DNA of 64,000 bases, from contig OX485804.1 of the NCBI GenBank assembly GCA_950295325.1, forward strand, positions 24,428,001 to 24,492,000, written 5' to 3'. Both the position numbers and the translations under genes were made by a program. The stretch is from Polytrichum commune. Taxonomy: Eukaryota > Streptophyta > Polytrichopsida > Polytrichales > Polytrichaceae. The notes beneath the pieces were generated by a model. It searched no databases. It was not told the DNA's origin and saw only the letters and a list, made by a program, of their open reading frames with translations. Positions 1 through 64,000 of this stretch are shown here, in pieces (positions within the stretch are counted from its first letter, which is position 1; each line of letters starts with the position of its first letter).

Positions 1-802
1 TCTACGAGAACAAACACCGACGTCAACTGTTCCACCAGACAGTCGGAACAGACACAAAGAACGCGTGGAACAAATGTACACCAATGCTTTCCAATTCCGT
101 AAATGCAACGTTTTCATTGATACAACATATTGCAACCAAGAGGCTGCATTTACACATCAATCGCTAGTTGCCCAAAAACTTAAACATTGTCCATGATCGA
201 GGCATCCATGTCTATAGTCGCGAGTCTACACCTCCACGACTAAGTGGATAATTCATGAGCACTCGAATGGAGAGCCGCGTCGTTATTGAGAACGTCCACT
301 CATTTCCCATTTTGTGTCTGTGCCTTCGTACTAGTCCCCACCTGCCCCATTCCACCACCATTCACAAAACCGCATGAATTACATTAGTGGTCATCCGAAC
401 ATGAAATGGACTCACACGAACGACGTGACTATATTCGAGTGCTCCACACTCCTCCTGCAATCATGCAAGCAATGTAGGCATGCAAACACTAGTTCCCTCA
501 CCTTCGCAAGATTTTGGAGAGGTTTAGGCAAACCAACCGCTTTTGGTGCACCGAGTTTGGCCATTGAGGATTTCGCTTGTGCGCTTCTACCCGCATGGCG
601 GGGTCGGCCACCTGACTCCTCCGGTACAGGCACCTCATCCTGTAATAGCATTCCGCATTAGTACTCGGAGGTTTCAAATTATGGTCGTTCTGTTCTGCGA
701 TAATTCAAACTGTCAAGGCAAACGTCCAGCCTAATGTACATGTTGACATCCTCAATGACACCACGAAGAACATGCCAGACAAATATATGAAGGTATAATT
801 TT
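1..802. other. Left edge, no gene seen
   Basis: I see no convincing coding exon. Short GACGTC/GATGTC-like words such as those near 737-770 resemble the dispersed motif found elsewhere in the CACTA element, so this is probably element-internal non-coding DNA downstream of the minus-strand gene. Confidence 0.4.
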
Positions 803-2879
803 TTAAACGACGATGAGAGGGTTTCCAGTATGTCTAATATGGGTGGATGTTACTTGATCCAGAGATGCAATCTCTTCAGGCACGTCCGCATTGCCGGATA
901 TCTCAGGGTGTCCTTCCTCGACATCCTCCATAGCTTGCACTGGCACTTCCTCGTTGGTGGGTTCTACAGGGTCATCAATTACAGGTGTCTGTGTCGTTTT
1001 TTTCGGCACTTCGAGAATGTCCTCAATTATAGACGCGATAATGGTTTCAGAGCTGGGAGGCACTGCTTCTACGTCTGTGACTGTATCAGTCGCAACATCC
1101 TCGGAGACGTCGCTCGGGACAGGAATCGCGGACGCCACACGCATGTCCGCACCGCCCACCGCGCTGATAACTGGGATGGGAGCTTGTTTCTGTGCCACCA
1201 TTACCAGATCCTCCGTCGTTGACGTCAATGCCGAAATATCGAGCATCTTCGCAGACAATGAAGGCTCCGTCATGCTATCAATGTTAGTCAGATGTTTCTG
1301 ACTCTAATTCTGAAGAATCATTCGCATCATGTCCTCCATGCGCTTGTTTGAGGCTGCCACATTCTCTCCAACGCGTGTGACGCTACCCTCCAAATCCGTC
1401 ACTCGAGTGCGCATCGACTCCATTTCCGAGCCATGATCGGGACGCGCTCGGCGTTTTTCCTCCTGTATGCGTTGGTACTCTTTGGCAACCTCGGCGTCAG
1501 CCTCCGCATCGTACGGTGCCCTGTTCTTCAACATCGCCTGCATGACACATTAAAGTCATTACGGATGAAAGGGGACGTCGACAACAATGCGTTCCAACAG
1601 GTGCAGGTCCCGTGACGCCTTTGGAAGTGCCATGATTAACATCGAACATCAACTCAAATAACTAGAGTTACATTGCCGGCTCATCGGACGTCTAAGTAAA
1701 CGTGTTGGATGACATCTGTTGTCGACATTGACATTGTAGGGGATAAGGGCCATCACAGATTTATAAAGAGAATTGCAACATTGTCAGCCATGTCAACATA
1801 AACATAGTGGCACTCTTACCAGACGGGAGACGACCTCCCTTTCAATAGCTTTCAGTTGAGCTGTGGTCGATCCTTTCCCTTTTGAAATTGAGCGCATGTG
1901 CTGAGACTTCAAATGCGCAGCCTCGGTGGCGCGCATACCTACAAGTGTTTTCCAATGCTCTGCATCCACATCGGCTGGTTTACCCGCATTGTTGTCTATG
2001 AGCTGGTTTAACCTCCACCGGGTGTTGATGAGTACCTTTGTTACAATAGGCCGCATCCACTTCTCGCACACTTTGTCACAATGCCCGCACATCTCCCAGT
2101 CTGCATGCCGGACACACACGTCAATGCCATCACATTCACTTCACAAGCGACCAACATTGGGTGCCCACACTACACCAACGTTAGAAAGGGTACAAACCAG
2201 TATGTCACCACAAGAGAGAAAATTGATATCATCGACGTCCCTATGGACGTCGATAGTGATTGTCGAGCGTTTCAGTACACATGTCCACAAAAACGCACGG
2301 ACGTCCTGTTCGGCATCCACTCACAGATTGTCAGCATGACACTCTGTGCTAAATACATCTCCACCCTAATGTCAGCGAGAATGTCATGCCTGCCTACATA
2401 GACATACACCCTGTTGCTCATGTCCAGAATGATGTTTGGTTGCACTTAAAATGTCAGATTCGGGTTTCACATCGCAAATTAACGCGACACATGCATGCCA
2501 AAAAATTGATGTGCAAACCTTACCTGTGTATAGGCGTTTGAATAATCGCTTCCTCTCGTGCCGTGGCTGGCCTTCCCATCCCGTTGTGGGATCCAGGTCC
2601 TTTACATACTTCTTGATGTTGGCGCACATGACAGCCTTCATGGCGCCAAAAGGCTGCCCTTGCGCATCCAGCTCCACACGTTTCTTCAAGGCAGTGCTCC
2701 CCCCTCCCTTACGTGTTGGTAGTGGATGTGATGTTTCAATCCCATCACTGTTCTCCTGATCGCCGTCTGATTCCGTGCCCGAGTTGGTTGCGTATCCTCG
2801 GCTACAACAACCACATTCCACAACAACATGGTCTAATGTTTGAGTCGTCCTACCTAAACCATCTTGAAATGGGTTCTTA

Positions 2880-3046
2880 AAGACTGCAGATTTGTTTTAT
2901 TGGTTTTCCAGCTGCAATTTCAAGACTTTGGGGGCATGTTATATACCGCTGGAAAGATATTTTCAATACCTTTCCAACGGTATATAACATGCCCCCAAAT
3001 TCTTAAAATTTCAGCTGTAAAACCCACAAAACAAATCTGCAGTCTT
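2880..3046. mobile_element. Foldback MITE, Tourist/PIF-like, 167 bp
   Basis: The whole segment is an imperfect hairpin. It opens with AAGACTGCAGATTTGTTTT and closes with its reverse complement; the arms also share a GGGGGCATGTTATATACC block. It is flanked on both sides by TTA (2877-2879 and 3047-3049), which fits the TWA-type 3-bp target duplication of PIF/Harbinger (Tourist) MITEs. It sits in an intron of the minus-strand CACTA gene. Confidence 0.7.
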
Positions 3047-3159
3047 TTAGTGACTGCAGATCAGGGTGGTCAAAAGCTCATGGTCCCATAACCGTCGTCA
3101 AAACCCCAAGTTGCAGGTATAAAGGAAAAAAATCATGGAGCTCCAAGGAGCTGGAGCGC

Positions 3160-3233
3160 GGCGTGGTTTGTGTTTGTGTTTGAGTTTGAGTTTGTGTCTG
3201 TGTCTATGTTTGTGTTTGTGTTTGTGTCTAGCA
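3160..3233. repeat. GTTTGT-type microsatellite
   Basis: A run of six-base units (GTTTGT with GAGTTT and GTGTCT variants) is followed by a short TAGCA repeat. It lies in non-coding DNA of the minus-strand gene, between the donor at 3290 and the MITE. Confidence 0.8.
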
Positions 3234-4011
3234 TAGCATAGCATCAACACCAGGAAGAGGTCAGGAAAGGAGGAGAAAGACCCACTTACCTCCAAGATTG
3301 CTCCGGCACATCCTCAGCCGCATCCTCCTCCTCCGATGATACCTCGATTATGCGGCGGCGTCTTGCCGGGGGTGAGCCACGCCTCCCAGCCACATGCCGT
3401 GGGTCCTCTCTGGCCTTGGATCGCCGCTCTCCAGCTGCGCGCCTGTGTTCTACCAATGTTGCTGGAGACATCTCCTTGCAAGAGGTAAGAGGATCTATGC
3501 ACCTCGGCATCGGAGAAGACCTATGGCCGACTGTGACCCTATGCCCAACCCACTGGAGGCCGTACAGGCACCTAAAACCGGGGGCTGCCGCGTGTCCGCA
3601 TGCGGGCTTCCCAGTGCCAGTGGCCAAGAGCGGCGAAAAATTTCGCCGCACAGCAAAATTTGAACTTGACCGTGACCTAAATTGTGATGCATGCATATGA
3701 GATGGAAGATTTACCTGTTTTGGAGCTGGGTTGATAGCGATGCTCGATGACTCAGTGGGTGTTGTGAAATTTTCACTCCCAAAGAAGTTGAGCAAGCGTG
3801 AGCGGCGACGACGGTGTGCACGTTGGGTTCTTTGAATTGTGTTGGGTTTTTGGGATGGCATCATTGCATTCTTCTCTTCGCATTCAAACACCAAAGTGGA
3901 CAACACTGCAACGGCCTCGGAGTCATCCGCATCCACCTTTTGCGGATGTTGTGATATGTCTATAAAACGGACAACCCTACCAGGCTTTCGTGCTGAACGC
4001 GACACCGCCAT

Positions 4012-4729
4012 GCTGCTAAGGGATGTTCAAGCAATGAGCGTACAAAGGTGAAGCCGCAACACTTAGGGTTTAGAGAATGTCGGCGAGCCTTCTCAGGGTC
4101 GTCTGGGGCATCCACTGCCTGGAATACCCTCTGGGACACGTGGGAAAAGGTCAGTTACATTGTTTTTTTACTGGCGTCGTAGATACCAGTGTTTTCTTGG
4201 ACGTCATGTAAGACATCCAATGCGACATGTGCTTAATTCGAACACTGTGCGCTCCCCATTGTGTGCGGGAATGAAAGATCTAGGTCATCGACGTGACCAT
4301 TGTGGTTTCGATGTTCTGCAGCAGTCAAATCCCTCACGTGGGTGTGTATGGAACACACTGTCGTGTAGTGTGTGACCTTCATTTTGGTGTCCAGGAAGAT
4401 GTCACAATTGACGCCGACAGATCAACAGCAATGTCCCCATGGACATTCTCAGTGACATCCACCCTGGAAGAGACACTCCGCATAGTGTCAACGAATGGTG
4501 TCCAAGAAGATGTCACAATTGACGCCGACAGATCAACAGCAATGTCCCCATGGACATTCTCAGTGACATCCACCCTGGAAGAGACACTCCGCATAGTGTC
4601 AACGAATGGTGTCCTCTGTTTATATCAATGCTCATGCGCAACACGACCACGCGGAGACCTTGCGGAAGCGCTGCAGGGTGTGTAACATTGGCCCAGTGAG
4701 GTAACATCTTCCAATTCGGGACACGCAAC
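4012..4729. promoter_or_regulatory. Divergent intergenic region of the CACTA gene pair
   Basis: This gap separates the 5' ends of the minus-strand TNP1-like gene and the plus-strand TNP2 gene, so both promoters should lie here. It carries a 111-bp tandem duplication (4385-4606) and several GATGTC/GACATC words. No certain TATA box was assigned. Confidence 0.5.
4385..4606. repeat. 111-bp tandem duplication, two copies
   Basis: Copies run 4385-4495 and 4496-4606 and differ at very few bases; a short third start follows at 4607. Each copy contains GATGTCACAATTGACGCC, AATGTCCCCATGGACATT and GTGACATCCACC, that is, paired GTC/GAC words. The period is a multiple of three, so open frames run through it, but I see no sign that it is coding. 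Confidence 0.9.
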
Positions 4730-7700
4730 ATGGGTTCGGTTGTGCGTCGTGGTGCAACCATTCGTTTGACGGACGATGGACGCACACTTTGTCACGTGCC
4801 AATAGGGGATTTGATACTTCACACGGAGCTCCGCGTGGCGACAGAGAACAATGTGCACACATTTAGATGTCCTTGCAAAGACTGCAAGGGTGGACGCAGA
4901 AAAACCATACAAGTTATACGGCAACACCATGCGGCAGTTGGCCGTGATCCATTTCTAACCAAGTCTTTACTAGGCGGTGACCCCGTCGATGGATACCCAC
5001 CGTCTGGAATGTGGGTGGAGGACGTCTATTGTGACAACGACGTTGTAGAAGACATCCCTTCGAACACATTACCGGAACCCATGGACGCCGACAACGGGGC
5101 ACTTCCCCCACCCCTCCTGGATGAATTCCATGAAGTTGAACGTCAGGTGCTGGAGGCACTGGGCAGAGGGGGGTGCACCTTTCATTAAAACCTAGAATCA
5201 CGTGCGTTCACTGCATACTCTAAAAACCCCCTATATACAAGTTGTTTTTTGTGAAATGAAGTAATACACATACAATTGCAACAATAAATATACAAGTGAC
5301 AATATGTATACACAAAAAATATCCATTCATATATAGTCATTAACATAAGTATAAAAATATACTTTTGAACAATAATCAACCCCTATAATATGTATAACAA
5401 AATATCCTAGCTTTCATCAGCAAAGTCGTTGAAAACTTTTTCATCTCCCGGATGTAACTCATAAACATTTGATTCACCAATATATGTCATTGTAGCCAAT
5501 GCAATTATTGTCTCTAAGTCTACCATCAAATGATCAGTAAGATCATATGTCCACTTGTTGTTAGCCCCTTTTTGATACCAACATAAACCAATCTCCTTGT
5601 TACTTTGAGCTGAACAAATCATTTCAAAACCCTAATACTGCCTCTTTCCCTGATATTACCTCGACACCTTGTACATGGTTCATACTACCCTATAAGGTTG
5701 CTAATGAAAATCGTTAATCCTAGTTAATCCTAATTTCATCCAATATGAAAACTTATGATATGTAGTATAGTAACAGTACCATACAAGTACAATTATTGTA
5801 TACTTTTTAAAGGCCTTCCATATATGTACGTAACTATAAATTATAACATGCATACCATATGTATACGTAATACGGCAAGGTCCAAATCAATACCCCTCCT
5901 GTGCACTCACGTATACTCGTACATGTTTAGTATAGTGCACCCCCCGAGCACTGGGCAGAGGGGATGCACTCCACGAAGAGGCCGTAGCTGAAGGACGTTT
6001 GCATATGGAGAACGAGGAAGACGGCGACATCGAAGATGAATTGGATGGTTTGTATACGGAAGCCACGACTCCAGTGTACCCGGGTTCAAAAATGAGTGTT
6101 GTGTCCGCCACGATCATCATAATGAACATGTGCTCGGTGTTCCGTGTGAGCAATACATTTACCGATGAGTTGTTCCGATTTTTGTCTGGAGACTTGTTAC
6201 CAATGTCCAACAAGTTGCCCAAAACTCATTATGCGGCTCGGAAGAGCATCCGTCGACTTGGATTGACCTACAACAATATCCATGCATGCCCCAGTGGTTG
6301 TATTCTATATGACGAAGAATATGCAAATCATGATTTATGTCCCAAGTGCACGGCGCGACGATGGCTGGATGGCAGCAACAACATTCCCGCAAGAGTAATC
6401 CGTCACTTTCCCCTAATTTCTAGGTTGAAACGGATGTGGCGCTCGTCTGAGATAGCGCGTCTATTGACAGGTCACACCAAACACGTCAGCAGTGATGACA
6501 TCATGCGTTATGTGGTTGACAGCCCTGCATGGAAGCACATCAACAATGACGTCGCGTTTGGCAACTTTGGGCGTGACGATAGGAACATGAGACTGGCTCT
6601 CGCTTTGGACGGAGTGAATCCTTTTAAAACTAAACAACACCAACTGGTCGACGTGGCCGGTATTGATTTTGATTTACAATTTCGAGCCATGGTTGGTGAC
6701 CAAAAAGTTTTTTATCTCGTTGTGTATATTGATTTCCGGGAAGAAGTCGCTGTCCTCTTCAAACATTGATGTGTTTATACGACCGCTTTTGAAGGAGCTA
6801 CAAGAGCTTTGGCATGGTGTTGAGGCTTTAGATTTCTCCCAACCACAAGGGAGTCGCACTTTCACTTTGCGTGCCATACTTATGTGAACCATTTCCGATT
6901 TTCCCGCTTTCGACCTCAATTCTGGTCTTACTTGTAAGGGCTACAAGGGGTGCCCTTGTTGTGGACCAAACACCGATGCGAGGATGGCAAAAACCGGAGA
7001 CATGCTTCCAAATCGGAGCATTAGGGGCACCAAAATTGTTTACGGCGGCATTCGTCGTTATTTACCCCGTCACCACCCGTATCGCCGGAATAGGAGATTC
7101 AATGGGGAGGAAGAGGAACGTCCTAGGCCAAAACCGATGTCGGGGGATGATATCATTCGATACGCAGTTTGGTGCGATTCATACCTACAGATGGGCGGGA
7201 GAGAGAACGGACCCAACGATCCTGTGCATGTCACAGGCGTCAAAAGACTTAGTGTGTTGTTCGAGCTGGAATACTGGCAGGTGATTCTCGTATAACAATT
7301 AATGTTTGCACATCCTGTCCACAGATGTTGAAGTGGACATCGCGACGTCCGTCTCAGTCACGTAGTTTGTAATGATGTCCACCAAGACATCTGACCTAAC
7401 GCTTCAGGCCATGATGATTACCAGCTTTGCTCATACGGATAGACGAGGCATGCATGTGTCCATGAAAGTGCTGGCAATGTGTCTGAAATTGCCCATGTGT
7501 CTTGTGCAGCACCTGCTAGAGCGTCACATCCTCGATGTTATGCATTGTGAGAAGAATTTGTGCGAGAACTTGTTGAAGACATTGTTTGGAATGAATGATA
7601 GTCCTGGAAGCAGGGTCGACGCGGAGGACCTGGGAATACGCGAAGAGATATGGTTGCAACCCCCACGGCGGCCACAGGATGGGTACTATATGCCGCACGC

Positions 7701-9778
7701 TCCCTATGTTTTTAGGCCACATGAACGCGCGGAGTTTGTTGGAATCGTCTCCAATATTCGCACCCCCACAAACTACGTGGGTAGCATTCACAAGCGCCTA
7801 GCGGATGGGAAATTGCAGTACATGAAAACGCACGACTACCATGTTCTCATGCAACAGGCAAGTCAAGAAGGACACCCTCGGGGATGTCAATGTTGTAATA
7901 CAATGTATCAATGTGTCATAGGAGTATAGGCACACACCGCATGATGTCTACTGAGACCTCATTCCAAACATGGTTGACGCGTCAACATCCTGGGGGACGT
8001 TATCCTCAAACTGTTCTCGCACTCCATGTTCTTCATGACGCTCCTAGATGTTCTGTCTGATGTCCAGGGAGGCGCGACACAATCGTTCTCTGACTTTCTA
8101 AATACATGTCTTTCAGATTCTTCCAGTGGCTATACGCAACCTATTGGATGAAAGTGTGCGCGTAGCTATTATCAAACTGAGTAGAGTGTTTCAGAGACTA
8201 TGCGCCAAGGAGGTGAAGAGAGGCGACAAGGAGGGCACAATGTTGGATGTGGTGATGGCGACATGCATCATGGAGAAGGAGTTCCCTCCCACATTTATGA
8301 ATGTCATGACGCATCTTCCCGTCCATTTGGTGGAGCAGTTGTACACGTGCGGTCCAGTGCATTGTCGATGGATGTATCCCATAGAACGGTACATGAAAAT
8401 GTTGAAAGATTACGTTCGAACATTTGCACATCCGGAGGGTAGCATAGCGGAAGGTTATCAAATAGACGACACGCTTGGTTTTTGCACGGAGTACATGCAT
8501 CAGTACAGAGGAACTACACATCGTGTATGGGACGTTGAAGAGGATGCAACCATGAACGATGAGATTCTCCGTTGCAACTCACAACAAAAGCGAAAGATGT
8601 CCGACGAATTCCGCAACTATGTGCACGCTTTTGTTTTGGACAATGCGTCGTTATTGGAGCGTTGCAGAGAGTTAGTGGAACCCATACTTACTTTACTTCA
8701 AGCCTCGATGATATATACTGTCACCCAATGCAAAATACTTGTGCCATGTCAACTGTGACATGCAGCAGTGCATGAGGATGTGTTGGACATGATGTCCCAA
8801 ATGACATTCTTTCTGAGATATACGCGTCACATGTGATATTGCAGATGATGGCCATCACACTTTTGCATCACCTTTATATACATGCAAGGGCCATTTCTAA
8901 CCACAATTTAATGGCACACAACCTTGTGCAGGGAGTTTATGGCAGCTAGAGTTTCGCGTTGGAAAGAGAGGGAGGCCTTTCGGAAAATGTGTCGCCGCCG
9001 GCATCCAACTTTGGCAGTGCGGTATCCGTTGGAACTACACGATCTTCCTCCCTTTGCAATATGGTTGACGTCGCGTCTGTCACGTCAGCGTTCCTCCGGC
9101 GAAGTTGTGGACGTCGATGTTGCGCAATACGCGCAACCTCCCGAGCGATATGCAATCTCACACCGGAAAATGTATACGTTTGGCATGCACTTCCGAGTAC
9201 GAGGTGTTGAGGGTGGCCTCGTCACGTGCGATTCATGTGTGGTGGCCTCATTTACACGATAAATACCATGGGGCTTGAGAAATGGGCGACCCATAGAGAC
9301 AACCGAGGAGTATGTGGGCTACATCGAAGAGATCTTGGAGCTAGACTACCGAAATCATTGCACCACTGTGCTAGTGTGCGATTGGGTTCGCCCAAGTGCA
9401 AATCCTCGACACCCTAACATCACACGGGATCAATATGGTTTCACCGTTGCGAACTTCAACCGCATGGATGGCAAAGTGCACTCAAACTCTTTTGCATTTC
9501 CATTGCATTGTCAACAAGTTTTTTTCTCCAATGACCCGACGAGGCCAGGATGGAAGGTTGTATGTCGCACGGACGTGAGGGGTAGACGTGGGCAACTACA
9601 AACCAACCAGACCTTACCGCGCATAATCGATGTCGGCCACGATGCTGACTTTGTGGGTTTACAACCACAAATGCAAGATGTAGAGCCCACTAGAGAGCCC
9701 GCAACGGACGGCGGCATGCACATCCCAGCCTCGTTGGATGTTCGTGGGGAAGAAGAAAACGAAGGAACACAGTATTAG
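4730..9778 (+). pseudogene. CACTA TNP2 transposase gene, interrupted
   Basis: Exon 1 (from ATG 4730) encodes the transposase-associated Cys motif RCPCKDCKGG (about residues 45-54). After removal of the insert at 5172-5947 the frame continues from 5964 into the TNP2 region: HACPSGCILYDEEY and CPKCTARRW, then LALALDGVNPF and PWLVTKKFF. Exon 2 ends at 7280 (YWQ, donor GTGATT). Exon 3 is 7510-7857 (RHILDVMHCEKNLCENLL). Exon 4 starts at 8117 (DUF4218-like ILPVAIRNLL, HLPVHLVEQLY, CRWMYPIERYM). The last exon from about 8932 has a DUF4216-like part (VCDWV, YGFTVANFN, QQVFFSNDP) and ends at 9778. TNP2 cuts and moves CACTA elements. Breaks: the insert, a one-base shift near 6645, TGA at 6885 where the family has Trp, and TAA at 9260. 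Intron 7858-8116 has a GC donor. The intron after about 8690 is not precisely placed. Confidence 0.88.
5172..5947. mobile_element. 776-bp AT-rich insertion splitting TNP2
   Basis: The insert is flanked by a 16-bp direct repeat, GCACTGGGCAGAGGGG, at 5156-5171 and 5948-5963. Deleting one repeat plus the insert joins LEALGRG to DALHEEAV in frame, so this was a late insertion. GGGGGGTGCAC at 5168-5178 and its reverse complement at 5935-5945 form short inverted termini. The interior is AT-rich. A small minus-strand open frame (5622-5407) has no recognised relatives. The long duplication is unusual for Mutator or hAT elements, so I do not assign a superfamily. Confidence 0.7.
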
Positions 9779-10872
9779 TGGTTACAACCCAAAGCACCTA
9801 CAGCAACGTCACATCACACATGGCATGCAATGTATAAGGTTGCGTCACAAGGGACGCCTTGCTGGAGAGGAACCAACTGTCAAGGCTGATGTCTACTCGG
9901 GTGTCCGCGGAGACGTCCTTTGTGTTCAAACAGACGGATGGTCATAATTTTCTAGGCACTAAGATTTTCCAGTAGCAGTTGCTCGTCTATATGTGGAATG
10001 TGGCCACGAGATCCAACGTGGGCACTCCCACGTTTGGCGCATGTATTTTTGGAATTGTGAGAGCAATGAAGTGCCATATTTTGCTTGCAAAAGTCTTCCC
10101 TTGATTTCCTCGTGTCTAAATGTACAAATATATAACCTTTGAAATCATTTGAAATCAAAATCAACATATGACAAACTAAATTATAAACAAGTGAATGAGA
10201 AAACATTCCTTTTGTAGCAAAACTTGAAATTTCATAATTTTTCTATTTTAATCCAAAGGGCATTTTTCCACTTTAATTAATTATTCGGCTAACATGTGTT
10301 GAACCAGCTATATATGAACCTACGGTATGCAATTGTGGTCCCGCATGTCTACCTTATGGCAATTAGAGAATGACTCAACCACCCCCGTGTTTTTTGGCTC
10401 ATCCGCTACAAATATTTGAACGGAATTCGGGAGAATAACATGCATGCCAAGAACCATATTGATGCACCGTGAGAAATTTATGTGGCATTCCCTTAAATTT
10501 TTGGGAACAAGTTTGTCTTTTATAGCCAACCACACATAGTTGAACATTCTCCAACTTTTTTTTCCCGGGCAGCACTTTAAGTCTGCCCGCCGCAACTTTA
10601 TACATGTCGTGGATAGACCTGTGGGGATGACGTGGCGTTAGCGGCCTTACAAACGGCCCGACGCAGGACGTCAGCATGTTTTAAATGACATCCACAAGAA
10701 CATGGCTATCCTTCCTGACATCGCCATGTCCTGGCCCATGATCTGTCATGTTTCACGCAACGTCCAATAAAATCTGCAATTCTGTGGGCGTTTATTGCCG
10801 AACATAGTGACATCTCGGAAGACATCACTCGTTTCTCCAAAACGACCCCAAAAACGCGGGTTTCTTATAGTG
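9779..10872. repeat. CACTA right subterminal region
   Basis: There is no gene here. From 10670 to 10830 GACATC/GATGTC-type words recur in both orientations (for example GACATCTCGGAAGACATC), as expected of the subterminal repeats bound by CACTA accessory proteins. The terminus ends at 10872. Confidence 0.6.
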
Positions 10873-11515
10873 ATTTGTTATATACTGCCTATTATTTATT
10901 ATTAAGTATCTCGTATTTGCTATTTACTGCCTCATATTTACTGTTTATATTATCATATTTACTATGTACTGCCTAATATTCATTGTTTATAGTTTATAGT
11001 TTATAGTATTATATTTTATTATTTATTAATTTCAGTATGTTATTATTATCTATTGTATATAGTTTACTATTTACTATTTATAGCATGATATTTAATATAT
11101 ACTATTTATAGTATATATACTATTAATGGTCTGATGTTTTATTTATTATTTTCAGTATGTTATTATTATCTACTGTATATAGTATATTGTTTACTATTTA
11201 TAGTCTGATGTTTAATTTTCAATATTCATAGTATATTAGTACTATTAATAGTATTCGGTTTATTATTAATAGTATTAGATTATTATCTACTTTATATAGT
11301 TTATTATTTATTATTTTCAGTATGTTATTCTTATCTACTGTATATAGTATATAGTATACTATTTATGGTCTTATATTTATTATTTTGTTATATTATTATA
11401 TTATTTCTATTAATGGTGTGCTATTCTTATTTATTATTTATAGTATATTGTTTTATTATTAATGGCCTTTTATTTATTATATATTGGAAATTATCTACTA
11501 TTTACTGTGTACATG
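10873..11515. repeat. AT-rich low-complexity tract
   Basis: About 640 bp are built almost only from TTATTATTTATAGTA-like words, with TACTGTATATAGTATA recurring at about 11050, 11175 and 11335. The tract lies between two CACTA termini. No coding content. Confidence 0.85.
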
Positions 11516-11763
11516 ATTTTCCACATACGTCCTAAAAATTGCCGACCATAATTCACACAATCTATTGGACAAGTTGTCTGATTATTTATAGGACGATGTG
11601 AGTCGTCCTATGAACAACATCGGGGCGTCAATGTGTCCACAATGACTATTTTCCAACACTTATACTAGAAACATGTCGATTTCTTTTTTTTCATGAAGTG
11701 TTGGTCCAATAAGCACATGCTTGCTAAAACACTGTACTAAAAACCCTTGTTTTTCTTGTAGTG
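10873..11763. mobile_element. End of a second, outer CACTA element
   Basis: Read on the minus strand from 11763 the sequence begins CACTACAAGAAAAACAAGGG, the typical plant CACTA terminus. The next base (11764) starts homology to the FCP1-like gene at 44234, so this end abuts interrupted gene sequence. AAG at 11764-11766 could be the target duplication. The element ending at 10872 would then be nested in this one. The other end is outside the window. Confidence 0.65.
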
Positions 11764-13602
11764 AAGACTCTGGCAAGGCGTCCCCCGTCTGCAGGGGACG
11801 CCCCACGGGTGGTGGCCGACTCCTGAGAACACCCTCCTCATCGACGACAGCCCCACCAAGAGCGTCTTGAACCCCCCGGGCAACGCCATCTTCCCGGACA
11901 CTTGGACCGGCGATAGGCAAGACACATTTTTGGTCGATAGGCTAGCCCCCTACCTTAGAAGGCTCGTGCTCCACGCCGGTAGCATCCCATTTTTTGTTAG
12001 GTCCAACCCCTTCGGCAATGCGGCGCTAAGCCCCCGCGATAATGTATATAAGAGCATCATGAGGCTCACCAAACTCAATAAATTGATTTGAAATTCCTCC
12101 ATGTCTTTGCTTGTTATCATGTGGTTCACATATCTAATGCTTGCTTCGTTTTTGGATGTCTTTTGTTGTTGTGATTGTTGTTGTTCTTGTTCTTACCCAT
12201 AGTCTGCCCCCATATGCGATGCCCCTGTAGTCGATGGCCCTTCCCGTCCCCTCTCGCCCCCTGCCTCCCCTTCCCACGACGTCACGGACTTCCAAATGCC
12301 ATCCCTCTACCAGTTCTCGGTGGTCGACGCGGCCTCGTCCGTAGATTACTCCCACGACGTCGGCATCGACGACGGCGTCGTCAATAGCCCGCCCCCAGCA
12401 TTTGTCCTCCGCGCGTACGCCCTGTCGCCCTCCCCCCTCTCCAAGGAGAAACGGACGCTCGTTCGTTTGGGACACCTTTCGCCCTCGAGGGACGACGCCA
12501 TCGCTCGTCGTGGGCCCAGCCGGCATCTCCGCATGGAAGGCCCCCCGTGCCACACCTCCCGCGACGACTCCGTTCCTCCCCCACCAACATGCTCCACCAC
12601 GGTCGGCCCTCCGCGCCTCGAATCTGACTTGTTATTCAACACTGCCATAGTGCGATCGGTTCCGCTTGCTCCCGTCGACGCCCCCCTTGTGCCCACCGTC
12701 CCCGGCATGGACGTCCCCAAAGCCAAGGTGCCCTCCTCAACCCTAAACCCCTTTCCCGCTTTTGCTTCCCTTGTCTTCTGTGTGCGTGCCGTTCTCTTTA
12801 CGAGCGCCAATCCCAAACCGCCCTCATTATTTTCCACACTCCGTTCTTATTCTTATCTTCCTATGACGTTGTTCCGCAGGTGGCTACCCGGTCTCTCGGT
12901 GCCCGACCCTCCTCCACGTCTTCCTTGGATAGGCATGCCCTCAAGGCCGCATCATCCGAGTCCGATCGTTGTTTGGCCCTCCGCCGTAGCGCAAGACATT
13001 CCCTCTCGCAAACGCACTCGTATTCCACTCACAATACCACTCCGTACAATTCGGGAGCGCGTCCGGAAATTTGGAAGAACGACACGTATTCCGGGTCCGT
13101 CAACAAAAACGGTTATAGCCGCGGGCCTGAGATTTTCAGAGCCGTGGAGGCTGCCAAAAACAAGGCCAAGGCCGCGAATTTTTTTTAGTAGGACGGACTA
13201 GTGGGACTAGAAGCGTACGAGTGGGACGGACTCCCTAAATGCGCTTAGGTGTAGAACATATTAGTGCTGACTTTCTATTCTATTTCAAGTTACTCAAGAC
13301 ATTGATGGTATTTCCATTATAATTGTATTTCACTCCCATTGAATTCATTCAACTTCCAATCATTCTCCGCATCCTCCCTTCCATTCATGACGATCCCTCA
13401 TTTCATACGCTACTATTTTCATGTATGCCTCACATTTTTGTTCACTTTGATTCCTTCATGTCTAATAATAGTATTCAAAATTATACATATGGGATTTTAG
13501 GTTGTCATTACTTGTCCAATTTTGAAAAGTGCATCCTTCAATAGTCTCATAATCAACAAAAAGTCTCCAATTACCGAATATAGTGTTCTAGGCAAATGCT
13601 CA
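11764..13602 (+). pseudogene. Truncated copy of the FCP1-like/tail gene
   Basis: This is a 5'-truncated paralogue of 44234-48252. The first part (11764-12091, ending KLNKLI) differs from 44234-44561 at only four positions by my count, all transitions. The second part has the same T-rich tract and acceptor before SAPICDAP-type sequence, then an acidic/proline-rich exon (to PKAK, donor GTGCCC) and a final exon after TTCCGCAG starting VATRSLGARPS and ending near 13188. The intron lacks the 2.19-kb LTR present in the other copy. The catalytic N-terminal half of the FCP1 domain is missing because a CACTA end sits at 11763. Homology continues in the 3' flank to about 13602. Confidence 0.8.
12449..12468. 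promoter_or_regulatory. Degenerate copy of the 22-bp palindrome
   Basis: AAACGGACG, CT, CGTTCGTTT matches the array palindrome of 33.8-43.7 kb apart from one arm mismatch and a shorter arm. It lies in an exon (coding KRTLVRL) and is present in both gene copies. It may be coincidence. Confidence 0.3.
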
Positions 13603-13789
13603 AATTTGTTTGAGAGACCATGGACTAAGAGACTGCGGATTGAGAATGAAAAATACTACAAATTAGATGATACTAAAAACTAGATGAAACTAGGGATAAA
13701 CTGGAAACTGGGGATGAAACTAAAAAACCATATAAAATTGAGAACTAGATGAAATTCATAGTTGGATGTAACTGGATGAAAGACATGAT

Positions 13790-14365
13790 AGGCATGGAGA
13801 AACTCCTAGAGTTCTAAGAAATGTTTAAAAAGAAGCTTATACAAAGTTGTAAGCAATCTCCAAGAGTTTCTAGAATCCAATCCATGAGAATTTTCTAGAG
13901 TTTACATTTGATGTTGTTTCTAGAATCTACTACATAACAAGTTTCTCAAATTTATTTAAAAGGAAGAGTCTAGCGTCTACTTCTTCAAAAATTCTAAAGT
14001 GTTACATTTTAGATAATTCAAATAATATCTACTTTTCAAAACATTATGAAATCTGCATTAGTAGAAGATTTTAAAAATCTATTGTTCGTAATTTTTTGAA
14101 ATCTACTTATATGAAGATTTTGAATCTTCTTTTTAAAGAATATTTCGAAAGCTCTTTTTCCACAACATCCTCGAATCTACACTTTGTTAATATTCTAGAA
14201 TCCACTCGTCTACAAGGTTCACACAATCTTCTCACACACATAATTTCTAGAATCTATGGTATAAGAAGTTCTAAAATTTAAGTGTTTAAGAGCTTCTAGA
14301 ACATACATTTGCAATAGGTTTTGAATTTATGCATCATGAAATTTCTAGAATTGATCAGCATCAAA
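13790..14365. repeat. Degenerate 25-bp minisatellite with TTCTAGAA core
   Basis: A core of TTCTAGAATCTAC with variants recurs about every 25 bp, at about 13868, 13893, 13918, 13943, 13966, 13991, 14092, 14117, 14142, 14167, 14189, 14213, 14245, 14270, 14294, 14320 and 14341. TTCTAGAA is itself palindromic and fits the TTCnnGAA half of a heat-shock element. No coding content. Confidence 0.6.
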
Positions 14366-15133
14366 TACTTATATAATTGAGAGCTCAATCATAAACACTT
14401 CAAAATTTATCACTCCCTTTCTACCTTGTTTACTTTTTACTAAGCACTTTGTCCTGTCAGAAAGCCTTCACATAGGCTCTGCCCCCCAAGAAAAAAAAAC
14501 AACTATGAGGATCGTTCCCAACATCGCCTAGATGTTGTGTGCCAGAAAAACCCCAATACTCAGAAAAAATCTTCCAATGGCCTAGCTGTAGTGTCAAAAT
14601 AGTCTCAAACGTGCACCACCAAGTTAGGAAAGTTGTAAAGGAATGCAAAACAAGTGGCTTATTGCATAATGGCTCTATGAATATAGACAATTTTGTAACA
14701 ATATTTATGGTAAATATTGTGGGCAACACTATAGACAAGGAAACCAACACTAAAAACATTGGGGATAATATTGTGGGTGCAAATTGTATTCCAATCCACA
14801 ATATATAACATTGGAGGCCTACAATGTACATCATGCTACTTCAATTGGATGAAAAATCGTGTGCATTTGAGAGACTTCCAGCAAATGAGATCCAACTCAT
14901 ACCTATCCTACTTGGATGGTTGTAAACCTAAAATTAGGATACCTCATTTACGTCCATATATAGATTTCAACCAAATTGAAAAAACTATATCTTGATAATT
15001 CTTGTTATATGTCACGTAGAGATTGATGAAGAAACAACTCCTGAAGTATAAGGTTTCTATACTATTTCAATGTGTGATGGTGTATAGTATGGGCCACAAC
15101 TATAGTGCATCAAAGGGGGTAAGTCGCACTCTA
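14366..15133. other. Non-coding, possible minus-strand relic
   Basis: A 125-codon minus-strand open frame (14834-14457) has an uneven, hydrophobic composition and no recognised motif. I treat it as a chance frame or decayed transposon. Nothing else is seen. Confidence 0.35.
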
Positions 15134-15143
15134 GGTATGCCCC

Positions 15144-15389
15144 GGTTGGGGATTTGTGGCACTCACTTAAAATCATCCATCCAAGATATCGTGGATGAAG
15201 TGGCTCCAATAAAAAAAGCCCCCCTATGGGATTGAGGGCCGATTCATTCGAATGTGACGACACTAGACTAATTCGGGGCCTTTGACTCTATTTCCGGAAT
15301 CAAATTTCCCAAAAATAGCCATTTAGATGATTCCTGTGTTTTTTTCATCCGCACGGATGATTTTAAGTGAGTGCCACGAATCCCCGGCC
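15144..15389. mobile_element. Mutator-type MITE, 246 bp
   Basis: The inverted termini extend about 35 bp: left GGTTGGGGATTTGTGGCACT and onwards, right the reverse complement with GGCCGGGGATTCGTGGCACT, both continuing through CACTTAAAATCATCC. It is flanked by a perfect 10-bp direct repeat GGTATGCCCC (15134-15143 and 15390-15399). A 9-11-bp duplication fits the Mutator superfamily. It is too short to code for a transposase. Confidence 0.8.
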
Positions 15390-15399
15390 GGTATGCCCC

Positions 15400-16434
15400 C
15401 ACAATTTACCATAGGTGTAGCTAGGAATTTCAGAGTTCCAAGACCGTATCCATCAAAGAGAGCAAAACCATCGAAAAAAGGTTACAAAGAGGATGCAAAG
15501 CAATGTGGGAAGCAGATAAAGCCAGAGTGGAGACGAGAATGATGAACGTACATAAAGTCAAACATCTTAACCTGTTGTTTACCCTGCTTACCAATCCACA
15601 ACAAAAATTAAGTTTCAGACAGCTCTCCCATGTAGCAAATACCCAAGACTAGTATTCAATAATCAAAAACTCCAGATCACCATGACACAGTTCTTACGAC
15701 AAACTTGACTTCCACCTTCAGAACCACATCTGAGATTTTCTAGTCCAACAAGAGCTCTAAGCTAGGATTGTCATCTTGAGGAATCGCTGGAAGCTGGCGT
15801 TTAGCTCTGGTTTCACAAATCCTCTGAAGTGGTAGATGGAACAGTTGGGAGGTGGGAGTGGGACAGTTGGTGAGGGATGGAGGCCGGATTGGCAATTTGG
15901 GGAAACAGCGAGTGCGGTATAGAAGCCCTGTAATGCAAGCGGAAGAGCTCAGGGACCACAATCCACCAAATGGCAGTGTGCGAATCGGCGAGGCGTTCCA
16001 ACTGGGCCCCCCAAGGACTGATGAGGCTGTGAATTTCTGCATTGTGTCGTAGACGGCAGGTTCGTGTAAGTTCCATGGGGATTTGCAATTGGAAGTGAAG
16101 GAGTTGCGGGCATCGATATCCGCAGCGCAACGTATTGATGATGGACTCCACCGACTGGACATGGATTCTCGGATTGAGATGGCGCCCGAGAAACGACAAA
16201 CAGACATGATGAAGACAGGAACAAACAAAACGGCGCACAACTATACTACTTTCCGTGACTCGCTGACCAGGTCACTGGTAGCGCAGACAATACACGTGTC
16301 AGTTGCTGGCCCTGATTATTTGCTCCACGAGGGCGCCCCATGAGCTCAAGAGTCGATATAATAATATAAGCCATGGGGGTGCCTCGATTGTTGGATCAAG
16401 GGTGGGGAGTTAGCCCCGCAGCTTGAGTACCGGT
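15400..16434. other. No gene seen
   Basis: Mixed composition without splice-supported exons. Open frames around 15740-16343 on both strands overlap each other and show no motif. Confidence 0.4.
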
Positions 16435-16443
16435 ATGGATTTG

Positions 16444-17597
16444 GCCGGACGCTAAAGAAGCCCTATCGAGCTCTGTGCGCCTAAGAATCTGCGTCTCATG
16501 GTCCACGTGTCAGTGCCCAAACCATAACTTTATGGACCTGCCCACGCTGTTGCCCCCACCTTGCCAGACCGGATGGAACCTTGGACGGAGTTAGCTCCAA
16601 CGACGTTAGTCATCCTTCGAGCCATGGATCCTCTTCCGAGCATTGGGAACGTTCCCTATCTCCTTCCCATCGGTTTTCAACCACATTTGCTAATGTGTTA
16701 TGCAAACGATATCTGCGGATGTGTTATGCATCAAAATCTTTGGAATGTGTTATACGCCGGTCCCAAATCCAAAAATATGTTATGCACTAAATCCAAATTT
16801 ACAAATGTGTCATCCGTCATATTCATGTTTACGAATGTGTCATGCACTAGATCCAAATTTACAAACGTGTCATGCACCATATCCATATTTATAAATATGT
16901 CATGCGTCATATTCATATTTACAAATGTGTCATGCACAACATCCAGATTTACAAATATGTCATGCGTCTTTCATATTTACAAATGTGTCATGCACAACAT
17001 CCAGATTTACAAATATGTCATGCGTCTTTCATATTTACAAATGTGTCATGCACAAGATCCAGATTTACAAATGTGTCATGCGTCATATTCAAATGTGTCA
17101 TGCACTTGATCCAAATTTGTGAATGTGTCATACATCATATTCAAATTTACAAATGTGTTATGCACTACATCCAGGTGGAGGACGTTAAGTCCCACGAACT
17201 TTTCGGGGGGGGGGGGGGGGATATTTTGTTTGGGGCAGCTGCCCGTCAGTTTTTCTGCACCCCACCGAAAATTGTTGCCCGCCTGCCCGACTTCAAAAAA
17301 ACTATTGTACTTGCATTTTTGAAGGCTACTTGTCCACAAATCCCATATTGAGTGCACTTCATTTTCAAGGTCTCAAATCCAATATATATGTTCACTTTCA
17401 TTGAGTAAATAAGCAATTGACTGGATTTCATTTTCAAAGTGAAACCGCCAATAAAGCACGTAATAAACTTGGAAGTCAAAAATATTACAAAATCCTCATT
17501 AGCATTGAGGTTATAATTTTTGTCACTTACAATTGAAAGGGACTTTGTCATTCTAAAGTGAAACTCAAATTGATGATTTTTTCAAAATTTCAATTGT

Positions 17598-17628
<31 letters not shown>

Positions 17629-18821
17629 ATATAATATAGTTAATACCGACTACTATCACAAATTTTTCATACACATTCAAACTAGTTAAGTAAGATTGAA
17701 TGCAACTAAGTCTAGTAATTTCTGATTTATCCTAAATAATCCCAATTAAATCAGAATATATGATTACCAAATTAATTAAGCCTAATTGATCATAAATTGA
17801 AAAAATCATCAATTTGAGTTTCACTTTAGAATGACAAAGTCCCTTTCAATTGTAAGTGACAAAAATTATAACCTCAATGCTAATGAGGATTTTGTAATAT
17901 TTTTGACTTCCAAGTTTATTACGTGCTTTATTGGCGGTTTCACTTTGAAAATGAAATCCAGTTAATTGCTTATTTACTCAATGAAAGTGAACATATATAT
18001 TGGATTTGAGACCTTGAAAATGAAGTGCACTCAATATGGGATTTGTGGACAAGTAGCCTTCAAAAATGCAAGTACAATAGTTTTTTTGAAGTCGGGCAGG
18101 CGGGCAACAATTTTCGGTGGGGTGCAGAAAAACTGACGGGCAGCTGCCCCTAACAGAATATCCCCCCCCCCCCCTGAAAAGTTCGTGGGACTTAACGTCC
18201 TCCACCTGGATGTAGTGCATAACACATTTGTAAATTTGAATATGATGTATGACACATTCACAAATTTGGATCAAGTGCATGACACATTTGAATATGATGC
18301 ATGACATATTTGTAAATCTGGATGTTGTGCATGACACATTTGTAAATATGAATATGACGCATGACATATTTATAAATATGGATATGGTGCATGACACGTT
18401 TGTAAATTTGGATCTAGTGCATGACACATTCGTAAACATAAAATATGACGGATGACACATTTGTAAATTTGGATTTAGTGCATAACACATTTTTGGATTT
18501 GGGACCGGCGTATAACGCATTCCAGATATTTTGATGCATAACACATCCGCACATATCGTTTGCATGACACATTAGCAAATGTGGTTGAAAACCGATGGGA
18601 AGGAGATAGGGAACGTTCCCAATGCTCGGAAGAGGATCCATGGCTCGAAGGATGACTAACGTCGTTGGAGCTAACTCCGTCCAAGGTTCCATCCGGTCTG
18701 GCAAGGTGGGGGCAACAGCGTGGTCAGGTCTAGAAAGTTATGGTTTGGGCACTGACACGTGGGCCAGGGGACGCGGATTCTTAGGTGCACAGAGCTCGAT
18801 AGGGCTTCTTTAGCGTCCGGC
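16444..18821. mobile_element. Long-arm foldback element (Mutator-like), 2378 bp
   Basis: Two arms of roughly 1.1 and 1.0 kb (16444-17586 and 17797-18821) are inverted copies around an AT-rich, TA-repeat centre. Ends read GCCGGACGCTAAAGAAGCCC inward from each side. The element is bordered by a perfect 9-bp direct repeat ATGGATTTG (16435-16443 and 18822-18830), typical of Mutator-like insertion. Each arm carries a tandem array of about 30-bp units around ACAAATGTGTCATGCA; the left arm has more units, which explains the length difference. No transposase is visible; long open frames in the arms are translations of the tandem repeat. A transcript through it would form a long hairpin. Confidence 0.9.
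16790..17170. repeat. About 30-bp tandem repeat, left arm
   Basis: Units of the form TTTACAAATGTGTCATGC plus CACAACATCCAGA or GTCATATTCA repeat about a dozen times. The inverted counterpart in the right arm is about 18185-18480 with fewer units. Confidence 0.85.
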
Positions 18822-18830
18822 ATGGATTTG

Positions 18831-20285
18831 GGCGAACTAACCCATCCACTCGTTCCTTGTTGGATGTCTAAACCCTTGCCTCCAAGGAAACTAGTGTACG
18901 GGTTGGTTCGACCCAGCCCTTGAGTATGGCTCAAGTTTTTAGCCAAGGACAACTTCCAATTGCTTATTAGAGTGGGCCCTGAAGAGGGATGGGCCCATGG
19001 AGGATGAGAGCGGGCTTCCTCATTATACTCCACAACTACCAAGGTCTTAATGCGATATTTCAAGGATCTTTTGTTATTTCAAGAAGGTTAAGTAGCTTGG
19101 AAAATTTTCCAAAAAATTACGTAGGTTAGCAAATCTATACAGAGTCTAAAAGACAAAATCCAAAACATAAAATCATAATATGCAACCTACACAAAATTTT
19201 GAAGTCGTCTTGAGGAAAGAACCTTTTCCTCTCAACTTTTTTTTTTTTGGGGGGGGGGGGGGCTATTGACGTTGGATTGCTAAGTGTGAATCACCACAAA
19301 ACCAACCTTGTTATAGGTCAGGATCTTTCTATTGAATGAAGGTGTTGTCCCCACTTCTTACACCACCTCGTTGAGCAAATAGATCCCCAATTCGCCATTG
19401 TGATTGGGCAAAGTTGGTGCAAAGTGTTCTAAAGTATTCTAAAGTGTTCTTGCATCTTACACCGCTATCATAAATGGTCAAAGTAGTGCTATTTTATACT
19501 AAACGTTGGATATGATCAATAATTTTCAAGAATGACTGACTTGATGGCATTGTTGCACTCACTTGTTGACAACTTAAGGATCTAAAATAGGTGTCAGCAA
19601 AGAGAAGGTGTTACTGTAAGGCCTCGGTGCCTTGCTTAGCTCTTGAGTGACATGGAGTCGAGGCAACATATCCAACATCAACATCTGAATTGTGTCCTGC
19701 AGAATATCTTAAGTTAATGTCGTTTATGGGCGCCGACTGTACTCGCATGATGCCTCGGCGTCGAGGCGGGCCCATCCCCGGGCTCAAGGGGGGCTCTGGT
19801 GCACGTGCCCGGGCCCAAGGCCTTCCTCCGCTTCAAGCTTGCGTTAGGGGAAGGGCTGTGCGTGCCACGATGTTTGTCTGCGGGGCAAAAGCCTACATAT
19901 GTGGGAGGGAGAGTGTTCTTTAGTCATTCCGGTGCTGTTCGCCGTTGCTGGAGTAGCTCGATTTCTGTAACAGAGATTATTCAGAACCTGGCTCCTGTTC
20001 TCTAATTTTATTCTGTTTACTTGTGTACTTGTTTACTTACACTGTTGGTGAACGGAGAGAAACAGGGTTTTAGGGGAATTCAACTGAGTCTCTGCTTTCA
20101 TTTTGAGTTCAATTGTGACCCCTGGCGGCGAGAATGCTGCGCAGGGGAGTCGATGATGATGTTGCGAGTCTGAATTCAAGTGAATTCCGTCTTGAGTTAT
20201 TGGTGTGTGAATCTCTTCTCTCCGAGGCATTCCAGTGACAACAAACAGTGGCAGTCTTTCGAGGGCTTGCTCACAGTGTGTATGT
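18831..20285. other. No gene seen; homopolymer tract
   Basis: Contains a T-run followed by a G-run at about 19239-19262 and a GC-richer patch at 19730-19960. The patch could be the promoter or leader of the gene whose exons begin at or before 20946, but I cannot show this. Confidence 0.35.
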
Positions 20286-20289
20286 TTCA

Positions 20290-20640
20290 ATTGACGTTCA
20301 ACTTTTAATCTAAAGTGTCACGTGACGTTTTCAAGAACAAAAATAATGTCAATTGACATCTACATTTCTTATAAGAATATCACCTTAATGTCACATGCCT
20401 TGTAGTACACGTCATTTCAATTTCTAAAGTGTCAATTGACATGTAATTATTTTTCTTCACAGGTCACATTACGTGTCAAATTCTAAGGGTGCTTGTCAAT
20501 TGACGTGTATTTTTTAAATTAATTTCGTTTTTCCAGGTTTTTGCTTGTCACTTGGTGTCAATTGACATGCACTTTTGTGTGTGCAGGTTTTTGCGCGTCA
20601 ATTGTCAAAAACTTGCGAAAAATTTGTCAAAATACATGCA
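20290..20640. repeat. TGTCAATTGACA array, copy 1
   Basis: The 12-bp palindrome TGTCAATTGACA or near variants occur at about 20347, 20431, 20494, 20558 and 20595, within a segment that recurs in degenerate form at 21285-21575. Shared blocks include AAGTGTCACG, GTCAATTGACATCTACATTT, TCACATGCC and ACATGTCATTTCAATTTCTAA-like words. Confidence 0.75.
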
Positions 20641-20945
20641 GCTTGCGCAAAAGCAAAACCTTAAGGTGGGCTAACTAAACCTGGGTTTTGCATCAACTTT
20701 ACGTTTTGAGGGGAGTTATTTTTTGCCATTGGTTATTCTAGATAGGGTATCTAACACATTCTCATGCATTTTGCGTGCCGCTGTACGTGCCTGTGAGAGG
20801 CTTACGAGGGTCAACTGTGAAGGAAGCTTTCTGACTTCCAGGCGCTAATAATACCTTCTCCTTATAAATAAATCTGGTTTTCTATATACAGCGCTGAAGT
20901 ATGTTTTTGTGCTTCTTTCTTTTTTGATTCTTTTTGGGCAAGCAG

Positions 20946-22860
20946 CTGTTATATCAATCAAACACCCAATTACGCTACATGAATACGTAGAGGAGGAGGT
21001 CGAGATGGCAGTTTTTCGGTACGTCCCTTAAGCTTATTCTTGTTAAATAATCAATTAAATTGTAGTTGTCTATTTTTTCCTTGTTGCATGCACATAGCAC
21101 TCTGCCAGAAATATTCTACCTGTCAGAACTAAATCTAATTTTCCTTTTTGGTGCAATACGAAATTAAGAATCTTATCCTGGGTGGTTTTCATTAGTGGTG
21201 AGCTGATTGGAGTTTTGCAGAGTATCCCCTTCGTTGGCGGGGAATGTTTTGTTCATTTGATGCAGTGTTTAAGTTTGAAAATTTTCATTTCACGTTCAAC
21301 TTCAAATCCAAAGTGTCACGGGACGAATGTCAATTGACATCTACATTTCTGTCTACAATGTCATCTCACTATCACATGCCTAGTAGTACATGTCATTTCA
21401 ATTTCTAACATGTCAATGGACATGTGGGTTTATTTATTTATTTAAACAAGTCACACTGCATGTCAAAATCTAAATTGTGCACATCAATTGATGTGCATTT
21501 TTTTTTTTGGGTGGCAAGTTTTGCATGTTAAATGTCAAAACTTGCAAAAACTTTGTCAAAAATACACACTAATTTGATGTCCTTCAATCTTAAGTATGGA
21601 ATTTTTTTGACTCTCCTAACCTGGCACGAGTCAATTCTTGCTTATATCTAGCCACAATTGGTTGCGTTACTGCAAGAGATTTCCTGAGACCATATCCTCT
21701 TACGTAACACTTGTTCAGACTGAATTATAGAACTTTTTGTATTGAGCAAGAAATGGTGGTGATGGGGTTTGCAGACATTGTAATGAGTTTGACATTTGTG
21801 AGGGCTTATCGGCTTCAACCGCGATTCAGAGGAGTGGCCTACGCTTCTTTAATCACTTGCAAGATACCGATTCTGCGGAAACCATTGATGATTCCCGACC
21901 TCCAGCTGAGTCCAGGGCCATGTCTAATGGGGTTCTAATGCCAGAGGTGAACTCCGGAGACAATTCAGAACTAACTTTTGCGCAAAGTTTCAGGGACCAT
22001 GCCTTGCAGCAGCTGCTGGAGAGAGAATCTACTGATGTGGATGGTGAGATTGACCACTTTTTAGGTCCCTTTCCACTTCACCTATGTTAGGTATTTTGTT
22101 ATCTGGTGTTAAAATTGATAGTCCATTCTAGGCCTTCAATACGACTCAGGCATGTGTTTATTATGATCATAACACATGTGCTGCTTAATGCCATGCAGCT
22201 ACTCACAAACAATTTTCAAGTCCGCCCTGTTTGAACTTTTCGAATGTCATTGTTCTTATCTGGCATATATATGGTGCTTCATATTTAAGTTAAGCTTGTT
22301 GATCTATATGAGGTCGAGAATGTTTTTATCAGGATCGAATGAGAAGGAAAGTTGGGTTGATCTTGAGTTTCATGATTTGAATAACCCTATCTGTGTGTGT
22401 GTGTCTGTGCATGGGACCTTGGATGCAGCTCTGCTCACAATCTTTCCAAACTTTGGACAACAGCATCCCTCAAACTTTAAGGCAGGACTTCAAAACAACT
22501 GCATCAAAACCTACCACTACAAATCTGTTTTGCACAGATTGCTCTACTATTGGTTCTTGTCGAACTGCCATGATAACAAATGGTTGTCATGTGATGAACT
22601 GAGTTACCCATACGCATACGCATGCATGTTCCGGCGGTTGAGAGAAGAGTTGAAGTTTGTGCACTCTGAAGATGGTTCTGACTCCAAGAATGGGTCCGAT
22701 CCTCGAAGATTTTTTATGTGTTTGAGTGACTTGGCGTTTGATATGGATAAAGCTTCGGCATCTGTGGAACCAAAGGATGGAGAAGTGCATGTTTTCAAGG
22801 AGACAAAACCGTATGCAGAGTGTCTTCTCTCTGTGGCACAGGTTCTTGAAAATCGCAAAG
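20946..22860 (+). CDS. Partial multi-exon gene, function not recognised
   Basis: Three exons join in phase. 20946-21018 (AG acceptor, donor GTACGT) reads VISIKHPITLHEYVEEEVEM. 21775-22043 (after TTTGCAG, donor GTGAG) reads HCNEFDICEGL, then LTFAQSFRDHALQQLLERE. 22333-22860 (after TATCAG, donor GTATTT) reads SNEKESWVDLEFHDLNNPI, then LREELKFVHSEDGSD and KPYAECLLSVAQVLENRKG. Phases match (CG plus A; G plus GA), which argues for a real gene. Codon use and the acidic/Ser character look like a host protein rather than a transposase. The start and downstream exons were not found, so it may continue or be a fragment. A GTGTGTGT tract within the last exon could mark a further intron. I do not recognise the family. 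Confidence 0.5.
21285..21575. repeat. TGTCAATTGACA array, copy 2 (intronic)
   Basis: A degenerate second copy of the 20290-20640 segment, inside the intron 21019-21774. Palindrome variants are at about 21328 (GTCAATTGACAT), 21408 (TGTCAATGGACA) and 21481 (ACATCAATTGATGT). Confidence 0.75.
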
Positions 22861-23916
22861 GTATTTCACTTCGCCTATCTTTGAAGGTAGTCTGTGATCT
22901 ATCCACCCTTGTAATGTCGTAGGATATTGGTTGCTCTCATGTGTTCTGACTTGAAGTGTTCCTTCTGAAGAGAAATATATACAGTGCAATAGAAGATTTT
23001 GTTTATCATCAAAAGATTCATGCCTTGCAATGTGTGCTCCTTGGACTAGGATAGCCAAACCCTAAGCATCAACCGTGGATCATCTGTAGTTTGGTTGCCC
23101 CTTTCTTGGGGTTGACTTTTAAAAGCAGTTAACAATTGACTGTCAAATATCAAGATCAACAGGACATTTCTCATTTTCGGTGTTTTGTCAACTGTAGTAC
23201 GTGCATAGGTTTCTTCTACATGGATTTTGTATCCATAATTCCATGACTCATTCCATGAATAATTCTAATCCAAAATGTTAGTCACGTTGATATGGAGTTT
23301 GGAGTTAATTCTTAAGGGCTTGCTTGGCTACTGGGTTGGCAGGTTAAACAATTCACTTCAAGCGGTTGGTGCTACTGCTACAAGATGGAGGTGCAAAAAA
23401 AAAACTGTAAAACAATGCTACTTAAATGTCATTATAATATACTTGCATATGCATCTTGGGAGATGGAAACCTTCGTTGTAATATAACTTCTGGTGCAAGC
23501 AGGTTCACTTCTATTGTAGCCTTCATCCTGCTTTCCAAGTATTACATCAGTAGGCAGAAACATCAAGAACCACTAGTAGAGTTGGAACTCTTGAAAGATA
23601 AGCCACACTCCGTGGCCACCCACCCGAAATACAGGAAACCTAGCAACTTGTGAGAGATCCGGTGGAGTAGGATCAATATGGCCATGGGGAATAATCCAAT
23701 CCATCCATTTCTTCCCCAAAAATGGGATTCCTGAAGGTATTCTCTCTGCTACTGAGTTCATAAATGACAAACCTGTAAATTATGTCCGAAACATTGGTCT
23801 GTGCAACGGCCATTGAACTTCCAATCATTTGAGTTTATATATACAAATACCTCATATCTCTTGATTGTGACAGAATATGTGTACATAATGACTCAAATGT
23901 GAAGTGTCAAGTTTAA
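22861..23916. other. No further exon established
   Basis: Downstream of the last recognised exon. Short open frames near 23456-23770 on both strands show no supported splice sites or motifs. Confidence 0.35.
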
Positions 23917-24476
23917 GGGGTTGTTTACACCATGGACCATGAACTCATCTCAAGGCCCTGTAAAGTCTGTGATTGGCTGTTGAACTCGTCCCGGAATCAC
24001 TTCGGTTTACACCAAGGAAAAAATGTCAGAGTGACCATGGAGTTCGAGGTCTCCAAAAGACAATATTGTAAGGCCTATATTATTCACTGACACGGTCCAA
24101 TAGGTATTGCGGTGGGAGAGGCAAAAAAAATGCTCTCGTAGAAAAAGACAAGAGCCCATGGCAAAAAAAATCCTGTCATAATAAAATTTTAATGAGTTTC
24201 ATAATAAAATTTTAATGAGGTTTTTTTGGGGGAAAAGAAGATGAAGACAAGAGAAGACCAAAAAAATGGTCAAATTTGAATTTTTTTCAAAAATTCCCTT
24301 TTTGGACATATATCAAAAAAATCAGCACATCCGGTTTACACCTATTGAGGAGCCCAAAGGCTTTGTAAATTGATATTTTAAGAAATTGGACCAAGAAAGT
24401 TGGACCATGAAGCCAAACCATGGAAGAAGGCCATCTTCTATGGTCCAACTTCATGGTCCATGGTGTAAACCGGCCC
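23917..24476. mobile_element. Foldback element with GTTTACACCATGGACCATGA termini
   Basis: The left end GGGGTTGTTTACACCATGGA and the right end (reverse complement begins GGGCCGGTTTACACCATGGA) form inverted repeats that continue through CCATGAA. A second GGTTTACACC pair lies nearer the centre (about 23994 and 24332). No clear target duplication was found, so I do not assign a superfamily. Confidence 0.6.
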
Positions 24477-27400
24477 TATGAGCCCAAATAGTGTGCTCAC
24501 ATGTGTGTTAGGCGTAAAAGAATGCTAGAATTAGGATTTGATGTTTTCAACACGTATACAAAACATAAAAAAAGAGTGCCGGGGTAGGGCTTAAGTTGGA
24601 ACTGAGTTAAGTGTTAAAGATAACATTTTGGGCTAGTGTTTGATGGATTTGGATTGAACTAGGTTACTTAGTTAAGTTAGTGATATTTAGATTGGAATAG
24701 GGGGGGGGGCTCAAAATGGGTAGGGGAAGCTTAGTGTTAAGGTAGCTATAACCTAGGCTGTGGGTTAGTGGTGTTGGTTAGGCCTTGATTAATTATCTTA
24801 AGTCCAAGTTTGATTGGCTTGGAGTTAGGAGTTGAGGCTTATGCCAAAAACTAGTTTTAGTTGATGGTGGAATTAGTTGGTCTGGGCGGGCACTACTGCT
24901 CGCTTTGGGCTCGGGTTGTGTCCGTTTAGGGACGGGGGTGGCACGAAGGATAGGCCAACTGCTAGATTTCCGGGCCTGAGGAAGGAAGTCCCCTGTTCGG
25001 CCAGGGAGCTCTCTGAAACACTCTCTTAGTTGCTGGAAGGATACAGAATGCGGAGCTCGACCGTAGAAGGCCCTGCTGGAATCCTCCGAGGTTACTCACC
25101 AATCTGATGTGGGAGGGCGCACCTGGGTTGCGGATGGAGCCAAATGGGGAGGGGCAGGAAGAAAAAAACGAGAGCTTGGAAAGCCACCAGGGGCGGTTGA
25201 AGGCGGCCGGACATCGTTCTCACCTGGATTTGGATTTACACAAGGGCCCGGACTGCAAGTGGCATTGGCAAGGAGACGAAAGGATGTAGGAGGTGGCTGT
25301 AGGTGAATGCCGAGAGATGAATCTGTTGTGGGTAACCGGTGCATTTACATCCGCATTCACTGGAATCATTGCACAACCTAGGAGATTGCTACAAGAGGGA
25401 AGCGGCCAACATCAGCTAAGTGGGTTATGCCTCTCGGTCTTCCTCGCAGTTGAATCGTCCTCGGCTGTTCTTTGGTAATGCCAACCAATGCCAGTGTGGG
25501 GGTCAACTTGGTGGAGGTAGAGAAGGGAGATCTGCTCGGGGGAGCGCATGAGCTGGGCTTCTAGCCGAATCGATCGGGTCAGAAGCAATCCCCGCAGGCC
25601 AGAGGGAGTGGCTTTGAGGTTGCAACCTCAGAGTTGGTAGAGGGAGCAGCGGGAAGGATCTGCTGTCTGTTGGTTGGACAATGAAGCCTGGGCCGACTGG
25701 GAGGAAACCAGGTATGCGGCAGGAGCGTGGAATTCAGCGCAGAGTTATTGGCGAGGTCCCGGCGGTAGTCTGCCGAGGTGAACTGGTGGGAGACGGAGAG
25801 ATGGAAGTGGGGCAGAGAAGGCGGCAGGCACTCCAGGGGCCTTCCGAGATGGCACAGTAGAAGGGGTCCGAGGACTAGGTAGGGGTTGAAGGGGGGTTAG
25901 GCCTTAGGACAGTTGGGTTTTGTAAGGCACATTAGTATGAGCCGCAGCTAATTAGTAAATTGGCTTTTGGTTAAGTGTGATTGCGGTGCTAGGAAGTGCA
26001 AGTGTGGAATGTGTTAGTGGGGATGGTGGGCATGAGACAGAAAAGTATTTTTTGAATACTATAATCCTTGCTTGATGGAAATAAAGTTGTATGAGGCTTC
26101 ACCTTCATGGGATGGATGTATTAAGATGCTAAAACCCACAACCTAAGGAGGTTACCCGAACACATGTGGGTCACATACCTTCACCTGGATTACGACGCTT
26201 AAAGGTGGGGGTTTGTGGCTGACAGGCCCTAAGTGGACAGAAGAGTCCGCAAATTCCACCTGGCATTTATGTCAGTAACATTGACATGTAATTCACCACA
26301 CTTTCCATCCTTATCTATTTTTGCAATTTGAATTTGAGATTGAGTTTGTTACTCCATATTGATTCAGGTGGAACTTGCTTTCTGGAAGTTTATGATTGAA
26401 CTCACCTTGTGGATCAATCCAGCTGCTGTGGGGAAACTACGACTAAATTATCTGGGAGCATTTGACATCCCACCAAGTATATCACTGAGCTCTATGATGA
26501 CATTATTGTGATCTCCAACTACAACAGCTGGTCCTTAAGAATTTTCTCCACAATACCAACTTCTTAGATGAATTGGGTTGGAGATTATTAAGGAACCTTT
26601 ACACTGAAACACTCTAATGGGGTGACACCCTAATATTATTTCTATTGGTGTTGCTAGGCTGAATGTTCAGGTCCATTGGCCTCAATTTAGGCCCAAAACG
26701 TTCTTAGGAGTTTCATGCAAATTTTGTATACTCTCTTTATGTTGGATGACATGAAATCGTCATCAAACTCTTAAGAAGTGCATAGCAATTTCATTATTAA
26801 AGTGTACATTGGAGGTGAATTATTTCATGTTTTTCATCCTAATACCTTGGTGTAAGTGTCATGTGTCCATAAATGTGTTTCATTATGTCCAATTTTATTT
26901 TTAAACGTTCATTTTTCATGTAGCCATGTTATTGTGTAATGTGGCCCATGTTTGGTTTCATACGTAAAGTCATACAATTGATATGCAATACATCTTTAGT
27001 TCTATTGGTACACAATTGAATGATAAGTGTGAAGAAGAAAATTGGGATCATTTCAGTTAATTTTTGTTGTCCTTTTCATTCCTTAATCCTAAGGTCAACA
27101 ACTCTGACATCAACCATAGATAACAGTTAAGAAATCAACATGATATCATTAGTAACCCTAATCCTTGTTAATTAACTTTGTCATTGTATTGATTATGGAG
27201 TATTAAATGTAGGTATGATCCAAAATATGCTCCACAATACAAATCTAAGCACACCAACTATGTAAAGTTATTTGCTTTAGTCCGTGTTTGTTAGACACTC
27301 ATTCTTGCACCCCAATTGTGAATGACCCCTACATCTAACATTATCTAGTTGAACAAGCATGTTGGGTGGGTCCAAGAATATGTCAAAGATTGATTTTGGT

Positions 27401-29201
27401 GAATGCCATGTGATCCTTCACTATGCATATTCAACCTAAATAACAATTACGTTGCTTCCGTAAATATACCGGCATCTAACTTTTCATTTGTGTCAGTCCC
27501 ACCGGCCGCCCTCAACGACCGATTAACATCATGTTCTTTAATTAGCGTGTCTTCTCGTCATCTTGGCTTATTTAACGAAGACCCTTTGTAAGCTCTAGGG
27601 GAGAAAGTTAGCAACTTCTTTGCTAATGCATATTATTCTTTGTTGAAGTAGGGTTCTTGGCTACATACGGAAGGCTTATGCTGAAGATCATAGAATACAT
27701 GATAATTTTAGCACCGAGACAACCGCCTTCCTACTACAGGGTTGACAACTTACTAACTTACTAACTTAGTAACGACGGTCTAGGAGGCCAATTGTCCAAT
27801 AGGTTAGGTCCATTGATTTTGAAATCAACTCTCCCCTTTGTTGGTTTTACTGCATAACTTTCTTATATGTGGAATGGAATAGGCTGATTGTGCTTAATAA
27901 GTGTTATAAGTTTCTGTTATTTCAACAAAGGTGTAGAAATTGATAAAGATAAAGGGTCATATAGTAGGTAAAGTGGTAGGATATTGTAAGTTGTTCCAAC
28001 CAAAGAGTACTCGAGAGTAAATTTTTTATATATCCTAGTGTTTGAAGTGTCTTCTTTAGCTTGACAACTTCAGTAAATGCAAGGTTAGCACCACACGATT
28101 TTTTACAACTAGGTTTTTCATAGTTTTTTTTAAATAACCCAATCATCTAAGGTTCAACAAAATCCAGTTTTATTCGGTTTTATTACAAATAAGTTGAGAT
28201 TATAGGGCACAAGACCCAATGTCCGCCAATGATGGTGTCGATTGCCAAGTGTTGGAATAAAACCATGATTTTATAAGAAAAAATCGGGTTTTTTTGCATT
28301 AAAACCAAAAACCCAATGCATCGGCTCAAAAAGGTTAGGTTTTTCCCACCCTTGGGTATATGTAGATGGAAATATTCTAGCTGATGTTGTATGTTAGGTC
28401 ACAGTAGGACAGGGTTAGCTATAGAATTGCTCAAACTTTTCTTTTAGTCCTCTGTGTCTTTCTTTAGTGTTCACTTCACAGTAGTTAAACTTTGCGCCCA
28501 AAACTTTAACGTAAGAAGTTGATGATATCGTTTTTTACCTTCGTTCATGTGCACTATGTGTAGCGGTACTCTAGTAACATTAAGTTGAAAGTAATTGTAG
28601 TTGGCATCTAGCAATGTTACACTTGTCATAATTAAACTATGGGTGAAGAGATACATGTTACTTGTAAGTGAATTTAATACTCCACATGGAGTATTGTTAC
28701 TTGATTTTCCTTATGTCCTTATGGCTGGTAAGATGGTACAAAGATGGCATAGTTTTCCAAGCCCTACTCTTAAGCCATTGGTATGAGGTGATCTATGGAA
28801 CACTATATTCGTTAATTGGAAACTTTTGAAAGTCTCAAAATAAAATATGCCCATAGTTTGGGATGCCAATATTGTGGGCATACGGAATATTGGAAACATC
28901 AAGAACATGACGATTTAAAAATTTGTACGTAAAGGATATTCTTATTACTAAAAATAGATAATTTCAATTAAAATGGAAAGTGAGCTCCATGTGGAAAATA
29001 ACAATCCACTCCAAAAAAAACAAATGGTTTATGTCATTATAGAGTTTGGGGTGCGCATCCCATAAGTAAGGCTCTTATGAATTTGGATGGCACATCCTAA
29101 ACGTATACCACAATGGAGTGTGACAAGTCCACTAAGTCTATTAAAAACCAAATCTACTAATCGCCCATGTTTTTCGCCATTAACTCCCACCTATGTTATG
29201 T
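24477..29201. other. Gene-poor stretch
   Basis: No supported gene. 24880-25910 is GC-richer than its surroundings and G-rich on the plus strand; its open frames are short and overlap on both strands. The remainder is AT-rich with scattered short frames. It probably represents decayed transposons. Confidence 0.4.
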
Positions 29202-32200
29202 TTACACATCTCCATCTTCCGCTTCATATCCATTCTCGGCGTCATTTTTTGCCGCTGCAATACGTGCCAAGTTGTCTTTGGCAAAATCTATATGTTTTTG
29301 GGGGATGGTCATTGTTTCTGTTTTGGACCCTTTGCGCGGCTTCCAAGCACAAAGTATAGTATCCGTATTTATCCAAACCGGTGTGTACGCTGAGTCCACA
29401 GTCCACTTAAAATTCTTTTTGGTGTCCCAACCTAAATAAGTGCGTAGCACATTATGGTCTTTAGTGCTTGGACGACAATATTCCACCTCAATTTGACGAA
29501 AATTGGGGCTAGTTCGAACAAAATTGGGTGAAGACAATGCTTTCACCAACCAAATTGGCTTGGGATGCTCCTCATCCCCTGCTCGTACAAGGACCAAATA
29601 ACCTTCATGGCAATCAACACCTACACGAAACGACGGTGCCGGTCGATTGCGGGCAGGGCCAACGTAATGCTCGTCCATTGCGAACTCTTCACGAACGTCT
29701 CCATTGCTAAAAAACATGGTGTCGGACTCGACAACCGTTAAACGGCTTTGTGGTCAAAATCCTTGTGTTAAAGTTGTACGGGTGTCGCCACCAAGTGTCA
29801 TTAGGGCCGAGCGAATGCAATCCCAATACGCAATTAAAGGCTCATGAGTATCTTTAACACGTCTAGTGATGTCTTCCTCACACAACTCTTTCCAATATTC
29901 AATGAATCCGGATATGCCTTTGATGATTTCCGGCCCATTCCTCATGAGATCAGGTTTGCAAGGCTTTGGATCCCCATCCGGAAGCAAACATTTGTCATCA
30001 TTGTCTTGATGCCATACGAATATACCATCATCCGGGCCCCAATTAGGAGATGTGCACAAAAGCTTGAATTGCATGGCTGGGAGACCATCATCCCTTATAT
30101 AGAATCGGAATTGTTGTGCTTTGGTATGCCCCACCAAACGGTCCCCTCCCTTCAACATGTATGACTTGATGAAGGCCTTGAAATTTGGTACTTCCTCAAT
30201 CATGTGCGGAATTACTGGCATATGGTCCAAATCCATATACGATTTCATAAGAAGAGGTATGGTTGGAAAATCTTCTTCATGCAACTTCATGCTCCACCGT
30301 CCGAATGATGCATCAATGTCGTCGTGTGTACGTCCCACCATAAAAAACGACACAAACACCTCCTTGAAGATTCCTTTCGCCACGAGCAATGACCAAAAAC
30401 AAAATACATATCGACATTTGTTGTCTTTCGCGCAATTATCAAGTTGAACGTGAAGAGTTGGAGGCAATGGTTTTGCACAAATAGGTTCTCCCGGTGGTTC
30501 TGGCAATGACGACATACAAACCTCCTTCCCCGCAAGCACTGCTTCGTAAAGGGGTGTCGTTCCACAACCATCAAAAAATGCACGTGATTGTTGCGCACCT
30601 CTCCATGAGGAGTGCCCGAAACACCATGGGCACAAGGGGGACCCCGGAGTGACACCCGGGACTTGTGGCGCCGTTGGTGAGAGGGCCCAAGTGATCCTAG
30701 TGTGGGTGAGGGCCCCGGGCGTTGGGAACGCCTCCCACCCACGGAGACTAGGAGGCATGAGGGTAAGGCCATGAGCTATGCGTAGCTCATGGCGTGGTGA
30801 TTCTAGAATGCTCAAGAACACCTCAATCGGAGGTGTGAGCTAGGAGTTATGGCCATTTGAGTGGCGCGCTGTCCCGGGACAGCGCCCTGCTACAGCAGTG
30901 CCTGGGAGTGATTCCCGGGACTGCCAAGGTTCAAACAGGCATAACTTCCTGACCACTTGCCCGAATGGGGCAAGTGAGGAGTCCATCGGCATGTACGTGA
31001 AGCGTAGATGAAGATGGAGTGGTTGGTTGCTGGAATCAGACATCATACAAGGAAGTTATGATGGTCTGAAGCTGCTGGGGGCTTCTAGGCCCAGCGGCTA
31101 AGGGAAAATGTCCACTTGGCCCCAACTCTTGGTAGAGAGACAAGAGGTTGGTTGACGGTGGGGTAGGGGCCCCGCGTAGAGTCCTAGAGGCTTATATGGG
31201 TGAGGTGGTGTGGCCTCACCCACCCGAGGCCGAACGGCACGGCCTCCATTGGCATTGGCCTAATGTGAGGCCATAGTTGCCTAGTATGGTTCGGGTTGTT
31301 GTAGTGTTGCTTCGGCAACGCGATGATCAACATAAGATTGGACTTCCATGGATGGAAGTCCACATCTAAGGATTGGTTACCAATTAAAGGGGTTGGTTAC
31401 CGATTAAAGGGGTGAGTCCCGAAGTAAAGCAAAGTAGGAGGGTTGGTTCCCCTCCTATGAACTATAAGGTCCGGGGTGAGAGGAGCTAACCATTAGCATG
31501 GCGGTATGCGAAGGGTTAGCGACTCGTAACCTTTGCTAGAATTGCAAATTGGCAAGGTTGTTAAGGGGGCTAGCAAGGGTTGCGACAGTGATGAATGTAA
31601 CGGCGGCTTCTCCAGATCGCGCAAGAGTTTTGCAAATGAACCCACTGTGTGGTTAGCATCGCCAGGGTAAAAATCCAACCCATAATGGGCATACTTTACG
31701 TCTCCATGGCCGTGGGCAATCATCCCTGCGAAAAAAAACAAACGATGCTTGAACAACAACAATAACAACGACAACTCCAAACGGAGGTATGAAATTGGAT
31801 ATTTGGCAAACACACCCAATAAAATTTGAGAGAATTTGAATACATATTTGTGATTCAATACAAACCTGTGATAGATACGGGTAACTTGAAAAGACCATCC
31901 GTGGCCTTTATTTTGCGTGCATAACAAGGGCATGCGGTCTTGGCGTGGTCCATTTTATCATGGATGATTGTTAGAACTTCTGTAGGCCTCATTATGGATA
32001 GAGCACGGTTCTTGTAGTAATCTTGACGGTGAGCCTCTTGGTTGTTGACATGTTCAATATATTTTGCTTGGTGTCTAGTGTGGGATTCGGTACCTATGGG
32101 GTGGGCGTCTCGAAGACCTTTGTATTTTTCACACGTCGTACACCTAGCGAATTTGTCCCCTGGTCTCTTCAAAATGTATTCGGCAAACTGTTGGTTTTTA

Positions 32201-33342
32201 ATCACACTCAACTTGGACAAAGAAATGGGCCCACATCCCGCTATGCGATCCACTTCATTGATGTCCGTTAATATGTTCTTCCATTTTGTACCCGTGGGCA
32301 ACACCATTTGTACAACTTTCTCCCCTGACGACAATGTCCTCGTCTTGTGGGGCATTGCATCGGCCAATGGGACTATGATGGTGGAGAGTGTCGCGGAGGT
32401 TTAGAGTGTAGCCTCCCTAGGTTTCTTTGTACCCGAATTGCCATGAAAACGAGAGCGGCGACCCAACAATGAATATTTTTGAAACCTATAAAAGTCAGAC
32501 TTTGACACGGCGTAGATGGTATACCACGCAGTACAACACACTTCCACATTATCAAGTGTGACCACCTTATGCCCATGGATGTCAATGTGGACATTTCTGT
32601 GGACCTCGAGTTTCTTTGCCGATCTCATACGGAAATCCGCAAGCCACATCTCTTGACGTAGGGACTTAATTTTCTCCCGCGGGAAAAATTGGCAACATTT
32701 CCTCTCGCAACAGTCCTTGGCGGACACAAAACGGATAGATTCGTCTCCCAATATGCGATCCCGTCGACGTTCCTTATCTCCACGAGGCACACGGTTAGAA
32801 TCATATCTGCGTAGGCCTTTGCGAGGACGTATTTTGGCCAACAAAGCTAATTGCGTTTGCTTATGGCGGCGGTCATGATCCAACAAGCTTACTCCGTCAT
32901 GGAGAACCCGACAAAGAGGCCATCGACGCAAGGAAAATCTCCATGTCACCGGGACGTCAAACGGAAGCAAAGAATTCAAGATGCACACACCCACATCATT
33001 GGGACCAAGGGGGTTGGCATCCATACAATCACAGGGATCGGAATTTCTACATATGCCATCTGCCACCGGGACACCAACATCGTTGAAAAGAACAACATCA
33101 AGGCCCACCCATTGCTCCCTACCGAAACCGGCACATAACGGAATGTCATCATTGTCATCCCCGAAACGTATAGATTGTTCGTGCGTTTCAAATGATTCGT
33201 GGGAGGATGAATCCACAAACCCACCCATGGCATTTGCCATGCCATGACTACCCGCCGATGGCGAAGATAGTTCACAGTCACCATCGGAAGAGGAAGCTTT
33301 TGTGGACAACTCCAATGAACTATATCCAATGTGCATCGCCAT
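29202..33342 (-). pseudogene. DUF7869-type transposase-like gene (degenerate)
   Basis: Reads leftwards from ATG 33342 (MAMHIGYSSLELSTKA). The N-terminal half has a Cys/basic stretch (AKDCCERKCCQFFPREKI), then SLLGRRSRFHGNSGTKK. The middle has FARCTTCEKYKGLRDAH and DKMDHAKTACPCYARKI, a Cys/His pattern. An intron 31865-31726 separates SITG from MIAHGHGDVKYAHYGLDF. After removal of a 983-bp insert (30596-31578) the frame continues QQSRAFFDGCGTTPLYEA, LHVQLDNCAKDNK and VGRTHDDIDASFGRWSMKL. These motifs are those I associate with DUF7869 proteins, widespread in non-seed plants; conserved Asp residues suggest an RNase H-like nuclease fold (inference). It ends EAEDGDV at 29202. In-frame TAA at 32401-32403 and TGA at 29754-29756 break it. 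It diverges from the ParB-like gene at 38800, and palindromes cluster just upstream. Confidence 0.75.
30596..31578. mobile_element. 983-bp hairpin-rich insertion, LTR-like
   Basis: It is flanked by GTTGCG at 30590-30595 and 31579-31584. Removing the insert and one repeat restores ...HSSLSQ joined to QSRAFFDGCG in the minus-strand gene, so both ends are certain to about one base. The interior has a TATA-like CTTATATGGG at about 31190 and several strong palindromes: 30769-30792, 30866-30885, 30954-30976 and 31339-31362. A 5-6-bp duplication fits an LTR-type (solo LTR) insertion, but the ends are not TG...CA, so the class stays open. Confidence 0.75.
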
Positions 33343-33482
33343 CCAACCTAAACAAACCACCAATAAATGACCAACACAACAACAACCGCAATACATACAA
33401 AAGCGGATACGAGATATGCCTACATATATGGCTGAAAAATCACAACCAACACTCGCCACACCGTTGCGGGACCTCACATATG

Positions 33483-34792
33483 AAGACGAACGTGCGTTCG
33501 ACAACAGCCCCATGACATGCAAATCCTACACGGGACTCAGACGTCCCTGCACAACGGAACCCCATTCCAATATATATTACCCGTGAAGGGCTTTGGGTGG
33601 AGTCGCCAATAAAACATTGGAAGGATTGTCCACCACCAAGGGACAACACAAACACATATATTCACGAACGCGAGGACGAAAACATCAACCCAATATACAA
33701 TAAAATCTAAATGGGACATATTATAAGAGCACCTAAAATATACTTGCCACTTTATTCACATGCAGTAAGCATCATATTTGAGGGGCGTATATTTGATGGG
33801 CGAGTGTTTACGAACGATCGTTCGTTAGCTACAGCTGAAATGGAGGGCTTATGTACACGAACGATCGTTCGTAAGTTCCAGCCGAAACATAGGGGCGGAT
33901 GCATACGACCGATCATATGTATGTTACAGCCGCGACAGTGTTAGGCAAAAATGATTGGACACGTCCAAATAGAGATATCTATAGCCACGTTACAGGGATA
34001 CATGAAATCCAATATCCAGTGGAAAATGACAATCGACATCTATCACTAAAATCATGATTGAACAGATACGAACGAGCGTTCGTATCTAACATTAACACGG
34101 TGTAGTCCTCTACACATGCTTGTGTCAACAAGTCTGTTGGTGGATGCGTGGACGGTGGATAGGTGGTATTTACGAACGCGCGTTCGTAAAATTGGAAAAC
34201 ATCATTATCCGTGGACATAAATGGTAGTGCGAAATACGAACGAGCGTTCGTATCTATTCTAAACATGGTGTAGTCCTCCACACACGCTTACGTTAACAGG
34301 TCTGTTGGTGGATGTGTGGACGGTGGACAGGTGGTATTTACGAACGTGCGTTCGTAAAATTGGAAAACATAATTCTCCGTGGACATAAATGGTAGTGCGA
34401 AATACAAACGAGCGTTCGTATTTAACTTCCATATTGTGAACGTGGCCAATGCACGGAAGTGTATAAATTAAGGAATATTTATGGATTCTTGAAAAATAAT
34501 CCCAGGTGATATTTACGAACGCACATTCGTAAATATCCCATCATCAGATGTTCCGTTGGAGAAAACGGTTACACGGGAACTCCTGCGCGTCTGGGTCTTG
34601 AAGGTAGATATACGAACGTACGTTCGTATATAATCGACACAATTTTCGTGCCTAGTTCTGTCTATAAGTAACTCAATGTCGAGTACGGTTGTAAACAACT
34701 TACGAACGCACGTTCGTAAACAACTCACATCATATTTATGTACCTCTTGTACATGTGCTACCAACTCACGTTTACGAACGTGCGTTTGTAAA
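33483..34792. promoter_or_regulatory. Palindrome cluster A (upstream of DUF7869 gene)
   Basis: Thirteen 22-bp sites, consensus arm TTTACGAACG, two variable bases, arm CGTTCGTAAA. Starts: 33483 (weaker), 33807, 33854, 33903 (degenerate), 34065, 34169, 34233, 34337, 34401, 34512, 34609, 34699 and 34771. All lie 5' of the minus-strand start at 33342. Outer arm bases vary; ACGAACG and CGTTCGT are nearly constant. They would suit binding of a symmetric protein dimer. Their spread through introns elsewhere suggests the cluster could also lie in a leader intron. Confidence 0.9.
34065..34422. repeat. 168-bp tandem repeat carrying two palindromes per unit
   Basis: Units start at 34065, 34233 and 34401 (the last partial). 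Each full unit holds one palindrome with AG centre and one with TTTACGAACG arms (34169, 34337), separated by the shared text GTGTAGTCCTC and GTGGACGGTGGA. Local duplication therefore multiplied the sites. Confidence 0.9.
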
Positions 34793-36111
34793 CGTCCGGT
34801 ATTTGCGGCGGTATATAAGGGTATGTGCAGTCTGTAGTGGACCTGGGGGGTGTAGGGTTGGCGCACAAGAAAATGGTTTGAGCGCGTTCCAGTCAGGTCT
34901 GTGGAGCGCACACTTGGATGTGCCGCAGAAAAGAGCTCTTCTGTGGGGGGAAGAGCTTTAAGTACCTTCCCCCCAATGGTTCAAAATCCCTTGGATGCTA
35001 TTTAAAAAGTGGATTCCCGCCGCCTACTTTGACCTAACAATATGCCATTCCATTCATGCGCAATATATAAATAGCATTATGTATGGAACATGTCTTGCGT
35101 GCACGCAACATATTGTAAATGTATAAATCCGTCGCACACCTTAGTTGTTACCAAGGTCGCACGAAAATATGTCTATATATCTATATGTCTATATTTATAA
35201 GTCTATATATATGTATAATTTATATTTTACTATTTTATATATGGGTTATTATAATATATATATATAGGTTGATGGGTTAACATTGAGTATTAAATTATTT
35301 GCGACTAAGGTGTGAAGTCCAAGTGAATTGATGAAGGTTTAAGTGATATATATATTCACACACACAATGAGGTAAGAGTGGCTAAGAACATATTGTGGAA
35401 TCCCCTAAAATTGTAGATATCATATGATTCACATAAAAAAAAATGCTTGTAATATGGTCACCAAGTGCATAAATACCAATAAAAAATCGCTTAATCCATA
35501 GTGGCTTGTGCTAGGTAGATTGAGGACATTTGGAAGTGGAGGCTCACCAAACATCGGCCCATATTAATATGACTCATTGTTGCAATTCATCATTGGTGAA
35601 AATTAAAGTTTAATGCACTAGTATTCGATCGTTAGTTCAAGTTGACACCTAATTAAATGACTTGACGTCCTATTGGAAATTCACTTTAGGTCCACCATGG
35701 TGTGGAAATGGATAACTAATTTGGAATGGTGCATACAATAGTATGCACTTACAATTATATATTTGTATTATTTGCAACAAGAAGTATGTGCATGACCATA
35801 GCTTAAACTATTGATTTAAGTTGAAGTCTTAAACCATTCATGTTATAATAAGACTAAGTGTGTATTTTGTGATCAAATTGCACTCAAAACTATTAAGGTG
35901 AAAGGGCTAGCATTTCAAAATTCATTCTTCACCCCCTAAACCAATGTTTTATATCAAAATGACAATTACTGGCATGAGTCTAGATTATTATAGTTGCTAT
36001 GACCCAAATAAGGCAAGTTCCAATCGAACCAACATTCGTAGACCATTTTGACATGATGCGCATAGACCACAACATGGCCATATATAAGAAAGGTTGGTAA
36101 GGTAAAAAAAT

Positions 36112-36185
36112 GTAGGGTTTAGGGTTTGGGGTTAGGGTATAGAGTTTGTGAAAGTTGTCTATGTGGTTTGCGGGCTTAGGGTTTA
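36112..36185. repeat. Telomere-like TTTAGGG patch
   Basis: GTAGGGTTTAGGGTTTGGGG and a further GGGCTTAGGGTTTAG resemble the plant telomere repeat, in short degenerate form only. Confidence 0.55.
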
Positions 36186-36285
36186 GATCGTTACTTCAAT
36201 GCATTATATACACAAACAATATCGACTCCTAAATAATCCATATCGCACTAACTTAATTTATGGGAAGCTCATACTATCAATTATT

Positions 36286-36541
36286 GATACTACTAGCAAA
36301 ACATGCGACCACATGGCTAAAATACACTACACTAAATATCATATTTAGTGTTTGATTGTATAATATAGTGTTGTTACATTATCATGGTCAACACTAAATT
36401 TCAATTCTTTGATACTACTAGCAAAACATGCGACCACATGGCTAAAATACACTACACTAAATATGATATTTAGTGTTTGATTGTATAATATAGTCACTGT
36501 GTTGTTACACTATCATGGTCAACACTAAATTTCAATTCTTT
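36286..36541. repeat. Tandem duplication of 125-131 bp
   Basis: Copy 1 is 36286-36410 and copy 2 is 36411-36541; copy 2 has a 6-bp insertion (CACTGT). Each includes the palindromic ACTAAATATSATATTTAGT. Confidence 0.9.
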
Positions 36542-37188
36542 GATAATTAGTGTTGGACATATTAAATGGGCCACCACATTTCCTACTACCATGTCCTTTA
36601 TGCTTTTATCATTGTTAATTTTTTTTTCATATTAATTTCCTTACACAAAATTTGTGCATGCGACATCCACATATTACCATTATAGTTGAAATTAAGTGTT
36701 TGAGTTCACAATGAATAGTAGTTACTTTCATAGGGTTACTGATATTTAGTGTACTATGCGTTTGTATTTAGAGTATCTAACACTAAATATCATATTAAGG
36801 GTGGTTCAAGCTAACACCTCATTAAATTAATGACATCGTATTGAAAATTGAATTTTCATCCACCTCTTGTGGAGAATCAGATAGCCCCTCTCCACAATTC
36901 AAATTGAGTCATTTATATATGTAATATTTATTTGAGGAACCATTGAAGAACTTTAAAGATGTCTCGTTCATGAAAACGACATTTGCATCTTGGGGGTGGA
37001 TTCTTCATCGAAAACCTACTAAATGACATGAATTGTTAAATACAAATTATCTGAACATACTTTTCTAAAATATGTTTACAAGGAATCCATATGTCGAGGT
37101 ACTAAGGGGATACGGAAAGTTAAATTTATGTCCCTAAACTAAGCTCCTCCCATCTCCTATTTCATTTTTCCTGAACCCTCATCCCTCC

Positions 37189-37280
37189 ATGTCCCCATGG
37201 TATCCCCTCATCCCCATCCCCATTCCCTCCATCCCCTCCATCCCCATCCCCATCCCCATCCCCCTCCCCCATCCCAGCCC
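37189..37280. repeat. CCCCAT-type microsatellite
   Basis: Repeats of CCCCATC and TCCATC units lie just upstream of the presumed leader of the ParB-like gene. Confidence 0.8.
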
Positions 37281-37859
37281 TAGCCAGTGGCCACTAGCCA
37301 CGTGGCTGCCGCTTGGAAACCCTAGCGGCGCCGGCTACCTCCCCGCGCCCCTCTCTCTCCTCCTCATTTGTCATTTGGAGCAGAGGAGGAGAGGAGCTCT
37401 TAGGTGCGGCGAAGCCCTTGCCAATTTTAGAGCCTCATTGTGAATGTTGTTTTGTTGTGTTGTCAGAACCTTGAGAATAGGAAAGCTTGAGAGTAGGAAA
37501 GGTTGAGAGGTTGAGAGTTATAGAAAGGTTGAGAGGTTTAGAGTTTTAGAAAGCTTGAGAGCTTGAGTTTTAGAAAGATTGAGAGGTGGAGAGTTTTAGA
37601 AAGGTTGAGAGCTTGAGAGTTTTGGAAAGCTTGAGAGCTTGAGAGTTTCAGAAAGCTTGAGTTTTCTGAAGCTTGTGAGTTGTGTACATCAGGGTTTGTG
37701 TAGGATTTGCATATAAGTTGTGAAGGCTTGAGAGTGTGACAAAGTGAAATTGCAATTGAAAGCGAATTCAACGCTTTTGAAAGACAATTTGGTGTGCATT
37801 TGTGAGGGTTTCTGGATTTCTCAGTAGGAGGCAGCAGGTTTTCTGTGCAACAATTCAAT
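37281..37859 (+). promoter_or_regulatory. Presumed 5' leader exon of the ParB-like gene
   Basis: A GTGAGT donor follows at 37860 and a TCTGCAG acceptor ends at 38799, exactly before ATG 38800, so this stretch can be a non-coding first exon joined to the ATG by a 940-bp intron. It contains a minisatellite (37466-37675) of units like GAAAGCTTGAGAGCTTGAG. The transcription start is not identified. Confidence 0.45.
37466..37675. repeat. GAAAGCTTGAGAG minisatellite
   Basis: Degenerate 20-30-bp units (AGAAAGGTTGAGAGCTTGAG and variants) are repeated about eight times. Confidence 0.85.
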
Positions 37860-38201
37860 GTGAGTACAGGTTTCCTTTACAAATCACTCCTTCACAATCT
37901 GAAATTGTTGTTTGATGAATTCCTTGTGATTTGTTTTCTGCATTATGAGGTATGGCATGTTTTGTATGAAATAACACTTTCCTCTTCATTCTGAATTATC
38001 AATCACTGACTCGCAATTTTGTTCTGATTCCATTTTTCACTTGTGTTTCATCAATCTGATCACGAGTTGCAGGTTCATGAACAATGCACGATCGCAACAT
38101 TCATACCAACATATATACGCATATATACATATACGTATCCGTATATGTACGGATATATGTATATAAATAAATATACCATTTCCTAATCCCAGATGACCAC
38201 A

Positions 38202-38769
38202 TTTACGAACGTTCGTTCGTAAATGTGGCGTGAATATATGCCTTACCCCACAAACATATACGAACGTGCGTTCGTAAATACGCACCTCACCCTCCATTTT
38301 TACGAACGCACGTTCGTATATTCGTCTATACCCTGTACATCAGACAAATCCTCAAATCAAATTACACATACAAAAATACGAATGAACGTTCGTAATCACA
38401 AACTATAACAATATACCAAACCCTTCATGGTAATTGTTTGCTTTCCCTAGTAGCATAATTTACGAACGCACGTTCGTGAATAAGAACTAAAGTATTAATT
38501 CACCTATTTAGAAGATGCTCATGGAAATTAGAACAATCCTCGTGGAATTTAGATAACCCTGGACAACGCGTAGACTTGTTTAGAAACAATACGAACGCAC
38601 GTTCGTAAACTTGAGCCAAATACACCTTAGCAACCACATTCTTTACAAACGATCGTTCGTAAATGAAATCAGCGAAGACATAATTAAAATTCCTCACGGG
38701 TACCCATAGCCAGCGTTCATTGATTAGTATATATGATTTGCTTGTCAATTACGAACGCTCGTTCGTAAA
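38202..38769. promoter_or_regulatory. Palindrome cluster B (leader intron of ParB-like gene)
   Basis: Eight copies of the 22-bp site start at 38202, 38257, 38299, 38375, 38459, 38588, 38642 and 38748. They end 30 bp before ATG 38800. The first is extended to a 32-bp palindrome (38197-38228) by CCACA/TGTGG flanks. The cluster lies in the putative intron 37860-38799. Confidence 0.92.
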
Positions 38770-40097
38770 CACAATACTAAATGTTTATGTGCTCTGCAGA
38801 TGGCTAGACCGAGCAGGAGCGCCATTGAGATGTTCGCAGTGCAGATAGATCAGCTACCAGAGTCAGTGTCCGACCCCAACGGAAACGATAATTATGTCCC
38901 CAAGGAGGACTTCATTGGGGAATGGACGGCACTGCCAGAGAAGACATCAGACGGTCTTTTCTGTCTTCGCTTCACCTACGAGCTGGAAACGACGCCGGAC
39001 CAGCCAGAGCAATGGGTGCAGATGAAGACTTGGGAAGTAGAATCGATTGAGGCACAAGGAGATTATGTGATTTTAGACATGAAAAATAAGAAGGATCACA
39101 TTAACCTCCTGTTAGAGTACAGGAGACATAGTTTCTCCTACACATACGCAGAAAATAACGTAGTGGTTGATGCCAAACACTTCCTCAAGGACCTCTTCAC
39201 GAAGTACGCCCTGAGCTCGTACTGGACAGCAAGGAAGTTGGCCGCGCTTTCCTTGAATATCTCCAAGTACAATAGCGCGGTCGCCGAAGCCAACAAGAAA
39301 AAGAAGAGCCCACGAAAACCATCCGCATCCGGGGCAGGAGGATCGAGAAGTGCACCCAGGCCGGTGCCTTCCGCGAGCAGGGTGACGGAGGGTCCCAGCC
39401 GACATTCCACACCATCGAAGAGGTCCCGGGACGAAATGGAGAGGTCTGGGGTAACAGAGGGCGCTGAGGTGAGCTCTCCTCCCCTGATGCCAACCCCTTT
39501 AAAGAAGGGTGAGAATCCAGATGCAGTAAAGGCAACAAAGATCCTACGAGACTTCAATAATTACTCGAAGGATTGCTGGCCCATGGGGCGCCACTTCACG
39601 TTCAACGTGGACTGCTTCAAGTGCGAAAAGTCCCCCAACAAGTGGGTGGTAAGACCTCGCGAGAGCGGTGGGGTGAAGTGGCAGATCAACAACCTCATGA
39701 ACAACGTCAAGTGGGATAGGCAGACCGTCTGCGTCATGCCCAAGGGGCTGACATCCCGACCGACAGAGATGGATTGGCCGCGAATCCAGAATGGAGAATT
39801 CTGGATTATAGATGGTCAGCATAGCTTGGAGGCGTCGCAACAAATCCTCAAGGACGACAACTTCCAGCACGAGCTGAAGGCTGACCTGCGGTACTGGAAG
39901 GCGTTCTTGGTCTGGTCGGACGATTGGGACAAGCTGCGCAAGATTTCAACCTTCCTGAACTCGGGGAACAAAATCAAGGCGTTCGAGGCTTTGTGGGCGG
40001 CTAACATAGTGGCTGCGAGAGACGTCTGGGTGGCACACGGATGCCCACCAAAGGAGAGGGAGAACGCCAAGAACCAGTCTCTTCAATGGAAGGTGAG

Positions 40098-40177
40098 TTT
40101 ACGAACGTTCGTTCGTAAAGTGTTGGATTCACGAAAACATCAATTACTGTCTCAATTTACGAACGTGCGTTCGTATT
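40098..40177. promoter_or_regulatory. Palindrome pair C (intron 1)
   Basis: Two copies of the 22-bp site start at 40098 and 40156, inside the 116-bp intron 40093-40208 of the ParB-like gene. The first begins five bases after the splice junction. Confidence 0.92.
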
Positions 40178-41553
40178 ATGTGCAACACTGACATCTTGTT
40201 TTGTGCAGGCATTTTGCGACGCGATGGTAGACAAGTTCTCTTCCATCGATATGAAGTCCACCACCACCAAGCCTGTGCTCGAGCTGAAGGGTGAGCTCAG
40301 ACTGATCTGCTGCAACAGGGACACATGGGACTTGTGGACGCAGTTTTTTGATGCACACAGCTCGGGCGATTTGGTCAATCCCGACACGGAGGAGAAGTAC
40401 AGCACGGAAAAAACCGGTGAAGCGCCCCCACTACTGAGGGAGTTCTTTAGACACCTCCAGGGATTGACGGAGTCAGAGCTGAAGAGGTGTGCGATTCATG
40501 TTCTTGGGAACACCGTGGGAAGAAACCTTCCCTATCCCAAGATCTTTTCGAAGAGGCCAAAGCACAAGCCCGGGACGTACTCTATCAAGGAGTGGTGTGA
40601 CCACCGAAAGCTGAAGACTGCTGCCATGAGAGAGTTGAGCATACTCGTACCAGAGTACAAAATCTTTGAAGTCGACGGCGACATCAACTGGCCGTAATGG
40701 CAATTGTTAAAGGTCGACTACAACATCAACGGAGCCTCCATGCGCAGTCTGGTCAAGGAGCACGCCTCGATTTTGAAGTTGAAGGGGAACAAAAGGACTA
40801 AGAAAACCGACACGGATCCCCATGAGGTAATGCTATACATAAAATTTTTGGAGAGGAAGAGGAACGCCACATTCGAAGGAGTGGCAAGGTTTTGCGTGAT
40901 GACCTCCGGCATGGAGAGGGTCACATTTTCCAAGTGGGACGGCACCATCAGCAGGGCCGAGGTGAGGGAGGATCGACGGGGTTGCCCATTTGCCCTGATC
41001 GATTTCAGGTGGATCCCGGGTGTGTCAAGGCTGGGGGGGAAGGACATTCCCTTCTACAACCCCTTCATGGCCAAGTTCATGGAGTTCAAATCGCCGGCCA
41101 TGAGGGAGCCACACGTTTGGCTGTGGAAGTCGAACAAGAGAAGCTGTCGGTCGTCACAGAGCTGTACGAGCAGAAGATCAAATTCGAGTACAACATCTTC
41201 CACAGCACGTACGTGCCAGCGAAGACGGAGGGGATCGTGGCCATCAACGAGGCCAGGGGCAACAAGCAGGTGGGAGCGGTCAGCTTGATTTTCTTGACGT
41301 ACAATGAGCTTAAGGATGGGCGACCGCCTATCAAGGCAAACAACACGTTCAAGAAAAATCTACAGCATCCCGCATCCCCCTCCCAAGGATCTGCTGCAAG
41401 AGACCCTCTACACCGTCTTCCCCGCCATGGAACTCAGGATGGAGTTCTACGTCTCTGTATTGCAGAATCTGGTTATAAGTGGAGAGACGGTATACAACGT
41501 ATGTGGAGGCTCCAAATTCATGTATGCAGCCATGGTAAGTTGTCCAGACTCCA

Positions 41554-41729
41554 TTTACGAACGCTCGTTTGTAAAGTTAACCAACTTCTCAATGTATTGT
41601 TTCACAGTCGCTGCACGTGACGCATTCATGTTTACGAACGCTCGTTTGTAAACATAACCCCCTTCGTAATGTAATGCTTGAACATCGTTGCTCGCTACGC
41701 TTTGATGTTTACGAACGTGCGTTCGTATT
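41554..41729. promoter_or_regulatory. Palindrome triplet D (intron), 77-bp spacing
   Basis: Three sites start at 41554, 41631 and 41708, each exactly 77 bp after the last, within the intron about 41536-41757. The first two have a CGTTTGTAAA right arm. Confidence 0.92.
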
Positions 41730-42743
41730 TTCTGACCTTATTGCTCTCTTCTCACAGATGATGGGTCTCGTAGTCAACACATTCGTTGACGCTATCGGCG
41801 AAGAAGACTTCAAGATCCACCGTGCGAAGGCGTCGACGATGGACCTCAAGGACATCTTTGTCCCCAGGATGGACTTCAGTATGCCCGCCGACGAGGGCAT
41901 ACCATTCCACGATTCAGAGGACGACGAGCCCGCCCCCTCCGCCAACGTGGACGCCATTCTGCAGTCCTTCGACGTACCCCCACTTCGGATCTTGCCGCCA
42001 ACGACGGATCTTCCCGACCCTCAAGGGACGCCGGGTGGTTATACCGGGTCGTCCGCGGGGACAACCCTGGACGTCCTCCCCGCGAGAACATCTCTTGCGG
42101 AGCCTTTCGGAACGCCAGGCGGATGCTCGACGTCACAGTCTCCAAGGCCCGCCGTGGTTCCGAAGATGGAAACCCTGGACATCCTCGACCAACGCTCGTG
42201 GCCATCTTTGGACCTCTTCCGCAACACGAGGAGGAGGATGAAGAAGACTCCCTATGTGGAGTTGCCGCTGGGAGCAATTATCGAGGTCTCGGACGAGGAC
42301 GAGGGGGACATGGACATCATGGCCGAGCTTGGCGTGGACTACGACAAGAACAAGCGGGTGAAGGAGGAGGCACTCACCGTCGCTGAGCTCAACGCCAAGC
42401 TAGAGGTGAAGATGAAGGAGGAGATGGCTGCAGCATAGGAGGAGAGCGCCAAGCATCTGGCCAGGCTGCAAGAGCAGCTGAGGGATTCAGCGGCCAAAAC
42501 CGACGCCATCTTCGAGATGCTCAGAAACATGCAGAGCTTCTCTGCGCCGGTCCAGCAACCTTACCCCTTCCCCCCTGGAGGATACCCCTCACAGCCCCCA
42601 CCTCCAGTCATGTACCAAGGAGGGCGTTCCCACCAAACAGCGCCACACCCAACGCCGGTGGGAAGTCCATTGCCCCCGGAAGTGACGGCGGCCGCCTCAA
42701 CCTCCCACGATGCAATCACGGCGGCGCTAAGGGAGGACGAAGA

Positions 42744-43217
42744 TTTACGAACGCGCGTTCGTGAATCTTCAGGTCCGGCAGTCCTCACCCCTCCCCCTTC
42801 AAGGGTAGGACTGCGCACAGACACCGACACGGCCTCTTTCACCGTCGTCCCAAGGGTTCTAGATAGGCGGGGCGATGACACTGCGCAACACACTGACATG
42901 GTCATTGTGGAGGAAACGCAGGGGAGCCCCAATGACTCGGCAGGTCCGCATGGGATGGTCGTGGAGAGCCCTGACCAGGAACGACATCCATCTGCGCACA
43001 TGGAGGATGTCCGCATGGAGAGACTTGACCTGAGCGGGGACGACGACGACGACGTGGAGCTCATCCAACAAACCCAGTTGTCTCAGGAGGAGCGTCCAGC
43101 GGAGGTCATGGAAGCAGAGGTTGCTGCCCCAATGGATATTACGAACGCGCGTTCGTTAATCAAAGAGGTAACTCATCTCTGAGAATGCCAAATGTTTTAC
43201 GAACGCGCGTTCGTAAC
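42744..43217. promoter_or_regulatory. Palindrome group E (exon and exon end)
   Basis: Sites start at 42744, 43138 and 43196. The first is part of a 32-bp palindrome (42739-42770, GAAGAT/ATCTTC flanks) and the first two lie in open frame (reading LRTRVR and ITNARSL). The third lies after the GTAACT donor. Confidence 0.9.
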
Positions 43218-43507
43218 ATCACTAACCCCCGCGTTGTGTTCTTGGCGCTTCAACTCCATCGACATCACGTTGCCCACGCGAGCATTTTTCTACATGATCG
43301 CTTGGGCCGACCAATTTTGTAGGACACTGCATTTTTTCCTTAGGAAATTGTGATAGATTATCACGCGAGACAAATGTACATATTCACCGAATTAATATAT
43401 GAGCAGACGATCTCTGCTCGCATCCCCTCAACTTATTGCATATTATTCTCGCGTCTTGTGTTGTCTGTGTTGTTGCGCGTCCTTGCATTCTTTGCATACA
43501 CACCTCA

Positions 43508-43660
43508 CTCACGAACGCTTGTTCGTAAAACTGTGCGACCCCGTCTCGACCTCCTTCGCGAACGAGCGTTCGTATATGTACGCATCCGCGCTCACGAACG
43601 AGCGTTCGTAAATGATGCGCACCGCCCCGCAGCCTTCATTGATGAACGGTCGTTCGCAAT
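43508..43660. promoter_or_regulatory. Palindrome group F (before the FCP1 exon)
   Basis: Four sites start at 43508, 43555, 43591 and 43639, inside the putative intron 43165-43792. Their outer arms are more diverged (for example TTCGCGAACG, TTGATGAACG), while the GAACG/CGTTCG core is kept. Confidence 0.85.
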
Positions 43661-43792
43661 TGTGCCCTTGTGAACATTTTCCTTGCACCCTCCTCACTTC
43701 CTCCTCTTTTCCCATAATGCATCGTCTTTATTTTCAACGCAACAATTTCTTTATTGGATCATAGAATTAAACTAGTCGCGTTGTTCATCACA

Positions 43793-44561
43793 GGACCCCC
43801 CAGAGATAGGTCGCAACCCCTCCACCAGTGGACCTCGAACCCGGAACAAACCGTTCCTCGTTTTTGACCTCAACGGGGTGTTGTGTCACACCCAACACAT
43901 CCCAAGGGTCCCCACGCGTCCCTTCCGTCACCCCGACGAAAGGGACTACGACGGCGAGCTCGACACCCTCATTAACCGCAAGGCTGTCCGCGCCCGTCCC
44001 GGCCTGCGGGACTTCCTTCGCAAGGTGGTCGAGTTCGCCCACGTCGTTGTGTGGAGCTCCATGGTCATGGAGAACACGGAGCCCATCGTCCACTTCTTGT
44101 TCCGTGATCTCCCGAGCCCTTGCCTCGTCCTCGGCCAAGAGGACTGCGACGAGCTGCTCGACGAGAAAGGCCGACCGGTGCCCAAGTTTGGCGGTCGAGG
44201 TGGAGGACAACAGTTCCTCAAGGTCCTCCGTTCAAGACTCTGGCAAGGCGTCCCCCGTCTGCAGGGGACGCCCCATGGGTGGTGGCCGACTCCTGAGAAC
44301 ACCCTCCTCATCGACGACAACCCCACCAAGAGCGTCTTGAACCCCCCGGGCAACGCCATCTTCCCGGACACTTGGACCGGCGATAGGCAAGACACATTTT
44401 TGGTCGATAGGCTAGCCCCCTACCTTAGAAGGCTCGTGCTCCACGCCGGTAGCATCCCATTTTTTGTTAGGTCCAACCCCTTCGGCAATGCGGCGCTAAG
44501 TCCCCGCGATAATGTATATAAGAGCATCATGAGGCTCGCCAAACTCAATAAATTGATTTGA
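43793..44561 (+). CDS. FCP1/NIF-like phosphatase-domain exon(s)
   Basis: This exon begins after TTCATCACAG and reads DPPEIGRNPSTSG, then KPFLVFDLNGVLCHTQ (about codons 19-34), VVVWSSMVMENTEPIVHFL, LVLGQEDCDELL, NTLLIDDNPTKSVL and TFLVDRLAPYLRRLV, ending KLNKLI at 44561. These are the HAD-type FCP1/SCP blocks: the nucleophile Asp of DxDxT is present but the second Asp is Asn (DLNGV), so activity may be altered. Active relatives dephosphorylate proteins such as the RNA polymerase II C-terminal tail. Its phase (0) matches the end of the ParB-like exon at 43164, so the two may be one gene. Alternatively it has its own start upstream. A GTATAT donor at 44514 could instead splice to 44674, replacing the last 16 codons. 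A near-identical truncated copy is at 11764. Confidence 0.8.
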
Positions 44562-44673
44562 AATTCCTCCATGTCTTTGCTTGTTATCATGTGGTTCACA
44601 TATCTAATGCTTGCTCTGTTTTTGGATGTCTGTTTTTGTTTTTTGTTGTTATTGTTGTTGTTCTTGCCCATAG

Positions 44674-47600
44674 TCTGCCCCCATATGCGATGCCCCTGTA
44701 GTCGATGGCCCTTCCCGTCCCCTCTCGCCCCCGGCATCCCCTTCCCGCGACGTCACGGACTTCCAAATGCCATCCCTCTACCACTTCTCGGCGGTCGACG
44801 CGGCATCGGCCGTGGATTACTCCCGCGACGTGGGCATCGACGACGGCGTCGTCAACAGCCCGCCCCCAGCACTTGTCACCCGCGCGTACGCCCCGTCGCC
44901 CTCCCCCCTCTCCAAGGAGAAACGGACGCTCGTTCGTTTGGGGCACCTCTCGCCCTCTAAGGACGACGCCGTCGCTCGTCGCGGGCCGAGCCGGCGTCTC
45001 CGCATGGAAGGCCCCCGTTGCCACACCTCCCCCGCCGACTCCGTTCCTCCCCCCGCAACGTCCTCCGCTATCGTGGGCCCTCCACGCCTCGACTCCCCCC
45101 CGCCATCCAACAGTGCAATATTTCCATCGGCTCCGGATGCTCCCGTCGACACCCCCCTTGTTCCCACCGTTCCCCGCATGGACGTCCCCAAAGCCAAGGT
45201 GCCCTCCTGTAATGACAATTTCTGAATTTTTTTTGAGCAAAACAATGTGTAAGTGAGAAACATGTTGTTTTAAGGCTTCAAAAGTAGAGAGAAGTATGTG
45301 TGAACAGGGCTATGGTCTGGCAGTTTAGAAAAGTAACCGCCAGCAGCTCCTGACCTGCTTCGAAGAAGCTTCAGAAGGATACACAGTCTATTGTCTGGTA
45401 GAAGAAGGCAAGTTTTTTTTGGGTGAATATAGACTTTGATAGTAGTGCAGTGAGATTCAGGCTGGGAGAGCCGACAGGATGATAGAGAATTCTCTGTGCT
45501 AGGTTGATTTGTAGTGATACAGATTAATTCCCTACCAGAAATTGTTTTGATTATACTGTGAGGTGAATTTATCCTATTCCAGGGGGCTTGTACTGGAGCA
45601 GGCTTGGAACTTTTGAGAAACTGTGTTTATTTCTGGATTACCAATGTTATGTGGGGCAATCATAAATATAGTTTACTGTTATGTGTAATTGCAATTCTGT
45701 TTCCAAATTATTGTATTGTGACTATGAGTGTTTATATGTATATGTTTTAGATCATAAGCGTTGCATGAGGCAGAGTCCTTGGTAGGGAGAGTTGAAGTAA
45801 TCCAGCCCGGGTGAAATGCATATATTTGAACTTGATCGTAATATCTCTAATGAAGTTGAACTGGTGATAATTGTTGTGTGATTGGATTGGCTGGTTACTA
45901 CATAACTTGATATTTTCCAGTGAGTGGTTTATATAGATTAAAGGCTATGGACTCAACTGGATTTGTTTCATACTTATCAGATATATGCTGAGGTGGGCTG
46001 AAATATCGAGCAATTATGGTCTGAGTCTATGCATGAAGTCTGTGAGGATTTTACCATAGGTTATTTTCTAATTCTATTATGAAGAGCAATCGTTAATCGG
46101 GTGAAGGTTTTTATTGGCAATTGTCTGGGTGTATCAAGGAGGAAAGAAACTGCTCGGATTTACATCATAGCTAGATGGCTTCATTCTTGGGAGTCCATAG
46201 ACTGGAAATATTGAGGGGTGAATTACCTACTTGGTTGACCTACTCGAGAACCTAGAGGTATCGGAAAGTAGAAATTTGGAGTTACTTTGGTGTGTTGTAG
46301 GTAATCACAGACAATTGACTGCCCTGATACAGTAAATTCTTGTACTGGGGGAATGTTTTCGGATGAGTCATTCTCTCAACCCATTAAGCCTCAGTGAGTA
46401 ATGTGCTAATTTTATATTAATCTAATACGATGCCAATAAAAGGAATGCGCCTCGTATTATTTAGTTCAATCTTTTGAGAGTACAGTTAGGGGACAAAATA
46501 GTGAAATATGTAGTTGCAGATAGTTATAGGATTGAACCAATGACAAAGGCTATTGTCCTTGCTCTGTAAATGGAGAAACTGTTCTCTACTAGCCTTTCAG
46601 AAAGGATGGAACGTGAAAGAAAAGAGGCTATGGTCTGTGGATGATTACATAATCGGACGTAGGAGATTCCTAATCATGATTCGTACGACACAGGTATGTT
46701 TTGATGGCTAATTGTGTCATTAATTGAATTCAGAGATCTTCGTGAAATCATTACTTTATTAATTGAATGTTTTAACTTCATTTTGGGGAAGATAATATAA
46801 TAATGAATTGATTACCTTAACGAGCATGTGGTCTTGGTCTATTGTTTCGAGGAAATACGCTATGGTTATGTTGGCCAAGACCCGGTAAAGCCTATGGTCG
46901 GACAGTATAACCTAAAATGAAATGATTAATTAAGGAGTTTCGACAATCCCGCAGGGATGACTGCACCGCCCATTTCAAGTTCAATTAAAAGGGATTAATT
47001 AAATGCCAGCTTATGGACAATATCAAAGTGCCCTTGACTTTGATAAGCCAAACTAAATGGGTTACCTTTTGCAAATGACTATAGTCGATGGCGAGCCCTA
47101 TGTTTTTGCACCGCACTTGGTCCAATTAAAATGAACTCACTGCCAGACAATTGCCTGGGAAATTAGAGTGAGAAGAGAGACTGTCACTTTTGCATGCACT
47201 GTGATGGAGTGATCTTTTAGATGTTTTTATCCCCTGCCCGTAAACTAATTGACACACCTAAATGGAAATGAAGTGTTATAGCCTTGTGTTTTACCTAACA
47301 AACCTTGTCTAAGACACCTAGATGATATAAGAATCACCTTTTAAGTCTTCCCTGATTGTTTCCCTGGTTTTGTTTGTAACCAAAAAGCTAACTACACCTC
47401 CTCAACCCTAAACCCCTTTCGCGCTTTTGCTTCCCTTGTCTTTCGTTTGCGTGCCGTTCTCTTTACGAGCGCCCATCCCAAACCGCCCTCATTATTTTCC
47501 CCACTCCATTCCTATTCTTATCTTCCTATGACGTTGTTTCGCAGGTGGCTACCCGCTCGCTTGGTGCCCGGCCCTCCTCCACGTCCTCCTTGGATAGGCA

Positions 47601-47865
47601 CGCCCTCAAGGCCGCATCTTCCGAGTCTGATCGTTGTCTGGCCCTCCGGAGAAGCGCAAGACGTTCCCTTTCGCAAACGCCCTCGTATTCTACTTATAAT
47701 ACCACCTCGTACAATTCGGGAGCGCGTCCTGAAACATGCAAGAACAACACATATTCCTGTCCAGGCAACACACAAGGATACAGTCGTGGGCCTGAGATTT
47801 TTAGAGCCATGAAGGCCGCCAAAAACAAGGACTTAGCCGCAAAAAAAAATAGTGGATCGGACTAG
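44674..47865 (+). CDS. Proline-rich, basic tail exons following the FCP1 domain
   Basis: Exon 44674-45198 follows a T-rich tract and acceptor (TTGCCCATAG). It reads SAPICDAPVVDGPSRPLSPP, VDYSRDVGIDDGVVNSPPP, LSKEKRTLVRLGHLSPSKDD, and ends PKAK with donor GTGCCC. The final exon 47545-47865 follows TTTCGCAG and reads VATRSLGARPSSTSSLD, CLALRRSARRSLSQTPS, and ends AAKKNSGSD. All junctions are phase 0, matching the paralogue at 12196-13188. The product is low-complexity (Pro, Ser, Asp/Arg), with no domain recognised. It may be the C-terminal part of the FCP1-like protein or a separate gene. The intron 45199-47544 carries a 2.19-kb solo LTR. Confidence 0.55.
44920..44939. promoter_or_regulatory. 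Degenerate copy of the 22-bp palindrome
   Basis: AAACGGACG, CT, CGTTCGTTT; the same site as at 12449 in the truncated copy. One arm mismatch and short arms, so it may be coincidental. Confidence 0.3.
45208..47396. mobile_element. Solo LTR, 2189 bp, in an intron
   Basis: Starts TGTAATGACA and ends CTAACTACA (TG...CA, with TGTA/TACA inverted ends). It is flanked by the 5-bp direct repeat CCTCC (45203-45207 and 47397-47401). The paralogous intron at 12732-12736 has a single CCTCC and no insert, giving the pre-insertion site. No internal retrotransposon coding region is seen, so it is best explained as one LTR left by recombination. It lies inside an intron (donor 45199, acceptor 47544), so it need not break the protein. 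Confidence 0.85.
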
Positions 47866-48252
47866 TGTGACTAGAAGCGTACTAGTGGGACGGACTCCCT
47901 AAATGGGCTTAGGTGTAGAACATATTTAAGTGCTTACTTTCTATGCTATTCCAAGTTACTCAAGACATTGATGGTATTTCCATTATAATTGTATTTCAAT
48001 CCCAATTAATTCATTCAACTTCCATTCATTCTTCGCATCTTCCCTTCCATTCATAACGAGTTGTCATTTCATACGCAACTATTTTCATGTATGCCTCACA
48101 TTTTGTTCACTTCCATGCCTTTATGTATAATAATAGTAGCATACCATTATACATATGGGATTTTTAGTCCTCATTACTGGTCCAATTTTGAAATGTGCAT
48201 CCTTATATAGTCTCATAATCAACAAAAAGTCTCCAAATACCGAATATAGTGT
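47866..48252. other. 3' flank shared with the truncated copy
   Basis: Continues alignable with 13189-13602 (for example GGACGGACTCCCTAAATG and AGTCTCATAATCAACAAAAA) and stops abruptly after GAATATAGTGTT. This marks the right edge of the duplicated unit. Confidence 0.75.
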
Positions 48253-51200
48253 TATGGTCCAACTTTAGTAAATATGTTTTGGAAAAGAGGTCTTCCAATC
48301 CAGAGTCGTAGATGAATATGTATAGATAAAAATAAAATAAAATAACATCAATATTTTTGTACATTGACGTGAAAGGAAGCCCATTCATCCTTACCTTATT
48401 TTATAAAGCTTCAAGGTAGGGTCAGTACCTTCTTTTTAGAGGCTAGACTTTCTTACATAATATATAGTGGGGATTATCACCCTAAGGTGGGTCAACGGGG
48501 GCATGTTTGTTGTTGAGTTTCTCTTATTTAGGATTAGATAAGGGGGAGGGGAGGGGTATTTTTATGGATATTTGATGTATGTGTTTCATGAGTTTTTTTA
48601 TTTCTTATGGAGGTTTGTTGAGGTTTGAAGTGTTTGCATTAATGGTTTGTGGACAGTCCCTCTTATGCCGGCCATGATAGTGATAAGGGGATTGACTTTC
48701 CAACCTTTCGTTCTAATGGTTTGGATGAGTGGGTGATATTTGTTGACTTTCTCAAAAATTACGGCAAAAGGAAATATGTCTTGACAATATGTAGATTTGA
48801 TGAATTGTAATGTATTTGGTGGGGAGGATGAGTGTCGTTAGGGACTCCTAATACTCATAGGATGTCATGTCAAAGGCAAATCATGCAAGTATATGTTGCT
48901 AATATGTAAACATGTATATATAGAGAGAGGTAGTATTTCTAAATACAAGTGTGTGAGTGTACAAAAGTATCAATATAGGTATAATTGAACACAAGAACTC
49001 AGGAAAAATTTCATGCCGCATACAATCATAGATAAATCAATCCTCTCATACTTTACTCCTCTATGCCAAAAGGTTTCGGCATAGGAAACATTCTACAACA
49101 TGGGAATATTGTAATCCCATACAGTAAGAGTAATAAGGGGGTAATAGGCTAGAGCTTACTAGACTAGACAAGACTACACTCTTGCCTCCCTCCTGCATGA
49201 ATGCAACGGCGTGCACAGTGAAGCCATAGAGATATAGTACATGGGCAAGGGAGAGGGGACACTAATCATGACTAGAAGTGATGATCAGTATACCACTAAA
49301 CAAGTATTTGAGGCTAATGTTACAGGTGAGCTTCTATAAGCATGTTCCCGTAGTGACCTAGAGAGAAGGGATGACGTGGAAATCTAGTTGGCATTGTCAA
49401 GTTAGCAGGAGTGTATCCTGGAAGCTTAGGGTGGTTTTTAAAAACCATCCAATACGTACTAATTAGCATTCGCTGGAAACATCAAACTATCTCTTAATAC
49501 CTTTGGATAATATGGTATTCAGTCAGCAGCTGCATGCCATCTCTGTTAGTAAACTATGTCATGCCTCTCTGGCCGGTTTGTGCTAGGCGCTCCAAATTTG
49601 CAATGCTCAGCTAGTACCTGTATGTCAAATTATAATCACTTCATACCAGCCAACACCAAACAAGGATTAGGAGCTCCATATATGGTTAAGTCTTGTTCTT
49701 TATGAGGACAGTAATACTACTCATTACCAAGATTTCTAGCGTGCCTTTAGATTACCTTAAAGCCATTGAAAAGAAATTGAAGCATATTATTATACCTTAG
49801 TTCACATGAACCTGCAAAGATGGTGAAATACAGAATTCAGGAAGCAATATCAAAAGTTACTAGCAGATAAGTGTACTTTTCAAACACGTCTCTATGGCCA
49901 TTGACAGGCCGAATCTGCCACATAGTTAGAATTCATTGGGTCGTGTTCAATAAATACAAATTTTGAGGTAACGTGATGAGAGAAACAGGACCTATCTCCT
50001 CATTACCAATTTCCATATATACATTTCTAGCATGCCTATAGATCCACCTCGAAGCTACTGAAAGGAAATTGAAGCATAGTACTTGTACATAGTTCACATG
50101 CACACTGAAGATGGTGAAATCCAGAATGATTCAGGTGGCAGGATCAACGATATTCGCAGAAAACAAATTTGTGAAGTCACAACCTTCACCCAACAGCAGT
50201 TGATGGACCGAAATCTCTGACACCTCAGTTACAATTCGGCAAACTTCTGCTGTCGGGTTGATTGTTGCGATACACAAAAGATTTTCTCGTAATTTGATGA
50301 GTCGAGAAACAAAACAGAGTGTAACATAGACACAACCATGGCCATGATCCATTGCTGCTGCTGCAATGGAAGCAAACATAGTTGCGTCTCCCAATCAATA
50401 AATGTATTGAAACCGTACTCCTGGTCACCTCTAGCAGGCTGACCACCAACCCAAACGACACACACGCCTACCACGTGGAGTCCCTTGGGAACGGTGGTCA
50501 GAACTGCAAGAAATGAGCAGGAAAATACAGGTCAGGTTCTTCACCAGCTCCACGCATCCCCCATGCAACACTGGCTGAAGCTGCAGTACTACCGTTTCAA
50601 AGATGGCCTCTCAGGCGCTAACATGTGCACTCACGTTATGTTTAGCATCTGTAGCGCTTTACCAGACAGTCTACGTTCAAGCCCAACCCAGAAGGAGGCG
50701 CTGGGCAGAAGATGATCTAGGTCCATGGCAGGCTGGCTGATTGAATGGGCTCTCTAGTTTTGGGGGGCTTATTTATGAGCAGCAACCAAGATGCCTTTTG
50801 GGTGGGAAAAGGGTTCCCTAACAATGAACGGGGAGAACCGGATGCTAGTTACAGATGAATTGGTTGAGTTTGAGAAATAGCCAGTTGAAGCTCGATCCTT
50901 CAGGAAGATTACTGGTCATTTTAGAGGAATTTAGAGAATACAACTCAAAACAATTTACTAAAGCAAAAGAAATAGATGTCAACATGTAACCGGTTGGACT
51001 TGGAAACACTAAGATCTCAACCAGTTGTGCCCAAAAATCTCCCCAGGCACGGTTTCCTATACTGAGGGTTTACTCCAGCACTTTTGGAAAATTTTCAAGC
51101 TTCTCTATACTCAATCTAGTTGGAGGTATGTTCCCAGTGATTAATGATCTTGATCACATTGGAAGGTAATAATTACCATTGAGTGACACAGTGAGCTCTC

Positions 51201-54200
51201 GAGTCACCTGAAAACAACACTTTGGAATTTTCGTATACATGATCAGATTTGCTGGAAATGATTTTTCAATATAAAGGTTGAGTATTTGTTATTCTCCTGG
51301 GTGTAGATGGGTTTAGTGGTTTTTTTCTCACCACCAACTCAGATTTTTACAAAAATTAGGTAAGAGCGTAGAAATACATAAACATATAGTTTGCAGCACC
51401 ATACAATAAATAAATAAATAAATAATCACACCATTAATTTGTTTAAAAAAACTGCTTTAAAATCACAAAAAACTACCGCAACATGATCACATACCTCATC
51501 CCAAGAATAATTGCAAATTTTTGGGTCAACCATCGCAAGAAATTTTGTAAACTCCTCACTAAAGATGGATTTGATATCCTTATTTGCACCTTTGTTTATT
51601 GCTTCTCAAACTCCTTTGAAGAACTTGTCATCAAACAAGAGAAGAAGTCGTGTCCATAATAACCACCTGCAACTGGCTATTGCGATGCGGTGGGTGCAGT
51701 TATTGCCCTATGTAACCAAATGCGGAGGTTAACCGTCATGGGATCCAAGCTGGCATTATTCAATGTCAATTGCCCTTCATTGCATCTGTGTGGGATGTGA
51801 CGTGGTGAACATTACCAAAGGGCAACATGGTTTAGAAGTGCCCAATGCAAAAAAAAAATTGTCCCCATAGGTGGAAGTTGTTGTTGTTGCATAAAATAAG
51901 AACCAAAGTCCAATGTGGCGGTCTTTTTCCATCTTGCGGTGGTGGGCAACCCAACCACCATCACAGATGTAGTTGATGTGTGATGGCAATATGATTATTG
52001 TACCTTATTTTGGGTGACATGTCTATGCCCATCTCCAGAACGGAGCTCAAGCTTATACATTCACATGTTCAAAGCAACTTTGGCAATGTCCAACATCCAC
52101 AACATGCCCACTTATGGAGGTTACTAGTAGATGTATGTAAGGATGGTTGCCACCCTTCTTCACCACCTCAATTTTGTAATGTTGTGGTATGTGGCTGCCA
52201 ACATGCCTATTTCCTAGTGCTCTTGAAGCATATACAATGTTGTGGTTCATGATTACCATTTACATTGAAGTTAGTTAATGCCAACTGTTCACATTCATTG
52301 ACAATATCAATGTACAAATTGCTTGCGACATCTTTCTCTGCTACAATAATTTGGTGTGTTCAAGCGCAAACATGTTACAAGGCATAACTACATTACGTAC
52401 TCATTTAACACACGTTGCATGTTTATCATCGCCCATGGCCACATTCCCCAACATGTACTCTAGTTGCATTACACACAACAAAGTGTTGATCGCAGAAAAA
52501 TCAACACTTGTTATTTTTGTTACACTATTTTGGAGGCACGACATAACCACAAATATGGAATCTTTTTATCATTTTATGTCAAATTTCCAACCAATCTCTA
52601 AGGCTTTTACACAAAATATGCAGCTGCTATAATTTTATTTTTATTATTTTTTTGTGTGTACACTTACATTGAGGGCCCCAACTCCACCATTACACTTAAT
52701 ACCTTCACTTTGAATCTGATGCGTATGATGGACATCCATATTTATTGTCATTTTTGATGTTCCTATGCTTTGCATCATTTCTACATTGCTAAGGATTGTG
52801 TCTTCCTCTATACAACCATGTTCCTCCCTACTCCAAAAAATAAAATAAATAATTTAAAGAAAATTTGTAGAAACAAACAATGGTGTCAGCCCTAAACCCC
52901 CACCCTTGCGTTGTAGTCCGAGTGGGAGCTCGAGGTCAACATGTAATTGTGTACTTCAGTATGGGCACCAACACTTTCTTTATTCTTTCAATGTGCAAGG
53001 TTGAAGCATTGAGAAATGCTCCGTGATTTCACAATCATTGCAACTTTAACTTAATCAAACATTCCTAACTTCTATCTGAACTAATTTCCTATCACTAACC
53101 TATACTATGTGCCCACAGCATATAAGCAACTTCTTAGGAACTAATCACTGCCACCCTTCAGCCCATTCAACCCAGTGTTCAACCCACATTCCCGAACTGA
53201 ACCAGCCCTTCACCCCTGATATGAACCCTCTGGCTCCCTAGTTGGTCAGCTGTCCTGGACCGTCGCCCTGCCCTCTCACCGGCCAGCCCAGCTCGGCTCC
53301 TTCCACAGCCTTTGTTGAGGGTCGAAGATTCCAGGGGCTTTACCCCCTCAATTTTAAATCTACCACCCTGCAGCCGTGGACAGCCACAGTGCAGCTCTGC
53401 AGCTGGGCCGAGAGATATCGGTCTCGAAATTGGGTTGGGTCAGCAGCATGCCTGTCTTCGATGCCACTTCCTGCTAGTGAATTTAATCGCACTGCCTTCG
53501 TAATTCCAGAAAACTAAAACACTCCTCAACAGAGCTACATTCCCGGATTGAGGGTGAAATTTCCTCAACTCGGCGAGGGGGTAGATGTTGGTTGATCCAG
53601 CTCCACATCTGAGTGATTCCTTGTGGGTGAGGAATGCATCCTCCGGTTGTCTCTTGCGCTCTATGCTAGCACTGCCAATGTTGTGGGAGCTTCAAAGCTC
53701 ACGGCCTTGCTCGTGGTTGCTTCCCCCCTCCCCTGATCAAATTTCAGCCTTGTGGAATCCCTCATGACTCTGTGCTTGACAGCACCCCCTCGTCCGCAGT
53801 CACATTGTGCCTCCTTCCCCTCCGCCTACCTTATGTTTGCCCTCGCTGCAATCCCTCCGCGTTGGGTTTCGGCCACCACTCTCACAGCCGTCCTCGTTGT
53901 TCCTCCTTCCCCCCAGAGAGCAACTGCCTCTCCCGACCTCAGCGTTCCAGGGACCTGCCCCTTTCATCCGAGAACCAAGCAGCCTAATCCTCTTTTGAGA
54001 GGAGGACCCCCCTTAAAACAAACACTGCTCTATCCTTCCATGACCAATAATTCCAAGGCTAACGGCAGCCTAACCCCTCAATCACTAATTCCCAATTCCC
54101 AAATCTTTCCACACTTCAAACACAAAAATAACTCCTACCTAGCCTTTTCTCTTAACTCAAATCCCAATTCGAGAATATCACTCTTTTTAAATTTTGTTTT

Positions 54201-54250
54201 ATTCCCTGCAAACACAAGGACTAAGGTTTTAATAAACTTTTAGATTAAAA
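48253..54250. other. Gene-poor stretch
   Basis: No supported gene. A minus-strand open frame at 50394-50131 and low-similarity frames at 51500-52630 have no recognised motif or splice support. 53150-54060 is GC-richer and C-rich on the plus strand; its overlapping frames look like composition effects. Confidence 0.4.
49720..50145. repeat. Degenerate direct repeat, about 140 bp, 279 bp apart
   Basis: CTCATTACCAA at 49720 and 49999 starts two related segments that share TTTCTAGC, TGCCT, GAAATTGAAGCATA, AGTTCACATG and AAGATGGTGAAAT. This is an old duplication. Confidence 0.75.
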
Positions 54251-55721
54251 ACACATGTGGGCACCATATTGGGCTCACAAATGGAGTCCCCTCCATATGC
54301 ATTTATTGACTGCAATCGCATCCATTGTTGCTAACACAATATTGCCCAATACATTTCTACATAAGTATGCCCTAGTATGTTCTCTACATGACCACCATTG
54401 CGCCTTTGGCCACATCGCAATTGAGTTTTCAATTCCACTAAGGTTACATGGCTTTCAAAATGCACACAACCAACCTCCTCTTTGGCGGGTGTTTCTTCAA
54501 CATATACCCATAACAAAATAACCGCTCTCTACGTTGCCCCCTGTTGCACTCCATGTACCATCCTATACACATCATTGGCCAGACCATTCCAATTCTCATG
54601 ACATCCGCATATTATCCCCCACATTCTTCCTCCACAACATATACATAATGGCTCATTTTCGTGTACACGTGCAAGGCTCAAGTCCTCAAAGGTCCATTCA
54701 CCATTGCCACATTATCTACAATGAGCATATGGAATCATGGCAACTACGTAATTTTGGCGACAACAAGCAACCCAAAATGCACTCCTTGCTAAAGATGTCA
54801 TAGGGAATCACATATTGCCTTGCACCTCCATACCTTGCATGTTCAATAAAACCATGTTGTTGCCACATGTTATGTGCATTTTTATAACCTTCCTCTTTCA
54901 CATCTTTCAGTGTTATGCATAGGCTCATTCCAATAGTGGTGGACTTCCAAAGATGTAACCATAACTTGCTGCATGCTCTAAGACTTTGAAGTTCAATGAG
55001 ATCTTGGGGGGGTCACTAGCGAAAATTATAGAAACAACGTGCGATAAAAAATAAGGTCTAATATATTCAATGTAGATATATTTTGCAAAAATGTACATAT
55101 AATATAGGGGTTTAAAAATAAGTGTAACATGTATACATGTAAAATACCATCACATACAATGCCCTCTTTTATCTAGTCAGTTGACGTAAAATAGCGTGGA
55201 AACAATTCCTAGGGGTAGCGGGTCTAGGGTAGGGTCTGTGCTAGTGGATGAAAAGAGGTAAATTTTTGTTGAAAAAACTTGGATGGATGACTTTGTAGGC
55301 TTGCTGGCTTGAACGTTATTGAGTCGACATATCTAATGTGGAGTTAATATTCTCTGCCTACGTGTCAAGAGGGAAAATTTCAGCATGTTGTTTAAATTGC
55401 AATCTACTTTCCAATTTTCTTTGGCATTATAAGCGAAATAGGGTATTTTTGAATGATTTCCCCTAAAAATATAATTTTTGATAGGGTGTTTTAAAATACA
55501 AGCATTTATCTTTATTTTAAGAAATACCATACCTTATAATCTTTTGTGCAAGCCCCCCGATAAATAAGTCATGAGCGCACGTGTATGCAAAATATAAGAG
55601 GGAGTGACCCCCCTAAGAGTGAGATTCGCATACAATAAACTCACTTTCATATTTATGTTGTTAATTTGGCAATCCATCTACAAGGCTAGCCATGTAGGGG
55701 CATCACTCACAACGGCATCAC

Positions 55722-57107
55722 TCACAATCCAATAGTCCTCCTTGGCCTAGTGTAGGGGCCTTCTCTCCAAGCAATCGTGAAATTAGGGGCTTGCGTGAAA
55801 TTGGGAGACCTAGATTTTTTCCTCAAAGAACAAATATTGAATGTGGTGCTAAGTAGAAATGTTCTTCCATACAATGTGGACAAGTGTTTCAAAACAATGA
55901 CAATCACGTGGGCTAGCATAGCCTCCTATTGCATCTAGAAATGGACGGCATCCGCGGCTATATGCTACTTGGCCAACGAGTTGTTCCCCGCAATTTGCAT
56001 ACCCCTACCCATTTGCTTGAATTTGCAAACATCATGACGTAGTGTAGGACTTTTAAAACTTTCAAGCTGGTACAACACTTCTTGCATCTCACTGTCAAAT
56101 ATAAGCAATGGTTTCACTCCATCTTAGTCAATGAGTTGGTCCCCTAAGAACTCAATGCTTGCAGACATAGCAATTGATGACAGTAATGCTTTGGGCATTC
56201 TCCCAACATCGTCATGCAAAAGTTAATTCCGCAGCACGCGTGACTCTACAATCACCTCGGGCCACAGGGTGATTGTGAGTCTCAATATGTATACAAGTTT
56301 GCGACGTGGAAGTGACATTTGTTACCCAATACATCATAGTAGAACAAATTGCAAGACAAGTAGGTAGAACTTTGCAAATCTTGTAAACAATAGTAGAATA
56401 AAGATGAGGGGCATGTCCAAGAAAATGTTTCTAGCGTGACCATCCCAAAGTTTTTTATTCATTGAATCGTGACGTCCCTATCAAAGAAAGGAATCACAGT
56501 TGGAATTATTGCAACATAGATGGCCAATACAACGAGCATCACGAAAACTGAAATGGAATTCATTTTGAATATTGCGTGTATTGAACTGACACCATGTATG
56601 TCCGTCGAAGTGCTTATCCATACCATACAAAGTCTGAGCATGTCCCACTTTGATGTCTATAGGGGTAGGAAGAAACCCAAAAATATGATTGCCATTATAT
56701 TCAGCAAACAAGTATCAAAGAAGGGAATATTCGAATTGATCAAAATTGAGCTTACTAAGCTCACTTTTAGCTCTTTTTCTAAATTGTAATTTACAAATGC
56801 AATCAACTTTGCTAAAATTTAACTTGGACAACGGGGTGAAGTGAAGCTTTTGACTAAATGTTTTTGGAGCAGACAGAGATTGCGCAACTGGAAATGTAGG
56901 AACATTTTGTTGGCCCCTAGACATGGATGTGATATCACCTAGGACAGACATTGTCTTTGAGTTATCCCAATGAATAAGTTTACATTCAAGAACTTGAATA
57001 TCATCTACAATGCAAACTACTGTGACAAATTTCAAACGTACAACACTTGTCAGTTCAAGAGGGTCCGACATATTTCCCAATATACAATAATTAGAATGAT
57101 GTAACAC
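55722..57107 (-). pseudogene. Decayed transposon-type coding sequence
   Basis: On the minus strand 57107-56481 is open except for one stop at 56715-56717. It includes CKLIHWDNSKTMSVLGDITS, YGMDKHFDGHTWCQFNTRN and DARCIGHLCCNNSNCDSF, a Cys/His-rich patch. Further left (about 56220-55722) the frame reads CPKALLSSIAMSASIEFLGD, KPLLIFDSEMQEVLYQLES and AHVIVIVLKHLSTLYGRTF, interrupted by four TAA/TAG codons. The organisation looks like a transposase relic, but I cannot name the family. A related minus-strand remnant may continue to about 54330. Confidence 0.45.
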
Positions 57108-57252
57108 CTACATTTATTTTTCTCTATCTATGGAAGGTTGAACTGCAATTGTACAAGACAATTCTCCGGAATCATCAAAGATTTCCTCTTCTAGGAAAAG
57201 AAAGTTTGGTTTAAAACTAAATTCCAAAGACAACATATGGACTTGCATCACA

Positions 57253-57310
57253 CTACGAACGACCCTTGTAACACCCAATTCATACGAACGACCCTTGTAA
57301 CGCCCAATTC
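57253..57310. repeat. 29-bp tandem duplication
   Basis: Two copies of a unit beginning TACGAACGACCCTTGTAAC and ending CCCAATTCA. It shares TACGAACG with the palindrome arms but has no inverted partner, so it is not one of those sites. Confidence 0.85.
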
Positions 57311-58464
57311 ATCGAATTCACATATTGTCATGGCATATTCCCTGATCAAGCCCTCACACATAAACACATTAAATATGACCCACTAATCAACACCATACAA
57401 AATGATGGATGGAAAACCAACCCCGTTATTACCATTACAGCCGGAGTAAGAGGCACCATACACGAACATTCCAGTAGCAAACTTACCAACCTTAAAATCC
57501 CAAAACAAGCTATCAAAACCCTCATGAAAAATATCCACCAAAATGCCATCAAATACATCACATATCTTATCCTAAACAAAAGGAAATTGGGAAAACAAAC
57601 AAACACATGTCCCCCCTCCTTAAGGGAATGAAATAATTTTTGGCCCAACAAACGAGCCCACCTCGCAAGAGGCATCACACTATAGTTACATCATAGAAGA
57701 CCGTTATCAACAATAGGCTAACAAGCTCTCAGTCACGCCGGTACTTGGCTACGGGCGTTATTTTTATTTAATTTATTTTATGACACTTGGTGTTGCATGG
57801 GAAGTCACATAGTCCACTCTCATTAACATGACACACCAAATTTAATGCCGCATTGGATTAGTTCTTTAGTTTCTTCAAGTTAAAAGGCATCCAACACAAA
57901 GATTGATGACAAGATCAATGAAGGTAGAGCCTCAGAAAAATAATGTTGGGGATAATTGGAGAGAGTTAGCACTGCTTATGGAGTGGCACAAAAGTTAACC
58001 ACCTTGGAGACTAAAGCCATGGTTTAAGAGTTGCTCTAATCAAAGTTTGAGAAATAGGGATGTAGAATTTGTAATTATGGACCTTACATTTCACTACTAG
58101 AAACCATTCTTATCTAGAAGACTCTAGGTTGTAGAATGTAAGATGATCTTTTTTGTAAAAATAGTGATATGTCATTCCTATCTGTCCATGTCAAGTGACA
58201 AGTGATTTCTTTTATTTTTTCTTTCTTGTGATAGTTGAATTTTTGGAATGGTCTTTCAAATGATGGGTCAAGTTTTTGAAATCTTGATTTTTTTTAAAGA
58301 TTAATTTTTTAATTTTTTAAAACTAATTCATTTATTCTGGTTTTGGCTTGGGATAGGTGCATAACTTATTCCAACCCAGTTGCCAACAACTCAATCTGAA
58401 TCTACACTAGCTACAACATTTCATGGTTATACTTTTGAGGTCCACATGAACGGACGTACGTTGC
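57311..58464. other. No gene seen
   Basis: AT-rich, with only short overlapping frames. Confidence 0.4.
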
Positions 58465-58468
58465 TTAA

Positions 58469-59068
58469 CCCCTAAAGGACCGTAAGGCCCCCAGGGGGCT
58501 TTTGATTGTAGAAAAGTGCAAATTGGATGAGATTGTTCCAAAGAAGCCCAAATTTGCGGGGAGAGGACCCTAGCTGTTTTTGCGAGATGGATCCAATGGT
58601 CTTTTCCGATCAGAAAATGATGAAGGATTGGATTTTTGGCGAATTCTTTGAGTGAACAAAAATTTCAGTTTTTGGGCCCAATCTCATTGCTTGGAGACTT
58701 CAGAGTCCCATATTTTTTTTTCCACACCTCAGAATTTGACGAAAAAAATTCCACATGAGGGTCATAATGTTCTTTACATGTGGTAAAAATTTCAGATGTT
58801 TTGGAGCACTTCTAAGCAATCTGATTCCAGCATAAGTACGAAGTACCCCCTGCCCGAACAATTTCCATCAATCTTCTCAACGGTGGCAATTTCTCAGAAA
58901 TTGTGCGATCTTGTCGATCTTTTTTTCATAAACAAGCTATGTAAGTCTTCTTTAGTTTCAACGGTGCCGATCGTGAAAATTACCCCACACTAACAAGAAA
59001 TTGAGCTTGCTACAAGAGCTAATCAAGAAAACATGACCTAAGCTAAAACACCCCCGGTCCTTTAGGGG
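58469..59068. mobile_element. piggyBac-like MITE, 600 bp
   Basis: Inverted termini CCCCTAAAGGACCG (14 bp, perfect) are each bordered by TTAA (58465-58468 and 59069-59072), the signature of piggyBac insertion. Subterminal GGCCCCCAGGGGGC is a small palindrome at the left side only. No transposase frame of useful length is present, so it would depend on a transposase made elsewhere. Confidence 0.65.
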
Positions 59069-59072
59069 TTAA

Positions 59073-61879
59073 GAATGTTATGATGGGTTGGGCCGCTTCA
59101 AAAATGCTTTGAAATTCAACTGAAACATGACAACTAATTTGTATAATTATATCACCAATTGATTTTGGACTAACTAAACCACAATTTCAAGACATATCAA
59201 ATTTACCAAAAAATTGCATTGATTGGCTAAACATACAAGTTCTATGTAAAATCGATTAAAGATGAAAGGTTTGGATGTGAGAGGTCAAAAAGTCATGGTA
59301 TCAAACTTTGACACTGAAAAATAGTTAAAGATGACCTAGTAAGCAATTGGAAGTTTGAAACTGTCCACGCACGTGGTTGGGCTCTGAATCTCAATTGCTT
59401 GCATTGTCATCTTCAACATTTTCAGAACTTCAGGAAAATGTCCTTGGCAACCTTCTCTGGACTTAAGATTCTTACAAGAGACTGTTGCAAGGCTTAATTT
59501 TGACCCCCTGCAACGTGCGCAGGAAGAAAATTATGATAAACAACTATATTGGCAAGCCAATTTGTCGGGGATCACCAGTCACATTTCCAACAAAACAATG
59601 AAAAACTGCTGCTACTAATTGAAGTCCAAGTTTGTGAATCAACTACAAGGAGCGATGGATCACATCAGCCGAGAAACATAGAAAACTGATCGTCTGAACA
59701 CACAGAGAGAAATGTGAAAACTCATCATCCTCACGTCCAGTATTGGTTATGACGAGGCTCACGGAGAAGCTCCTTGCAATGTAGAACACCACAAATAGCT
59801 TTAGAGCCACATTCTCACTTAGAGCAGGCTATTGTTGACACATATATAAAATTAGGCTCCATCATTGTTCTTAAATCCAAGTACTTCAAGGACTGTCTAA
59901 ATTATTGCTCACGCTAGAAGAATACTTATCCATTACAACCATCCGTTGCAACTTGTCCGTCATCATTTACAGCGAGAAAATGTTTAAATAAATCATTACG
60001 TTACCAACTGGAGATTTCTGGTTGCCAATCGTCTCAAAACTGCAATCAAGAATCTTCGTTGACAACCCAAATGACCTATTCATACAATAGACTCTTGCTA
60101 TGAGTCACACTGGACAAGTTGCAATGGACAAGTTTCCTTCTAGTGTAAAAGTGGGAAGTTATGGACATGTTACGACTACTTGTGAGGTCGACTATACACA
60201 ACCTCGATGGTTGTGTACTGACTTTACAACACACAACAAAACGCGCCTCTCAAAATCTGAACAAGAAACTTGAGCTAGCTAGAAAGAAGATATTACATGA
60301 AGAACTTCTGAAGAATGATGTCAATCACTACATATGACCTCAACTGGGAAATTTTCTAGAACAATGAAGTGGCTCGTGCATATGAGTCCCGGGTGGTGAG
60401 ATGCCATACATTATAAATATGCGACGAAATTAGGTCTAGGCAGCCACCCCTTGCGATCTCAGCAAGCTGAAGCGCGAATAAGAAGGGGAAGGAGCGTTTT
60501 ATAGGCCTCAAAAGACGAACCTGACAAGTCGATTGACAGTTACAAGTAAGCTACACCGTTCATGGTGTTTAGTATCATTTACTATCTGCAGTTATGCAGT
60601 GCTATGACTTTTTGCTAAGAATGTAATTCTCTTAACAAGTAAAGTCATTCATGTTGCACATTGTCCATACAACCTACCTATTTAACCACAAAGGTTTTCA
60701 GTTAAGGTTATAGTCAAAGTGGATGAGTGAAAGTTATAATTCAGACATGTACAGTATGTGCATTTTATGTAATTGTGCATTGCGGTTGCACCGGCTTTGG
60801 GAGGTCATTTAAAATCTATTTTAGATTGCTCTAGAATTCTTTGATGGAAATTGGAAGTATCTAATTTGAGTGGCCATAATTGTTCTCTTTGGTAGAGTAT
60901 AACTTGAAGGCCACCTTATTCTCAACCAAAATTTGTTATTTCATTACCATCTTACTCGTGTGGGTCCTTCTGCGTGATAAATTACAATAGATCCAAGGTT
61001 GTAAGATTTTGAAGTCTCATGGTATCTTGGTTTTGTATAATCCCATCTCTTTGACGTGGGCTTGACACGAAATCATATAGATCATGAAAATAATTTGTTG
61101 CATAGCTTGTAAGACTTCTACATATTTCATCCATTGAGAAGTTTAAGTTTTGTGACACCTAATTGGGGGGGGGGGAGAAGGGGGTTGAAATGTAGAGAAC
61201 ATTGTATATCAATGTGGTTTTCTTTTGAAGACAAATTGAGCCATAATAACTATGAGTCAAAGACCCAATTTGGTGTAGTGGGACTCACTTCAAATGAAAC
61301 AATTATAAACTTGGTAGGGTTGACCATTTACCGCACCCTCCGCAACCCTATGGTGGGTGTTGTGAACCTAAATCCTTTGAACCTCCTTGGTCCTTTAGGT
61401 CCTTGAGCTTTTGTGTCAAATAAACTGGGGTGGTATTGGAAATTTCCACTAATGAGAGATTGGTGATGGGCCCCCAAGCAATAGTGAAAAATATACTTTA
61501 ATGTCAAATATGATTTAAAAAGGAAGTTGGTATATGTAGCATTAAAATGATTAGGGATGCATATTCAAAGAAAACTCCATTTCAGTTTTCTCAATGAGGA
61601 GTTTTCAAGATTGTTCATAGAATTTCATATTGTGTATATATACAATCATTATTTTTTATGCATCTAAAATTACATTCTAAGTCTTGTACTTATGATGATT
61701 ATGCTTATAATGTTCAAACTCCAAGTAATGCTATCTCCAAGATGTTTTGGTTTATGCTTTGAAGATACTTACATGGAGGTTATGATGACCTTATAGAGAA
61801 GATTCAACCATATGGATGTATTCAGGTGACCTTATGTCAACAATTTTGGTTCATGCATGTTTCAACACAAATCAACGTA

Positions 61880-61917
<38 letters not shown>

Positions 61918-64000
61918 TTGAAAATGCATAATATGATTCTCATAGTTCCATTTCATTCTTATTTACGACTTGGTGGGAGATAATCAAGTCTCATCCATCT
62001 CCATTTTGGTCGAGCAAGTCATCGTACCCAATCTACTCTTGTTGGCCTATGCTAAACTTTTGGGAAACAATTTCCTTAGATATTGGAGGAGAAATTGTTG
62101 TGGTGCCCATGTACTCTATACTCTATCTTGTCCATACTTTTTGGGTTGTTGAAAAAGCTTAAGTTAGGGTCCTTCAAAAAGAAAGAAAAGGATGTTAATA
62201 TTTTAAAATTGTCATGCGATGTGCATTCACCATCCCCTATCCATGTCAGTGTGGGCCTGTGTTTTTTTTAAAGGGGTGATTGTACAAGTGGTCCACACAA
62301 ATAACTATGACATTCTTGATGTTTTGCAAACAGTTGTTCCAAAAACGCAACTTTGAAAGGCCAATGACCATGACATCTTTGGTTGGTGTTCAAAGTGATG
62401 GTAAAGTTGTTCAAACACATCACGTTTGTCGCTACGAACAATGCTATTATGCTAAGCTATTTAAGAAGGCACTTAAGGGGTAATAGTCAATGTTCCTAAT
62501 TATAAGGGCCCACTTGATGGTCAAAGTGAGATTGTCAACATAACACAAAAGTTGTATGAAGCTTAATTAGTGACAACTTGAACTATAAGTTAGGTGTTTT
62601 GGAAGAAAATTAAATGGATAGATGGGCACATGTGTTTAAAATAAGGCCCTTTATGTTCCATGCCCAAACTATAGAGAGGCTCCAGGTGTTAGGTTTCCAC
62701 TGTTGATATTAATGAGTGTCGTAATTTTAAAATGGGTAATTGTCATATAGGTAAGGAGGTTTTGACTCCCATCATGCTGAAGGGGTAAAACTAGACAAAA
62801 TGCGACACCATAGGATGACCTACTTGGGACCTAGGCTGATCAAAAAGTTGGGTAATGTGTTATGATATTCACACCATAAATCCTTCTATATGATGTTTTA
62901 AAAATTGAATATAAAAAAAATAAAAATAAATTCGTAGTGATTAGATTAGCTACAAATGCAGGAGGGAGCTTGGTGTGAAATTGCCCCCTATTACGCAAGA
63001 TTGGGCTCCAATGCCCCCAAAGATTAATGGAACGTTGGGGAAGTTGGGTTTCTAGTTTGGCCAAATAGCATTGCGGGCAAGAAATTGGCCAAGGATTTTC
63101 AATTTATGGTGGACAATAATAAGTCTACCAAATAGAGTCCAATGGGCCAAGGTAAAAGAATTTTTGGCTTTTACAAATGGCTAACTTTGAGGAGTTTGGT
63201 TTCAAAATTGGTCCATCTTTTATTGGTTAAAGATGTTTGTTTTCTATTTCGATCCAAGATGATCATTTTGTAAGGTTAAAACCCTTGTTTCTGATTTGAG
63301 TTGACAATGAGCTTTTCTAACTAGTACAAGAGGGGCCAACCTTAAAACCAAGCTCTTCAAGGTTAAGCACATCTGAAGACCAAAAGTTTTCTACCTTGGT
63401 CCCACAAGCCCCTGTTTCAAAACCGGTGTTCAAACGTGTGTGGAGGCCTCTCCTTCATTCAATGACGCACCGTTCGGGTGAGGGGTTGGCCACCCAAGCC
63501 AACATTTCCTAGCATTTATTGGGCACCCCAAAATGACCTCTTGACCACGGGACTAGGGCTTACCCTTGTTAAACATGGCCTCCGATAACTTTTGCATCTC
63601 AAAGAAATGATGCATCTCACACAAGGACTCAAATGGCAATAATCTTCATTCACAATTGGATAGGGCAAATTTCAATCCAATCCAACAACTACAATCGTCC
63701 GGGGAGTTGGAAGTAAAGGGGAGTTGTGAGCAAAGTGACCAGAATCTGTGGTTGTTTGCATTTACATTTCCAACAACCTAGAGAGTGTGTCAAGGACATT
63801 GTAAGGGGCATAGGTGATGCTATTTAAAAGTGAGAATTATACTCTGAATTTTGTAATATCAACTTCCTTAATGTCGTTCCTTCTCTTATATCCTGAAACC
63901 CTAGGAATAAAAGTTCTCGGTTTACATTTCACTCTTTGTTGTCACATTTTCCTCCCATGTATCATGGGTTTGACATTACAATATACCACTAAAGAAATCA
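59073..64000. other. Gene-poor right end
   Basis: No supported gene. Simple sequences include a G-run at 61165-61174 and a TA run at about 61881-61911. 63820-63990 has CTATTTAAAAG, AATAAAAG and a TTTGACATTACA end reminiscent of an LTR, but no partner or target duplication was found. Confidence 0.4.
61881..61911. repeat. TA dinucleotide repeat
   Basis: About 15 TA units follow TATC. Confidence 0.9.

Follow-up and report, generated by a model that had tools for sequence, protein, structure and literature searches.

Palindromic sites inside a giant moss DNA transposon are candidate marks for self-recognition

Introduction

Why should one 22-bp palindrome be repeated about 32 times over 10 kb around a single gene pair of a moss? 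The array lies in a 64,000-nucleotide stretch of the Polytrichum commune genome (GCA_950295325.1, contig OX485804.1, positions 24,428,001 to 24,492,000), hereafter the window, where a sequence-only reading had noticed it and taken its density as a sign that a protein-binding site has been selected for or amplified. Here, we report that the gene pair and all 32 palindromes lie inside one mobile element, a DNA transposon present in many copies in the genome, and we propose, with moderate confidence, that the palindromes are self-recognition sites through which this giant transposon marks its own copies for one local action.

Results

A pattern search of the 64-kb window for ACGAACGNNCGTTCGT at no more than two mismatches returned 35 matches, against a mean of 0.08 and a maximum of 1 per window in 100 shuffles, the comparison that the sequence-only reading had suggested. 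Thirty-two of the 35 (core ACGAACG-NN-CGTTCGT, same threshold) fall at 33486-43657, matching the earlier estimate; in our gene models, 30 are non-coding and two exonic (Table 1). The other three are found at 12451 and 44922, both with the one-mismatch variant ACGGACGCTCGTTCGT, and at 58446, with two mismatches: the earlier statement that no good copy exists elsewhere in the window was nearly right, but overlooked these. The variant at 44922 belongs to the transposon itself and that at 12451 to a fragment of a relative, and the same variant recurs at 15344 of copy B, which belongs to another subfamily. Eleven of the 12 copies first placed at 33807-34792 hold at two mismatches or fewer, while the twelfth, a degenerate copy near 33905 in the third copy of repeat family D7, exceeds that limit. 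Spacing is irregular. Local tandem duplication has multiplied some of the palindromes, in a 168-bp pair (34066-34401) and a 77-bp pair (41554-41707).

Table 1. Features of the transposon and its palindromes (window coordinates)
Feature	Position	Strand	Remarks
Whole DNA transposon, 19,455 bp	28799..48253	.	inverted ends AACACTATATTCG...CGAATATAGTGTT
Target-site duplication ATGG, 4 bp	28795..28798 (left), 48254-48257 (right)	.	end reading
DUF7869 gene (probable transposase)	29202..33525	-	PF25273 E=6.5e-34 on window 29754-30839
Palindrome, 1 mismatch	33483..33504	.	5' side of DUF7869 gene; in open frame, upstream of likely start
Cluster 1, 11 palindromes (plus the very degenerate one at ~33905)	33807..34792	.	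upstream of DUF7869 gene
Cluster 2, 8 palindromes	38202..38769	.	just 5' of second-gene ATG, possible 5' UTR intron
Second gene, exon 1, 431 aa	38800..40092	+	contains DGQHR-like segment WIIDGQHSLEAS
2 palindromes, intron 1 (40093-40208)	40098..40177	.	pattern search
Second gene, exon 2	40209..41534	+	three in-frame stops in window copy
3 palindromes, intron 2 (41535-41757)	41554..41729	.	one of three without counterpart in other subfamily
Second gene, exon 3	41758..43167	+	palindromes 42747, 43141 in two different reading frames
5 palindromes, intron 3 (about 43168-43793)	43196..43660	.	pattern search
Likely exon 4 or downstream gene, NIF/FCP1-type phosphatase-like domain	43794..44561	+	PF03031 E=2e-16
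Variant palindrome ACGGACGCTCGTTCGT, 1 mismatch	44922..44937	.	in downstream ORF, 3.3 kb from right end
Palindrome cores by group	33486 (1), 33810-34789 (11), 38205-38766 (8), 40101/40159 (2)	.	
Palindrome cores by group, continued	41557/41634/41711 (3), 42747/43141/43199 (3), 43511-43657 (4)	.	

A search of the assembly for the core, also suggested by the earlier reading, revealed a strong genome-wide excess: 10,372 matches per strand at no more than two mismatches versus 2,213 for the reversed pattern, and 2,909 occurrences of the exact 22-mer TTTACGAACGNNCGTTCGTAAA versus 0 for the reversed control. Among the matches listed, the exact 22-mers are grouped, forming seven groups within the first 2.54 Mb of C1. 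The 22-mer had no match in IMG/VR and two single copies in prokaryote genomes, which we read as chance; a literature search with its letters gave no title on such a motif among the matches listed, and no RNA family reached its gathering score.

The left end of the transposon was set by alignment of other copies together with a reading of the ends, and the right end by the end reading. Thirteen copies were read at both ends, with a perfect 4-bp duplication in 10 (atct, acat, atgt four times, taag, aaat, ttat and atgg), three of four bases in one and a mismatch in two. The element encodes a DUF7869 gene and a large second gene divergent from it. In the transposase-like gene, no Pfam family except DUF7869 scored above its cut-off, hence no Mutator-like transposase match; PF25273 reached E=4.1e-40 in a copy of the other subfamily. 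An insertion of ~1 kb (~30590-31588) breaks the window copy of this gene and is missing from the relatives aligned. Between the 32 palindromes and the ends lie at least 4.7 kb on the left and at least 4.6 kb on the right, and one motif is common to the three subfamilies read.

Most downstream palindromes are intronic. The possible 5' UTR intron around cluster 2 would run from GTGAGT at 37860 to CAG/ATG at 38800; of 30 loci, 29 have the acceptor string and 23 the donor string, and copy B has the acceptor string as well, while the donor string was not seen there. Exon 2 is open in copy B and 14 other loci. In the other subfamily, the frame at 43794..44561 is likewise open, and it is in phase.

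Arms and flanks of the palindromes evolve differently. Between two subfamilies, the arms are identical at 117 of 120 positions over introns 1-2 and exon 3, versus 71-76% in other columns. In intron 1, the arms match at 39/40 positions and the rest of the segment at 129/181, and in exon 3, where both sites are kept, the figures are 39/40 and 1015/1341; the contrast is weakest in intron 3 (89/100 versus 409/510). The 2-bp centre differs between subfamilies at some sites. Comparison of the masked cluster 1 flanks found no similarity between the two subfamilies (best E 0.03), yet these flanks hold 11 and 9 sites, and a block just past the cluster is still alignable at 86.5%; the flanks of the copies do differ, as first described. 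Within the window's own subfamily, 28 copies (without L012, whose start was not found, and without L010 and L011, which duplicate the window copy) differ by 2.06% in the arms and 3.99% in intron flanks, with CpG differences of 3.08% in the palindrome and 6.07% in the intron; none of 2,000 random placements matched the observed conservation when related copies were counted as independent. Arms kept while flanks diverge, together with irregular spacing and cluster 1 flanks that cannot be aligned between subfamilies, fit the view of a putative protein-binding site under selection or amplification, as opposed to a simple satellite, and both processes, selection and local tandem amplification, occur at the palindromes. 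Since the arms stay constant while the surrounding DNA changes, they are probably landing sites for an element-marking protein. We rejected the palindrome as a mobile unit in its own right: site-less copies show varied gap breakpoints, within the arms in L014/L030, L038 and L015 and outside them in L021, none of them resembling a precise excision.

A derivative without the transposase retains the array. Of 40 dispersed places that were scored, 38 are 97-100% alike across the deletion junction, and an array segment, whole or partial, lies about 1.3 kb from the junction at 37 of 38 places, the derivative's arrays being spaced at 33-34 bp. Given recent spread, this retention could be passive, and copy counts of this kind take related copies as independent.

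The second gene encodes the best candidate for a palindrome binder: its product bears a weak DGQHR/ParB-superfamily signature below cut-off. A genome search for its relatives was scored for the best 88 of 1,091 candidates. TIGR03187 (DGQHR) matches the C-terminal 192 aa of exon 1 weakly in all 13 copies (best E=0.0092), its best score of 15.8 bits being far below the curated cut-off of 58.85, and gives no match at E<=5 to the whole window exon 1; the best stretch covers the signature in nine of the 10 copies shown and a later segment in the other. PF03235 (GmrSD_N) appears in one of 13 copies (E=0.055; 14 versus a cut-off of 33.2 bits), and unrelated families score alike, in single copies (Ribonuc_L-PSP 0.056, PSDC 0.079) or in two (Vac_ImportDeg 0.12). 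The signature of DGQHR proteins is described as DGQHR (or DGQQR), a QR pair and FxxxN (PMC4619093). All 13 copies carry IIDGQHS, with S as the final residue instead of the R of DGQHR, the QR pair reads RQ and FxxxN is inexact (STFLNSGNK). AlphaFold models (mean pLDDT 34.9 for exon 1 with 14 rows, 32.7 for exon 2 with 12 rows) were too poor for fold comparison. Exon 1 against phages, plasmids and PDB, and exon 2 against phages and PDB, gave nothing useful; PHROGs gave weak unnamed matches (best E 0.0046) and PADLOC gave REase_II in nine of 13 copies (best E 0.028). The VANC domains DUF1985 and DUF287 had no match at E<=10 in exons 1-4 of copy B, nor at E<=1 in the window copy, and exons 2-3 had no match to an N4/N6 methyltransferase domain. 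The end of exon 2 (SGETVYNVCGGSKFMYAAM) was considered as a degenerate methyltransferase motif I and rejected: compared with the N6_N4_Mtase ORF of L092, in the same genome, neither exon 2 (BLASTP) nor exon 2 extended by 120 aa of exon 3 (hhalign) scored better than shuffled or unrelated controls.

Discussion

Internal sites, retained in derivatives and with conserved arms, fit self-recognition sites bound in trans, much like the VANC targets of VANDAL transposons. The element would encode a protein with two-fold symmetry, such as a homodimer, that acts in trans on both fixed arms and ignores the 2-bp centre. About 30 redundant sites, lying ahead of the DUF7869 gene, ahead of the second gene and throughout the introns of the latter, would tag the copies of the element, whether coding or not, for a single local action. 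Most likely, the gene region would be held open in the face of host silencing (anti-silencing), or its two divergent genes would be activated.

In CACTA/En-Spm elements, TnpA binds many short repeats in subterminal regions, and the moss element resembles them in offering many short repeats to a putative element protein. The DUF7869 transposase itself might bind the palindromes and assemble the ends in the same manner, which would agree with dense sites kept in transposase-deleted derivatives that need mobilisation in trans. We consider this unlikely: unlike in En/Spm, the nearest sites lie 4.7 kb inside the left end and 4.6 kb inside the right (3.3 kb for the 44922 variant), and they cluster around gene starts and in introns instead of at the ends. 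Placement ahead of both genes and within introns, and a redundancy that tolerates loss of single sites, would suit a host transcription factor whose sites the element gathered as enhancers of its own two genes; yet the exact 22-mers are grouped, not scattered, among the matches listed of the 2,909, and some 30 sites in one element family are not readily explained in this way, making a host factor improbable in our view.

The palindromes might instead mark the element's own DNA for modification by an element protein that joins ParB to an N4/N6 methyltransferase, as has been proposed for algal transposons. A similar layout is reported in Ectocarpus, where an accessory gene of Sola1-1 on the strand opposite the transposase encodes ParB-like and N4/N6-methyltransferase domains (PMC12477816), and other repeats of the moss genome encode N6_N4_Mtase-like ORFs. 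The lack of a methyltransferase match in exons 2-3, and comparisons with such an ORF that were no better than controls, make this very unlikely here. Equally hard to credit is a functionless hairpin-forming sequence multiplied by replication slippage or tandem duplication: some sites do sit in tandem duplications, some deletions do break within palindromes and the derivative's array spacing would agree, but the arms are conserved relative to flanks within and between subfamilies, exon included, their sequence is fixed while the centre varies, and the sites are limited to part of the element.

Self-recognition could take a more specific form. Bacterial ParB-parS systems have a palindromic site in several copies, as does the moss element, and a ParB-superfamily protein could load at the ~30 parS-like palindromes, spread over the gene region and shield or activate all family copies, including non-coding derivatives. 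We hold this version to be unlikely; if true, a bacterial-style partition clamp would have been turned into a transposon anti-silencing device. Unlike ParB-parS and DGQHR proteins, the profile match is below cut-off, no known parS sequence is present and the gene is eukaryotic with introns. Sola2 ends start with GRG, whereas those of the moss element start with AACAC. Like Sola2, the moss element has short inverted ends and duplicates 4 bp of AT-rich target (PMC3627910), and IIDGQHSL fits the DGQHR signature of DGQHR/GmrSD_N proteins except for the last residue (PMC4619093). In Sola1-1_Ec32, the ParB-like/methyltransferase accessory protein has been proposed to bind the element's own DNA (PMC12477816); the moss element is likewise a giant DNA transposon with an accessory gene opposite the transposase strand and a ParB-superfamily signature (here below cut-off), although a methyltransferase domain was not found in its second gene, and the passages on Sola1-1_Ec32 mention no binding-site array.

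The closest parallel is VANDAL of Arabidopsis, whose elements carry a short motif of their own in repeated form in non-coding DNA, both intronic and upstream of the transposase gene; the arrays change fast through gain and loss of tandem repeats, and VANC, a second element protein, recognises the motif (PMC5735166, PMC10398659). Here too, a motif array in non-coding regions changes between relatives while the motif stays. Against this, the moss site is a 22-bp two-fold palindrome and the VANDAL motif is YAGTATTAY; the moss element has DUF7869 in place of a Mutator-like transposase and a second protein without a DUF1985 or DUF287 match; and it duplicates 4 bp, carries exonic sites as well and has a putative anti-silencing role.

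The moss element also supplies a concrete candidate target site, which is missing from the passages on algal ParB-type transposon proteins (PMC12477816). With 20 specified bases and ~30 copies per element, such a site could become a sequence-specific epigenome tool. To our knowledge, transposon self-recognition with escape from silencing and without harm to the host is known in detail mainly for Arabidopsis VANDALs; if our reading is true, the moss element would add an independent and much larger example of self-recognition, in which the transposase is of another kind, the site is cleanly symmetric and thousands of natural copies of it exist.

A palindromic site concentrated in a DNA transposon

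The window contig C2 is chromosome-size and belongs to a 408-Mb eukaryotic genome with seven large contigs of 42-78 Mb. With up to two mismatches, the palindrome ACGAACG-NN-CGTTCGT occurs 32 times at 33486-43657 and 35 times in the whole window, where 0.08 sites are expected. Across these 35 sites each arm position is near-invariant, in contrast to the 2-bp spacer, which takes 11 different dinucleotides. The most frequent letters in the window, B and C copies are TTTACGAACG-NN-CGTTCGTAAA, the outer three bases of the site being less conserved. Genome-wide, the exact 22-mer is found 2,909 times, against 0 for the reversed pattern. The matches listed, all within the first 2.54 Mb of contig C1, fall into seven groups, two of which contain a single exact copy each (2286450, with further 16-mer sites close by, and 2485595). 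On these listed matches, concentration of the 22-mer in the element is well supported, and restriction to it is possible.

The element's left end, 28799, is common to the copies fetched via its two genes, and end reading identified its termini as inverted repeats AACACTATATTCG, with the right end at 48253. Its 32 sites stay 4.7 kb off the left and 4.6 kb off the right end (see table). Both ends were read in thirteen copies, among them the window copy and copy B, from another subfamily; one right end without a partner (L086) was left out. The 4-bp duplication is perfect in 10 of the 13, agrees at three of four bases in one and is mismatched in two. Searches with the ends returned 579 and 710 first-look candidates, the best 40 of each being scored; these are not exact counts, and the element likely has hundreds of copies.

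Exon 1 of the window copy's second gene occurs three times on C2 (24367779, 24421807 and, in the window copy, 24466737), on one strand, at spacings of 54 and 45 kb and with 100% protein identity, probably a segmental tandem duplication extending into the window. Aligned to the window as DNA, loci L010 and L009 are 100% and 95% identical, respectively.

Palindromic sites and related features of the window
Feature	Window position	Sites	Remark
Near 5' side of DUF7869 gene		1	
Upstream of DUF7869 gene (cluster 1)	33807-34792	11	
Immediately upstream of second-gene ATG (cluster 2)	38202-38769	8	possible 5' UTR intron
Intron 1, second gene		2	
Intron 2, second gene		3	
Intron 3, second gene		5	
Exon 3, second gene		2	two different reading frames
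Variant site, one mismatch	44922	1	inside an ORF, 3.3 kb from right end
Related-element fragment	11764-13587		right part, terminating at same inverted end; 88-93% identical; variant palindrome at 12451
Insertion of ~1 kb	30590-31588		inside DUF7869 gene; no other copy within window

Two divergent genes and a candidate binding protein

The minus-strand gene carries DUF7869, a domain that we did not find in the open-access literature and that is absent from 14 of 14 control prokaryote genomes; from its position between the ends and the copy number, we infer that it encodes the transposase. Gene models rest on sequence reading and comparison. In copy B the plus-strand second gene comprises three exons of 432, 442 and 478 codons plus a further likely exon encoding a NIF phosphatase-like domain; every one is open and in phase. 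Both genes are broken in the window copy. There, the NIF/FCP1-like domain (43794-44561) may be inactive: it reads DLNGV in place of the DxDx(T/V) of active phosphatases.

Exon 1 of the second gene includes IIDGQHSLEASQ. TIGR03187 (DGQHR) is the sole NCBIfam family matching all 13 exon 1 copies tested, far below cut-off (best E 0.0092); in nine of the ten copies shown singly its best stretch falls on the signature, in the other on a later segment. No NCBIfam family is matched at E<=5 by the full window exon 1. Pfam GmrSD_N, which belongs with DGQHR in one superfamily (PMC4619093), matches one of 13 copies, also far below cut-off (E 0.055) and beside unrelated families that are similarly weak. 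These matches offer a lead to a possible ParB link, which gains weight from a giant Ectocarpus transposon whose opposite-strand accessory gene has ParB-like and methyltransferase domains, its protein being proposed to bind and modify the transposon that encodes it (PMC12477816). Unlike that accessory gene, the Polytrichum element yielded no methyltransferase part. Other repeats in the genome seem to carry methyltransferase-like genes: 577-aa ORFs that match N6_N4_Mtase (E 1.1e-7) recur in L092 (C1:9661151-9663350) and relatives and are open over their full length at three places, and the matches listed include at least 41 shorter ORFs (mostly ~150 aa) that share 34-37% identity with the last part of the L092 ORF.

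Elsewhere in the window, two ~30-bp tandem arrays ~1 kb apart (16773-17174 and 18216-18522), whose units look mutually reverse complementary, are possibly subterminal arrays of another element. Matches to Transposase_21 (5999-6766, E 1.4e-9) and DUF4218 (8126-8755, E 1.2e-32), a pair that we take to mark CACTA-type elements, are perhaps the remains of one. A plant-type TTTAGGG-like stretch lies near 36118 and, like the seven large contigs, points to a land plant.

Arms are conserved while arrays change

Copy B (C5:44632501-44651500) represents a subfamily ~86% identical in exon 1 protein. Between it and the window copy, arms agree at 39/40 positions in each of intron 1, intron 2 and exon 3, against 129/181, 153/209 and 1015/1341 other columns (for the introns, these take in some adjoining exon); the contrast is weaker in intron 3 (89/100 against 409/510). 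One intron-2 site of the window copy is missing from B, where the alignment has 20 gapped columns. With sites masked, cluster 1 shows no similarity between the two copies (best E 0.03), despite 11 sites in the window copy and nine in B, while cluster 2 retains some (best E 1.6e-7).

Within the window copy's own subfamily (28 copies: 30 loci minus L010, L011 and L012, plus the window), differences number 95/4609 in arms, 744/18643 in intron flanks and 2164/73156 in exons. When 12 sites were placed at random in intron flanks, not one of 2,000 trials equalled the observed conservation. CpG change affects 81/2632 positions in palindromes, 52/857 in introns and 383/7943 in exons; the lower loss in sites than at intron CpGs would fit either protection from methylation or selection acting on the site. 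All these counts come from related copies and are therefore not independent.

Of 28 copies, 24 have the centre AA at site 40101, three have TT and one has TC. Since TT is AA read on the opposite strand, the palindrome interior looks as though it had been flipped, and a similar switch (TG vs CA) separates window and B at site 41711. Site-removing deletions in L014, L030, L038 and L015 (aligned to 38285-38700) break within palindrome arms, which suggests hairpin-prone replication; that in L021 breaks elsewhere.

Arrays are retained where the DUF7869 gene is missing

An element at C1:639-648 kb lacks the DUF7869 gene between the left-end part and the 5' region. Exons 1-3 of the second gene have no match in its piece L091 (the pieces read are separated by 2.8 kb). 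At least 21 sites (up to two mismatches) lie over L001-L008 and L091, with more listed between pieces, at steps of 33-34 bp and 110 bp, unlike the window copy's spacing. A 301-bp stretch spanning the deletion was present at full length, or minus one base, at 38 of the 40 places scored (the best of 361 candidates), with 97-100% identity. A four-site array stretch of 300 bp lies 1.2 to 1.3 kb away at 37 of these 38 junctions, in at least one case incomplete (C3:41766694, over 167 bases; C7:26397556, over 277). Copies that lack the transposase gene thus keep their arrays; for the second gene, the observation comes from one such copy only.

A transposon that may recognize its own motif

Fixed arms on both sides of a free 2-bp centre, together with redundancy, suggest that a symmetric DNA-binding protein would recognize the site. 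VANC target arrays of VANDALs (PMC5735166, PMC10398659) likewise lie upstream of genes and in introns and change fast while their motifs stay constant; that copies lacking the transposase retain the arrays adds to the resemblance. From site distribution, array change and this retention, the element would work like the VANDAL/VANC system, with binding putative; it is not a member, because the two differ in transposase and in VANC domains. In the open-access literature, as far as its text was available, we found no description of the palindromic site, of the element with DUF7869, or of a ParB-type binder paired with its site array. The effect of the array would be either anti-silencing or activation; the kind of system, a transposon protein recognizing its own short repeated motif, is already known.
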